In this document: positions 1-44,574 of the stretch, one piece after another
Layout of the letters: each line of letters opens with the position of its first letter
Numbering within the stretch: position 1 is the first letter of the stretch
DNA from: Candidatus Puniceispirillum sp.
GTDB taxonomy: Bacteria > Pseudomonadota > Alphaproteobacteria > Puniceispirillales > Puniceispirillaceae
Assembly (NCBI GenBank): GCA_028382965.1
Contig: JAOEUK010000013.1
Coordinates: forward strand, 1-44,574
Reading direction: 5' to 3'
DNA length: 44,574 nucleotides
The notes under the pieces: generated by a model
Told to the model about the DNA's origin: nothing
Databases searched by the model: none
Seen by the model: the letters and a program-made list of their open reading frames with translations, nothing else
Made by a program: the position numbers and the translations under genes

Positions 1-57
1 GTTTAGAGGATTGTGGCGGTTGATTAGGCTGCTGTTGTTTAGGAAATGAGTATCATT

Positions 58-1113
58 ATGAATAAAGGCTTTGGATTATTATTGGTTTGTTTGTTTGTGT
101 TAGCTTTATTTGCGAGCAGCAATGCTGTGGCTGGAAACTGGAATAGCGGCTCTGGGGCAAGTGGCCTCAATAGTAAAGTCTTAAACCTTAAAGCAAGAGA
201 CCTTTGCAAAGTTTATACTAGTTCTAAAGACTCAAAGTATAAATCATTGGTCAAGAAAGAATTAAAGAAAAGGCTAATTGATGATTGCGTCAATACTGAC
301 TGGGGAGGAAAAACAAAAATTGGTGCTTTATCCTCAGATGATTCAGTTATTTATGGGATTGAAAAAGTGTTCAAGGAGCCAAACGCTGTTATGAGTGAAT
401 TTTCAAACCCTACAGACATTGAAGCAGTAGAACGTGAGAGGAAGGGACCTGGTTGGCGATATGCATCTTCAATAGTTGAGGGTTCAAATAAGGTGATTAT
501 TTATAATCATGGTCACGGGGGCAGGAGCAAACATTATAGCTTGTATGGTTATGGCATAGGTCATCACAAGGGACGTAAAAAAGGCCTAAAAGAAAAATGT
601 GATTGGTATAGTGCAAAAGGGATTAATTGCTATGCTGTATTGAGAAAAACAGCTTCACAGAAATCAAACAAAAGGGCCAATTATGGTCGTTCAATTGAGG
701 CTGCAGAAGTTTTTCAACACATGACAAAACATGTGCGCAAGCTGCATGGAGACAATGTAAAAATTTGCTATGTAGGGCATTCAGAGGGAGGCGCATCAGT
801 ATACTATTCCTCTGTTTTTTTGAAAGGTCGTCACGTCTCAATATCGCCAGGAATTATCCACACTCCATACACATGGAAAGGGACGTATTTTCAGGAACAA
901 ATAAATGACGTCAATCTTGCCAAAAACCTCACTATTTTGATTGGTGAGAATGAACCTAAAAAGAACTCTGGCTATCAAGATTTGATAGATGGTCTAAAGG
1001 GTTATCAACATGTAACCGTAAAAATAATTCCATATTTTGGGCATGGCAAAATGTCAGACAATAGGTTTTTGGATGAAATAGGCCCTGAAGTAATAACAGG
1101 ATGTAATTTTTAA
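58..1113 (+). CDS. Exported alpha/beta-hydrolase-like protein
   Basis: Predicted secreted protein of about 351 residues; I do not recognise the family. The N-terminus has a short basic stretch, a long hydrophobic core (about residues 5-22) and a small-residue cleavage region (NAVAG), typical of a Sec signal peptide. An N-H-G-H-G-G segment near residue 153 is followed by G-H-S-E-G-G with Ser about 242, which fits the nucleophile elbow of alpha/beta hydrolases. A C-terminal G-H-G (His about 329) could be the catalytic His. I chose ATG 58 over ATG 46 because the AGGA at 41-44 is almost touching ATG 46 and the signal peptide starts naturally at MNKGF. It lies on the accessory side of the integrase and tRNA-Arg. 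The substrate is unknown; esterase or lipase activity is inference. Confidence 0.6.
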   Translation: MNKGFGLLLVCLFVLALFASSNAVAGNWNSGSGASGLNSKVLNLKARDLCKVYTSSKDSKYKSLVKKELKKRLIDDCVNTDWGGKTKIGALSSDDSVIYGIEKVFKEPNAVMSEFSNPTDIEAVERERKGPGWRYASSIVEGSNKVIIYNHGHGGRSKHYSLYGYGIGHHKGRKKGLKEKCDWYSAKGINCYAVLRKTASQKSNKRANYGRSIEAAEVFQHMTKHVRKLHGDNVKICYVGHSEGGASVYYSSVFLKGRHVSISPGIIHTPYTWKGTYFQEQINDVNLAKNLTILIGENEPKKNSGYQDLIDGLKGYQHVTVKIIPYFGHGKMSDNRFLDEIGPEVITGCNF

Positions 1114-1605
1114 CACCACGTAACTATGATAAATCGTCATACACAGGCTATCTACTACACATAGTAACTAACCACATTAGCTACTCATGTAAGTGTCACC
1201 AAAGACAACTAAAATGGTTACCTAACTATTCACTTAATCTGTGGTCTTCTACATGTATATATATCCGTATAGGTGGCACTGGCCCACGCATGGGTGGCTA
1301 TCATATTAACTTTGCTAATGCAGTTTAAGTGACTAGCTAAGTGTATTTATAGATTAATGGAATATCACTTAACTACTCCACTTACCCTGTACTCAGTAGA
1401 AACTCAGATAGCACTAAGCTAGTCACTTACTCTGTACTGATAACGATAAGGATATATAGGTTTATTCCATTACCCGAAGATTTCTAAAGGGTAGACAAAA
1501 CGGTAGACAAATATGTGCCTGTTGACATGAACACGCACATGGAAGAATCTAAGCTACAGCTTGTATGGCATTACAAGTGGTGCATATACGTGGCACTTAA
1601 CCACA
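1114..1605. promoter_or_regulatory. Non-coding region with CACTTA repeat cluster (putative integrase arm sites)
   Basis: This gap has no convincing gene. The hexamer CACTTA (or its complement TAAGTG) occurs exactly eight times between 1190 and 1599: forward at 1231, 1366, 1379, 1424 and 1594, reverse at 1190, 1326 and 1338. About 0.2 would be expected by chance in 410 bp. Three copies extend to CACTTAnYCTGT (1231, 1379, 1424). The block 1321-1343 read on the - strand matches 1412-1434 on the + strand at 20 of 23 positions. Several occur as closely spaced pairs. Together with the tRNA-derived core at 1606-1625 and the integrase just downstream, this resembles the arm-type binding sites of a phage or island att site. 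Binding is inferred, not shown. Confidence 0.5.
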
Positions 1606-1625
1606 TGTCGAGTGCACCATCTTCC
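1606..1625 (+). repeat. 20-bp copy of tRNA-Arg 3' end (att-like core)
   Basis: TGTCGAGTGCACCATCTTCC at this position is identical to the last 14 nt of the tRNA-Arg(CCG) gene, including its encoded CCA, plus 6 nt beyond it, as read on the - strand at 3908-3889. The match stops at both ends. tRNA 3' ends are classic attB sites for tyrosine integrases, and an integrase starts 72 bp downstream. The copy is inverted relative to the tRNA, whereas a simple integrated element should give direct repeats. Confidence 0.7.
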
Positions 1626-1627
1626 AC

Positions 1628-1680
1628 ATGTTAAACAATGTTAACCCATTGAACACACAGGCGATTGTTATGTTTAACAT
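1628..1680. promoter_or_regulatory. 10-bp inverted repeat upstream of integrase
   Basis: ATGTTAAACA (1628-1637) and its exact reverse complement TGTTTAACAT (1671-1680) flank 33 bp that contain a further GTTAAC palindrome. The pair lies between the att-like core and the integrase start at 1698, so it could be an operator, an integrase or excisionase binding site, or an mRNA hairpin. No function can be assigned from sequence alone. Confidence 0.35.
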
Positions 1681-1697
1681 TCGTTGAGTGGTGTAAG

Positions 1698-2858
1698 ATG
1701 GTATACAAGCAAGACCCTACTTATCTCTGGTTGAAGGGTAGTACATACTACTTCAACAGACACATTCCCTTTGATATTCAGCCACACTACAAAACCTCAA
1801 GGGTAGTTATCTGCTTGAAGACAGCCTGTAGAGTTAGGGCTAAGAAAGCAGCTAGGTCTATTGCACAAAGGCTTGAGGATTATTGGCTGTCTTTGAGGCT
1901 GGCTAACCTAGATATACCAGCCTTTCATTTGCTTAGAAGTGAGCCTCAGAAGCTATCTCAATCCTCCTGTGTGACTCTGTCAGAGGCTTTAGAACTCTAT
2001 CTGAGGCTGAAGGGTGTCAATAAGGATAAGACATTCCACAGAGGTGCTGAGAGGAACATTCAGTCAGTGGTAGATGTACTGAGTGATAGACCTCTAGATG
2101 AATACTCATCCTCTGATGCAGCTGCTTATAGGGACTACCTTCTTAAACGTGGCCTCACCACTAACTCAGTTAAGAGAAACTTTGCCACCATCAGGTCTGT
2201 TATAAACCTAGCCATGCAGGAACATGGTTTGGAGTGTAAGAACGCTTTCTCACGTGTGTATCTACCTGACCTTGATGATGCGAAGAAAAGAAAGCCTATA
2301 CCTATTGAGAACATCAAAGAGATACAGCGAGAATGTATGTCTATTGATGATGAAGCTAGGTGGTTAGTAGCCCTCATATCAGACACAGGCATGAGGCTGT
2401 CTGAAGCTGCTGGCCTTCATGTAAATGACATCAAGCTAGATTGTGAGATACCTCACATAGACCTTAAACCTCACGCATGGAGAGGGCTAAAGACAAGAGG
2501 CAGTCAGAGACAGATACCACTTGTAGGAGCCTCTCTATGGGCTGCTAGAAGGGTTAAAGCTAACAATACTACTAGTACTTATGCGTTCCCTAGATATACA
2601 TCAGCCAAAGGCACTAACGCTAACTCAGCATCGGCTGCTATCAACAAGTGGTTGAAGCCCAGAGTGCCAGAAGGGTGCGTAATACATAGCTTTAGGCACA
2701 GTCTCAGAGACAGGCTGAGGGCTGTGCAATGTCCATCAGACATGATTGATCAGATAGGTGGGTGGACTACTGCTGGTGTCGGGCAGAGTTATGGTGAGGG
2801 GTATGGGTTATTAATTACGAACAAGCAAATCCAGAGAATTGCACTCTCCACAAGGTAA
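1698..2858 (+). CDS. Tyrosine site-specific integrase
   Basis: Phage or island-type tyrosine recombinase of 386 residues. The N-terminal YLWLKGSTYYFNRHIP segment matches the start of integrases with a DUF6538-like arm-binding domain. A core-binding helical domain (about 95-190) and the catalytic domain follow. All catalytic positions are present: Arg233 (TGMRLSEAAG), Lys265 (LKTRG), His330 and Arg333 (HSFRH), Trp356 in place of the second His, and nucleophile Tyr365. It therefore appears intact. The open frame extends upstream to TTG 1665, but ATG 1698 gives the expected integrase N-terminus. Codon use (many AGG, AGA and CTA) differs from the chromosomal genes to the right and suggests transfer. 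The neighbouring att-like core and tRNA-Arg suggest that tRNA is its target. Confidence 0.9.
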   Translation: MVYKQDPTYLWLKGSTYYFNRHIPFDIQPHYKTSRVVICLKTACRVRAKKAARSIAQRLEDYWLSLRLANLDIPAFHLLRSEPQKLSQSSCVTLSEALELYLRLKGVNKDKTFHRGAERNIQSVVDVLSDRPLDEYSSSDAAAYRDYLLKRGLTTNSVKRNFATIRSVINLAMQEHGLECKNAFSRVYLPDLDDAKKRKPIPIENIKEIQRECMSIDDEARWLVALISDTGMRLSEAAGLHVNDIKLDCEIPHIDLKPHAWRGLKTRGSQRQIPLVGASLWAARRVKANNTTSTYAFPRYTSAKGTNANSASAAINKWLKPRVPEGCVIHSFRHSLRDRLRAVQCPSDMIDQIGGWTTAGVGQSYGEGYGLLITNKQIQRIALSTR

Positions 2859-2888
2859 CAATTCACGATGTATGATTGTTTCAGGCTT

Positions 2889-3848
2889 TTATTTTAAGCC
2901 AAAAACTGAAACTGCATTCTCGTAAGCTACGCGCTTGGCAATTGCAGGACTTAGAGAGGGTAATAAATATTCTCTAATTTCTTTAACAAGCTCAGGGTAT
3001 TTTTGTTTTAGGCCACAACACGGATCAGTGCCAACCATGACTCTGTCAGGAAATGTTTCTATCAATTTCTGCCACCCTTTGTTCAATCCACTTACCCCGT
3101 ACATGCGTCCATTTCCTTTACCAAATAACTTAGTAAAAACTGGTGAGGTGGATGCGTGCGTTGGCCCGTTGAGGCCTGAGGTCTCACAATAAACATTACT
3201 AGTCTGTTTAAATACCGTGTTTAGCAAGCGAAGAACATCAAGGTTTCTGCCTGGAACACAATGAGCTAAAATTGTAATTGAATTAGGGAAATCCTTGCTT
3301 AATTTGATTACGTCGCTTGCTAAGCTTGGAGAATATTGGACATGCAAGTGCACAAAACCATTGTATTTGTTTGCGATTTTGTACATTTCCAGCACAACAC
3401 TGCTGTTCACTGGAATTTGACGACGAATGCGTTTTGGCCCACTGGTGTGATTGTCAGTATGTATTTCGCCAAAACCTTTTATTTTGCCTTGTTGAAAAAG
3501 CTGATCAGCTTTTCTAAGCAAACTTTTTATGTATTTATTGTTAGGATCTTTAAGGGCTTCTTCTCCCCCTGTTTTAAACGCTTTCATGAAGGGGCCTTGC
3601 CCAAAGGCTGGAATGAACCTGTTGCCAAGAACGTCAGTCATGTGGTCAGAGTAACTACCTACACCACCCCCCCATTTGACATTTAGTTCGTTCATTTTAT
3701 TAAGGAACCAATTGGCTTCTGATGCGCTTTTCTCATAAGCATGCATATGGACATCCGCTATTGGCAGGTTTTCAGTAGCTATAGAGAGACTGGGTGCTGA
3801 TGTATAAATCAAGAAACCAAAACAAAGTAACGATGACTTTTTGAACAT
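2889..3848 (-). CDS. Exported amidohydrolase-family (TIM-barrel) metal-dependent hydrolase
   Basis: Protein of 319 residues with an N-terminal signal peptide (basic MFKK then a hydrophobic stretch to about residue 24). It has the layout of amidohydrolase-2 (PF04909-type) proteins: D-V-H-M-H (His34, His36) on the first strand, H-L-H-V in the middle, L-A-H-C later, and V-G-T-D near the C-terminus, all potential metal ligands. Family members hydrolyse or decarboxylate small cyclic substrates; an exported one is less usual and its substrate is unknown. It converges on the integrase gene with a 30-bp gap and lies between the two inverted att-like repeats. Whether it is cargo of the mobile element is inference. 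Confidence 0.7.
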   Translation of the reverse strand: MFKKSSLLCFGFLIYTSAPSLSIATENLPIADVHMHAYEKSASEANWFLNKMNELNVKWGGGVGSYSDHMTDVLGNRFIPAFGQGPFMKAFKTGGEEALKDPNNKYIKSLLRKADQLFQQGKIKGFGEIHTDNHTSGPKRIRRQIPVNSSVVLEMYKIANKYNGFVHLHVQYSPSLASDVIKLSKDFPNSITILAHCVPGRNLDVLRLLNTVFKQTSNVYCETSGLNGPTHASTSPVFTKLFGKGNGRMYGVSGLNKGWQKLIETFPDRVMVGTDPCCGLKQKYPELVKEIREYLLPSLSPAIAKRVAYENAVSVFGLK

Positions 3849-3894
3849 TTGTAATACCCACCCTCACGGAAATTAAAAAGAATCCTTAGGAAGA

Positions 3895-3971
<77 letters not shown>

Positions 3972-4176
3972 AATTGATTTTCCGCGGATCTCCAAAGGTC
4001 TCTGAAAAAAAATTATTCCAGATATTTGCCTCTTTGTCCATATTTCATATGCGCATTGTGACCAGAGTGTGACCGAGAATTGAGAACACATAATATGTTT
4101 TTCTATGGTGGCTGGGCAAGGGCCAGTAGGGTGCTGGGGCATATGCGAGCAATTGGCAGCACGATTTTTTATTTTT

Positions 4177-4392
4177 TTAATAACCCATATCAATAATTTG
4201 AATATCTGATCCGTCTACATTTTGAGCGTGCAATAAAGCACAACAAAATAGGATGGAGAAAGACATGAAAACGTATAGATCATTCTCAATCCGTGCATAG
4301 CCGGTGGTCCAGTCGCCACCAAGTGGAGGGCTGTCTGGTCGTGCCATCGATGCTATTTCGTCGCGCTTATAAGTGACGCCTCTTTTGAACAT
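4177..4392 (-). pseudogene. Short ORF, probable truncated nuclease-like gene fragment
   Basis: A 71-codon frame. The first about 44 residues (motifs FKRGVTYKRDEI and GGDWTTGYARIENDLYVFM) recall the N-terminus of a family of HNH-type restriction-endonuclease-like proteins. In that family this part should run on into a conserved GRTG.D region, but here the frame changes abruptly to an unrelated hydrophobic tail and stops. I read it as a broken remnant at the tRNA-Arg hotspot. A small real protein cannot be excluded, because an AAGGG-like ribosome site lies at a workable distance upstream. The family recognition is from memory and tentative. Confidence 0.35.
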
Positions 4393-4593
4393 TAGTTACT
4401 GCCCTTATTTAATGCTTCAATTGCTTCAAGTAACAAACCTACCGTGAGCTGCCCTGCTATAACGGGTGAAGATTGTTAGGATAAGAACGTGACTAGCAAT
4501 TGCAAGAGTCATCAAGCCGCTGTAGATTTAAATGCGATGGATATTGTGCGTCACTTGTTGTCGCAATTACATGATAGTAAGAGTGAGGGTATA

Positions 4594-4797
4594 ATGAAAT
4601 CGGATCAAGGAAATGCAAATCGAGTTGATGACAATAGCTATTCACCATTAAATGTAACTGTAATAAACGATGAACGAGTTGCTTGTAATGGTGGCGGTGG
4701 TCCGCTCGGTCATCCGCAAGTCTGGTTAAATATTGGGACTGAGGGGAGGATTGTCTGCCCTTATTGTTCGCGAGAATTTGTCAAATCGACAGACTAA
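4594..4797 (+). CDS. Zinc-finger (CHCC-type) domain protein
   Basis: A 67-residue protein. The C-terminal half carries Cys31, then GGGGPLGHP with His40, and C-P-Y-C (Cys55, Cys58). This is the CHCC zinc-binding signature of the alphaproteobacterial zf-CHCC family, related to the C-terminus of the complex I accessory subunit NDUFS6. The frame is open upstream to GTG 4489, but ATG 4594 has a GAGGG ribosome site about 5 bases upstream and gives the usual family length, so I chose it. The role in bacteria is poorly defined; a link to respiratory complex I is by homology only. It stands alone between the tRNA-Arg region and polA. Confidence 0.75.
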   Translation: MKSDQGNANRVDDNSYSPLNVTVINDERVACNGGGGPLGHPQVWLNIGTEGRIVCPYCSREFVKSTD

Positions 4798-4922
4798 TTT
4801 TGAACATTAATGGTCTCAGGCCCTCTGTCACAACATGGGTTGATCTGATTGTCATTAAAATAAGGTGGTTGAAGGTCTGTATAAAGCTAAATGTGTAAAG
4901 AAAACTTGAATAGTGGGAATTG

Positions 4923-7811
4923 ATGAAAGAGAAGAACAGATTAGTTTTGGTTGATGGGTCAGGTTATATTTTCCGGGCTTTTTATGCATTACCGCCGATG
5001 ACACGTGCTGATGGGACACCCGTAAACGCAGTGTATGGCTTCACTGCAATGTTAATGAAACTGATTGATGACCTTCAGCCTGATCATGTTGCTGTGGTAT
5101 TCGATGTTGCCCGAAAAACATTTCGGTCGGATATTTTTCCTGCTTACAAAGCCAATAGATCAGACCCTCCTGAGGATCTTGTTCCACAATTCAAAATTGT
5201 TCGAGCTGCAACCGAAGCGTTGAGTTTGCCACTTCTTGAAGCGCCAGGCTTTGAGGCTGATGATCTCATTGCAACTTATGCGCGGTTGGCTGAAGATGCT
5301 GGACTTTCAACCTTAATTGTCTCTTCGGACAAGGATTTGATGCAACTGATACGTGGCAATGTCACTATGCTTGATCCAATGAAACAGCGTCTTATCGGAG
5401 CTAATGAAGTTATAGAACGATTTGGTGTACCAGCAGAAAAAGTAGTTGATGTTCAGGCTCTTGCAGGCGATCCAACAGATAATGTGCCGGGTGTGCCGGG
5501 CATTGGAATTAAAACGGCGGCTGAGTTGATCCGGACATTTGGTGATCTTGATACATTGCTCGACAGTGCAAAAACAATCAAACAGCCAAAACGCCGTGAA
5601 AGCCTCATCAATTTTTCTGAACAGGCACGTATTTCCCGCCAACTTGTGAAGCTTCGTGATGATGCCCCAATGCCGCTGGATCTCTCAGAGTTAGTCGCTC
5701 CACCTCGTGATATAGCGCGTTTGACACTCTTTTTGCAAGAACAAGAATTTAGCCGCCTACTTGCACGCATTGGCGCCAACAGTGGTAATAAAGTTATTGA
5801 TAAAAAACAAGATATTGGAGTGGCCATAAGATCAATGGCAAAAAGTCCAATTTTTACTGATGCCGACCGAAAGGTTAATAGTAACCTGGTTGAGCAAAAT
5901 TTAGTGGCAAATAATTTGTTGGTGAGTAAACCAGACTATCAGCTTATTACTGATTGTGAAGAGCTTGCCTGTTTCTTGGCTGAGGCAACGGCCCAAGGAT
6001 TTTTCGCATTTGATACTGAAACTACGGGGTTGAACGCTGCAGGGGTAAATCTGGTTGGTGTCTCAATGGCTTTGACACCTGGAAAGGCTTGCTACGTTCC
6101 TCTTCGTCATGGCTTAAAAGGTAATGCAAGTGGTGATTTGCAGGGTGGGTTAGATTTTTCTGAGGGTATGGCTGATCCATATCCACAAATCCCGTTTGAA
6201 ACTGCGATGGCATTGTTGCGACCTGTGCTTGAAGATCCCGCCATATTAAAGATAGGTCATAATTTAAAGTATGACTCTCACGTTCTTCATTGGCCACGTA
6301 ACGGGGGTATAAATCTAGGCCCAGTGGATGATACCATGTGTTTGTCCTATGTGCTGGATGGTGGCCGTCTGGGAGGGCATTCAATGGATTATTTGGCAAA
6401 ACATTGGTTGGATCATGACACAATTAAATTTTCAGATGTTTGCGGGAAGGGTGTAAAACAAATTCCGTTTGGATCACTCACTCCGGAAGCAGCTTTGGAG
6501 TATGCCGCCGAAGATGCCGACATAACTCTTCGCTTATGGCATCTTTTTAAGCCTCGTCTTGGACCTGCGCGGTTAGCATCAGTTTATGAGAGGCTGGAGC
6601 GTCCCTTAATCCCCATTTTGGCAAAGATGGAAGCAACTGGTATCAGGGTTGACCGCACAATTCTGGCGCGTATGTCGAATGATTTTGCGGGACGAATGGC
6701 ATCTCTTCAAATAGAAATTCATCAACTCTCTGGTGAAGAATTTAATATTGCATCACCCAAACAGCTTGGTGAAATATTGTTCGTTAAAATGATGCTTGAT
6801 GGCGGCAAAAAGGCTAAAACTGGGGCTTACTCTACCTCGGCTGATGTTCTGGAAGATTTGGCAGCATCCGGTGTTCAGATTGCTGCCAAGGTTCTTGAGT
6901 GGCGGCATTTGGCAAAGTTAAAATCCACTTACGCTGACGCTCTTGTTGACTCAATCTTGCCTGAAACTGGGCGGGTTCACACGTCATTTTCAATGGTTGG
7001 TGCCAGCACTGGTAGACTTTCATCATCTGATCCTAATGTACAAAACATTCCAATTCGTACTGCTGAAGGTCGCCAAATTCGCAAAGCCTTTGTCTCTATG
7101 CCAGATTATAAATTAATTTCGGCTGACTATTCACAAATTGAATTGAGGCTCATAGCGCATGTGGCAGGCGAGTCTACAATGATCGAAGCATTTCATTCTG
7201 GCATAGATATCCATGCCCAAACGGCATCTGAAGTATTTGGTGTGCCACTTGATCAAATGGATGGAGAAACAAGACGGAGGGCAAAAGCAATAAACTTTGG
7301 TATTATTTATGGAATTTCAGCTTTTGGGTTGGCACGGCAACTTGGAATTTCACGAAAAGAAGCGAGTGATTATATAAACGCTTATTTTAAAAATTTTCCA
7401 GGCATTAAAGACTATATGGAACGTATCAAGGTCGAGGCCCGAGAGGATGGATTTGTTGAAACACTTTTTGGCCGGCGCATTCATATTTCTGGCTTTAGTG
7501 ATGGCAATCAAGCAATGCGTGGATTTGCTGAACGACAGGCGATCAATGCCCCTATACAGGGTAGTGCTGCTGATATTATCAAGCGCGCGATGATCCGTCT
7601 TCCTACAGCACTAAAAGCATCAGGATTTAAGGCAGAAATGTTACTTCAAGTGCATGATGAGTTAATTTTTGAAGCACCGGAGGAAGAAGCAGAAGATACA
7701 ACTACATTGATTAAAAGCATCATGGAAATGGCTGCAGAGCCTGTTTTAAAATTGAAAGTACCAATTGTGGCGGAGGCTGGGATTGCGGATAGTTGGGCAG
7801 ATGCTCATTAA
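4923..7811 (+). CDS. polA: DNA polymerase I
   Basis: Family A DNA polymerase of 962 residues, with roles in Okazaki fragment processing and repair. The N-terminal 5'-3' exonuclease domain (about 1-290) starts with VDGSGYIFRAFYALPP. The 3'-5' exonuclease domain (about 345-535) keeps the DTETTG motif near residue 363, GHNLKYD and YAAEDAD, so proofreading should be active. The polymerase domain has motif A DYSQIELR (about 735), O-helix RRRAKAINFGIIYG, and motif C LQVHDE (about 912). The O-helix keeps Phe at the sugar-discriminating position. A TTG lies directly before ATG 4923; I chose the ATG. It is followed by a 143-bp gap before the chvI operon. Confidence 0.97.
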   Translation: MKEKNRLVLVDGSGYIFRAFYALPPMTRADGTPVNAVYGFTAMLMKLIDDLQPDHVAVVFDVARKTFRSDIFPAYKANRSDPPEDLVPQFKIVRAATEALSLPLLEAPGFEADDLIATYARLAEDAGLSTLIVSSDKDLMQLIRGNVTMLDPMKQRLIGANEVIERFGVPAEKVVDVQALAGDPTDNVPGVPGIGIKTAAELIRTFGDLDTLLDSAKTIKQPKRRESLINFSEQARISRQLVKLRDDAPMPLDLSELVAPPRDIARLTLFLQEQEFSRLLARIGANSGNKVIDKKQDIGVAIRSMAKSPIFTDADRKVNSNLVEQNLVANNLLVSKPDYQLITDCEELACFLAEATAQGFFAFDTETTGLNAAGVNLVGVSMALTPGKACYVPLRHGLKGNASGDLQGGLDFSEGMADPYPQIPFETAMALLRPVLEDPAILKIGHNLKYDSHVLHWPRNGGINLGPVDDTMCLSYVLDGGRLGGHSMDYLAKHWLDHDTIKFSDVCGKGVKQIPFGSLTPEAALEYAAEDADITLRLWHLFKPRLGPARLASVYERLERPLIPILAKMEATGIRVDRTILARMSNDFAGRMASLQIEIHQLSGEEFNIASPKQLGEILFVKMMLDGGKKAKTGAYSTSADVLEDLAASGVQIAAKVLEWRHLAKLKSTYADALVDSILPETGRVHTSFSMVGASTGRLSSSDPNVQNIPIRTAEGRQIRKAFVSMPDYKLISADYSQIELRLIAHVAGESTMIEAFHSGIDIHAQTASEVFGVPLDQMDGETRRRAKAINFGIIYGISAFGLARQLGISRKEASDYINAYFKNFPGIKDYMERIKVEAREDGFVETLFGRRIHISGFSDGNQAMRGFAERQAINAPIQGSAADIIKRAMIRLPTALKASGFKAEMLLQVHDELIFEAPEEEAEDTTTLIKSIMEMAAEPVLKLKVPIVAEAGIADSWADAH

Positions 7812-7954
7812 ACTAGAAATGTTCTTAATGTGCTGATTTTTTGCCATATATTTGCTCTGTTTAGCTTAACAGGGTGTTCTCCTTGTTAGTGAACATGTTT
7901 GACAGATTATAGAGCTTGGGCGCAACGTCGTATTTTAGAAAATGAGGGACTAAA

Positions 7955-8644
7955 ATGACAGATCGTATTGCGCTTGTTGATGATGATCAAAATATTTTAA
8001 CATCAGTCACCCTGACACTTGAGTCCGAGGGTTTTGACGTGGATTGTTATAATGATGGGGAATCTGCTTTGGCTGGCCTTGCCCGAAGGTCTGCCAACCT
8101 TGGAGTGTTTGATGTTAAAATGCCGCGCATGGATGGAATAGAACTGTTGCAAAAAGTACGAAGTCAATCGTTAATGCCAGTAATTTTTTTGACGAGTAAA
8201 GATGATGAACTTGACGAAGCGCTTGGCCTTGGGGTTGGCGCTGACGATTACATTACAAAACCGTTTTCGCAAAGGTTGCTTTTGGCCCGAATTCGGGCAG
8301 TTTTAAGACGCGCTAATGATGGAGTTATGAAAACTTCTGGCCCTAATATTGTCTGTCAGGGTGAATTGTTGATGGATCCCGACCGGCACCTATGTAGTTG
8401 GAAGGGCCAAGAGGTTAAATTGACAGTAACTGAATTTCTAATTCTACAAGCTTTGTCAGTAAGGCCTGGTATAGTAAAGAGTCGCGATCAATTAATGGAT
8501 TCTGCTTATGGTGAAAGTATTTTTCTTGATGATCGTACCATTGATAGTCACATCAAACGCCTTCGCCGAAAACTCAGAGTTTATGATCCCAATTTTGACC
8601 AAATAGAGACGCTTTATGGTATCGGTTATAAATATAAGACATAA
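7955..8644 (+). CDS. chvI: OmpR-family response regulator, ChvI type
   Basis: A 229-residue response regulator. The receiver domain (1-120) has acidic pocket residues Asp9-Asp10-Asp11, phosphoacceptor Asp53 ([10 protein letters not shown]) and the conserved Lys in YITKPF. The winged-helix DNA-binding domain (about 130-229) ends in [12 protein letters not shown] and IGYKYKT. GAGGGA is well placed before ATG 7955. The sensor kinase gene follows by 55 bp, as for chvI-chvG (exoS) in alphaproteobacteria, where the pair controls cell-envelope and acid-stress programmes. Assignment rests on the gene order with rapZ and ahcY as well as sequence. Confidence 0.9.
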
Positions 8645-8699
8645 TAAAATCCAAATAGGGGTCATTCACGATCAAGGTTAAACCTGAAAAGAAGTATGA

Positions 8700-10364
8700 T
8701 TGGTAACAAATAGTGAGGAGCAGAGTTATAGAGATTTTGTGATGGTGGTATTTTTTAGCTGGATTTGTGAAAAAGTGAGCTGGCTGATGACGTGCTGTCG
8801 CATGAGCCGCTTAACTGCGCGCATTATGGCAATCATGCTTTTTCCAATTGCCATTTTTTTAGTAGGTTTGCTCTCCATTGATCAATACCGTACGACACTA
8901 ATTCAATCTGAATTTGTTGCTCTTGAACGTCAGGGATTTACCTTAGCACGGTCACTGGCGCTTGCTGAGGCTGAACGAGACAGGAGAGTGGTGCGCCGCC
9001 TTCTTTCACCAGAGACTATGACGCATCTTTTGCCGCTTGTTGGGCTTGGCAGTTCCTTGCGTGCGCGAGTATTTCAACCGAATGGATTGCTTCTCGCTGA
9101 TACTGCGCGGAATGGTAGTCTTCAGCCTAATGTTGAAATTCGGCGACGAGAAGGAAAAACCTGGCGACGGCAAACCCGCAACTATCTTAATAGTATGGTG
9201 GCTGCTGCGTCTGGCTGGTTTAGCCCGTTTGATGAATTGCCAGAATATATAGAACTCCGTCGGCAGCGTGCCACGCATTATCCAGAAGTGATTGCTGCCC
9301 TTTCAGGAGAGGCACGCCGGGCATTACGCGTTGATAGACTCGGCAATTTGTTATTATCAGTGGCAGTACCGGTGCAGGATTTACGCCTCGTGAGAGGAGC
9401 GCTAATGGTTTCCATTGGAGGTGGCAAAATTGAGCAAGAACTGGCAAATGTGAATATTGTTTTCTTACAGCTATCTTTAGGAGTCTTGGTGGTTACACTT
9501 GGCCTAAGTCTTTACCTTGCAAGATCAATCACAACGCCAATCTCTCGACTTGCTGCTGCTGCAGATAAATTACGGCAGAGCGCAGATATGTCCAGGCGTT
9601 TGCAGCGTTTGCCGCATCGCAACGACGAAATAGGCCAACTATCAGACTCGCTTATAGATTTGACTGACGAATTGCAAAAACGCATTCAAGCTACTGCAGC
9701 CTTTGCCGCGGATGTGGCTCATGAAATCAAGAATCCGCTATCGTCATTGCGCAGCGCAACTGAGACTTTTAGTCGAGCCAAAACAGCAGCCCAAAAAAAA
9801 CAATTACTGACGGTGATTTTACAGGATGTGCAACGCCTTGACCGTTTGATTACGGATATTTCAAAGGCTAGCCGAATTGATAATGAAATTATTAGTCAAG
9901 AATTAGTGTCGGTTGATTTTGTGATTTTGGTTGATAGCTTTGTTGAGATGCGGGCTCAAACTTACAGTCAAAATAATTTGCATTTTGAGCGATTGAAAAC
10001 ACCTTTAATGGTGAAGATGAATGAGAGCCGTATTGTTCAGGTAATTGATAATATCCTCAGCAATTCTATTTCTTTTAGCCCAAAGCACGGTAGCGTAAAA
10101 TTTGTATTGCGTCCTGATACTCAGGATCGCACTATAGCTCTAGATATTATGGATGACGGTCCAGGTATCCCTGAGACAAAATTGGAAACTGTGTTTGACA
10201 GGTTTTATACAGAGCGGCCAATTAATGAAAAATTTGGTGAGCATTCTGGCCTTGGGCTATCTATAGCCAGACAAATTGTGGATGCACACAGGGGCTGTTT
10301 GTCGGCACACAACCGGCAGGAAGGTGGAGCATGTCTCCGTTTGGTTTTGCCTATGGAAGGCTAG
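8700..10364 (+). CDS. chvG: Sensor histidine kinase, ChvG type
   Basis: Inner-membrane kinase partner of the upstream regulator. A first membrane segment (IMAIMLFPIAIFLVGLL, about residues 42-58) is followed by a periplasmic sensor region (about 60-245). Then come a second membrane segment (LSLGVLVVTLGLSLYLA), a HAMP domain, a HisKA dimerisation helix with His341 in DVAHEIKNPLSS, and an ATPase domain with N box (IDNILSNSISFS), DDGPGIP and GLGLSIARQIV. The start is uncertain: the frame opens at TTG 8700, but ATG 8742, 8787 or 8802 would give a more usual short cytoplasmic N-terminus. In many alphaproteobacteria hprK follows directly; here the next gene is rapZ. Confidence 0.88.
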   Translation: MVTNSEEQSYRDFVMVVFFSWICEKVSWLMTCCRMSRLTARIMAIMLFPIAIFLVGLLSIDQYRTTLIQSEFVALERQGFTLARSLALAEAERDRRVVRRLLSPETMTHLLPLVGLGSSLRARVFQPNGLLLADTARNGSLQPNVEIRRREGKTWRRQTRNYLNSMVAAASGWFSPFDELPEYIELRRQRATHYPEVIAALSGEARRALRVDRLGNLLLSVAVPVQDLRLVRGALMVSIGGGKIEQELANVNIVFLQLSLGVLVVTLGLSLYLARSITTPISRLAAAADKLRQSADMSRRLQRLPHRNDEIGQLSDSLIDLTDELQKRIQATAAFAADVAHEIKNPLSSLRSATETFSRAKTAAQKKQLLTVILQDVQRLDRLITDISKASRIDNEIISQELVSVDFVILVDSFVEMRAQTYSQNNLHFERLKTPLMVKMNESRIVQVIDNILSNSISFSPKHGSVKFVLRPDTQDRTIALDIMDDGPGIPETKLETVFDRFYTERPINEKFGEHSGLGLSIARQIVDAHRGCLSAHNRQEGGACLRLVLPMEG

Positions 10365-10400
10365 CGCTGTTTTTAAAATCAATAGGTTTACAGTAAAGTA

Positions 10401-11282
10401 ATGTCAAAAGTCGTCCTAACTATTAAAGTTGTACTCGTTACTGGTGTTTCAGGCGCTGGTCATTCGACAGCTTTAAAAATATTAGAAGATTATGGCTTTA
10501 CAGCTGTAGATAATTTGCCACTTGCTCTTGTCGACCCATTGATTGCGCTTGAAGTTGAGGCAGGAGGGCGCTCTATTGCAATTGGGCTTGACGCGCGGAC
10601 TAGCGGTTTTGGAGCGGAGGCGGTCACACGTCTTGTTCAAAACCTTGCAAATCGTCTTGGTAATGACTTTAAGATGGTTTTTATCAGCGCCGGTCACCTC
10701 GATTTAATGCGCAGGTATAATGCAACCCGGCGACAGCATCCACTTGGGCAGGGCTGTGATTTAGATTTAGCAATTCGTTCAGATATGGCGCGGATGGATG
10801 ATGTTGAAGCTTTAGCTGATATAGTCATTGACAGCAGTGGCCTTTCCCCAGCTGATTTACGTCATTCTATTCTCAATTCTTTGCAGCTTGGTGTTGCTGT
10901 GCCAATGCGGGTAAATGTTCTGTCTTTTTCCTACCGGCACGGTTTGCCTGAAACTGCGGATCAGATTTTTGATATGAGATTTGCTAAGAATCCATATTGG
11001 AATGATGATTTGCGAGGTTTAACCGGATTGGATAAAGACGTGGTTTCTTTTTTCGCACAGGATGAGTTGGCAAACAGGTTTTTGTTTCAATTGCAGCAAA
11101 TGCTGAGACTAATGCTCGGTCGGATTAAAGAAGAAGGGCGACCAAACTTTACACTGGCGTTTGGGTGCACCGGTGGTAAGCATCGGTCTGTTTGGGCTGC
11201 TGCAAAAATAACAAAATGGATTCAAGGCCAAGGATTCCCAGTTCAACTTGATCATCGCGAGTTAAAAGAAGTGGTTGTTTGA
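10401..11282 (+). CDS. rapZ: RapZ-family nucleotide-binding / RNase adapter protein
   Basis: A 293-residue P-loop protein of the YvcJ/RapZ family. In Escherichia coli RapZ controls the glmZ small RNA; in alphaproteobacteria the role is less clear. N-terminal landmarks are VLVTGVSGAGHSTALK and VDNLPLALV. The C-terminal domain has FGCTGGKHRSVWAA and LDHRELKE, which are diagnostic. The P-loop is unusual: His21 stands where Lys or Arg is normal (GAGKS or GAGRS). It lies 36 bp after chvG and 127 bp before ahcY. No hprK, EIIA or HPr gene is present alongside it. Confidence 0.9.
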   Translation: MSKVVLTIKVVLVTGVSGAGHSTALKILEDYGFTAVDNLPLALVDPLIALEVEAGGRSIAIGLDARTSGFGAEAVTRLVQNLANRLGNDFKMVFISAGHLDLMRRYNATRRQHPLGQGCDLDLAIRSDMARMDDVEALADIVIDSSGLSPADLRHSILNSLQLGVAVPMRVNVLSFSYRHGLPETADQIFDMRFAKNPYWNDDLRGLTGLDKDVVSFFAQDELANRFLFQLQQMLRLMLGRIKEEGRPNFTLAFGCTGGKHRSVWAAAKITKWIQGQGFPVQLDHRELKEVVV

Positions 11283-11409
11283 TCCGCTGCGATCTGGTTT
11301 GTTCAAAAGTAGAGTGCTTGAGTGAAACATCAACATATTGCTTTCAAAGCTAAACTTAATTTGTTATGAGTGCTCGACAAATCTTCTCAGTAATAGATAG
11401 GGATTAATA

Positions 11410-12804
11410 ATGGCTCAAGATTATGTGATTGCTGATATCAAGCTTTCTGAATGGGGTCGTAAGGAGCTATCGATCGCTGAAACAGAAATGCCAGGCCTGA
11501 TGGCACTTCGTGACGAATTTGGTATTACGAAGCCTTTAGCTGGTGCTCGTATTGCCGGGTGCCTTCACATGACTGTCCAGACAGCCGTTTTGATTGAGAC
11601 GCTTGTTGTTCTTGGTGCAGATATACGCTGGTCAAGCTGCAACATATTTTCAACACAAGACCACGCCGCATCGGCTATCGCAAAATCTGGTGTCCCTGTA
11701 TTCGCTATCAAGGGTGAAACTTTGGCAGAATATTGGGAATATGTTGATCGTATTTTTGATTGGCCGAATGAACAAACTGCCAATCTCATACTTGATGATG
11801 GTGGTGATGCCACGATGTACATTCTGCTCGGTGCGCGTGCTGAGACTGGTGAAGATGTGTTGGCCAATCCAGAATCTGAAGAAGAGGAGTTTTTGAAAGC
11901 ACAGTTGAAAATTCGACTGGCCTCAAGCCCTGGGTGGTTTTCTCGCCAACGTGAAGCGCTGAAAGGTGTGTCAGAAGAAACTACTACTGGTGTTCTGAGG
12001 CTCTATCAACTTGCTGAAATAGGTGGCCTCCCATTTCCGGCCATCAATGTAAATGACTCAGTTACAAAGTCAAAGTTTGACAACTTGTATGGGTGTCGAG
12101 AATCACTTACCGATGGTATACGTCGGGCCACTGATGTGATGCTGGCAGGTAAGGTAGCTGTGGTTGCAGGCTATGGTGATGTTGGCAAAGGATCGGCAGC
12201 CTCTTTGCGGCAGGGTGGTGCTCGGGTAATGGTGACCGAAGTTGATCCTATTTGTGCATTGCAGGCTGCGATGGAAGGTTATGAAGTTGTTACAATGGAA
12301 CAGGCTGCGGCAAAGGCTGATATTTTCGTAACAGCAACTGGCAATCGACATGTGATTACAATTGATCACATGCGTGAGATGAAGGACCGCGCGATAGTTT
12401 GTAATATTGGCCATTTTGACAACGAAATAGACGTTGCCGCCCTCAATAACTATACTTGGTCTGAGGTCAAGCCCCAAGTTGATGAAATTGAGTTTCCTGA
12501 TGGCAAGCGTATAATTCTTTTGGCAAAAGGGCGCCTGGTTAACCTTGGATGCGCTACCGGTCACCCTTCTTTTGTTATGTCTGCATCATTCACTAATCAA
12601 GTTTTAGCGCAAATTGAACTTTGGTCGCGTGGTGATGCGTATGAAAACAAAGTTTATACTCTACCTCGTCATTTAGATGAAAAGGTTGCTGCCTTGCATC
12701 TTGCTAAAGTTGGTGCAAGCTTGAGCACACTGCGTCCTGACCAAGCGGATTACATTGGCGTTGAGCCGCAAGGCCCATTTAAAAGTGAAAAATATCGTTA
12801 TTAG
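11410..12804 (+). CDS. ahcY: Adenosylhomocysteinase
   Basis: S-adenosyl-L-homocysteine hydrolase of 464 residues. It cleaves SAH to adenosine and homocysteine, removing the product inhibitor of methyltransferases. Visible landmarks include the substrate region [28 protein letters not shown], and the NAD-binding loop GYGDVGKG preceded by [18 protein letters not shown]-terminal KYRY is the usual ending that completes the NAD site of the neighbouring subunit. The length, which includes the insertion common in proteobacterial enzymes, is normal. A TAGGGA ribosome site precedes ATG 11410. Confidence 0.97.
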
Positions 12805-12809
12805 TTTTG

Positions 12810-13292
12810 ATGTCAATTTTGCGGCTAGAATTACCGGATTTGAATGCTACGCAACGCCTTGGAGCTTTGCTGGCCTTAGACTTATCAGCGAGTGATGTGA
12901 TTGCCCTCAGTGGAGCTCTTGGGGCAGGAAAATCTGCTTTGGCACGCGCCATCATTCAGGCAGCAAATCCAGGTGAAATGGATGTGCCTAGCCCAACTTT
13001 TACGCTGGTTCAAACATATGAGTTACAAGACGGTACGCCACTTTGGCATCTAGATTTATATAGAATTGAAAGTCCAGCTGAGGCAATGGAACTTGGCCTT
13101 GAGGATGCGTTCATTGATGCTGCTTGCTTAATCGAGTGGCCGGAGAGACTAGAAAAACTGCTGCCAAAAGACAGTCTCTCAATCTATTTGCATTTGTCAC
13201 ATGAAAATGATCCAGATGATGTTAGATATGTTGATATAATAGCTCCCCCTCATTGGATCGCACGGGTGCAGGCAGTAATTGCTAAGTTTTAA
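12810..13292 (+). CDS. tsaE: tRNA threonylcarbamoyladenosine biosynthesis ATPase TsaE
   Basis: A 160-residue ATPase of the t6A tRNA modification complex (TsaBDE). It has Walker A GALGAGKS, switch region PSPTFTLVQTYE, HLDLYRIESPAEAMELGLED, and the family motif CLIEWPERL. A TTG sits immediately before ATG 12810; the ATG is preferred. It starts 5 bp after the ahcY stop, so it is probably co-transcribed. In many alphaproteobacteria amgK and murU follow; here addB is next. Confidence 0.93.
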   Translation: MSILRLELPDLNATQRLGALLALDLSASDVIALSGALGAGKSALARAIIQAANPGEMDVPSPTFTLVQTYELQDGTPLWHLDLYRIESPAEAMELGLEDAFIDAACLIEWPERLEKLLPKDSLSIYLHLSHENDPDDVRYVDIIAPPHWIARVQAVIAKF

Positions 13293-13391
13293 CTAACAAT
13301 GTAAGCATGTTCTTTTTGGACTTATTGTTTGATTTTTTTATCAGTGTAAACGGTGCTCGCCTTTAACCTCAGTTGCTTTTATAGTTGTCTG

Positions 13392-16385
13392 ATGAAAAGT
13401 CTTTCAGTTTACAGCATTGACGCGGGATTGCCATTTGCTCGTGATCTTGCCACCGGTGTGATAAAGCTGGCAACCAGCCCCGAACGCTTGGCCCGAGGTC
13501 TCATTCTGCTGCCATCACGACGTGCGGCACGCGCTCTTCAGGCGGCATTTCTTGATACAGCTAATGGCAGACCAATGCTATTGCCGCGTATGCTGCCTAT
13601 TGGAGATTTTGACGATGATGGTGATGGCCAGTTAGGTCTGTTGTTAGGTGATGATGATGCCGATTATCTGCCACCATCAATTTCCAAAATCAGGCGGCAA
13701 ATCTGCCTTGCAAAATTGCTTCGTCATTTCCCACTTGGGGGATATTACCCATCGCAGCCACAATCAATGTTACTTGCTGAATCTCTGGGCCAATTGCTTG
13801 ATCAGCTTTATAATGCCGATGCCACTGCAGAACAGCTTCGTAAATTGTTGCCCGACCAGTTTTCGCGACATTGGCAAGATATTATAGCCCTTCTTGGTAT
13901 TCTGATTGATCGGTGGCCAGGCATATTAGCCGATGAAGGAGTGTTGGATGCAGTTGACCGGCGCAACCGGCTCCTCCGCCGCCGGGCGGCATTATGGCAG
14001 GAGATACCACCAGATCAGTTGATTGTGCTCGCCGGATCAACTGGATCAATCGGCGCAACGCGTGAATTGATTGCGGTGATTGCCGCGCTCCCAGACGGTC
14101 ATGTTGTTTTGCCTGGTCTTGACCGGAACGCCGGTGATCAATGGCAGGCAATTTCTGAGGATAGTGGCCATCCACAATATCAATTAGCGCGGCTTTTAGC
14201 CCACCTTAATATAGTGCCCAGCATGGTACGTGACTGGGTTGCAACATCATCTGTTGAACCGCTGGAATTACCCGCTCGCCGCCATCTAATGCGCGAGGTA
14301 TTTCGCCCTGCCATATTGAGTTCGCAGTGGCAAAGGCTTGGTGATTCAGTGCCGATGATTGACCGAACGGCGCTTGGGGGGTTAAAGGTCATTACAGCTC
14401 GTGATCGCCGTGAGGAAGCTAGTTTGATTGCCCTGTCACTTCGCGAGGCACTGGAAACTCCAGATCAGACAGCTGCACTGATAACGCCGGACCGCCAGCT
14501 TGCTGAATTGGTGATTGCCGATTTGAACCGATGGGACATTGAGATTGAAGATTCCGCTGGTAAGCGCTTATCTCTTTGTAGAGCAGGCCGCTTTTTGTTG
14601 CTGCTATGCGATGCTGTGAATACTAATTTTGCACCCTTGCAGCTGCTATCATTATTAAAACATCCCTATTGTTCAGGCGGTATGGGCAAGGTCCAGTTTT
14701 GCCAAGCAGTGGACAGCATTGAAATGACAGTTCTTCGCGGCCCGCGCCCAAGTGCTGGCCTTGGCGGGGTGGCTAAAGCCCTTGTTGACTCGGATTTACA
14801 CAATTTTTTAGAGAATCATATTACTGCAAATCTTGCGCCATTGGTTGAATGTTGGCAGGCATCAAACCCTACTATGGCAAGCCTTGTGGGCGGGCTTGGT
14901 GACGCTGCTGAGCGCCTGTGTGCAACCGTGATGGATGACAATGGCGCAGGTGATCGTGATTCTGGTGCATTAACAATATGGGCCGGTGCAGATGGAAAAA
15001 TGGCAAGTGATTTGCTTCGAAGTCTTGCCGCTGATGGCCGTGACAGTGCCATTGATGCGGGTGATATGCCTCAGATAATGCGCCAATTTTTTGATAGTGG
15101 AACGGTGCATCCGTATGGCAGCTCCCATCCTCGCCTTGCCATTCTTGGTGCTGTTGAAGCCCGGATGCACCCAGCCCAGGTGGTTGGCGTGCACCGGGTT
15201 ATTTTGGGTGGATTTAATGAGGGCAACTGGCCACCGCGTCCTGACGCAGACCCATGGATGAATAGTGCCATGCGGGCGGCAGTAGGGTTGCCGCCAAAAA
15301 ACTGGCGAAGTGGCCTCAGCGCGCATGATGTGTATATGGCGGCGTGTAGTAAAGACATTATTATCACCCGTGCGGAAAAGGAAACTGGCACTCCAACAAC
15401 CAAAAGCAGGTGGCTGCAACGCATGGAAGTGGTAACGAGTGCACTTGGCCTTGATGGTGATATTGATGATGGATATCGGGAAAAATCTTGGCTTGCGAGA
15501 ATCGAGCCAAAGGGAGTTCCCCATCTTGTAAAACGGCCTTCGCCAAAACCGCCATTAGCAAGCCGCCCGCGTCAGTTTTCGGCAACAGAAATTGATATCT
15601 GGATCACGGATCCGTATGCGATTTATGCCAAGAAAATTCTTCGGTTAAAGCCGCTAGATGATATTGACCGCACTGCTGATGCCGCCCTTCGCGGTATTCT
15701 GTTTCATGATGCACTGGCTGATTTCACCAAGGCGAACCTGTTTGGAACACTGGGGCCTGAAGCGTTGGGGCAATTGTTAGCCTTTGGCCGCGACCGGTTT
15801 GCTCGCCATATATCTCACCCTTCGGTAAAATATTTTTGGTGGACAAGATTTGAAGCCATAGCTGCATGGTTTATTGAAAATGAAAACCGGCGGCGCAATG
15901 GACTACAATCAGTTCATGCTGAAATTTGCGGTGAGCTTTATCTGGAAGCTCCTTTAGGGCCAATAAAGCTAACTGCGCGTGCTGATCGGCTGGACCTCCA
16001 TCATAATGGTGACTGGACAATTGTTGATTATAAGACTGGCACTGTGCCTAGTAAAAAAGAAATTATCAAAGGCGTTAGAAACCAATTAGCCGTTGAAGGG
16101 CTGATTGCCTTTGAAGGCGGATTTGATGCTGCGCCAGCGGGTGGTATTAATGCGCTTGAGTATTGGCAACTTAGCGGTAAGAATGTCGCCCCAGGCGAAA
16201 TTAAAACACCGTTTGATCCTGATTTTGATGCTGTACTTATTCGTAGCCGCTTTGAAGAATTGGCCAAGCGGTTTGATCAAGCTGAAACCCCTTATCCAAG
16301 CGAGCCTGATCCGGCCGTTGCCCCTGCCTTTAAGCCTTATGAGCACTTAAGCCGAAGACGAGAATGGTACAATGGAGAGAGCTAA
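13392..16385 (+). CDS. addB: AddB subunit of double-strand-break repair helicase-nuclease
   Basis: A 997-residue protein of the alphaproteobacterial AddB type. With AddA it resects double-strand breaks for RecA loading. The N-terminal helicase-like part begins with GLILLPSRRAARALQAAF and lacks a clear Walker A. The middle contains RVILGGFNEGNWPPRPDADPW, typical of AddB. The C-terminal PDDEXK nuclease is visible as TARADRLDLHHNGDWTIVDYKTG. The open frame extends to GTG 13353, but MKSLSVYSIDAGLPF at ATG 13392 matches family N-termini better. It is followed by addA with essentially no gap. Confidence 0.94.
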   Translation: MKSLSVYSIDAGLPFARDLATGVIKLATSPERLARGLILLPSRRAARALQAAFLDTANGRPMLLPRMLPIGDFDDDGDGQLGLLLGDDDADYLPPSISKIRRQICLAKLLRHFPLGGYYPSQPQSMLLAESLGQLLDQLYNADATAEQLRKLLPDQFSRHWQDIIALLGILIDRWPGILADEGVLDAVDRRNRLLRRRAALWQEIPPDQLIVLAGSTGSIGATRELIAVIAALPDGHVVLPGLDRNAGDQWQAISEDSGHPQYQLARLLAHLNIVPSMVRDWVATSSVEPLELPARRHLMREVFRPAILSSQWQRLGDSVPMIDRTALGGLKVITARDRREEASLIALSLREALETPDQTAALITPDRQLAELVIADLNRWDIEIEDSAGKRLSLCRAGRFLLLLCDAVNTNFAPLQLLSLLKHPYCSGGMGKVQFCQAVDSIEMTVLRGPRPSAGLGGVAKALVDSDLHNFLENHITANLAPLVECWQASNPTMASLVGGLGDAAERLCATVMDDNGAGDRDSGALTIWAGADGKMASDLLRSLAADGRDSAIDAGDMPQIMRQFFDSGTVHPYGSSHPRLAILGAVEARMHPAQVVGVHRVILGGFNEGNWPPRPDADPWMNSAMRAAVGLPPKNWRSGLSAHDVYMAACSKDIIITRAEKETGTPTTKSRWLQRMEVVTSALGLDGDIDDGYREKSWLARIEPKGVPHLVKRPSPKPPLASRPRQFSATEIDIWITDPYAIYAKKILRLKPLDDIDRTADAALRGILFHDALADFTKANLFGTLGPEALGQLLAFGRDRFARHISHPSVKYFWWTRFEAIAAWFIENENRRRNGLQSVHAEICGELYLEAPLGPIKLTARADRLDLHHNGDWTIVDYKTGTVPSKKEIIKGVRNQLAVEGLIAFEGGFDAAPAGGINALEYWQLSGKNVAPGEIKTPFDPDFDAVLIRSRFEELAKRFDQAETPYPSEPDPAVAPAFKPYEHLSRRREWYNGES

Positions 16386-16386
16386 G

Positions 16387-19300
16387 ATGAGTCAGGTGAT
16401 TGCACGTGCCAGTGCTAATCAGGCCAGCGCATCTGATCCAGCAGCTTCGGCATTTGTTTCGGCAAATGCAGGAACAGGCAAAACAAAATTGTTGACTGAT
16501 AGGGTGCTTCGTTTGCTTTTGGCTGGTGCGCCTGCGGATAGCATTTTATGCGTCACCTACACGCGCACCGCAGCTGCTGAAATGCGTAACCGTATTTTCA
16601 AGCAGCTGGCCAAATGGGCAACCATTTCTGCGAGTGATCTTGGCAAAGATCTGGAAAAAATGGGTATCGCCACGCCAAGTCAGGCACTGTGGCGACGGGC
16701 AAGAAGTTTGTTTGCTGAAATCCTTGATAATGATGATGGGCCCCGGGTTGAAACCGTTCATTCCTTCTGCCAATCGATTTTGCGCCGCTTTCCTATCGAG
16801 GCTGGCATTGCCCCGCATGTGCAATTGGTTGAAGATGACGAACAACAGCGGCTAAAGGCGATGGCGCGTGCCAATATTCTAGCCAGTCCCAGCCCTGAAC
16901 TTGGGAGAGCAGTTATGCTGATTGCCGAGGCCAGTAGCGAAGCAAATGTTGAAGAGATATTGAATAATTTTATCACAAAGGACCTAGGATTTGAGGAAAG
17001 TGATTGCCTCGCAAGGGTCGAAGCGCATTTTCGTGACGATCTTGGGGCTGTTGATACGGCCAGCAACCGTGCGGTGATAAGCACCGTCCTGGCGCAAATT
17101 GATGATGAAAAGCTGCGAGCTGTTGCCTCCGTTCTACAAATATCAGATGTGGAAGATCATATCAAACGTGGTGCCAAGATGGATGTGTTTTTGGCCCAAG
17201 GCCAAGCCAATCGGATTAAAAAATGGTCGTTCTTGTCGGATGCGTTGTTCAGCGCTGGCAAGCCGCGGTCACGGTTATCAAATGCCAAGATGCGCAAAGT
17301 ATTGCCGGATATGGACGTTATCCAGAAACAGATCATTACCCTGATAAAGCCGTTATTGCTGGATGAAGCGGTCCATTTATGCAGGGATCGCACTTTGTCC
17401 TTATACCAGTTCGCAATCGAACTTTACCGAGAATATACCCGGCTAAAGGCACAGCGTGGATTTCTAGATTACAATGATCTGATCTTGCGCACCAATAATC
17501 TGCTTGCTGTTAGTGAGGCAGCGCAATGGGTTGCATGGAAATTGGACAATGGGATTCAACATCTTCTGATTGATGAGGCGCAGGATACAAGCCCGGCCCA
17601 ATGGACCCTTTTGCGCCGCCTTACTGAAGAATTTTTTGACGGCGATGGAGCGGCTCTACAGCGATTTGGTAAGCCTGAATCGCCGGAAAGAACAATCTTT
17701 GCCGTGGGCGATTTTAAGCAATCAATTTACTCGTTTCAGGGCGCAGATCCTTTTGTAATGAGCGCGAATCGTGAGGATCTTTCAAAACGTGCTAGTGCAG
17801 CAAAGGCGGATTTTAGGGATGTGCCATTATCAGTTTCTTTTCGGTCTGCAAGCCCAATACTGGATTTGGTAAATGCAGCGATTCCAATGCTTGACGGTAT
17901 TGACGATTTTTCCACTCATGAGGTTGCCCGAAATGGCGCTGGTGGCTTTGTGGAGTTATGGCCAGTGGTTAAGGGTGACAACGATAACATTGTTGAAGTG
18001 ATGGCGGCAAACAGGCTTGCACAAAAGGTCAAAAGCTGGATTGGAAGCCGGCGTTTGCCATCGGGAAAGCTGGTTGGGGCTGGAGATATACTGATCCTTC
18101 TGCGTAAGCGTGGTAAGTTTTTCGAATTGTTGCTATCGGCGTTGCAAACTGAAAATGTTCAGGTTGCTGGCGCCGACCGGATGAAGCTTGCCGAGCAGAT
18201 TGAAATTCAAGATTTGCTTGCACTTGGTGATGTGATGCATCTCGGTGCAGATGATCTGCAACTGGCTGCAGTGCTGAAGTCGCCATTATTTGATATTACT
18301 GAAGATCAGCTTTTCACGCTTGCGCATGATCGTGGTAACGCCAGCCTGCTGACACGACTGATGCGCCACCGTGGGGCCAATAGCGTTATTGGTAAAATGG
18401 CGAATCAGTTGGCGCGCTGGCAAGACCGAGCAGCAGCTGAATCCGTATTTGGGTTTTTCAGCTTTGTTCTTGTTGATGGGGGGCGTGAAAGATTTAGATA
18501 CAGGCTTGGGCGCGCGGTTGACGAATCCCTTGACCATTATCTAAACCTCGCTCAGAATTTTGCTCTTGGGGGCGGGGTCTCCCTGTTGGAGTTTCTTAAC
18601 CTTGTTCGAAACGGCGGTGGTGAGGTCAAGCGTGATATGGACTCGTCTGGCACTGATGAGGTGCGCGTTATGACAATTCATGGTGCCAAAGGGCTAGAAG
18701 CTCCAATTGTGATTTTACCCGATCTTCTTACGCCAAGAAACAATCATAATTCAGTTCTGCCAGCTAGTGATGGTAAGGTGCACTATTGGCTCCCCCCATC
18801 TGGTTTTGTAAGACCAAATTTTATTGAAAAGGCACTTGAAACGGATGCGTTATTACGCATAAGGGAAAGCAACCGGCTGCTATATGTGGCTCTAACTAGG
18901 GCGCGTGATGGTCTGGTGATTGGTGGCTGGGAAAAAGGCCATGGCGTGCGTAAATTTGACGGCAGTGATTATGCTCATCTATGTGATAAAATCAGTGTGA
19001 TGCCAGCCGCTCAAACGTGCGATGATGGTACAATCCTTGTAACGGCAGTGCAAACAATGGTGGCTGTTGATGACAGCAAAGATACCCCAAAACTGCCACC
19101 CAAAAAGCCTGTTCAAGATTTTACTGACTGGTTGTGGCGGAAAACCTCTATTAATCAAAATCTTGGGCGGCCTATTCAGCCATCACAACCCGGCCTTAAC
19201 CATGTACCGCAATCCATTAGCAGTGATTGCAGGGCTGGCAATATGGGTGGGCACCAACTGGCTGGACACTTTCAAAGTTTTGGCCTTGTCTACGGCCGCC

Positions 19301-19791
19301 TTGCCCATCGCTTGTTGGAACAATTGCCGCTGATCTCGCCATTGCAGCAGCAAGAATGTGCCCAAAGAATTGCTGGTCAATACTATGATTTACCAGAAGC
19401 CAGCAGGGATAGTCTTGTCCAGAAGGTGCTGGCCTTGATCAAACTACCCGAATTTTCTCTGCTTTTCACCCGTGACGCCCTGATCGAAGTGCCAATCAAT
19501 GGCGAGTTGAACGGAATTGGTATTGCCGGAAAAATTGACCGGCTTTATGTTGATGAGACGCGCATTATACTGGCTGATTTCAAGACAGGCCAACCGCATG
19601 CGGGGCATGTGCCATCTGGTTATCTTCGACAGATGAGTCTTTATTATGGATTACTTCGGGAAATATATCCTGGACGGGATATCGAGTGCTGGCTAATCTG
19701 GGTGGATGAACTAAGCCACCAGGTGATTGAGCGTGAGGCAATTGATGAAGCACTCTCAGCAATATTTGCTTCACACAGGGCAGCATCATAG
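16387..19791 (+). CDS. addA: AddA helicase-nuclease subunit
   Basis: UvrD-type superfamily 1A helicase with C-terminal nuclease, 1134 residues. Visible motifs are Walker A SANAGTGKTKLLTDR, Walker B LLIDEAQDTSPAQW, motif III GDFKQSIYSFQGADP, motif IV SFRSASPILDLV, motif V VMTIHGAKGLEAPIVIL and motif VI LYVALTRARDGLV. The nuclease part has GKIDRLYVDETRIILADFKTG. ATG 16372 overlaps addB, but GGAGAG upstream is correctly spaced for ATG 16387, one base after the addB stop, so I chose that. It forms the AddAB operon with addB; trxA follows after 109 bp. Confidence 0.95.
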   Translation: MSQVIARASANQASASDPAASAFVSANAGTGKTKLLTDRVLRLLLAGAPADSILCVTYTRTAAAEMRNRIFKQLAKWATISASDLGKDLEKMGIATPSQALWRRARSLFAEILDNDDGPRVETVHSFCQSILRRFPIEAGIAPHVQLVEDDEQQRLKAMARANILASPSPELGRAVMLIAEASSEANVEEILNNFITKDLGFEESDCLARVEAHFRDDLGAVDTASNRAVISTVLAQIDDEKLRAVASVLQISDVEDHIKRGAKMDVFLAQGQANRIKKWSFLSDALFSAGKPRSRLSNAKMRKVLPDMDVIQKQIITLIKPLLLDEAVHLCRDRTLSLYQFAIELYREYTRLKAQRGFLDYNDLILRTNNLLAVSEAAQWVAWKLDNGIQHLLIDEAQDTSPAQWTLLRRLTEEFFDGDGAALQRFGKPESPERTIFAVGDFKQSIYSFQGADPFVMSANREDLSKRASAAKADFRDVPLSVSFRSASPILDLVNAAIPMLDGIDDFSTHEVARNGAGGFVELWPVVKGDNDNIVEVMAANRLAQKVKSWIGSRRLPSGKLVGAGDILILLRKRGKFFELLLSALQTENVQVAGADRMKLAEQIEIQDLLALGDVMHLGADDLQLAAVLKSPLFDITEDQLFTLAHDRGNASLLTRLMRHRGANSVIGKMANQLARWQDRAAAESVFGFFSFVLVDGGRERFRYRLGRAVDESLDHYLNLAQNFALGGGVSLLEFLNLVRNGGGEVKRDMDSSGTDEVRVMTIHGAKGLEAPIVILPDLLTPRNNHNSVLPASDGKVHYWLPPSGFVRPNFIEKALETDALLRIRESNRLLYVALTRARDGLVIGGWEKGHGVRKFDGSDYAHLCDKISVMPAAQTCDDGTILVTAVQTMVAVDDSKDTPKLPPKKPVQDFTDWLWRKTSINQNLGRPIQPSQPGLNHVPQSISSDCRAGNMGGHQLAGHFQSFGLVYGRLAHRLLEQLPLISPLQQQECAQRIAGQYYDLPEASRDSLVQKVLALIKLPEFSLLFTRDALIEVPINGELNGIGIAGKIDRLYVDETRIILADFKTGQPHAGHVPSGYLRQMSLYYGLLREIYPGRDIECWLIWVDELSHQVIEREAIDEALSAIFASHRAAS

Positions 19792-19900
19792 GTAAATATT
19801 CTAATGGTCATGCTTGACGGGACAGTTGCTTGCCCATAACTTCTTTCTAACAAGAACGCGGCATCAATGCCGCAGATTTTTTTGATGAAATGGGATCATT

Positions 19901-20221
19901 ATGGCAACGTCAAAAACCACGGATAACGATTTTACCGCAGATGTTCTGCAATCAGATAAACCAGTTCTGGTGGATTTCTGGGCTGAGTGGTGTGGCCCCT
20001 GCAAGGCGATTGGCCCAGCATTGGAAGAAATTTCCGGTGAAAAGCAAGGAACCCTGTCAATTGTTAAGCTGAACATTGATGAAAATCCGCTAACGCCACA
20101 GAAATATAATGTTCGCGGCATTCCAACATTGCTGATTTTCAAAAATGGTGAAGTAATTGCAGAAAAAATGGGTGCTTTGCCAAAATCACAACTCGAAAGC
20201 TGGATTGAGCAATCCGTTTAG
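19901..20221 (+). CDS. trxA: Thioredoxin
   Basis: A 106-residue cytoplasmic thioredoxin. The active site is WAEWCGPCK, the cis-Pro is in [10 protein letters not shown], and C-terminal helix residues follow. It donates electrons to ribonucleotide reductase and other disulfide-forming enzymes. GGGA precedes ATG 19901. The position after addA is conserved in alphaproteobacteria. A strong hairpin follows and separates it from the convergent folC. Confidence 0.97.
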
Positions 20222-20248
20222 CCGCTCTATAAGTTAATGCGAATTTTG

Positions 20249-20281
20249 AAACGCTGTCCTAGTTGGGCAGCGTTTTATTTT
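20249..20281 (+). terminator. Rho-independent terminator after trxA, overlapping folC 3' end
   Basis: Stem AAACGCTGTCC (20249-20259) pairs with GGGCAGCGTTT (20265-20275), 11 pairs with one G-T wobble, and a 5-nt loop. TTTTATTTT follows on the + strand. The folC stop codon lies inside the hairpin. The T-tract favours termination of trxA transcripts; the - strand side lacks a clear T-tract. Confidence 0.8.
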
Positions 20282-21599
20282 GTACAAGCGCATAACCGGC
20301 AAGGTAAAGTGAGCCACAAATAATTACTGGAAGCCCTGTATCCAGTGTGCTAAAAGCTGCTTCAATATTCGCTGATGGGGCACTATCGAGACCCAACGCT
20401 GCGGCTGTTTTTGCGAGATTTTCAGCTTCGAGGCTGGCGTCTTGACTGGGAATTGTAAGACAGCGAACACGTCCAGCGAGGCTGGTTAGAGGCGTTAGAA
20501 ATTCGGTAGGGTCGCGGGTGTTCAGCGCCCCACAGATGATATTCCATTTACCAGTATGTATCTGTCGAAGCGCATCGGCAAGGGCGCTGGCACCATGTGC
20601 ATTATGCGCGCCGTCTAACCAAATCGGCTGATGTGGCCATTGATCAGCGAAAGCACCATTGCTTAATGACTGAACGCGACCTGGCCACACAGCATTTACC
20701 GTTCCGCTGTTAAGGGCCGCAAGATCAATCTTTCCGGGGGCTGATGGTAGCAGGTTTTGGCGAGTGATTTCCGTGAGGCAAGCAGCGGCAAGTCCGGCAT
20801 TATCTAGCTGGTGTGCTCCAAGCAGGGTGGGGGTAGGAAGGGCAATATCAGTGTCGCCAAAACCAAGATGAATGCCCCCATTTGGTGCTGGTGAGAGGTA
20901 GAAATCACGTCCAGCTTGATAGATTGATGCGCCAATTTTGGCAGCGTAGCTATCAAGTACATAAGCAACATCAATGTCCTGTGATGCGCTGAAACAGGGG
21001 GTGTCTTTTCGCATGATGCCGGCTTTCTGGCTGGCAATGTCGTTTAGGTTACTCCCCAAAAAATGCTCATGATCTTTGGCAATTGGAGTAATAATTGTAG
21101 CAAGGGGAGCGGTCAAAACATTGGTTGAGTCTAACGCCCCACCAAGCCCTGTTTCCAAAAGCAGCAGATCAGCTGGAACACGCGAATATGCCAGCATTGC
21201 CGCAGCAGTCGTTACTTCAAAAAAAGTAACTGCCATATCACCATTCACGGTTTCAACTTCTTCAAGCAAATCAGCCATTTTTTCGTCGCTAATAAGTGAG
21301 CCTGCTAGACGGATGCGTTCGTTAAAGCGGCACAGGTGTGGTGAATTATAGACATGAACGTTCAGCCCTGCTGCCTCTGCCATCGCACGTAGAAATGCGA
21401 TGACAGATCCTTTGCCATTTGTGCCAGCAACATGAATTGTAGGGGGCAGGTGATGGTGCGGATTATCAAGCTTGTCCAGCAATATAAAGCTGCGATTAAG
21501 GCTAAGATCAATCAATTTTGGGTGAAGCTGAGTGAGGCGATCAAGAGTTGCTAGAGCGCGGCTGGCTGCGCCACTTGCTAACGCAGAAGATGATGGCAT
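20259..21599 (-). CDS. folC: Dihydrofolate synthase / folylpolyglutamate synthase
   Basis: A 446-residue Mur-ligase-like enzyme. It adds glutamate to dihydropteroate and to folates. The ATP-binding loop HVAGTNGKGSVIAFLRAM lies near residues 57-74. ETGLGGALDSTN and ITPIAKDHEHFLG are substrate and metal-binding regions, and WLDGAHNAHGASALADAL is the C-terminal domain signature. The start overlaps the accD stop by one base (TGATG), indicating translational coupling. It is the last gene of the - strand run and converges on trxA. Confidence 0.95.
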   Translation of the reverse strand: MPSSSALASGAASRALATLDRLTQLHPKLIDLSLNRSFILLDKLDNPHHHLPPTIHVAGTNGKGSVIAFLRAMAEAAGLNVHVYNSPHLCRFNERIRLAGSLISDEKMADLLEEVETVNGDMAVTFFEVTTAAAMLAYSRVPADLLLLETGLGGALDSTNVLTAPLATIITPIAKDHEHFLGSNLNDIASQKAGIMRKDTPCFSASQDIDVAYVLDSYAAKIGASIYQAGRDFYLSPAPNGGIHLGFGDTDIALPTPTLLGAHQLDNAGLAAACLTEITRQNLLPSAPGKIDLAALNSGTVNAVWPGRVQSLSNGAFADQWPHQPIWLDGAHNAHGASALADALRQIHTGKWNIICGALNTRDPTEFLTPLTSLAGRVRCLTIPSQDASLEAENLAKTAAALGLDSAPSANIEAAFSTLDTGLPVIICGSLYLAGYALVQNKTLPN

Positions 21600-22468
21600 C
21601 AGGCTTGCTTCCGCCTATCTTTTGTACCCATCATGAAATCCAGCAACGTGCCAATATAGGTAGGTTGTTCTGACCGTGGTACAACTGCATCAACCATACC
21701 ATGATCCATTAAATATTCAGCTGTCTGAAAATTTTCGGGTAACTTTTCACGAACTGTTTCTTCAATCACGCGGCGTCCGGCGAATCCAATAATGGCTCCT
21801 GGTTCAGCAATCTGAATATCACCAAGCATTGCAAATGATGCTGTGACTCCGCCAGTAGTTGGATGTGCTAACAGCACGAGGTAAGGAAGGCCAGCATCAC
21901 GAACTTCTTCAACTGCGGCAATGGTGCGTGGTAATTGCATGAGTGAAAGAATCCCCTCTTGCATGCGCGCGCCACCGGTTGAGGGCACTGTAATCAATGC
22001 TGCTTTTCGTTTAATTGCTTCTTTGGCCGCACGTACAATGCCATTTCCAACCATGCGGCCCATGGAGCCCCCCATAAAACGGAAATCGAATGCAGCAATG
22101 ACACAAGGATATGAATTTATTTGCCCAGCTCCAACAGCGATGGCGTCGTTCAAGCCAGTTTTACTACGCGTATCACGAAGGCGATCTGTATATCTTTTAC
22201 TATCTTTGAACTTTAATGGATCATCATTAACTGGTTCGAGAGGAATGTGGTCAAAATTTCCTTTATCGAAGAGCATTGAAAATCGGTTTTCTGGGTTTAG
22301 GGGTGCATGGTGGCCGCAAGTTGCACAGCAATTAAATGCTTCTTGATGTTCACGATGGAAAATCATCTGACTGCACGAGCTGCATTTAATCCAGAGGTTG
22401 TCTGGCACGTCATCAGATTTGACCCATGCCTTGATCTTTGGAAGGACAGAGTTTGTAATCCAGTTCAT
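21599..22468 (-). CDS. accD: Acetyl-CoA carboxylase carboxyltransferase subunit beta
   Basis: A 289-residue subunit that with AccA transfers CO2 from biotin to acetyl-CoA, the first step of fatty-acid synthesis. The N-terminal zinc ribbon is visible as WIKCSSCSQM and CCATCGHH (CX2C-X15-CX2C, about residues 28-49). The crotonase-fold core has GGSMGRMVGNGIVRA, TGGARMQEG and HPTTGGV. An AAGGAG ribosome site lies just upstream and overlaps the trpA stop codon. The trpA-accD-folC order is common in alphaproteobacteria. Confidence 0.96.
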   Translation of the reverse strand: MNWITNSVLPKIKAWVKSDDVPDNLWIKCSSCSQMIFHREHQEAFNCCATCGHHAPLNPENRFSMLFDKGNFDHIPLEPVNDDPLKFKDSKRYTDRLRDTRSKTGLNDAIAVGAGQINSYPCVIAAFDFRFMGGSMGRMVGNGIVRAAKEAIKRKAALITVPSTGGARMQEGILSLMQLPRTIAAVEEVRDAGLPYLVLLAHPTTGGVTASFAMLGDIQIAEPGAIIGFAGRRVIEETVREKLPENFQTAEYLMDHGMVDAVVPRSEQPTYIGTLLDFMMGTKDRRKQA

Positions 22469-22478
22469 AATTATCTCC

Positions 22479-23312
22479 TTACGAGCGCAAAGCTGCGCTG
22501 AGTCTGCCTACAAAAGAAGCAACCTGTCCAACAATTTTCTGCCGTGTGTCCGCGGCATTTGTAGAGCCTGCTTCAGCGACACCACTGGCAATAATGTCGA
22601 CAATAGCTGACCCTACCACGGCACCATCACTTAGCCGTGCAAATTCTGCCGCCTGTTCAGGTGTGCGGATGCCAAACCCTGTCACAATTGGTAAATCTGT
22701 CTGCTTGCGGATGCGCTGGTAGGCGTGTGTAATAGTGTCGGCAGCGGCACTGGCCGTCCCAGTAACGCCTGTCACTGATACATAATAGACAAAACCACTA
22801 GCTGAAGCTAAAATGGTACGAAGTCGGTGATCGTCACTTGTAGGTGTGATCAGCCTGATAAAACTCAAATCGGCTTTTTGAGCTGGAATACAGAGTTCTA
22901 TATCTTCTTCAGGAGGTAAATCAACAATGATTAAACCATCAACGCCGGCTGCCACTGCGTCAGCGATGAACCGTTCATTACCGTAAATATAGATAGGGTT
23001 GTAATACCCCATTAGAACCAGGGGAATATTTGGGTGGCGTTGGCGAAAACTATGGACAATCGTAAGCACACCATCGAGGTTCATTCCCCCTTCTAATGCT
23101 CGTAATGATGAAGCTTGGATAGCTGGCCCATCTGCCATTGGATCAGAAAAAGGCATGCCAAGTTCAATGAAATCAACACCTGCATCCACCAGCCCGTCAA
23201 GCAAAGCGGAAGTGGTTTCAGCGTCAGGATCCCCAGCGGTAATGAACACGCCTAAGCTACCACGATTTTCAGCCCTGGCATTTTCAAATGCGGTGTCAAT
23301 ACGCCCTGCCAT
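22479..23312 (-). CDS. trpA: Tryptophan synthase alpha subunit
   Basis: A 277-residue TIM-barrel enzyme that cleaves indole-3-glycerol phosphate to indole, which is channelled to TrpB. Catalytic Glu is in FIELGMPFSDPMADGPAIQ and Asp in GLIIVDLPPEE. GYYNPIYIYG and the phosphate-binding GFGIRTPEQ are also visible. The frame is open upstream as far as 23414, inside trpB, but AGAG is correctly spaced for the ATG at 23312 (MAGRIDTAF); ATG 23318 is the alternative. It follows trpB by 37 bp. Confidence 0.95.
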   Translation of the reverse strand: MAGRIDTAFENARAENRGSLGVFITAGDPDAETTSALLDGLVDAGVDFIELGMPFSDPMADGPAIQASSLRALEGGMNLDGVLTIVHSFRQRHPNIPLVLMGYYNPIYIYGNERFIADAVAAGVDGLIIVDLPPEEDIELCIPAQKADLSFIRLITPTSDDHRLRTILASASGFVYYVSVTGVTGTASAAADTITHAYQRIRKQTDLPIVTGFGIRTPEQAAEFARLSDGAVVGSAIVDIIASGVAEAGSTNAADTRQKIVGQVASFVGRLSAALRS

Positions 23313-23349
23313 AGTCATCTCTTTCTCTAATGCAAAAAATCTGTATGAG

Positions 23350-24573
23350 TTATACTCGGCCCAGTTTTTCAAGAATTGGAAGCACGGCGCCAAGGTCTTT
23401 GTCACCACGGCCACACATGTTTAAAATAATAATCTGGTTTGGATCCATATCACCGATGGTTTTGCTGATATAAGCCAATGCGTGTGATGGTTCCAGTGCA
23501 GGAATAATACCTTCAAGGCGCGCACAAAGCTGGAAGGCAACAAGGGCCTCATCGTCGGTAGCGCTGACATAATTGACCCGGCCAATATCATAAAGCCATG
23601 AATGTTCCGGTCCAATTCCCGGATAATCCAGTCCGGCTGAAATAGAATGAGCATCGGAGATTTGCCCATCGTCATTTTGCAAAAGATATGTCCGGTTGCC
23701 ATGCAGAATTCCTGGTGTGCCGCCAGTAAGCGAGGCAGCGTGCAGGCCACTATTTAGCCCTTTGCCAGCCGCCTCAACGCCATATATTGTAACATCAGTA
23801 TCATCAAGGAAGGGATAAAAAAGCCCAATTGCATTGGACCCACCACCAATGCAAGCTACCAGCGCATCTGGCAAACGGCCTTCAGCTTCAAGGATTTGTT
23901 CACGCGCTTCAGTGCCAATAACTGACTGAAAATCACGAACCATTTGCGGATAGGGATGTGGTCCAGCTGCGGTACCGATGATGTAGAAATGCGTGCTGGC
24001 ATTTGTAACCCAGTAGCGCAAGGCTTCGTTCATGGCATCTTTTAATGTGCCAGTGCCGGATGTTACAGGGTGAATTTTTGCCCCCAAAAGGCGCATCCTG
24101 TCGACGTTTGGTTTTTGCCGTTCTACATCTTCGGCACCCATAAAGACTTCGCATTCCATGTTAAATAATGCGCATGCCGTTGCGGTTGCTACACCATGCT
24201 GGCCAGCGCCTGTTTCTGCAATTATTTTAGTTTTCCCCATCCGCCTTGCAAGCAAGGCTTGGCCCAGAACATTGTTGATTTTATGCGCTCCAGTATGGTT
24301 CAACTCGTCTCGTTTAAGGTAAAGTTTTGCACCACCAAAATGAGTTGTCATTCTTTCGGCAAAATAAAGTGGGCTTGGTCGACCAATATAATGTTTTTGA
24401 TAGTAGGCAATCTCTTTTAAAAACGGTTTATCAACGCGAGCCTCGTTATAAGCCTTTTCAACATTTAAAATCAGTGGCATTAGGGTTTCAGCTACAAACC
24501 GACCACCATGCAGACCAAAACGGCCAGCTTCATCGGGTTGGTTACGAAAAGTATTTAGATTTGCTTTGTCCAT
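23350..24573 (-). CDS. trpB: Tryptophan synthase beta subunit
   Basis: A 407-residue PLP enzyme that joins indole and serine to make tryptophan. The PLP lysine is in [12 protein letters not shown]; the phosphate-binding loop [10 protein letters not shown] and catalytic Glu region [11 protein letters not shown] are conserved. The N-terminal [16 protein letters not shown] is typical of TrpB1. It lies between trpF and trpA in the trpFBA cluster. Confidence 0.97.
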
Positions 24574-24627
24574 CGAAGGCTCTCGTTATGTTGTATCGGG
24601 TTTGCCAACCAGCTCCCGAATATTGTT

Positions 24628-25278
24628 TTAAGCCAATTGGGTGGCCTGAATAAAGGCATGAATTTTTTTTGAATTTTTTACCCCTGGCTTGGACTCGACG
24701 CCTGAAGATACATCAATGGCTTTAGCACCACTAATTCTAATTGCTTCTGCAATATTTTTTTCATTAAGCCCACCAGCAAGCATCCACGGCACGTGTCCTT
24801 TATAACTCCTCAAAATGGACCAATCAAAGCTATGGCCGGTACCGCCTGGCTGAAAACCTTTTCTTACTTTTGCATCAAAAAGCAGCCAGTCAGCTAGACT
24901 GTGCCATTTGTTGCATTGGTCAAGGTCGTCCAGCGTTTCAATTGCAACGGCTTTAATAATAGGCAAGCCAAATTGGGCTTTTATTGCAGCGACATCATCT
25001 GGTTTCTCATTTCCATGAAACTGCAGTTTATTCGGCTGCGCAGCCTCTATTAAAGGTGCAAGTGCCTCACCGATAATGTCAACACTCAATAATACCCTTT
25101 CAGGAGCATTAGGGCCCATAGCTAAACCACAAGTCGCTATATCTGCAAGCCTAGCCAAATTAAGATGGCGAGTGGAGCCAGGGTAATAAACCATGCCAAC
25201 CCACGTCGCGCCTGCATCAAAGCAGGTGGCGTAATCATCCTTTGATGTGATGCCGCAAATTTTAATCAAAGGGTTCAT
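24628..25278 (-). CDS. trpF: Phosphoribosylanthranilate isomerase
   Basis: A 216-residue TIM-barrel isomerase of tryptophan biosynthesis. The catalytic Cys is in KICGITS near the N-terminus and the general-acid Asp in KAIDVSSGVE near the C-terminus. FHGNE and LAGGLNEKNI are phosphate or substrate-binding segments. An AAGAGA ribosome site precedes the ATG. trpB follows after 54 bp. Confidence 0.95.
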   Translation of the reverse strand: MNPLIKICGITSKDDYATCFDAGATWVGMVYYPGSTRHLNLARLADIATCGLAMGPNAPERVLLSVDIIGEALAPLIEAAQPNKLQFHGNEKPDDVAAIKAQFGLPIIKAVAIETLDDLDQCNKWHSLADWLLFDAKVRKGFQPGGTGHSFDWSILRSYKGHVPWMLAGGLNEKNIAEAIRISGAKAIDVSSGVESKPGVKNSKKIHAFIQATQLA

Positions 25279-25331
25279 AGTAAAATCTCTTTTTAATTAT
25301 CAGAAAAGCTAGTTGGGTTTTTTATGTCTGG

Positions 25332-25709
25332 CTATCCTTTAGGTAACTCCTGACCAGTTAATAGTGATTTAGACATTTCCCGCACGGATTGCTGGCCCTG
25401 CGAGTTGAAGTCAGAGTCTTCGTAGTTCCGCTTAGTGTCTGCGATGGATTGTAATTTATTGAGTTTTGTCTGCAAATTCCACACCTTTGCGCGAATCGTG
25501 AGTGAATGCGTCAAAAGTAAAGTGACACTAAACAGGCCGCCAATAATGAAACTTGATAGTACCATAAGCCATGTCGGCGCGGTCAGAGCGCCGTCTAATG
25601 GCCAGAGGTATAGGGTGATTAGTGCTTCATTAGAGGCGGCAAAAGAAAACGTAAGCACAACCATAACTAGGATTAAGCTAAACCACAGAAAGCGGCCCAA
25701 TATTCGCAT
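25332..25709 (-). CDS. LapA-family (DUF1049) membrane protein
   Basis: A 125-residue inner-membrane protein with two hydrophobic segments (about residues 5-27 and 44-67) flanking a short NEALITLYLWPLDG loop. A cytoplasmic coiled-coil-like tail follows. This is the LapA_dom or DUF1049 layout; related YciS/LapA acts with LapB in lipopolysaccharide assembly control in E. coli. It starts 12 bp after ihfB, so it is probably co-transcribed. The function in this organism is inferred. Confidence 0.75.
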   Translation of the reverse strand: MRILGRFLWFSLILVMVVLTFSFAASNEALITLYLWPLDGALTAPTWLMVLSSFIIGGLFSVTLLLTHSLTIRAKVWNLQTKLNKLQSIADTKRNYEDSDFNSQGQQSVREMSKSLLTGQELPKG

Positions 25710-25721
25710 AATATGATCCGC

Positions 25722-26000
25722 CTAGCGGTTCAATCGTTCACGCATTCCTTTGCCCATTTTAAAAAAAGGTACTTTTTTATCAGATACTTGCACATTTTTT
25801 CCGGTTCTTGGATTTCTGCCAAGGCGAGCTTTGCGCTCGCGTACTGAGAATGCACCAAATCCACGGAGTTCAACTCTGTCACCACAGGCAAGAGCTCCAC
25901 TGATTTCATCAAGAATTGTCGCAACTAACCGTTCAATATCACGATGATATAGTGATGGGTGTTTAACAGCTAACTTAGTAATAAGCTCTGACCTTGTCAC
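25722..26000 (-). CDS. ihfB: Integration host factor subunit beta
   Basis: A 92-residue DNA-bending nucleoid protein of the HU/IHF family. [36 protein letters not shown] with the beta-arm proline, and [15 protein letters not shown] are characteristic of IHF beta. The start is GTG at 26000, supported by GGGAG seven bases upstream. It follows rpsA, as in many proteobacteria. IHF is also a common cofactor for tyrosine integrases. Confidence 0.94.
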
Positions 26001-26098
26001 AGAAATACTCCCTAAATATTACTTTTATGTTTAGTGCAATTAGGATGCCCGTTTGCATTTACAAGGTCAACTTAGAATGTTTTTAGGGCATGAAAGAA

Positions 26099-26122
26099 CC
26101 GGCTGATTGTTGTATCAGCCGG
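26099..26122 (-). terminator. Hairpin terminator after rpsA
   Basis: A perfect 8-bp stem CCGGCTGA / TCAGCCGG (26099-26106 and 26115-26122) with an 8-nt loop. Read on the - strand it is followed by TTCTTTC. It lies in the gap between the rpsA stop and ihfB, so it may end or attenuate rpsA transcripts. Confidence 0.6.
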
Positions 26123-26155
26123 CGCAATAACATTGAAGGCAACACATTTGTTGGC

Positions 26156-27871
26156 CTATTTATCTTCGTCAGTTTCTTTCTTTGCAAAAGCGGCTCCAAG
26201 TATATCGCCCAAGCTTGCACCACTGTCTGATGACCCAAACTCATCCATGGCCTTTTTTTCTTCAGCAGATTCGCGCGCCTTGATTGAGAGAGATAATTTC
26301 CGAGTTTTCTTGTCAACACTTGTTACGATTGCATCAACTTTTTCACCAACTGCAAACCTGTCAGTACGTTGTTCAGCCCGGTCACGACTTAAGTCAGTAC
26401 GACGAATGAAACCGGTCATGCTCTCACCAATCTTGACGTCAATACCATTTTCAGACAGTGCAGTAACAATGCATGTTACAACTTCACCCTTGCGATATGC
26501 GTCGGCTTGACCAGCATATGGGTCATCTGTCAGCTGTTTAATACCAAGTGAAATACGTTCCTTATTTACGTCAATATCAAGGACTTTAGCTTTAACCATG
26601 TCGCCTTTGTTGAAACTTTCCAAAGCTTCTTCACCGGCGGTCTCCCAGCTAATGTCGGACAAATGAACAAGTCCATCAATATCTTCGTTCAATCCAACAA
26701 AGAGGCCAAATTCGGTAATGTTCCGAACCTCACCCTCAATCTCGGTGTTGACGGGATAGGTGGCACTGAGGTCTTCCCAAGGGTTGTTAGTGCATTGCTT
26801 CAGACCGAGTGAGATACGGCGTTTTGAGAGATCAACGTCGAGCACCAATACTTCCACCTGTTCACTAGTGGAGACTATTTTTCCTGGGTGAACATTCTTT
26901 TTAGTCCAACTCATTTCAGAGACATGAACAAGGCCCTCAACTCCTGCTTCTAACTCAACAAAGGCTCCGTAATCTGTGATATTTGTCACACGTCCTTCCA
27001 TTTTTGCACCTATTGGGAACTTGCCCTCAACATTTTCCCATGGGTCAGATAAAAGCTGCTTCATGCCAAGAGAAATACGCTGAGTTTCTGAATTAAAGCG
27101 GATAACTTGAACTTCAACTGTCTCACCAATTTGCAACGCTTCAGATGGGTGGCTGATCCGCTGCCAAGCAATGTCAGTGACATGGAGCAGTCCGTCGACT
27201 CCGCCCAAATCAACAAAGGCGCCATAATCGGTGATATTTTTCACAACACCTTGTAAAACCTGCCCCTCTTTAAGATTGGCTACCAATTCTGATCTAGCTT
27301 CAGCACGAGACTCTTCCAGAACAGCCCTACGCGAAACAACAATATTGCCCCGACGACGGTCAATTTTTAAAATTTGAAACGGTTGTGGAGACCCCATCAA
27401 TGGGCCAAGGTCTCTAACAGGGCGGATATCAACTTGGCTTCCTGGAAGAAATGCGGTTGCTCCTGAAAGATCAACGGTGAAACCACCCTTAACCTTGCCA
27501 AAAATAACACCAGTTACACGCTCTTGCTTTTCAAACGAGGCTTCTAGAACACCCCAAGCTTCTTCACGTCGGGCTTTGTCGCGGCTCAGCACAGCTTGAC
27601 CATTGCGGTCTTCCATGCGATCCACATAAACCTCAATTTCATCGCCAATTGAAACTTCTGCGGTTTGTCCGGGAACCGCCAGTTCCTTCAAAGGAACCCG
27701 GCCTTCAGATTTTAAGCCAACATCAATGATGACTGCGTCACCTTCGATCCCAATAACAAAACCCCGGACAACACTGCCCTCTATATTTGTATTTTCGCCA
27801 AAGCTTTCAGCTAAAAGGTCAGCAAAATTTTCATCAGCAATATCTGCTGCCATATTCGTTGTAGGTGTCAA
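26156..27871 (-). CDS. rpsA: 30S ribosomal protein S1
   Basis: A 571-residue RNA-binding ribosomal protein that helps mRNA docking. It has six S1 OB-fold repeats, recognised by recurring segments such as ITDYGAFVDLGGVDGLLHVTD, ITDYGAFVELEAGVEGLVHV and ITEFGLFVGLNEDIDGLVHL, each followed by QRISLGMKQL-type endings. The open frame runs to ATG 27916. I chose TTG 27871 because GGAG at 27881-27878 is exactly six bases upstream; ATG 27853 would be too far from it. It lies downstream of cmk, as in many bacteria, but with a 245-bp gap that may hold its own promoter. Confidence 0.94.
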   Translation of the reverse strand: MTPTTNMAADIADENFADLLAESFGENTNIEGSVVRGFVIGIEGDAVIIDVGLKSEGRVPLKELAVPGQTAEVSIGDEIEVYVDRMEDRNGQAVLSRDKARREEAWGVLEASFEKQERVTGVIFGKVKGGFTVDLSGATAFLPGSQVDIRPVRDLGPLMGSPQPFQILKIDRRRGNIVVSRRAVLEESRAEARSELVANLKEGQVLQGVVKNITDYGAFVDLGGVDGLLHVTDIAWQRISHPSEALQIGETVEVQVIRFNSETQRISLGMKQLLSDPWENVEGKFPIGAKMEGRVTNITDYGAFVELEAGVEGLVHVSEMSWTKKNVHPGKIVSTSEQVEVLVLDVDLSKRRISLGLKQCTNNPWEDLSATYPVNTEIEGEVRNITEFGLFVGLNEDIDGLVHLSDISWETAGEEALESFNKGDMVKAKVLDIDVNKERISLGIKQLTDDPYAGQADAYRKGEVVTCIVTALSENGIDVKIGESMTGFIRRTDLSRDRAEQRTDRFAVGEKVDAIVTSVDKKTRKLSLSIKARESAEEKKAMDEFGSSDSGASLGDILGAAFAKKETDEDK

Positions 27872-27877
27872 AAATAT

Positions 27878-27881
27878 CTCC
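27878..27881 (-). promoter_or_regulatory. Ribosome binding site deciding a TTG start for rpsA
   Basis: GGAG on the - strand lies six bases before a TTG that opens MTPTTNMAADIADENF. The nearest ATG is 18 bases further on and has no Shine-Dalgarno of its own. A rare initiator on a highly expressed ribosomal gene could be a control point. Confidence 0.6.
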
Positions 27882-28116
27882 GTTTTGTCGCCATGTCGAA
27901 CTACACCCTTACACAAGACTGGTGATTATTCTAAATATGCTTGCCTCAGCCGATATGAGGGCCGCAATAGACGAACAAAAATCAAGAGAGCACCAACATT
28001 CAGATATTTAGGGCCTTGATTCTACGCGGGGTTTTGGGCGACTGATTTGGTTCACCGGCAATCTGTTGATCAAAAATATGGGCCAAAAATGTTCGTTAAT
28101 TTTTGGACCAAGCTCA

Positions 28117-28761
28117 TTATTCTACGCGGTGTTTGGTTTCGAAATATGACAGGGCTAGCGCCAATAACGCATCTGCATCTATGTTAGATGTATCAATGCT
28201 AATGGCGTCTTCCGCGGCTCTTAATGGAGCCACCAACCGTGTCCTATCTCGGTAGTCTCGAATTTTCATAGCCGCAAGAACGTCGCGGAAGATAGCCGAT
28301 TGTCCTCCACGAAGCAACTCTTTGGTGCGTCTGTCAGCGCGGATGCTAATATTGGCATCAATAAAGAATTTTAGATCAGCGTCTGGAAGTATGATTGTAC
28401 CAATATCGCGACCATCAAGAACGGCCCCATTCCCTGAGGGAGGGGCCGCAGCGAATGCTCGTTGTAATGTTAATAGTTCAGCGCGAACGGTCGCTAATGA
28501 AGCAATGTTAGACGCCAGGCTTGCCACAAGGTCTGTGCGAATCTCTGGACTTTTAGTCAGTGTTAAATCCATTTCAGAGGCACATTTAACTGCTTGATTT
28601 TCATCGATATAGTTTACATCAATGCCAGCCTTCATAAGGCTGAGCGCGACTGCGCGGTAAAGTGCACCTGTATCAAGATAATCGTAGTTTAACCGAAGGG
28701 CTAGTTTTCTGGCAAGCGTGCCCTTACCGCTCGCGGCAGATCCATCGATAGCGATGATCAT
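28117..28761 (-). CDS. cmk: Cytidylate kinase
   Basis: A 214-residue P-loop kinase that phosphorylates CMP and dCMP. The N-terminal P-loop is IAIDGSAASGKGTLARKLA. YLDTGALYRAVAL binds CMP, LDGRDIGTIILPDADLKFFIDA and the RDYRDRTRLVAPL segment complete the active site. It overlaps the end of aroA by 4 bp (ATGA-type), indicating translational coupling. A gap of 245 bp to rpsA follows. Confidence 0.95.
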   Translation of the reverse strand: MIIAIDGSAASGKGTLARKLALRLNYDYLDTGALYRAVALSLMKAGIDVNYIDENQAVKCASEMDLTLTKSPEIRTDLVASLASNIASLATVRAELLTLQRAFAAAPPSGNGAVLDGRDIGTIILPDADLKFFIDANISIRADRRTKELLRGGQSAIFRDVLAAMKIRDYRDRTRLVAPLRAAEDAISIDTSNIDADALLALALSYFETKHRVE

Positions 28762-30101
28762 TGTGCATTCCCATCGGAGATAGAAGCGCCAAGCTGGTTC
28801 ATTCTGCTAGCAAACCCCGGAAAGCTTGTCTCTATGGTATTGCATCCAGTAACAGTTATTGGCGTCTCTGCAATTAGGCCCAAGGATAAAAATGACATCG
28901 CGATTCGGTGATCATTTTGGGCTGATAATATTGGACCTCCAATAATTTTACTATTGGCAACGCACATTGAGCTATCATCATAGCTAACATTTACACCACA
29001 TTTTATCAGGCCGTCTGCCATAGCCTTAATTCGATCTGTTTCTTTGACCCGCAATTCGGCAATTCCAAGCATTTCTGTGGTACCTATTGCTGTAGCTGCA
29101 GCTACAGACAATATTGGATATTCATCAATCATAGAGGCAGCTCGATCTGCAGGAACAACAATACCATGCAATTGGCTATATCGAACACGTAAATCGGCAA
29201 CTAGCTCACCACCTTCAATGCGTTCGTTTCTTTTATCTATTTTCCCCCCCATTTCAATGAGTGTTCTAATTAATCCAGCACGAGATGGGTTTGTGCCAAT
29301 GCCCACAAGATTAATATCACTCCCTGGCGTGATTAGCGCAGCAACGACTGCAAATGCTGCTGATGAGGGATCACTTGGTACGGTAATATCCGCGGCCCGG
29401 AGGATAGCTCCTTCAGAAAGTTGGATATGGTGGGACAGGTCGGCGTTTACATTCTGTTCAACTGACGCTCCAAAATGCCGAAGCATAGACTCGCTATGAT
29501 CACGTGACGCTTGAGGTTCGTTTATATTAGTTGCGCCACGTGCATTGAGTCCAGCTAGAAGGATTGCAGATTTAACCTGTGCAGAGGCAACTTTTGAATG
29601 ATAATCAAGCGCTATTGCGTTGCTAACACCACTAATTGTTACTGGTAGTAATCCGCCGTCGCGGCTAGTGATTTTGGCCCCCATCTCAACAAGTGGGTTA
29701 GTGATGCGCGCCATTGGTCGACCACTTAATGACTCGTCACCACAAAACGTTGCTGTGATGGCTTGGCCAGCGACAACACCCATAAGCAGGCGGACACCTG
29801 TTCCAGAGTTGCCAAGATTAAGAACAGTTGTCGGTGAAACCATCCCGTTTAAACCTATTCCAATGACTTGCCATACAGAGTTTTTATTGCGGGTAATTGT
29901 TACGCCAAGTGCAATCAAAGCATCTTTAGTGGACATGACATCAGCGCCCTCAAGTAAACCTCGAATTTTGGTTGTACCAATTGCCAGGCTACCCAAAATG
30001 AGAGAGCGATGAGAGATTGATTTGTCGCCTGGTATAGCTACTGTGCCGAGCAAAGGGCCGGCCTTTTGTGAAACGAGTTGATCGCGGGATAACGGTGACA
30101 T
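28758..30101 (-). CDS. aroA: 3-phosphoshikimate 1-carboxyvinyltransferase (EPSP synthase)
   Basis: A 447-residue shikimate-pathway enzyme that joins shikimate-3-phosphate and PEP. IPGDKSISHRSLILGSLA is the S3P-binding N-terminus. LGNSGTGVRLLMGVVAG is the PEP region; this LGNSGT-Ala/Gly context distinguishes class I and class II enzymes, but I do not assign sensitivity here. RVKETDRIKAMADGL and DHRIAMSFLSLGL are catalytic. AAGGG lies upstream of the start. It heads the aroA-cmk-rpsA cluster and is divergent from the TIGR02300-family gene. Confidence 0.96.
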   Translation of the reverse strand: MSPLSRDQLVSQKAGPLLGTVAIPGDKSISHRSLILGSLAIGTTKIRGLLEGADVMSTKDALIALGVTITRNKNSVWQVIGIGLNGMVSPTTVLNLGNSGTGVRLLMGVVAGQAITATFCGDESLSGRPMARITNPLVEMGAKITSRDGGLLPVTISGVSNAIALDYHSKVASAQVKSAILLAGLNARGATNINEPQASRDHSESMLRHFGASVEQNVNADLSHHIQLSEGAILRAADITVPSDPSSAAFAVVAALITPGSDINLVGIGTNPSRAGLIRTLIEMGGKIDKRNERIEGGELVADLRVRYSQLHGIVVPADRAASMIDEYPILSVAAATAIGTTEMLGIAELRVKETDRIKAMADGLIKCGVNVSYDDSSMCVANSKIIGGPILSAQNDHRIAMSFLSLGLIAETPITVTGCNTIETSFPGFASRMNQLGASISDGNAQ

Positions 30102-30270
30102 TCAAGGCCCTTATGTGGTTGATTGAAGTCAGGCTTTGCTATCCTAAACTTCACCTGAAGTGCTTCTAACATTTTTCTGGGTGAGTAGGCAATCTAACGT
30201 GTAACACTCTCAAATCTGCAAACTTGGAGGGAGTTAAAGAAAAAAAGTTACAAACAAATAGAAAATTGTT

Positions 30271-30296
30271 TTGACAGCTTGAGAAATTTGTATCAA
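30271..30296 (+). promoter_or_regulatory. Possible sigma-70-type promoter of the TIGR02300-family gene
   Basis: TTGACA at 30271-30276 is a perfect -35 hexamer. TATCAA at 30291 is only 14 bases away, shorter than the usual 16-18, so the -10 is uncertain. It lies in the 252-bp divergent gap between aroA and the + strand gene at 30354. Confidence 0.3.
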
Positions 30297-30353
30297 ATCC
30301 CACCAACAGTAATTATTTTAATTAACGTTTAGCTGATTTAAGGGATGTAAAAC

Positions 30354-30713
30354 ATGGCAAAAGTGGAACTTGGGGTTAAGCGGATTTGCTTATCATGCGG
30401 CATGCGCTTTTATGACTTTAACCGTAGCCCAATCGCTTGCCCAGGTTGTGGCACAGACTTTGACTTTGAAAATTTTGCAAAAAGTAAGAAAAGTCGTGAA
30501 GTAAAAAAAAGTAAAACAAAAAAAGTTTTATCTGACACCGAGGCTGTAACAATTAACGATGGGGGTGGTGATGAAAAGACTAGTGTTGATGATGAAGAGG
30601 TTGATTTTGATGAAGAAGGTGCCGACGATACGGATGAATCACTTATAATTACAGATGATCTTGGCGATGAGGATCCATTAGTGCCAAATTCGGACAAAAA
30701 AGAAGAAGAATAA
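30354..30713 (+). CDS. TIGR02300 family protein (zinc ribbon with acidic tail)
   Basis: A 119-residue protein. The N-terminal 45 residues hold two CX2C pairs (CLSCGMRF and CPGCGTDF) with FYDFNRSP between them, typical of the TIGR02300 family found in alphaproteobacteria. A basic Lys-rich stretch (about 43-60) follows. The C-terminal half is highly acidic (runs of Asp and Glu) and probably disordered. AAGGGA is well spaced from the ATG. The function is unknown; zinc binding is inferred from the cysteines. tRNA-Ala follows. Confidence 0.85.
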   Translation: MAKVELGVKRICLSCGMRFYDFNRSPIACPGCGTDFDFENFAKSKKSREVKKSKTKKVLSDTEAVTINDGGGDEKTSVDDEEVDFDEEGADDTDESLIITDDLGDEDPLVPNSDKKEEE

Positions 30714-30897
30714 TTAATTGATAGCTGTTCTTTAGTTGGATCATGTTTAATTTTGCTAAAATCAATAGGGTTAGGTTTATAAAAATTAAAAATCACTTGC
30801 GTAAGCCGTAGCGGCTACGTTAGAAAATAATTGCTGCGCGCGAGCGTGGCACGCTTTGGAACCCGCGACTATAAACGTACAGTCCGTGAGGCACCAA

Positions 30898-30973
<76 letters not shown>

Positions 30974-31177
30974 AATTTTCCCCAGATAAATTGATAAATC
31001 GAAACGTTTCAGGCCTTTTTCTTTAACTTATATGAAAAATGGTCGGTGGAAATTAGTGTTATTAAAAAACTGCAGGAACGTTCGCTTTCCATTAAAATTT
31101 TTAGGAGTAAAAGCAAAAGCTTTCGTTTTGGCTAAATTAGTATCGATAGTGTGTAATAAGTGGTTGGATGTTATTAA

Positions 31178-33075
31178 ATGGAGTTAAAACATATAGTTTA
31201 GTTTTTTGTCTTGTGAATTTTTTTACGTCAATTTTTTTATGCCTCAGATCAAGTCACTTCAAGAAAATGCTCCGAAGCACCGCTCGCTTCTCACTCTGAT
31301 ATTACTTCAGAATTGGACAGCCTAGCGAACTCTGAAGAACAAAGGAAATCTTGTGAAAAACAAGAAGAATAAAAAACTGACAGTGACATTGAAAGTAAAA
31401 AGACGTCCAGTAATTCTCCAAACACTCCAGAAGTGGCGCGCACTTCTAACTTACCTTCAGCGGTTTCGAGCAACGGGGCCCTGATAAAAACGACTGCCAT
31501 TTTTGCTGGGGGGTTAGGGGGTGCTGTTATTGGATCTCTGGGTGAACACAGTAGGAGTAGTGGGGCGTTGGCAGGTCGGTGAGTGGATCCTTTTCTAACA
31601 GTGGGGCTTCTCTGCGTCATATTTGGAAACTTCTGCGTATTGGGCTAGTCACGCGCCCAAAGAAATTAATGCGTCAGTTGCTTATGCTTTGGGGTGCACA
31701 GGCAGCGGAATAATTGTGGGCGTTGTTGATGTTCCTTCGGACTCTGACCACCCTGATTTAGATGCTAATTATGTGACTGGTTGGGATGCATCTGCTGGGA
31801 ATACAAGCGGTGACTGTGGAGGCATTTACTCTAGTTCGCATGGTGTTCATGTCGCTGGAATAATTGCGGCTGAAAATAATTGGACTGGTATGCATGAGAT
31901 TGCACACAACGCTAAAATTAAACCAGTTACAATCTTTGGTGACTCGGAAGCTGATGATACAAACACAAACCAATTAATAACCGCCATTGGACATGCTAGC
32001 GGATCTGGTATAGCGGTCATGAATAATAGTTGGGGAGCTTCTGAGGTAGCTTCATATTCTTTTGGAGGTGGAGCAAGATACTATTCTAGGCCAGTTCTTT
32101 TTTCAGGTGCCCAGTTGTCAAGTGGAGAGTTAAACGCGCGGAAAACGGCAGCTTCAACAACTGTTGTTGTTTGGGCAAATGGGAATGATGGCCAGAACAA
32201 TGCTAATGGAAAGATGCATTCCTGGACCTCTAATGCAGGTGCATCAAGTGGAAGAACATCACATGCTGATTACATTGGTTATGTTGATGCTTCTGCTAAT
32301 ACTAATCAGAATGTGCCTAGTTGGAGGGGTTCTTACCAATTTTATGACAATGGCGCTAGTGGGCCATGGCTTAAGGTGGTGGCTCTAAATGAGGCTGACG
32401 CAATCACCTCTTAAAGCGATGGCTGGGGGTTGCTAAAAATCATTGTATTTCGGCGCCCGGTGGGGAATTAAATTGTTCTCGTGATGCGGGTTTGTATTCT
32501 ACCGTAAATCCAAATGATTCTGGATAAAGGGAAAATTATGGCAATAAGCAAGGTACTTCTGTGAATGCACCGTTAGTATCGGGTGCTTTGGCTATATTAA
32601 AATAACAATTTCCTAATTTGACACCAACACAATTGGTATCTCTTGTTATCAGCACTGCAACTGATTTAGACGCTACTGGCGTAGACGAAGTCTATGGCAT
32701 TTGAAAGTTGATCTTGGGTCCTCTGCCACCCCATCAGAAGCCCTGATTGTGGTATCAGGATCTGGCTCTCCAGTTGGATTAGGCGGTTCTGGAAGTGCTG
32801 GCAGAATAAGATTATCTTCTGCTTTTCAGTATATTTTTGGAAAAAAATTAGGTGAATTGTTTGGAAAAAACATTAGCAAATAAAGGTGCTAATTGAAGCT
32901 TTGATGGCAGTGCTGGCTGTGAAAAAGTTATGTCGAATGTTGAATTGGCGCTAAGATTATATATAAAACTGGAAAAGAAAGGTGTTTCAGTTACTGATAA
33001 ATTGAAGTTTTTAAATTTGATTACCTCAGGATCTGGATTTAAATTCAAAATAATAGAGAAAAGGTTGTTAAATTA
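31178..33075 (+). pseudogene. Degenerate subtilisin-family (S8) serine protease
   Basis: Remnant of a secreted serine protease. From ATG 31178 the frame has stops within its signal-peptide-like start (TAG, TGA) and again near 31367 and 31580. The best-preserved block, 31623-32414, contains the Asp region GVVDVPSDSDHPDL and the His region SSSHGVHVAGIIAAE. The Ser region QGTSVNAPLVSGALAILK follows in another stretch near 32550-32605, after an in-frame stop. Further fragments run to 33075 in at least one other frame. No beta-barrel domain is visible. With stops and frame changes throughout, it cannot make a functional protease. A Ser/Gly-rich, autotransporter-like linker near 31500 suggests an exported ancestor. 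Confidence 0.75.
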
Positions 33076-33150
33076 AACTCTATGTGGATGATGGAATTTG
33101 GAAGTTGCATTTAAACCATTAGTAAAGTTTTTAGGTGATCAGGTTATCAG

Positions 33151-33942
33151 ATGAAATTCACTATTCACGGTGTCAGGGGATCTGTTCCCACCCCTAAGGA
33201 CGGTTTTTTAAAATATGGTGGTAATACCAGCTGCTATGAAATTGAAACTGATCATCACCAATTGTTTTGTGATGCTGGAACTGGGTTCCAGTCTGCTGAA
33301 TTGGAACGAAACACAAAAGATACCTTTGTATTTTTTACGCACTTCCATCATGATCATATTCAAGGTTTTCCATTTAATGCTGGAATTTTTAGGCCGGGGA
33401 AAAAGATTGTTCTCTCAAGTGGACTTTTAGAGGCAAGCAAAGTCAACTCAACAATGCAAAATTATTTTTCAGGGAGTTATTTCCCTGTTGATGTTTTTGA
33501 TATCTTAGGACATTTAACAGTTGAAGAATTTGAAGAAGCTAAAAATTTACTTAATGGTGATGTCAGCATCGACTGCATTAAACTGCAACACCCTGGTGGT
33601 GCAGTTGGGTACAGTTTTGTCTCCCACAATAAAAAAATTGTCCTGTTGCTTGATAATGAATTTTGTTTATCACAAAAAGACGTTCTATTAAAATTTTGTG
33701 AGAACGCGGATTTACTCATTTGGGATGGTATGTTTACACAAGAAGAGTTGAAAGATAAAAAAGGTTGGGGCCATTCAAGCATTGAACAAGCGGTTGATTT
33801 TACAGAACAGTCAAGTGTCAAGAGGACGTTGATCTGCCATCACGCACCAAACAGGTCTGACCAAGATATCGATAAACTAAGGTTAAAAATATCATCTCAA
33901 AGCGTGGACTTTGGTTTCGAAAACATGTCCTTAATCATCTGA
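33151..33942 (+). CDS. MBL-fold metallohydrolase
   Basis: A 263-residue metallo-beta-lactamase-fold protein. The N-terminus MKFTIHGVRGSVPTP and YGGNTSCYEIE are typical of a lactamase_B_2 subgroup often found beside or fused to signalling proteins. The dinuclear metal motif FFTHFHHDHIQGF (HxHxDH), LQHPGGAVGYSF, the Asp in VLLLDNEF and the C-terminal LICHHAPNRSD are present, so an active hydrolase is likely. A phosphodiesterase acting on a cyclic nucleotide or another phosphoester is conceivable because two cyclase genes are next door, but the substrate is not shown by sequence. Confidence 0.8.
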   Translation: MKFTIHGVRGSVPTPKDGFLKYGGNTSCYEIETDHHQLFCDAGTGFQSAELERNTKDTFVFFTHFHHDHIQGFPFNAGIFRPGKKIVLSSGLLEASKVNSTMQNYFSGSYFPVDVFDILGHLTVEEFEEAKNLLNGDVSIDCIKLQHPGGAVGYSFVSHNKKIVLLLDNEFCLSQKDVLLKFCENADLLIWDGMFTQEELKDKKGWGHSSIEQAVDFTEQSSVKRTLICHHAPNRSDQDIDKLRLKISSQSVDFGFENMSLII

Positions 33943-34038
33943 TTGAAAGCTGCTCTTATAGATGTCTACCTAAATTTCTTTTGCGCGGTGTTCTTATAAA
34001 AACCAGGGCACCAGGATGGCAGCAAAAACAGTGTGATT

Positions 34039-34923
34039 TTATTTATACTTATCTTTAACCTTCATAATTTCAAGAAACACTGCATTTGATATTTGGTCTG
34101 CAACGGTGTCGCTAACCAAGGCCATTTGACCAAGGGGGCCTCCAGTGTTACCTGACCACAAAGTTTTTCCACCAGGTGCTTTTAAAACAATGTCGACGTC
34201 AAAGTTTTGTCCACTCGCTGATATAGTGCCAATGACTTGATAATCATCCTCACTTGGATTTTGCTGAATTATGGAGTCAATCCAATCTTTTTTGTCTAAA
34301 TATTTTGCCAGATCATTTGTCACATCATGTGCAAACGATGAGACATCCGCACCAGAGCCGCTAAAAGGTTTAACGGCGATAGCAGGGCCGTCGTTGTCTC
34401 TATCCATACCTTTTGAGCCAACATTTAGTCTTCCAGTGCTCCAGACTTCTACGGGGGTAGCAATATTCTTAAGAGTTTGTTTACCGCAATTATTAAAGAC
34501 TTTGGCTTGGTTTTGATCAAGACACAGATAGGCAGAAGTTGAAATGGCGACATCACCTTGTTCAGCAATTGATTCTAGGCGAGCTGCAATGTTCACGGTG
34601 TCGCCATAAACGTCTGGTGGCGGGCCTTCTTCGTGTTCAACGTCTCCTAAATGAATTCCAACCCTTAATGCAAGATGTCCCTGACTTTTTGAAATTTCTT
34701 GCCATTCCATCGCACAATTCACAGCATTTGATGCACTGTTGAATTCAATTAGCCAGCCGTCGCCAAGCGACTTTATCATCGTGCCTTGATGTTTCTCTAA
34801 GGATGGTCGGATAATTTCCTTGGTAAAGTTACGAAGCTTTTCCAATGTTCCAGGCTCATCTTGAGCCATCATTTTGGAATAACCGACTATATCAGCAAGA
34901 AAAATGACTCCTAAACTGCGCAT
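34039..34923 (-). CDS. Class III adenylate/guanylate cyclase with C-terminal TolB/FlgO-like domain
   Basis: A 294-residue protein. The cyclase homology domain (about 1-165) has metal Asp in FLADIVGYSKMM, the second metal Asp in IKSLGDGWLIEF, and DVYGDTVNIAARLES with the transition-state Asn and Arg. It is therefore probably catalytic. After a linker, residues about 185-294 (AIAVKPFSG, FAHDVTNDLAKYLDK, GTISASGQNFDVDIVL) resemble the TolB-N/FlgO-like module often found in alphaproteobacterial cyclases. No membrane segment is seen. A strong GGGAGGG lies before the ATG. ATP rather than GTP as substrate is likely but unproven. Confidence 0.85.
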   Translation of the reverse strand: MRSLGVIFLADIVGYSKMMAQDEPGTLEKLRNFTKEIIRPSLEKHQGTMIKSLGDGWLIEFNSASNAVNCAMEWQEISKSQGHLALRVGIHLGDVEHEEGPPPDVYGDTVNIAARLESIAEQGDVAISTSAYLCLDQNQAKVFNNCGKQTLKNIATPVEVWSTGRLNVGSKGMDRDNDGPAIAVKPFSGSGADVSSFAHDVTNDLAKYLDKKDWIDSIIQQNPSEDDYQVIGTISASGQNFDVDIVLKAPGGKTLWSGNTGGPLGQMALVSDTVADQISNAVFLEIMKVKDKYK

Positions 34924-35252
34924 TCTTCACCCTCCCTGTTCTTTAGACTTCTTATCCAAAAAATATTCCAAGATTAATCGTGGGATATCAGTCTGAAATA
35001 ATACATAATAACTTAAGCTCATCAAATTAAATTAGACATATCATTTTTACTAACATCGAGAAAGATATTTTGGTTTTTTTTATAACTAGCAACGTTATTT
35101 ATTTTTTTATTCATATAGTTTGGGATCTTTTTAAGGATTGAAAGTTTTGAAAGTTAAATTGTTAAAAATCTGAAATGATGATAAAAATTAAATATAGTCT
35201 AAAAAATCATATAATTTTAAGCTATTTTGATCAACGTTGAATCAAGAGCAAA
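34924..35252. promoter_or_regulatory. AT-rich divergent intergenic region
   Basis: A 329-bp gap between the - strand cyclase and the + strand coiled-coil gene, with no ORF of interest. It must hold divergent promoters. A perfect tandem 9-bp direct repeat, TTGAAAGTT at 35138-35146 and 35147-35155, could be a regulator site. The long A/T tracts could bend DNA. No confident -35/-10 pair could be picked. Confidence 0.35.
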
Positions 35253-35825
35253 ATGGGCACACTAGCTGTGAAATCTGTGACGATAAACGAAAACCAAACA
35301 GAGGTTGTCCATCTGAGGGCAACAATAATTGTGCTCAGAGAGCAGTTGGAGACGCTCTCTTTTGAGAGCGATAAAGCTGTACAAAAATCAGTGATGCGCT
35401 CCTCTGATGAAATACAACAATTAAAAGACACCAGTAGTAGCCTTCGGAATGAATTAGAAAATCTTAAGTTTGACAAGGATGCTGCAGTGCAACGTGCAGT
35501 TCAGAGCTCAGCTGATGAGATTCAGCAGCTGAAGAATACGGCGTCAAGCCTCCGAAGTGAGCTCGAGGGCTTAAGGTTTGATAAGGATGCAGCGGTTCAG
35601 CGTGCGGTGCAAAGTTCGACTGATGAGATCCAGCAATTAAAGAATACCACTTCAAGCCTTCGTGGTGAACTTGAGAGCTTAAGGTTTGAAAAAGATGCAG
35701 CGGTTCAGCGTGCGGTGCAAAGTTCGACTGATGAGATCCAGCAATTAAAGAACACCACTTCAAGCCTCCGCTCTGAAATGGAAAAACTACAACTGGATCA
35801 AAGTGAAAAGAAGAAATTAATCTAG
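35253..35825 (+). CDS. Coiled-coil repeat protein
   Basis: A 190-residue protein of unknown function. Residues 29-172 are four tandem 36-residue units (pattern RxELExLxFDKDAAVQRAVQ, then SSxDEIQQLKNTxSSL), followed by half a unit. Leu and Ile at heptad-like spacing and the high Glu, Gln and Lys content indicate an extended coiled coil. There is no signal peptide or membrane segment. AAGAG is correctly placed before ATG 35253. The GAF-cyclase gene follows after 43 bp on the same strand, so an operon is likely, perhaps with a scaffold or sensor-clustering role. That role is inference. Confidence 0.8.
   Translation: MGTLAVKSVTINENQTEVVHLRATIIVLREQLETLSFESDKAVQKSVMRSSDEIQQLKDTSSSLRNELENLKFDKDAAVQRAVQSSADEIQQLKNTASSLRSELEGLRFDKDAAVQRAVQSSTDEIQQLKNTTSSLRGELESLRFEKDAAVQRAVQSSTDEIQQLKNTTSSLRSEMEKLQLDQSEKKKLI
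35337..35822 (+). repeat. 108-bp tandem repeat array (4.5 units)
   Basis: Units start at 35337, 35445, 35553 and 35661, with a partial unit from 35769. Units 3 and 4 share an identical stretch of nearly 60 bases, while units 1 and 2 are more diverged. This points to recent duplication at the 3' side and possible copy-number variation. Each unit is in frame (36 codons). Confidence 0.9.
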
Positions 35826-35868
35826 ACCGAATTAAGATTGTTAATTTTGTTGATGCTTATGTAATAGG

Positions 35869-38217
35869 ATGGTGACTTTTTTCATGGAAAATAATATCAC
35901 ACCAATGAATTTTGAAGATCTAAAACGGCAATTCGAAAAGCTGGAGAAGAAATCCCGGCGCACTGAATTACTTTTGGCAATCAATCGAAAAATTTCAAGT
36001 CTAACAGACTTGAATGAAATTTTATTTCATATCATCGCTGAGGTTGTTTCTGAGTTAAACGCGGAAAGAGGAAGTCTTTTTTTAAATGATCCTTCCACGG
36101 GTGAGCTGTATTCGCGGGTTGCCCAAGGAGAGTTGACAAGAGAAATACGTTTTCTTAACACGTCTGGAATTGCGGGCTCAGTATATCATTCCAAAGACAG
36201 TGAAATCATCCATGATGTTACGGTTGATGAGAGATTCAATAAGTCGATAGATGAAAGAACAGGATTTACAACCAAGAGTATAATTTGCACACCAATCCGC
36301 ACCACTCAAGGCGAAGTTATTGGTGTTGTTCAAGTTCTCAATAAGAACAAAGGTCGTTTTACTAAAAGTGACCTCGAAATGGTTTGCGCAATCACAGAGC
36401 AAGCTGCAGCAACTTTGCAAAATGCTCAGGGACTTGAACAGCAAGCCTTGTCGCGAGAAAAAGAAAAGCTGTTTATTGACTTGGTTTCTGATGTTACTGC
36501 AGAAATCGAACTTGGGTCACTACTTCAACGAGTAATGACAGAAGCAACCAAAATGTTAAATGCTGATCGTGCTACTCTCTTTCTACATGATCCTAAAACA
36601 AGTGAATTATTTTCACGTGTAGCAATGGGCGATAATGTGGGAGAAATCCGTCTTCCTGATAACGCTGGAATAGCTGGCTCAGTTTTTCAATCCAAAGAAA
36701 CAGTTAATATACCTCACGCATACGCTGACCTTCGTTTTAACCCTGCATTTGATAAAAAGACAGGCTACTTCACTCGTTCCATACTTTGCGTTCCCATTAT
36801 GAATAAGGATGGAATATGTATTGGTTGTACTCAGGTTCTTAATAAAAGTGGCGGTGGATTTACTGAGGAGGACGAGTCACGCCTGAAAGCCTTTACTCAA
36901 CAAGTTGCAATAGCTCTTGAGAATGCACAGCTCTTTGAAGAGGTCGCAAAAGAGCGCACATACAGTGATAGTATGCTTGCCAGTATGTCAAATGCAGTTG
37001 TGACAATTAATGAAGATGGAAAAATAGCAACTTGTAACAAGGCCGGCCTTAAAATCTTTAAAGTCATCCCAGTGCAAATCATTGGTAAAACGGTTGAAGA
37101 ATTTTTCTCAGGAAATCGATCTTGGATGCTTGAAAAATTTAACCAGTGCAATGAATCACAAGAGAATATTGATCTTATAGATGTCACATTCGAAGTTGGA
37201 AGTGAAGACGATGGAACTTTAGAAACAGTCTCTTCAAATGTGAGTTTTTTACCTCTAGAAAACAATGATCCAGATGGAAGAACGGATCAAAAGTCACAGC
37301 ATTTGGGCACATTAGTGGTTATTGAAGACATTTCAGATGAAAAAAGAATGAAATCGACCATGTCGCGATATATCGACCCCGGCATTGCTGAACAACTCAT
37401 GTCTGATGGGACAGATATAATGGGTGGCCAAGAAACTGAAGCAACGGTGCTTTTCTCTGATATACGAAGTTTTACCACGATAACAGAGACGCTAGGTGCT
37501 CAGGGCACTGTTGCGCTATTAAATGAATATTTTGATATTATGGTTGAAGCGATTAGTGAACAGGGTGGGATGGTCGACAAATTTATTGGTGATGCGATAA
37601 TGGCTGGCTTTGGAATTCCACTAGCACACGATGATGACGAGGATAGGGGAGTTCGTGCTGGAATTAATATGATCAAACGGCTTTGGGAATGGAATGGACA
37701 GAGAGAAAATGAGGGTAAGCCACCCGTTGAAATGGGCCTTGGTTTGAACACAGATAAAGTTGTGTCAGGAAATATTGGATCTAGTAAAAGGATGGATTAT
37801 ACCATGATCGGTGATGGGGTTAATTTGGCCGCTCGGCTTGAAAGTGCCTGCAAGTCTTATTCCGCTCGAATTCTGATTAGTGATTTCACCTATCAGAAAT
37901 TAAAAGGAACATATCAGGTTAGGTACATCGACGACGTGATAGTTAAGGGTAAAACAACACCAGTTGGCGTTCGGGAAGTTCTTGATTATCATACACCAAA
38001 AACTTTTCCAAACCTTATGGACAACGTGAATCATTTTAATGAGGCACGATCATCGTTTAAAGGTGGGGACTGGGACAAAGCCATCAAGTCGTTCAATGAA
38101 TGCTTGAAATGTAATCCAAAAGATAATCTGTCAAACACTTATTTGGAAAGATGTGCAATTATGAAAAAGCAGAATCCAAAGGATTGGGATGGAGTTTGGA
38201 TTATGACTTCTAAATAA
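35869..38217 (+). CDS. GAF-GAF-PAS class III adenylate/guanylate cyclase with C-terminal TPR
   Basis: A 782-residue soluble signalling protein. Two GAF domains (about 40-190 and 205-355) both contain the ADRATLFLHD / AERGSLFLND and RSILCVPI / KSIICTPI patterns. A PAS-like domain follows (about 365-485: SMSNAVVTINEDGKIATCNKAG). The class III cyclase domain (about 515-695) has metal residues in VLFSDIRSFTT and DKFIGDAIMAGFG, plus RMDYTMIGDGVNLAARLES. Lys in DKFIGD and Asp in MDYT suggest ATP as substrate. A C-terminal region (about 715-775) looks like a TPR pair. The start among ATG 35869, 35884 and 35905 is uncertain. It is probably co-transcribed with the coiled-coil gene. Confidence 0.88.
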   Translation: MVTFFMENNITPMNFEDLKRQFEKLEKKSRRTELLLAINRKISSLTDLNEILFHIIAEVVSELNAERGSLFLNDPSTGELYSRVAQGELTREIRFLNTSGIAGSVYHSKDSEIIHDVTVDERFNKSIDERTGFTTKSIICTPIRTTQGEVIGVVQVLNKNKGRFTKSDLEMVCAITEQAAATLQNAQGLEQQALSREKEKLFIDLVSDVTAEIELGSLLQRVMTEATKMLNADRATLFLHDPKTSELFSRVAMGDNVGEIRLPDNAGIAGSVFQSKETVNIPHAYADLRFNPAFDKKTGYFTRSILCVPIMNKDGICIGCTQVLNKSGGGFTEEDESRLKAFTQQVAIALENAQLFEEVAKERTYSDSMLASMSNAVVTINEDGKIATCNKAGLKIFKVIPVQIIGKTVEEFFSGNRSWMLEKFNQCNESQENIDLIDVTFEVGSEDDGTLETVSSNVSFLPLENNDPDGRTDQKSQHLGTLVVIEDISDEKRMKSTMSRYIDPGIAEQLMSDGTDIMGGQETEATVLFSDIRSFTTITETLGAQGTVALLNEYFDIMVEAISEQGGMVDKFIGDAIMAGFGIPLAHDDDEDRGVRAGINMIKRLWEWNGQRENEGKPPVEMGLGLNTDKVVSGNIGSSKRMDYTMIGDGVNLAARLESACKSYSARILISDFTYQKLKGTYQVRYIDDVIVKGKTTPVGVREVLDYHTPKTFPNLMDNVNHFNEARSSFKGGDWDKAIKSFNECLKCNPKDNLSNTYLERCAIMKKQNPKDWDGVWIMTSK

Positions 38218-38218
38218 A

Positions 38219-38250
38219 CGTAGTGCCAAACCGTTATCGATGGTACTACG
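38219..38250 (+). terminator. Hairpin after the GAF-cyclase gene
   Basis: CGTAGTGCCA (38219-38228) pairs with TGGTACTACG (38241-38250), ten pairs with one G-T, and a 12-nt loop, starting 2 bases after the stop codon. There is no T-tract, so it may be a Rho-dependent 3' end or mRNA-stabilising hairpin. Confidence 0.45.
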
Positions 38251-38476
38251 TTGCAAAGAAAAGCTTAGGTCATAATTTCAAAAATTCCTACTCCGTGGCT
38301 TTTTGGATTTTGACTCTAGTGCAACACTGTTAAATGTTAACGATAAATTTAATTAGCAACATAGTTTGAGTTATACTTAGTATGATAGAGTTTTTATAAT
38401 TAGATAAGATCTTTTAGAGAAGTGTTTTTGAAGGTTCTTAAAATAAAACTAAGTCTCCAAGATTTGAGGTCCGGAC

Positions 38477-39805
38477 ATGAAAAGTTTACTATTTAAAAAG
38501 CGCAACCCGATATATGTGTATGCTTTTTTGTTGGCGATTAGTCCCGGGCCTGCCTTAGGCATGACGTTGGAAAATGCTCTAATGCAAAGCCTCAAAACTT
38601 CAAATAAAGTAGCATCTTCTCGGGAGGGCTGGGTGGCTGCACGTGAGTCAATATTTGCCAGTGGTTCTACTAAGGAAACTTCCTTTAAGTATTCTGGCTC
38701 TACATCCTTAACTGAGGCTGATAGTGGCAGTGGGTACAAAAGTTCCGATTCGTATTCAAACAAGATTACCATGTCTAGAAATTTATACGATGGCGGTCAA
38801 TCAAAGGAAAACCGTCTAAAAGCTGAAATAAGTTTGCAAAGAACAACTGCTCAATATAAGGGAACAGAGCAAGGCGTTATTCTTGAGACGGTACAATCAT
38901 TTCTGGGCTTGATAAAGTCACGACAGGAATATGAATTGCAAACAAAAAATTTAGATAGATTAAAACAGCATGTTACAGCTGCAGAAGTAAGGGTTTCGCA
39001 GGGGACAGATACACTTACGAGTCTTGCTGAAGCTAAAGCCCGCTTCGCAAGGGCGCGGGCGGATACAGCGCTAGCAAAAGCGCAGCTTGAAAGCTCAGAC
39101 GATAGTTTTGTGAAACTTACAGGTGTAAGTTCTGCTACTGAGATCAAATTCCCAGAGCTGTTAAATGTAAAACAGATGCTTCCAGAAACAATTGGTTTGG
39201 CAGAAGAGCTGGCATTAAAAAACAATCCGTCAGTCTTGACAGCGATGGCGGCTGAGAAAGCGGCGTCTCAAGACTTAGTCATAACTAAGACTAAGCAAAA
39301 TTCAACAGTTGCTTTCAGTCTTTCAGCCACGGATGGTAAGTCCTCTGACTCACTCGCAGCGTCGCTTACGCTCTCAGCACCGCTCTACGCAACTAATTCG
39401 ACCACTTCAAATGCTCGTAAGACAGTTGCATTACATTCTAAATCTATGATTGACCTCCGCGAGGCACTGAGCGCTGCTAAACTTAAAGCAAGAGCAGCTT
39501 TTCGGGATTGGGATGCGGTAAAAATCACTTCGAATGCTGTTGAGGCTGAAGTAGAAGCGTCTCGGTTAGTTCAGAAGGGTGTTTCCAATGAAGTAAAGTA
39601 TGGTCTTAAAACAACGCTAGATATGTTGGACGCAGAGAAAAGTTTTTCTGAAGCAGAGCTCCGCCTTGTGAAAGCTAATCACGATGAAATCCTGGCAGAA
39701 TTTGAGCTCATTAGCGCTGTTGGAAAGCTAACTCTGGAAAATCTTGGTTTAGGGAATCCTCTGATACCATTGGATGAAATTCCGAGGCCTAAAAATCCTC
39801 TTTAA
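38477..39805 (+). CDS. TolC-family outer-membrane efflux/secretion protein
   Basis: A 442-residue protein. An N-terminal signal peptide (LLFKKRNPIYVYAFLLAISPGPALG, split here as a basic start then a hydrophobic core) precedes a TolC-like body. The body has two OEP-type repeats: helices around residues 80-210 with NLYDGGQSKENRLKAEISL, and around 260-425 with VSNEVKYGLKTTLDMLDAEKSF. It would form the trimeric outer-membrane duct of a tripartite secretion machine. GAGG is well spaced before ATG 38477. It converges on the adaptor/ABC operon, so it is very likely its outer-membrane partner, though transcribed separately. Confidence 0.85.
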   Translation: MKSLLFKKRNPIYVYAFLLAISPGPALGMTLENALMQSLKTSNKVASSREGWVAARESIFASGSTKETSFKYSGSTSLTEADSGSGYKSSDSYSNKITMSRNLYDGGQSKENRLKAEISLQRTTAQYKGTEQGVILETVQSFLGLIKSRQEYELQTKNLDRLKQHVTAAEVRVSQGTDTLTSLAEAKARFARARADTALAKAQLESSDDSFVKLTGVSSATEIKFPELLNVKQMLPETIGLAEELALKNNPSVLTAMAAEKAASQDLVITKTKQNSTVAFSLSATDGKSSDSLAASLTLSAPLYATNSTTSNARKTVALHSKSMIDLREALSAAKLKARAAFRDWDAVKITSNAVEAEVEASRLVQKGVSNEVKYGLKTTLDMLDAEKSFSEAELRLVKANHDEILAEFELISAVGKLTLENLGLGNPLIPLDEIPRPKNPL

Positions 39806-39879
39806 TATTAGCTTTTATTTGTAGAAAAAGGCTTAAATGAAAAGCTCAAACTAAATGAGATCGGCATTTGCAATTGTAA

Positions 39880-39896
39880 GCTTAAAGTTTAAGCTC
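39880..39896. terminator. Possible hairpin between TolC and HlyD genes
   Basis: AGCTTAAA (39880-39887) and TTTAAGCT (39889-39896) form an inverted repeat with a 1-nt centre in the convergent 170-bp gap. The stem is A/T-rich with no clear T-tract. It could be a weak bidirectional terminator or a palindromic protein site. Confidence 0.25.
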
Positions 39897-39975
39897 AAAA
39901 ACAGAATTTAACAAAAAACTTAAGGCAATAGTCTATCTTAAACCGCCCCGCATATTATGATGAATAAAATAGCTC

Positions 39976-41955
39976 TTACGGTTCCCTGAAGGAAGTTTCA
40001 AGTGTCTTAATGACAGGAAATAATAAGAACGTCATGACTGTTCTCTTTCCTGATATAATGTTTCCATTCACACTCATACTTGGCAATAGCTTAAACCCCT
40101 CTGGGAGCTTAACCAAATTATTATCAGTGATTTTTATCTCAGCCCGATAAACACTATTTTTCTCTCCAAAAACGTCTTCATCAACGGTGTCCTTTGATAA
40201 AAGCGATACTTCGCCAAGGAGCTCACCATGTTTTTGTGAGGGCAGGGAGTCCAGCATTATTTTGACTTTGGCTCCCTCATAAACATGCGTAATGTCGGCC
40301 GGATCAATATCAACCTCAACATGAAAATCTAAATCATTTGGCACTAGGGTGGCGATTACATCGCCCGGTTTAATGACTGTACCTTGAAAACGATCTTCAA
40401 GCTTCAAGACGGTGCCAGCAATTGGTGCAACTAATTTAACGTCTTCAATTTGACGTGATAACTTGATAAGTTTTTCTGAAGAGCTTTGACGTTTAAGAGC
40501 TAAATCCTTTAACAACTTATTCTTTTCTCGCAATTTCCCGGAGACGAATTTTTCTTGTTCCAAATTAGCCTTCATCAGCTCTAAGGAGTTTTCTTCTCTG
40601 TCGATACCAATATTTTGAATATCAGATGCCAACTTTCTCTCACGCTGCTCAAGGCTGTTAAGTTCCGTTGAAAGACGCTGCATATCTTCAAAGGTACTGG
40701 CAATTTGTGACGTAAGATATTTTTCTAGATTATAAATCTTTTTTTCATACTCTGCCTTAGGAATAATCTGCTGGGCAATTAAGGCCTTGGATCTATTAAC
40801 CTCTCCTTTGAGATCAGTAAGCAAAGTTTGAATTTCGGCTGTTTTACTATTGAAATAGTCTAGCGCCTCACTGGTTTCATCAACCTCGTAAGGTTTATTT
40901 TGAAGGTAAGCAAGCAATTGGGTCTTAACATTAAGGCGTTGGCGTTTAGTCTTAATATCGGGACGAACTGCTTTGCTTAATTCTTCCTGAAGTGAGATGC
41001 CTTTTAATTTTGTGCGCTCTAATTTTACTTCTAATCCTGAGACCTTCGCAATGTGACCTTTGTTTTGCATTTTTATTTCACGAACCTGGTCGTCAAACAT
41101 TGCCAATTGAAGATCACCGGTGGGCGCTTCAAAATCTTTATCTAATATAAAATTTAATTCAGCCTTTGTGCGAATAATGTCAGTTTCAGTTGCTGCTAAT
41201 TCATCCCGTGTATTACGGAAATCTGAAGCAATCAGTGTTTCGTCAAACAAGGCGATTGGCTGGCCTTTCTTAACATCATCACCTTCTCTTACAAGAATTG
41301 TTTTAACTACTGACGAATGATTTGATTGAACTTCAACGTTTGCAATTGACGTCAGAATTTTCCCGCGGGCTGACACAGTGACATCAATTTCTGCTAAGCT
41401 GGCCCACACACCAAAACTTACAACCATCGCAATAATGGCCATTCCAGCAATTGCTAGCGGTTTTTTGGGTGAGATTTTTGCAAACTCATCTAGATCATCA
41501 TTAAATTCACGCAGTGTTCGCTGCGTGTAGGTGTCAATTGCTGTACCTTTTGTCGATTCGTTTACCGTTTCTAGACTAGTGCCTACTTCTTCACTAAAAG
41601 CATCCCTGTTCAACCGTTCATTTGCTGTTCGGACATAACTTGCTAGACGCCGCATCATTTCTATAGATGCGGTTGGTGAACTTGACAGGTGCTTTTTTAG
41701 TTGCTCTTCAGAGATTACCTTTAAAGTACATTCAGTCTTGGCCCTAGCAGAAGCGCTTCTGGCACTGCCATCTATAATTGCCATCTCACCAAAAAGAGCT
41801 CCTTTTTCAAGCTCAGTCAAAACTGTTTGTTGGTCCCCTGTAAACTTTACAAGTTCAACTGTACCGCTATCAATCATGAAGGCGGTTTGTCCAAACTCCC
41901 CTTCTCGAAAGATATAGTCACCTGGAAGAAGGGTTAAAATTTCATCTTTACTCAT
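39976..41955 (-). CDS. HlyD-type periplasmic adaptor fused to N-terminal cyclic-nucleotide-binding domain
   Basis: A 659-residue protein. Residues about 5-120 are a cyclic-nucleotide-binding domain: GDYIFREGEFGQTAFMIDSG, then the phosphate-binding cassette FGEMAIIDGSARSASARA with Glu57 (ribose contact) and Arg66 (phosphate contact) both kept. A linker leads to one membrane helix (about 167-187, AIAGMAIIAMVVSFGVWASL). The rest is a type I secretion adaptor: a lipoyl half-motif near 205-235 (VKTILVREGDDVKKGQPIALFD), a long coiled coil (about 240-500), the second lipoyl half VKLVAPIAGTVLKLEDRFQG, and a beta-barrel part. The start overlaps the ABC stop by 4 bp. The topology places the nucleotide domain in the cytoplasm beside the ABC protein. 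Ordinary HlyD proteins have only a short cytoplasmic tail. Confidence 0.9.
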   Translation of the reverse strand: MSKDEILTLLPGDYIFREGEFGQTAFMIDSGTVELVKFTGDQQTVLTELEKGALFGEMAIIDGSARSASARAKTECTLKVISEEQLKKHLSSSPTASIEMMRRLASYVRTANERLNRDAFSEEVGTSLETVNESTKGTAIDTYTQRTLREFNDDLDEFAKISPKKPLAIAGMAIIAMVVSFGVWASLAEIDVTVSARGKILTSIANVEVQSNHSSVVKTILVREGDDVKKGQPIALFDETLIASDFRNTRDELAATETDIIRTKAELNFILDKDFEAPTGDLQLAMFDDQVREIKMQNKGHIAKVSGLEVKLERTKLKGISLQEELSKAVRPDIKTKRQRLNVKTQLLAYLQNKPYEVDETSEALDYFNSKTAEIQTLLTDLKGEVNRSKALIAQQIIPKAEYEKKIYNLEKYLTSQIASTFEDMQRLSTELNSLEQRERKLASDIQNIGIDREENSLELMKANLEQEKFVSGKLREKNKLLKDLALKRQSSSEKLIKLSRQIEDVKLVAPIAGTVLKLEDRFQGTVIKPGDVIATLVPNDLDFHVEVDIDPADITHVYEGAKVKIMLDSLPSQKHGELLGEVSLLSKDTVDEDVFGEKNSVYRAEIKITDNNLVKLPEGFKLLPSMSVNGNIISGKRTVMTFLLFPVIKTLETSFREP

Positions 41956-44129
41956 GGTAAAACACTCTTGGTTGAGGCTTTAAAAGCTTGTTCGAATTTG
42001 GGACTGATAACACGGAGTTGTTTTCTCATCAATTCCTGAGCCGGGCCATCTTGCTCAAGTATACTCCCGGTCGGACCAAATTGTGCTAAATTTGGCCCTG
42101 CAAAAAACATGAGTTTTTTGCAGACTGTTAGATTATGGAGGTCTCTTGAAATAAGAATCACAGTTCGACTTTTTGAAATTTGATCAAATGACTCTTTAAA
42201 GCCAAGGACGCTGTCCGTATCCATTTCGGAAAAGATGTCATCAAGAATTAGGATTTTTGGATTTCTAATAAGGGCCCGGGCTAGGGATAGTTTAATTTGA
42301 AGGTCTGCGTTCCAAATCTCCTTAAGATCATCGATCTGGGTCTCCACTGTTACATTTAGTTTTTCCAGTGCGCTCTCAGCATTCGCCATTTTACAAGCCC
42401 ATGTTATCCGATCGTTATTGGCGTTTGGCAAAACTCTTTGAAAATTATCTCGCAGTGAGCCAGGAAAAAAGTGATTGGTTTTATCAACTAATGCAATATT
42501 TGAACGTAAGTGCTGAAGATTAAAAGTTGAAACGTCATTTCCATCAATCAAGATTGACCCAGACGACACTGGAAACAGGCCTTGCAAGAGGTGCCCAACT
42601 GAACTTGCAGTGTCTGTATTTTCCTGAGAGTAGCAAATTCCGACAGTCTCATTCACATCGATTGAGAATGAGGCATTTTCTAAAACTGTAGACGTTTGAT
42701 CCCGGATGAAAGTAACATCCTGGAAACTAACGGAACCCACCATGTCATGAAAATTGCCAGATGTTTTGTTTTCTGAAGACAAATTACTGGCTGATGCAAA
42801 GGCATCCAACATGCCTGATAGTTTTTTCATTTCACCTGGAAATTCAACGAGTGACTGAGCTGGACGGAATATTTTACCAATTAGCATGTTAACACCAATT
42901 AAAACACCTGCTGACAAGGCGCCATCAAAAACCATTAGAACGCCAATAAACAGCACAACAACTGTCAATATATTATTCAATAATGTTCCAAATTCACTGA
43001 TAAATGCCCCACTTGATAGGTTTTTATCATTGGAGCGGAGAAAATTTCCTTCAACCGTCTTCCACTCCTTAATTACATCACGCTCGAGCCCAAGCCTTTT
43101 TATGTCGATAAAGCCTTCGCCAACAGAAGTGAGAACTTTTTGACGTTCATTGGAATCAGCAGAGAACGCTTTGGTGACTGCTTGATTGCGTCGTTCATGA
43201 AGAGCGTTTATCACACAATTCAGCAAAGAAACGGCAACAACAATAGCCCCAAGGATTGGGCTATACACAATAAGAATAGGTACAAATAACAGAACAGCCA
43301 CGAGGTCGGTTATAATGCCAAGAAATTTTGTGATAATGACTGATCTTATGTTGTTCAGGCTTTGTCCTAAATTAGGGAACTGACGGCTTTGCTCTTTGAA
43401 TGTTGAAACTGGCAAATTCATAATTTGATTAAATATAAGCATACCATATTTAGCCTCAATTTTAGCTGCTGCAAGGTTAATTATAGCTGACTTGTAGTAG
43501 GTAAGAAGGAAGTTGAAAATGTGAGCGATTAAGACACCAGAAGCTACAACATATAAGGTAGAATAACTCTCGTAGTTGACAACCTTGTCTAGAACAATCA
43601 TCAAAAATACAATTGGCGCCAGGGCAAAAATATTAATAAAAAGTATTATCAGAACTAACTGCGCACAGACCCATTTATCTTCCAGTATATCGTCGAATAT
43701 TGCCCCAACACTAATTTCACCAGAATCAAGCCTGAGTTTCCTGGATTTTTTAAAAATCAGTCCAGAGCCATTCCAAAGAGCTTTAAATTCGTCAACATTA
43801 ATTGTCTCAGCTTTTGGAGCGGTCGCTTTTGGGTCAATGACTGTGACAGTTTGGGATTCGCCGCTATCTGCAGAAAATTTCAGTACTATCACGTACCGCC
43901 CATTTTTCAATTGTGCTAGAACGGGTTCTTTTTTTACTGCTGCAGACAATCCATCAATGCTTGTTTTAAGTGCGCGACAAACCAACGAATGGTCACGCGA
44001 CAACTTTTTTATTTCACCAAAGCCAAGCTCCCGTGAATCAATATCGTTAAATTTATTAAATTGTTGCTCGCCAAGTTCAACACCTAACCGTCGCGCAATA
44101 ATTTGGAGGCCAATGGCACCTGAGAGCAT
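41952..44129 (-). CDS. HlyB-like type I secretion ABC protein with degenerate ATPase motifs
   Basis: A 725-residue protein with an N-terminal C39-peptidase-like domain (about 1-130) lacking the catalytic Cys, a membrane domain (about 150-420, several hydrophobic helices such as LIILFINIFALAPIVFLMIVLD), and a C-terminal ABC domain (about 465-700). The ABC motifs are degenerate. The Walker A position reads YSQENTDTA (500-508) with Asp506 in place of Lys. LSGGQ is replaced by WNADL (606-610). Walker B LILDD keeps Asp630 but has Asp631 instead of the catalytic Glu, and the switch His is Arg662. It should not hydrolyse ATP as a normal ABC domain. A stop codon five codons upstream limits the start to ATG 44129. 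The overlap with the adaptor gene shows tight coupling. Confidence 0.88.
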   Translation of the reverse strand: MLSGAIGLQIIARRLGVELGEQQFNKFNDIDSRELGFGEIKKLSRDHSLVCRALKTSIDGLSAAVKKEPVLAQLKNGRYVIVLKFSADSGESQTVTVIDPKATAPKAETINVDEFKALWNGSGLIFKKSRKLRLDSGEISVGAIFDDILEDKWVCAQLVLIILFINIFALAPIVFLMIVLDKVVNYESYSTLYVVASGVLIAHIFNFLLTYYKSAIINLAAAKIEAKYGMLIFNQIMNLPVSTFKEQSRQFPNLGQSLNNIRSVIITKFLGIITDLVAVLLFVPILIVYSPILGAIVVAVSLLNCVINALHERRNQAVTKAFSADSNERQKVLTSVGEGFIDIKRLGLERDVIKEWKTVEGNFLRSNDKNLSSGAFISEFGTLLNNILTVVVLFIGVLMVFDGALSAGVLIGVNMLIGKIFRPAQSLVEFPGEMKKLSGMLDAFASASNLSSENKTSGNFHDMVGSVSFQDVTFIRDQTSTVLENASFSIDVNETVGICYSQENTDTASSVGHLLQGLFPVSSGSILIDGNDVSTFNLQHLRSNIALVDKTNHFFPGSLRDNFQRVLPNANNDRITWACKMANAESALEKLNVTVETQIDDLKEIWNADLQIKLSLARALIRNPKILILDDIFSEMDTDSVLGFKESFDQISKSRTVILISRDLHNLTVCKKLMFFAGPNLAQFGPTGSILEQDGPAQELMRKQLRVISPKFEQAFKASTKSVLP

Positions 44130-44153
44130 AATCCCTGATCCTTAAGATAGAAA

Positions 44154-44186
44154 ATTCCGGCACTAAAAAATTATTAGTGCCGGAAT
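44154..44186 (-). terminator. Strong intergenic hairpin between repeat ORF and ABC gene
   Basis: A perfect 12-bp stem, ATTCCGGCACTA (44154-44165) and TAGTGCCGGAAT (44175-44186), with a 9-nt loop that can add one more A-T pair. On the - strand it is followed by TTTTC. It lies after the stop of the - strand ORF at 44199 and before the ABC start, so it can end or attenuate transcription into the secretion genes. Confidence 0.75.
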
Positions 44187-44198
44187 AAAAGTTTTGAA

Positions 44199-44574
44199 TT
44201 AAACGACGTCACCGCCACCTGGCTCAGCATCAACCTTGCCTTCGTCAACGTCAGCGGCTGTATTCGCTGCGTCCATACCTTCTGCCATATTTGCAGAGGC
44301 TGCAGTATCCATGGCGGCCATCGCTCCATCAAATGCTGGGTTGCCACCTATTGGATCTCCGCCACCCATTGGGTCACCGCCCATAGGATTGCCGCCCATT
44401 GGGTCACCGCCCATAGCATCACCTGTAGGAGGAGGCATCCCTCCGGCGTCGCCACCAAGGTACTGACCATCGGAACCCCAACTTTCAGGAGACTGGTCGT
44501 ATACCTGTCCAACGCCCTCAGGCATCATTTCTGTCTGAGCTGAGTTCATAGCAGTAGCAGCATCAGATGGCATG
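44199..44574 (-). CDS. Gly/Met/Pro-repeat protein, C-terminal part (runs to window edge)
   Basis: An ORF of at least 124 codons reaching the right edge. The first visible Met, at 44573, may be internal, so treat it as possibly partial. The centre has pentapeptide repeats (GGDPM, GGNPM, GGDPM, GGGDPI, GGNP). The tail is Ala-, Met- and Asp-rich and acidic, ending EPGGGDVV. There is no signal peptide in the visible part and no recognised domain. It is followed by a hairpin and then the type I secretion ABC gene on the same strand. A secreted substrate or the tail of another secretion component are both possible; I do not recognise the family. Confidence 0.5.
   Translation of the reverse strand, partial: MPSDAATAMNSAQTEMMPEGVGQVYDQSPESWGSDGQYLGGDAGGMPPPTGDAMGGDPMGGNPMGGDPMGGGDPIGGNPAFDGAMAAMDTAASANMAEGMDAANTAADVDEGKVDAEPGGGDVV
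44338..44423 (-). repeat. 15/30-bp tandem repeat encoding GGDPM/GGNPM
   Basis: A 20-base stretch at 44366-44385 recurs exactly at 44396-44415, a 30-bp period made of two pentapeptide units, and flanking units are imperfect. Such arrays are prone to length change by slippage. Confidence 0.75.

Follow-up and report, generated by a model that had tools for sequence, protein, structure and literature searches.

A candidate cyclic-nucleotide-gated type I secretion locus with a motif-altered ABC protein in Puniceispirillaceae

The window, a whole contig of 44,574 nucleotides from a SAR116 genome (G000), carries a locus that we judge, on balance, to encode a variant type I secretion apparatus for its own cargo, gated by cyclic nucleotide at the adaptor and with a motor that no longer hydrolyzes ATP. 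The core unit consists of a cargo ORF, an HlyB-like ABC protein and an HlyD adaptor with an N-terminal cNMP-binding domain. All eight genes named in the preliminary description (two cyclases, an MBL-fold hydrolase, a coiled-coil protein, a TolC, a cNMP-HlyD, an HlyB-like protein and a repeat ORF) were found in place using the ORF list and domain profile searches (Table 1). Because the window ends there, only a C-terminal piece of the cargo ORF was available. The genes of the cNMP-HlyD and the ABC protein overlap by 4 bp, the hairpin has the longest stem among the 18 found (shuffled sequences, 8.3 ± 3.0), and a promoter scan gave no excess (27 versus 26.4).

Table 1. Features of the locus, with positions in the window
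Feature	Position	Strand	Evidence
MBL-fold hydrolase	33151..33942	+	Lactamase_B_2, E 7.8e-12
Small class III cyclase	34039..34923	-	Guanylate_cyc, E 7.2e-17
Repetitive coiled-coil protein	35253..35825	+	Generic coiled-coil matches only; no hydrophobic segment
GAF-GAF-PAS-class III cyclase-TPR protein	35869..38217	+	Guanylate_cyc, E 2.4e-22
TolC-family outer membrane channel	38477..39805	+	OEP, E 1.3e-32; TIGR01844, 151 bits (cut-off of 225 not reached)
HlyD adaptor with N-terminal cNMP-binding domain	39976..41955	-	cNMP_binding, E 3.1e-20; TIGR01843, 226 bits (above cut-off)
HlyB-like ABC protein (C39-like domain, TMD, NBD)	41952..44129	-	Profile and motif inspection
Terminator-like hairpin, 13-bp stem, between cargo gene and ABC gene	44154..44186	-	
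Cargo (repeat) ORF, Met/Pro/Gly/Asp-rich C-terminal piece, 124 aa, incomplete	44199..44574	-	

Conservation of the locus and of the ABC-HlyD pair

Gene order from the MBL gene to the ABC gene was identical in the three other genomes of the genus that have the ABC-HlyD pair (3/3; G017, G018 and G026). Past the MBL end, three different flanks were found (one in G000, one in G017 and G018, one in G026); this comparison covers the MBL end, and contigs stop at the cargo end. The kept order beside a differing flank argues that the locus is not a chance assembly.

Within the family (Puniceispirillaceae, 61 genomes), orthologs of the ABC protein and of the cNMP-HlyD were found in the identical nine genomes, adjacent in 9/9, and neither was found in the other 52. 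The pair extends beyond the family, and 29 genomes holding it were examined in total. TolC genes adjoin many of the pairs, and the TMD, the C39-like domain and the HlyD parts are conserved among the relatives; in G287, the ABC gene sits at the contig start. No relative of the system was found in viral contigs. Plasmids gave 1593 matching records, and among the 15 matches listed all start at residue 89 or later and so lack the cNMP domain. Of six loci matched in another search, five were from SAR116; the sixth, from Wenzhouxiangellaceae, was dropped as a weak match to the cNMP stretch only (residues 19–73). Predicted structures of the cNMP-HlyD and the ABC protein, built from 9-row alignments, had mean pLDDT of 52 and 48, respectively, and were set aside.

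Motif inspection of the NBD encoded by the locus found no P-loop, LSGGQ, catalytic Glu or H-loop His. All four are missing in 9/9 family ABC proteins, none of which has the motifs of a working type I secretion ATPase, and the LSGGQ is altered and the H-loop His absent in 22 of the 29 ABC proteins, which form one clade (support 99/100). The ABC protein of the locus is, at the level of motifs, not a working ATPase, as the term "pseudo-ATPase" in the preliminary description had it. For comparison, HlyB H662A is reported to bind ATP without hydrolysis and without substrate at the surface (PMC5018854). In PDB profile searches, the ABC protein matches HlyB best (7sgr, then 8dck). For the two of five ABC pairs with measurable dS, NBD dN/dS was ~0.05; in the three with saturated dS, NBD dN exceeded CLD+TMD dN (0.137 versus 0.084, 0.139 versus 0.103 and 0.163 versus 0.083), which points to weaker constraint on the dead domain than on the remainder of the protein. 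An ABC exporter, an HlyD adaptor and a TolC-family channel are all present, with HlyD above and TolC and HlyB below the cut-offs of the TIGR models; the "full envelope-spanning export path" noted previously is thus there in its parts, but with a motor that lacks the working-ATPase motifs.

The cNMP domain of HlyD (residues about 9–90) lies ahead of the only hydrophobic segment (167–185) and is therefore presumably cytoplasmic. Its phosphate-binding cassette (FGE plus Arg) is intact in 29/29 cNMP-HlyDs, and we infer from the sequence that the domain binds cyclic nucleotide. In G000, G017 and G018, a gene away from the locus and next to a cargo gene start encodes a CRP-like regulator whose cNMP pocket is intact (orthologs defined by at least 46% identity; 5 of 8 genomes matched). 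The cargo start that joins the transporter operon may be this one or another that lies next to P-II/DUF1538. Some pair clusters also contain lone cNMP proteins (two in cluster f9), and a P-II-like gene occurs in clusters.

Cargo ORFs and cyclases

The cargo ORFs of the motif-altered ABC clade are polyanions nearly free of Lys and Arg. Among 725 distinct ORFs of at least 120 aa, taken from loci fetched around this system rather than as a random sample and with ORFs containing unknown residues skipped, 24 have two or fewer K+R: 23 cargo ORFs or pieces and one antisense shadow of a cargo. (An earlier count took 16 cargo pieces, not all those existing; the 725-ORF count covers the rest.) Acidity is not special to the cargo, as an RTX ORF beside the G171 pair has a charge of -0.143 per residue, nor is low K+R unique to it, as an incomplete Gly/Met-rich RTX ORF on contig C13 of the own genome has 3 in 277. 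Nitrogen saving or compositional drift was considered for the loss of Lys and Arg; the cargo retains His, Asn and Gln.

The C-terminal module of the cargo was found in the same nine family genomes as the pair and in G028 (59% complete), giving 10/61, and was not found in the other 51. The C-termini are conserved in the alignment (A1, containing 8 of the 10 C-termini first listed), and the tail was judged by eye to be common across families. In no family genome is the cargo gene complete, as contigs break inside it; complete ORFs were found only in relatives. No hydrophobic segment or signal was found in the two start regions tested, and a scan of eight cargo ORFs or pieces gave no RTX match and, for one of them, a single sub-threshold match to another family. 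The canonical relatives scanned (4/7) adjoin RTX proteins instead. For G518, L176 5241–6209 (-) was rejected as the cargo, being an antisense shadow of the real one, and no cargo was assigned for G460 and G582.

The small cyclase has the metal Asps, a Lys/Asp purine pair and the Asn/Arg in place, and the GAF-cyclase has Thr in the purine pair, residue roles that we take to be those of class III cyclases. With the catalytic domain, the metal Asps and Lys plus Asp or Thr, both are predicted class III adenylate cyclases; the Thr may point to a bicarbonate-type enzyme, a reading outside the present claim. The MBL protein retains its HxHxDH motif (HFHHDH in 7/7 orthologs examined) and scores far under the cut-offs of the models for RNase Z and cyclic-nucleotide phosphodiesterase that it matches, and is a candidate cyclic-nucleotide or cyclic-phosphate hydrolase.

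A class III cyclase lies within the cluster in 7 of the 9 family genomes with the pair. The cyclases of the locus are the only PF00211 cyclases found in G000, G017, G018, G026 and G060 (completeness 99.6, 80, 79, 84 and 97%, respectively); of 12 other genomes of the genus, 11 have no PF00211 cyclase and G025 has one, unrelated. Fisher tests over the 61 genomes gave p 9e-6 for the small cyclase (orthologs at E 7e-38 or better, 10/61, one a fragment in G002), p 1e-5 for the GAF-cyclase (at least 73% identity, 7/61) and p 6e-10 for the cargo module, values that overstate the association because the genomes are related. G007 and G008 have orthologs of both cyclases and of the MBL protein elsewhere in the genome, the coiled-coil gene traveling with the GAF-cyclase, so that co-occurrence is seen there without linkage. 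G003 (76% complete) has both cyclases and no pair. G011 and G012 have 7 and 14 class III cyclases, so that a cyclase next to the pair stands out less in these genomes.

Outside the family, cyclases were sought near distant pairs using two home-made profiles on ORFs of at least 80 or 90 aa. The HlyD and CHASE2-cyclase genes of G201 and G068 (another family) overlap by 4 bp, and the cyclase types attached to the pair differ between lineages. No cyclase was found in the available stretch for 20/29 pairs, partly because contigs end; these include all 13 pairs outside the class and G287, G119, G411 and G171. The preliminary description had named cyclases and secretion genes that are unlinked and vary independently as its counter-evidence; this was not the pattern in the family, apart from the lack of linkage in G007 and G008. 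The linkage it proposed largely holds within the family and is not a general rule, as most distant relatives show no nearby cyclase, and its "locally wired" circuit is supported by the clustered cyclases but too narrow for the CRP-like regulator encoded elsewhere and the unlinked modules of G007 and G008.

Proposed mechanism and alternatives

In the mechanism that we propose, the cyclases would make a cyclic nucleotide, most likely cAMP, on signals sensed by the GAF and PAS domains, and the MBL enzyme might conceivably remove it. Nucleotide binding to the cNMP domain of HlyD would open or close the assembly of HlyB, HlyD and TolC. Gene anatomy and co-occurrence suggest export of the cargo, a polyanion that looks disordered, ends in a shared tail at the C-terminus and lacks an evident Sec signal. 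The HlyB-like protein, judged by its motifs, would serve as channel and cargo receptor. Since it would not be a working ATPase, the push would have to come from elsewhere, plausibly from the membrane potential acting on a chain almost without positive charge. A stricter form, in which a cAMP-gated HlyB-HlyD-TolC conduit without its own ATP hydrolysis moves Lys/Arg-free polyanions outward by electrophoresis in the membrane potential, with the positive charges of the cargo and the motor ATPase lost in step and the adaptor gate preventing channel leak, is tentative and, as a whole, rather doubtful.

An ordinary type I system, in which a canonical ABC half encoded elsewhere partners the dead ABC protein and supplies ATP hydrolysis while the cNMP domain only tunes, seems unlikely to us. 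Degenerate sites are described as a familiar feature of type I ABC exporters (PMC7756269), the own genome has further ABC genes, including a PrtD-like one after the RTX ORF on C13, and in G119 ~8 kb separate the pair from a PrtD-like ABC piece. However, no second HlyB-type exporter adjoins the pair in the stretches examined, although other ABC ATPases lie near some pairs, the next-best family match to the ABC protein is only 23% identical (E 4e-44), and the loss of both P-loop and LSGGQ would leave each of the two composite sites of a family heterodimer incomplete. The complete loss of the P-loop in 9/9 family members, the faster change of the NBD in 3/5 pairs and the presence of cyclases, lone cNMP proteins and a P-II-like gene in clusters would also suit a membrane signaling or scaffolding complex without protein export, with the K/R-poor ORF as an intracellular regulator or ligand. 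Such a complex is improbable given the conserved TMD, C39-like domain and HlyD parts, the TolC genes beside many pairs, the conserved cargo C-termini and the two start regions without a hydrophobic signal.

That the cyclases are merely chance neighbors of a secretion island would fit the 20/29 pairs with no cyclase seen in the available stretch and the pairless G003, but is very improbable: the type of cyclase attached varies between lineages, with a 4-bp overlap in one case, five family genomes have no PF00211 cyclases found outside the locus, and the block order is kept while the MBL-side flank differs. We give still less credence to a Pycsar-like anti-phage module, in which the cyclases would answer phage and the cNMP-HlyD would be an effector that opens the envelope. 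PADLOC PycC models match both cyclases (best E 2.2e-7 and 2.9e-27), TIR-effector models match the cNMP domain (E 1.7e-7), and an interrupted small-cyclase ortholog in G032 adjoins a PycTM ORF; yet the effector matches are limited to the cNMP part, those to the cyclases resemble what general class III homology would give, neither a TIR nor a PycTM domain was found at the locus, and most cNMP-HlyD pairs show no cyclase nearby.

Comparison with known systems

If gated type I secretion is the correct reading, a second messenger would gate secretion at the adaptor itself, and such a control point was not found described in the open-access literature. That literature, with subscription papers and preprints outside its scope, yielded no cNMP-HlyD and no P-loop-free type I ABC protein in the parts covered, and the terms "cyclic nucleotide" and "second messenger" are absent from the first 300,000 characters of a large review (PMC8277102). 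Within a single gene family, the lineage would offer a series that starts at an intact ATPase and ends at an ABC protein without a P-loop, along with a class of cargo stripped of positive charge. What moves the chain in type I secretion is raised as an open question in PMC5018854, with ATP, proton motive force and an electrostatic gradient as candidates. The series and the charge-stripped cargo would open this question to direct testing. Given the abundance of SAR116 bacteria in the surface ocean, the cargo may be an extracellular protein that is common yet so far overlooked.

The locus resembles the E. coli haemolysin system HlyB-HlyD-TolC in its ABC protein with C39-like domain, TMD and NBD, its HlyD adaptor, its TolC-family channel and a cargo with a conserved C-terminus; the C39-like domain is reported as the main substrate determinant in HlyB (PMC11026475). 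Unlike the haemolysin system, it has a cNMP domain on HlyD, lost ATPase motifs and cyclases in the cluster, and unlike that of RTX systems, its cargo is not RTX and is nearly Lys/Arg-free. Cyanobacterial bacteriocin exporters likewise have a C39-ABC/HlyD export cluster that includes a domain of the cNMP type, CAP_ED (PMC3140520; PMC4558948, section 10), and some of their clusters have a stand-alone protein with two CAP_ED domains, which slightly recalls the two lone cNMP proteins in f9. Their CAP_ED domain, however, sits on the ABC protein rather than on HlyD, their cargo consists of bacteriocin precursors, and neither cyclases nor a dead ATPase are mentioned in the sections of these papers considered (PMC3140520; PMC4558948). 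Degenerate-site type I ABC exporters, like the ABC protein of the locus, have lost catalytic motifs (PMC7756269). Unlike for these exporters, no partner supplying a second site was found encoded next to the ABC gene in the stretches examined. Degenerate-site exporters keep one consensus site, as heterodimers or full-length proteins. Pycsar combines a class III cyclase with a cNMP-binding protein on the membrane; the locus differs in having no TIR or PycTM domain but an export gene set and a cargo.

Organization and conservation of the locus

The window is the whole of contig C5 (44,574 bases) of a 2.38 Mb genome of 99.6% completeness (G000; other compared genomes are numbered likewise, with C for contigs and L for locus stretches). 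ORF reading and domain searches recovered all eight genes of the preliminary description with the domains it claimed. Those for the MBL-fold hydrolase, coiled-coil protein, GAF-cyclase and TolC lie on the + strand; the − strand carries the small cyclase and, further on, the Met-rich repeat ORF (putative cargo), the HlyB-like ABC protein and the cNMP-HlyD adaptor, the last group convergent with TolC. The ABC and cNMP-HlyD genes overlap by 4 bp, the cargo/ABC gap holds a terminator-like hairpin with a 13-bp stem, and the cargo ORF is truncated by the contig end.

Full-length cNMP-HlyD orthologs were found in 9 of 61 family genomes (G000, G017, G018, G026, G060, G007, G008, G011, G012), HlyD or cNMP parts alone being matched in 40 more. 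ABC orthologs occurred in the identical nine (next-best match 23% identity, E 4e-44), adjacent to the adaptor gene each time, which bears out the proposed co-occurrence of this pair. The five named loci among relatives are all SAR116 or Candidatus Puniceispirillum. The window order (MBL, small cyclase, coiled coil, GAF-cyclase, TolC, cNMP-HlyD, ABC, cargo) is kept in G017, G018 and G026, the G017 cargo frame having been read separately. In G060, MBL and small cyclase adjoin cNMP-HlyD, with GAF-cyclase, coiled coil and TolC not in between; in G011 and G012 only ~20 bases separate the cNMP-HlyD gene from a CHASE2-cyclase gene that comes after it in the same orientation; in G007 and G008 the pair's contig has no cyclase, MBL, coiled coil and GAF-cyclase being clustered elsewhere and the small cyclase lying at a third place. 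Flanks past MBL, the end covered by the comparison, are unrelated between G000, G017/G018 and G026, which fits the expectation for a unit moving together.

Of 385 genomes of the class, eight, G000 among them, scored E 1e-100 or better with the ABC alignment, and cNMP-HlyD stands next to the ABC gene in the seven others (G201, G299 and G068 of family f9; G287, G119, G411, G171). The f9 order is TolC, cargo, ABC, cNMP-HlyD, CHASE2-cyclase, two lone cNMP proteins, a DUF1538-like protein and two small proteins that resemble the P-II-like pair on G000:C12. In G201 and G068 the HlyD and cyclase genes share 4 bp, and the G299 contig stops inside HlyD. Each f9 genome has two class III cyclases, of which G201 and G068 carry one at the locus. 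With the adaptor alignment, 46 of 398 genomes of a phylum sample reached E 1e-50 or better, and the match covers both cNMP and HlyD parts in 14, G000 among them, but not in the other 32; an HlyB-type ABC adjoins all 13 non-own spanning adaptors, and no cyclase was seen near these 13 pairs within the available flanking stretches. Overall, 9 of 29 pairs have a cyclase in the cluster.

Side features and coordinates at the locus and related stretches
Feature	Stretch	Positions
ORF with near-identical N-terminal leader, ~25-30 residues (by eye), shared with a different ORF in L087	window	46-1113
The other ORF with this leader	L087	13753-15021
Integrase-like ORF (label by reading sequence), opposite contig end	window	1665-2858
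tRNA-Arg near this ORF	window	3895-3971
G+C ~0.46, then 0.39-0.41 after tRNA-Ala	window	30001-44574
tRNA-Ala, island-like left edge of block	window	30898-30973
S8 peptidase ORF, same edge	window	31623-32414
Small-cyclase ortholog and adjoining ORF, G032:C17	L081	7236-7781 and 6542-7120
CHASE2-cyclases, G011/G012	L041; L042	11744-13885; 5842-7986
CRP-like genes, G000, G017, G018	L085; L108; L105	475-1188; 377-1078; 7099-7806
PrtD-like type I pair and RTX ORF, G000:C13	L087	3-3843
DUF1538 + P-II-like set, G000:C12	L135	5121-7543
Same set	L136	
Same set	L137	
Same set	L149	184-2557

Cyclases and cyclic-nucleotide readers

Cyclase counts refer to class III (PF00211) only. G000 has exactly two, both inside the window; G017, G018 and G026 (80, 79 and 84% complete) have two each, both at the locus; and G060 (97% complete) has one, adjoining cNMP-HlyD. 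The other 12 same-genus genomes comprise 11 without such a cyclase and G025 with one unrelated (p 0.003). Small-cyclase orthologs were present in 10 of 61 genomes, seven with the pair (p 9e-6), and GAF-cyclase orthologs in seven, six with the pair (p 1e-5); these Fisher p values are guides only, given the relatedness of the genomes and the 50-80% completeness of many. As an exception to the suggested association of GAF-cyclase and cNMP-HlyD, G003 has both cyclases without the pair. Further exceptions are G002 (small-cyclase fragment) and G032, whose small cyclase (70% identical) has an internal stop and adjoins an ORF matching PycTM, a Pycsar effector. G007, G008, G011 and G012 have 5, 7, 7 and 14 cyclases, which makes linkage in the latter two less telling. 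Their CHASE2-cyclases have Ser at the expected position of an Asn that is catalytic in class III cyclases, and may be impaired; in G012 a FecR-domain ORF follows.

The cNMP domain of the adaptor has an intact phosphate-binding cassette, and its ligand is presumably cAMP. A CRP-like regulator on G000:C36 also has an intact cassette, with orthologs (at least 46% identity) only in G000, G017, G018, G026 and G029. In the first three its gene directly precedes the start of a cargo gene, and cargo expression may therefore be under control of the signal as well; no cargo was seen adjoining it in G026 and G029. The circuit had been described as locally wired. Cyclases in the cluster of seven of the nine family pairs agree with this, but the CRP-like reader elsewhere and the unlinked cyclases of G007/G008 do not, and the wiring would not be confined to the locus. 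A lone cNMP protein (G000:C34) probably serves another purpose, since in the same search similar proteins were matched also in genomes without class III cyclases.

ABC motor and cargo

Canonical motifs are present in 7 of 29 ABC proteins (G171, five of family f197, one of f213). In 22, LSGGQ is altered (mildly in G518, G537 and G533: LTAGQ, LTSGQ) and the H-loop His is missing; the catalytic Glu is also missing in 19 of these (kept in G119, G411, G586). The P-loop is missing in all nine family proteins, and its Lys is Gln in G537. In a tree of 30 ABCs, with long branches flagged and a root resting on a single very distant row, the 22 form one clade (99/100) with the family nested inside (100/100). 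Of five pairs compared, two had measurable dS, and in these the nucleotide-binding domain (NBD) showed dN/dS of ~0.05 (G017/G026 0.042/0.77; G007/G008 0.012/0.24); in the other three, with saturated dS, its dN exceeded that of the C39-like plus transmembrane domains up to twofold. The dead NBD is therefore retained under purifying selection, but less tightly than the rest of the protein. In HlyB, Glu and His form a catalytic dyad (PMC8277102), and H662A binds ATP without hydrolyzing it or bringing substrate to the surface (PMC5018854).

The cargo has a 16-residue repeat and a conserved C-terminal stretch, the latter in 10 of 61 genomes, namely the nine pair carriers and G028 (59% complete). 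G000, G017 and G018 have second copies at other places, and the G000 pieces include two starts and two ends. A hydrophobic signal was absent from the starts read (by eye; computed for G000:C12 and G068). A DUF1538 protein and two small P-II-like proteins, only one of which reached Pfam P-II, adjoin cargo starts in G000 and G026; the same set neighbours a cargo-like piece in G018:C38 and closes the f9 operon.

Acidic Pro/Met/Gly-rich ORFs adjoin 19 of 22 degenerate-clade ABCs (G287, G582 and G460 left unsettled), and canonical ABCs, where scanned, neighbour M10/RTX (3 of 6 in f197/f213) or HlyC and an RTX ORF (G171). Sixteen cargo ORFs or pieces carry −0.13 to −0.38 net charge per residue and no Lys+Arg (12 of 16) or 1-2 (four); G518 cargo has 2 in 321, and four full-length RTX neighbours have 28-51. 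As counterexamples, the G171 RTX ORF (−0.143 per residue) equals some cargo in acidity, and the incomplete Gly/Met-rich RTX ORF beside the separate PrtD-like pair on G000:C13 has 3 Lys+Arg in 277. Among 725 distinct ORFs of at least 120 aa (median Lys+Arg 10.9%), a non-random sample from loci collected around this system in which a gene represented by both its N- and its C-terminal piece may have been counted twice, 24 had at most 2 Lys+Arg: 23 cargo ORFs or pieces and one cargo antisense shadow.

Proposed mechanism and known systems

These features suggest that the cargo is exported by the pair and that the cNMP domain gates export. We hypothesize that, once the gate opened, the membrane potential would drive the negatively charged chain outward, and ATP hydrolysis would therefore no longer be needed; PMC5018854 names proton motive force and an electrostatic gradient as two of the forces that might power type I export. 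The main alternative is that a canonical partner ABC is encoded elsewhere. We favor gated export by the pair.

The open-access literature searched, as far as its text was accessible, gave no account of a cNMP-HlyD or of a type I ABC without P-loop. In the accessible text on cyanobacterial bacteriocin C39-ABC export clusters a cNMP-type domain is likewise present, but on the ABC protein, whereas here it is on HlyD (PMC3140520; PMC4558948).
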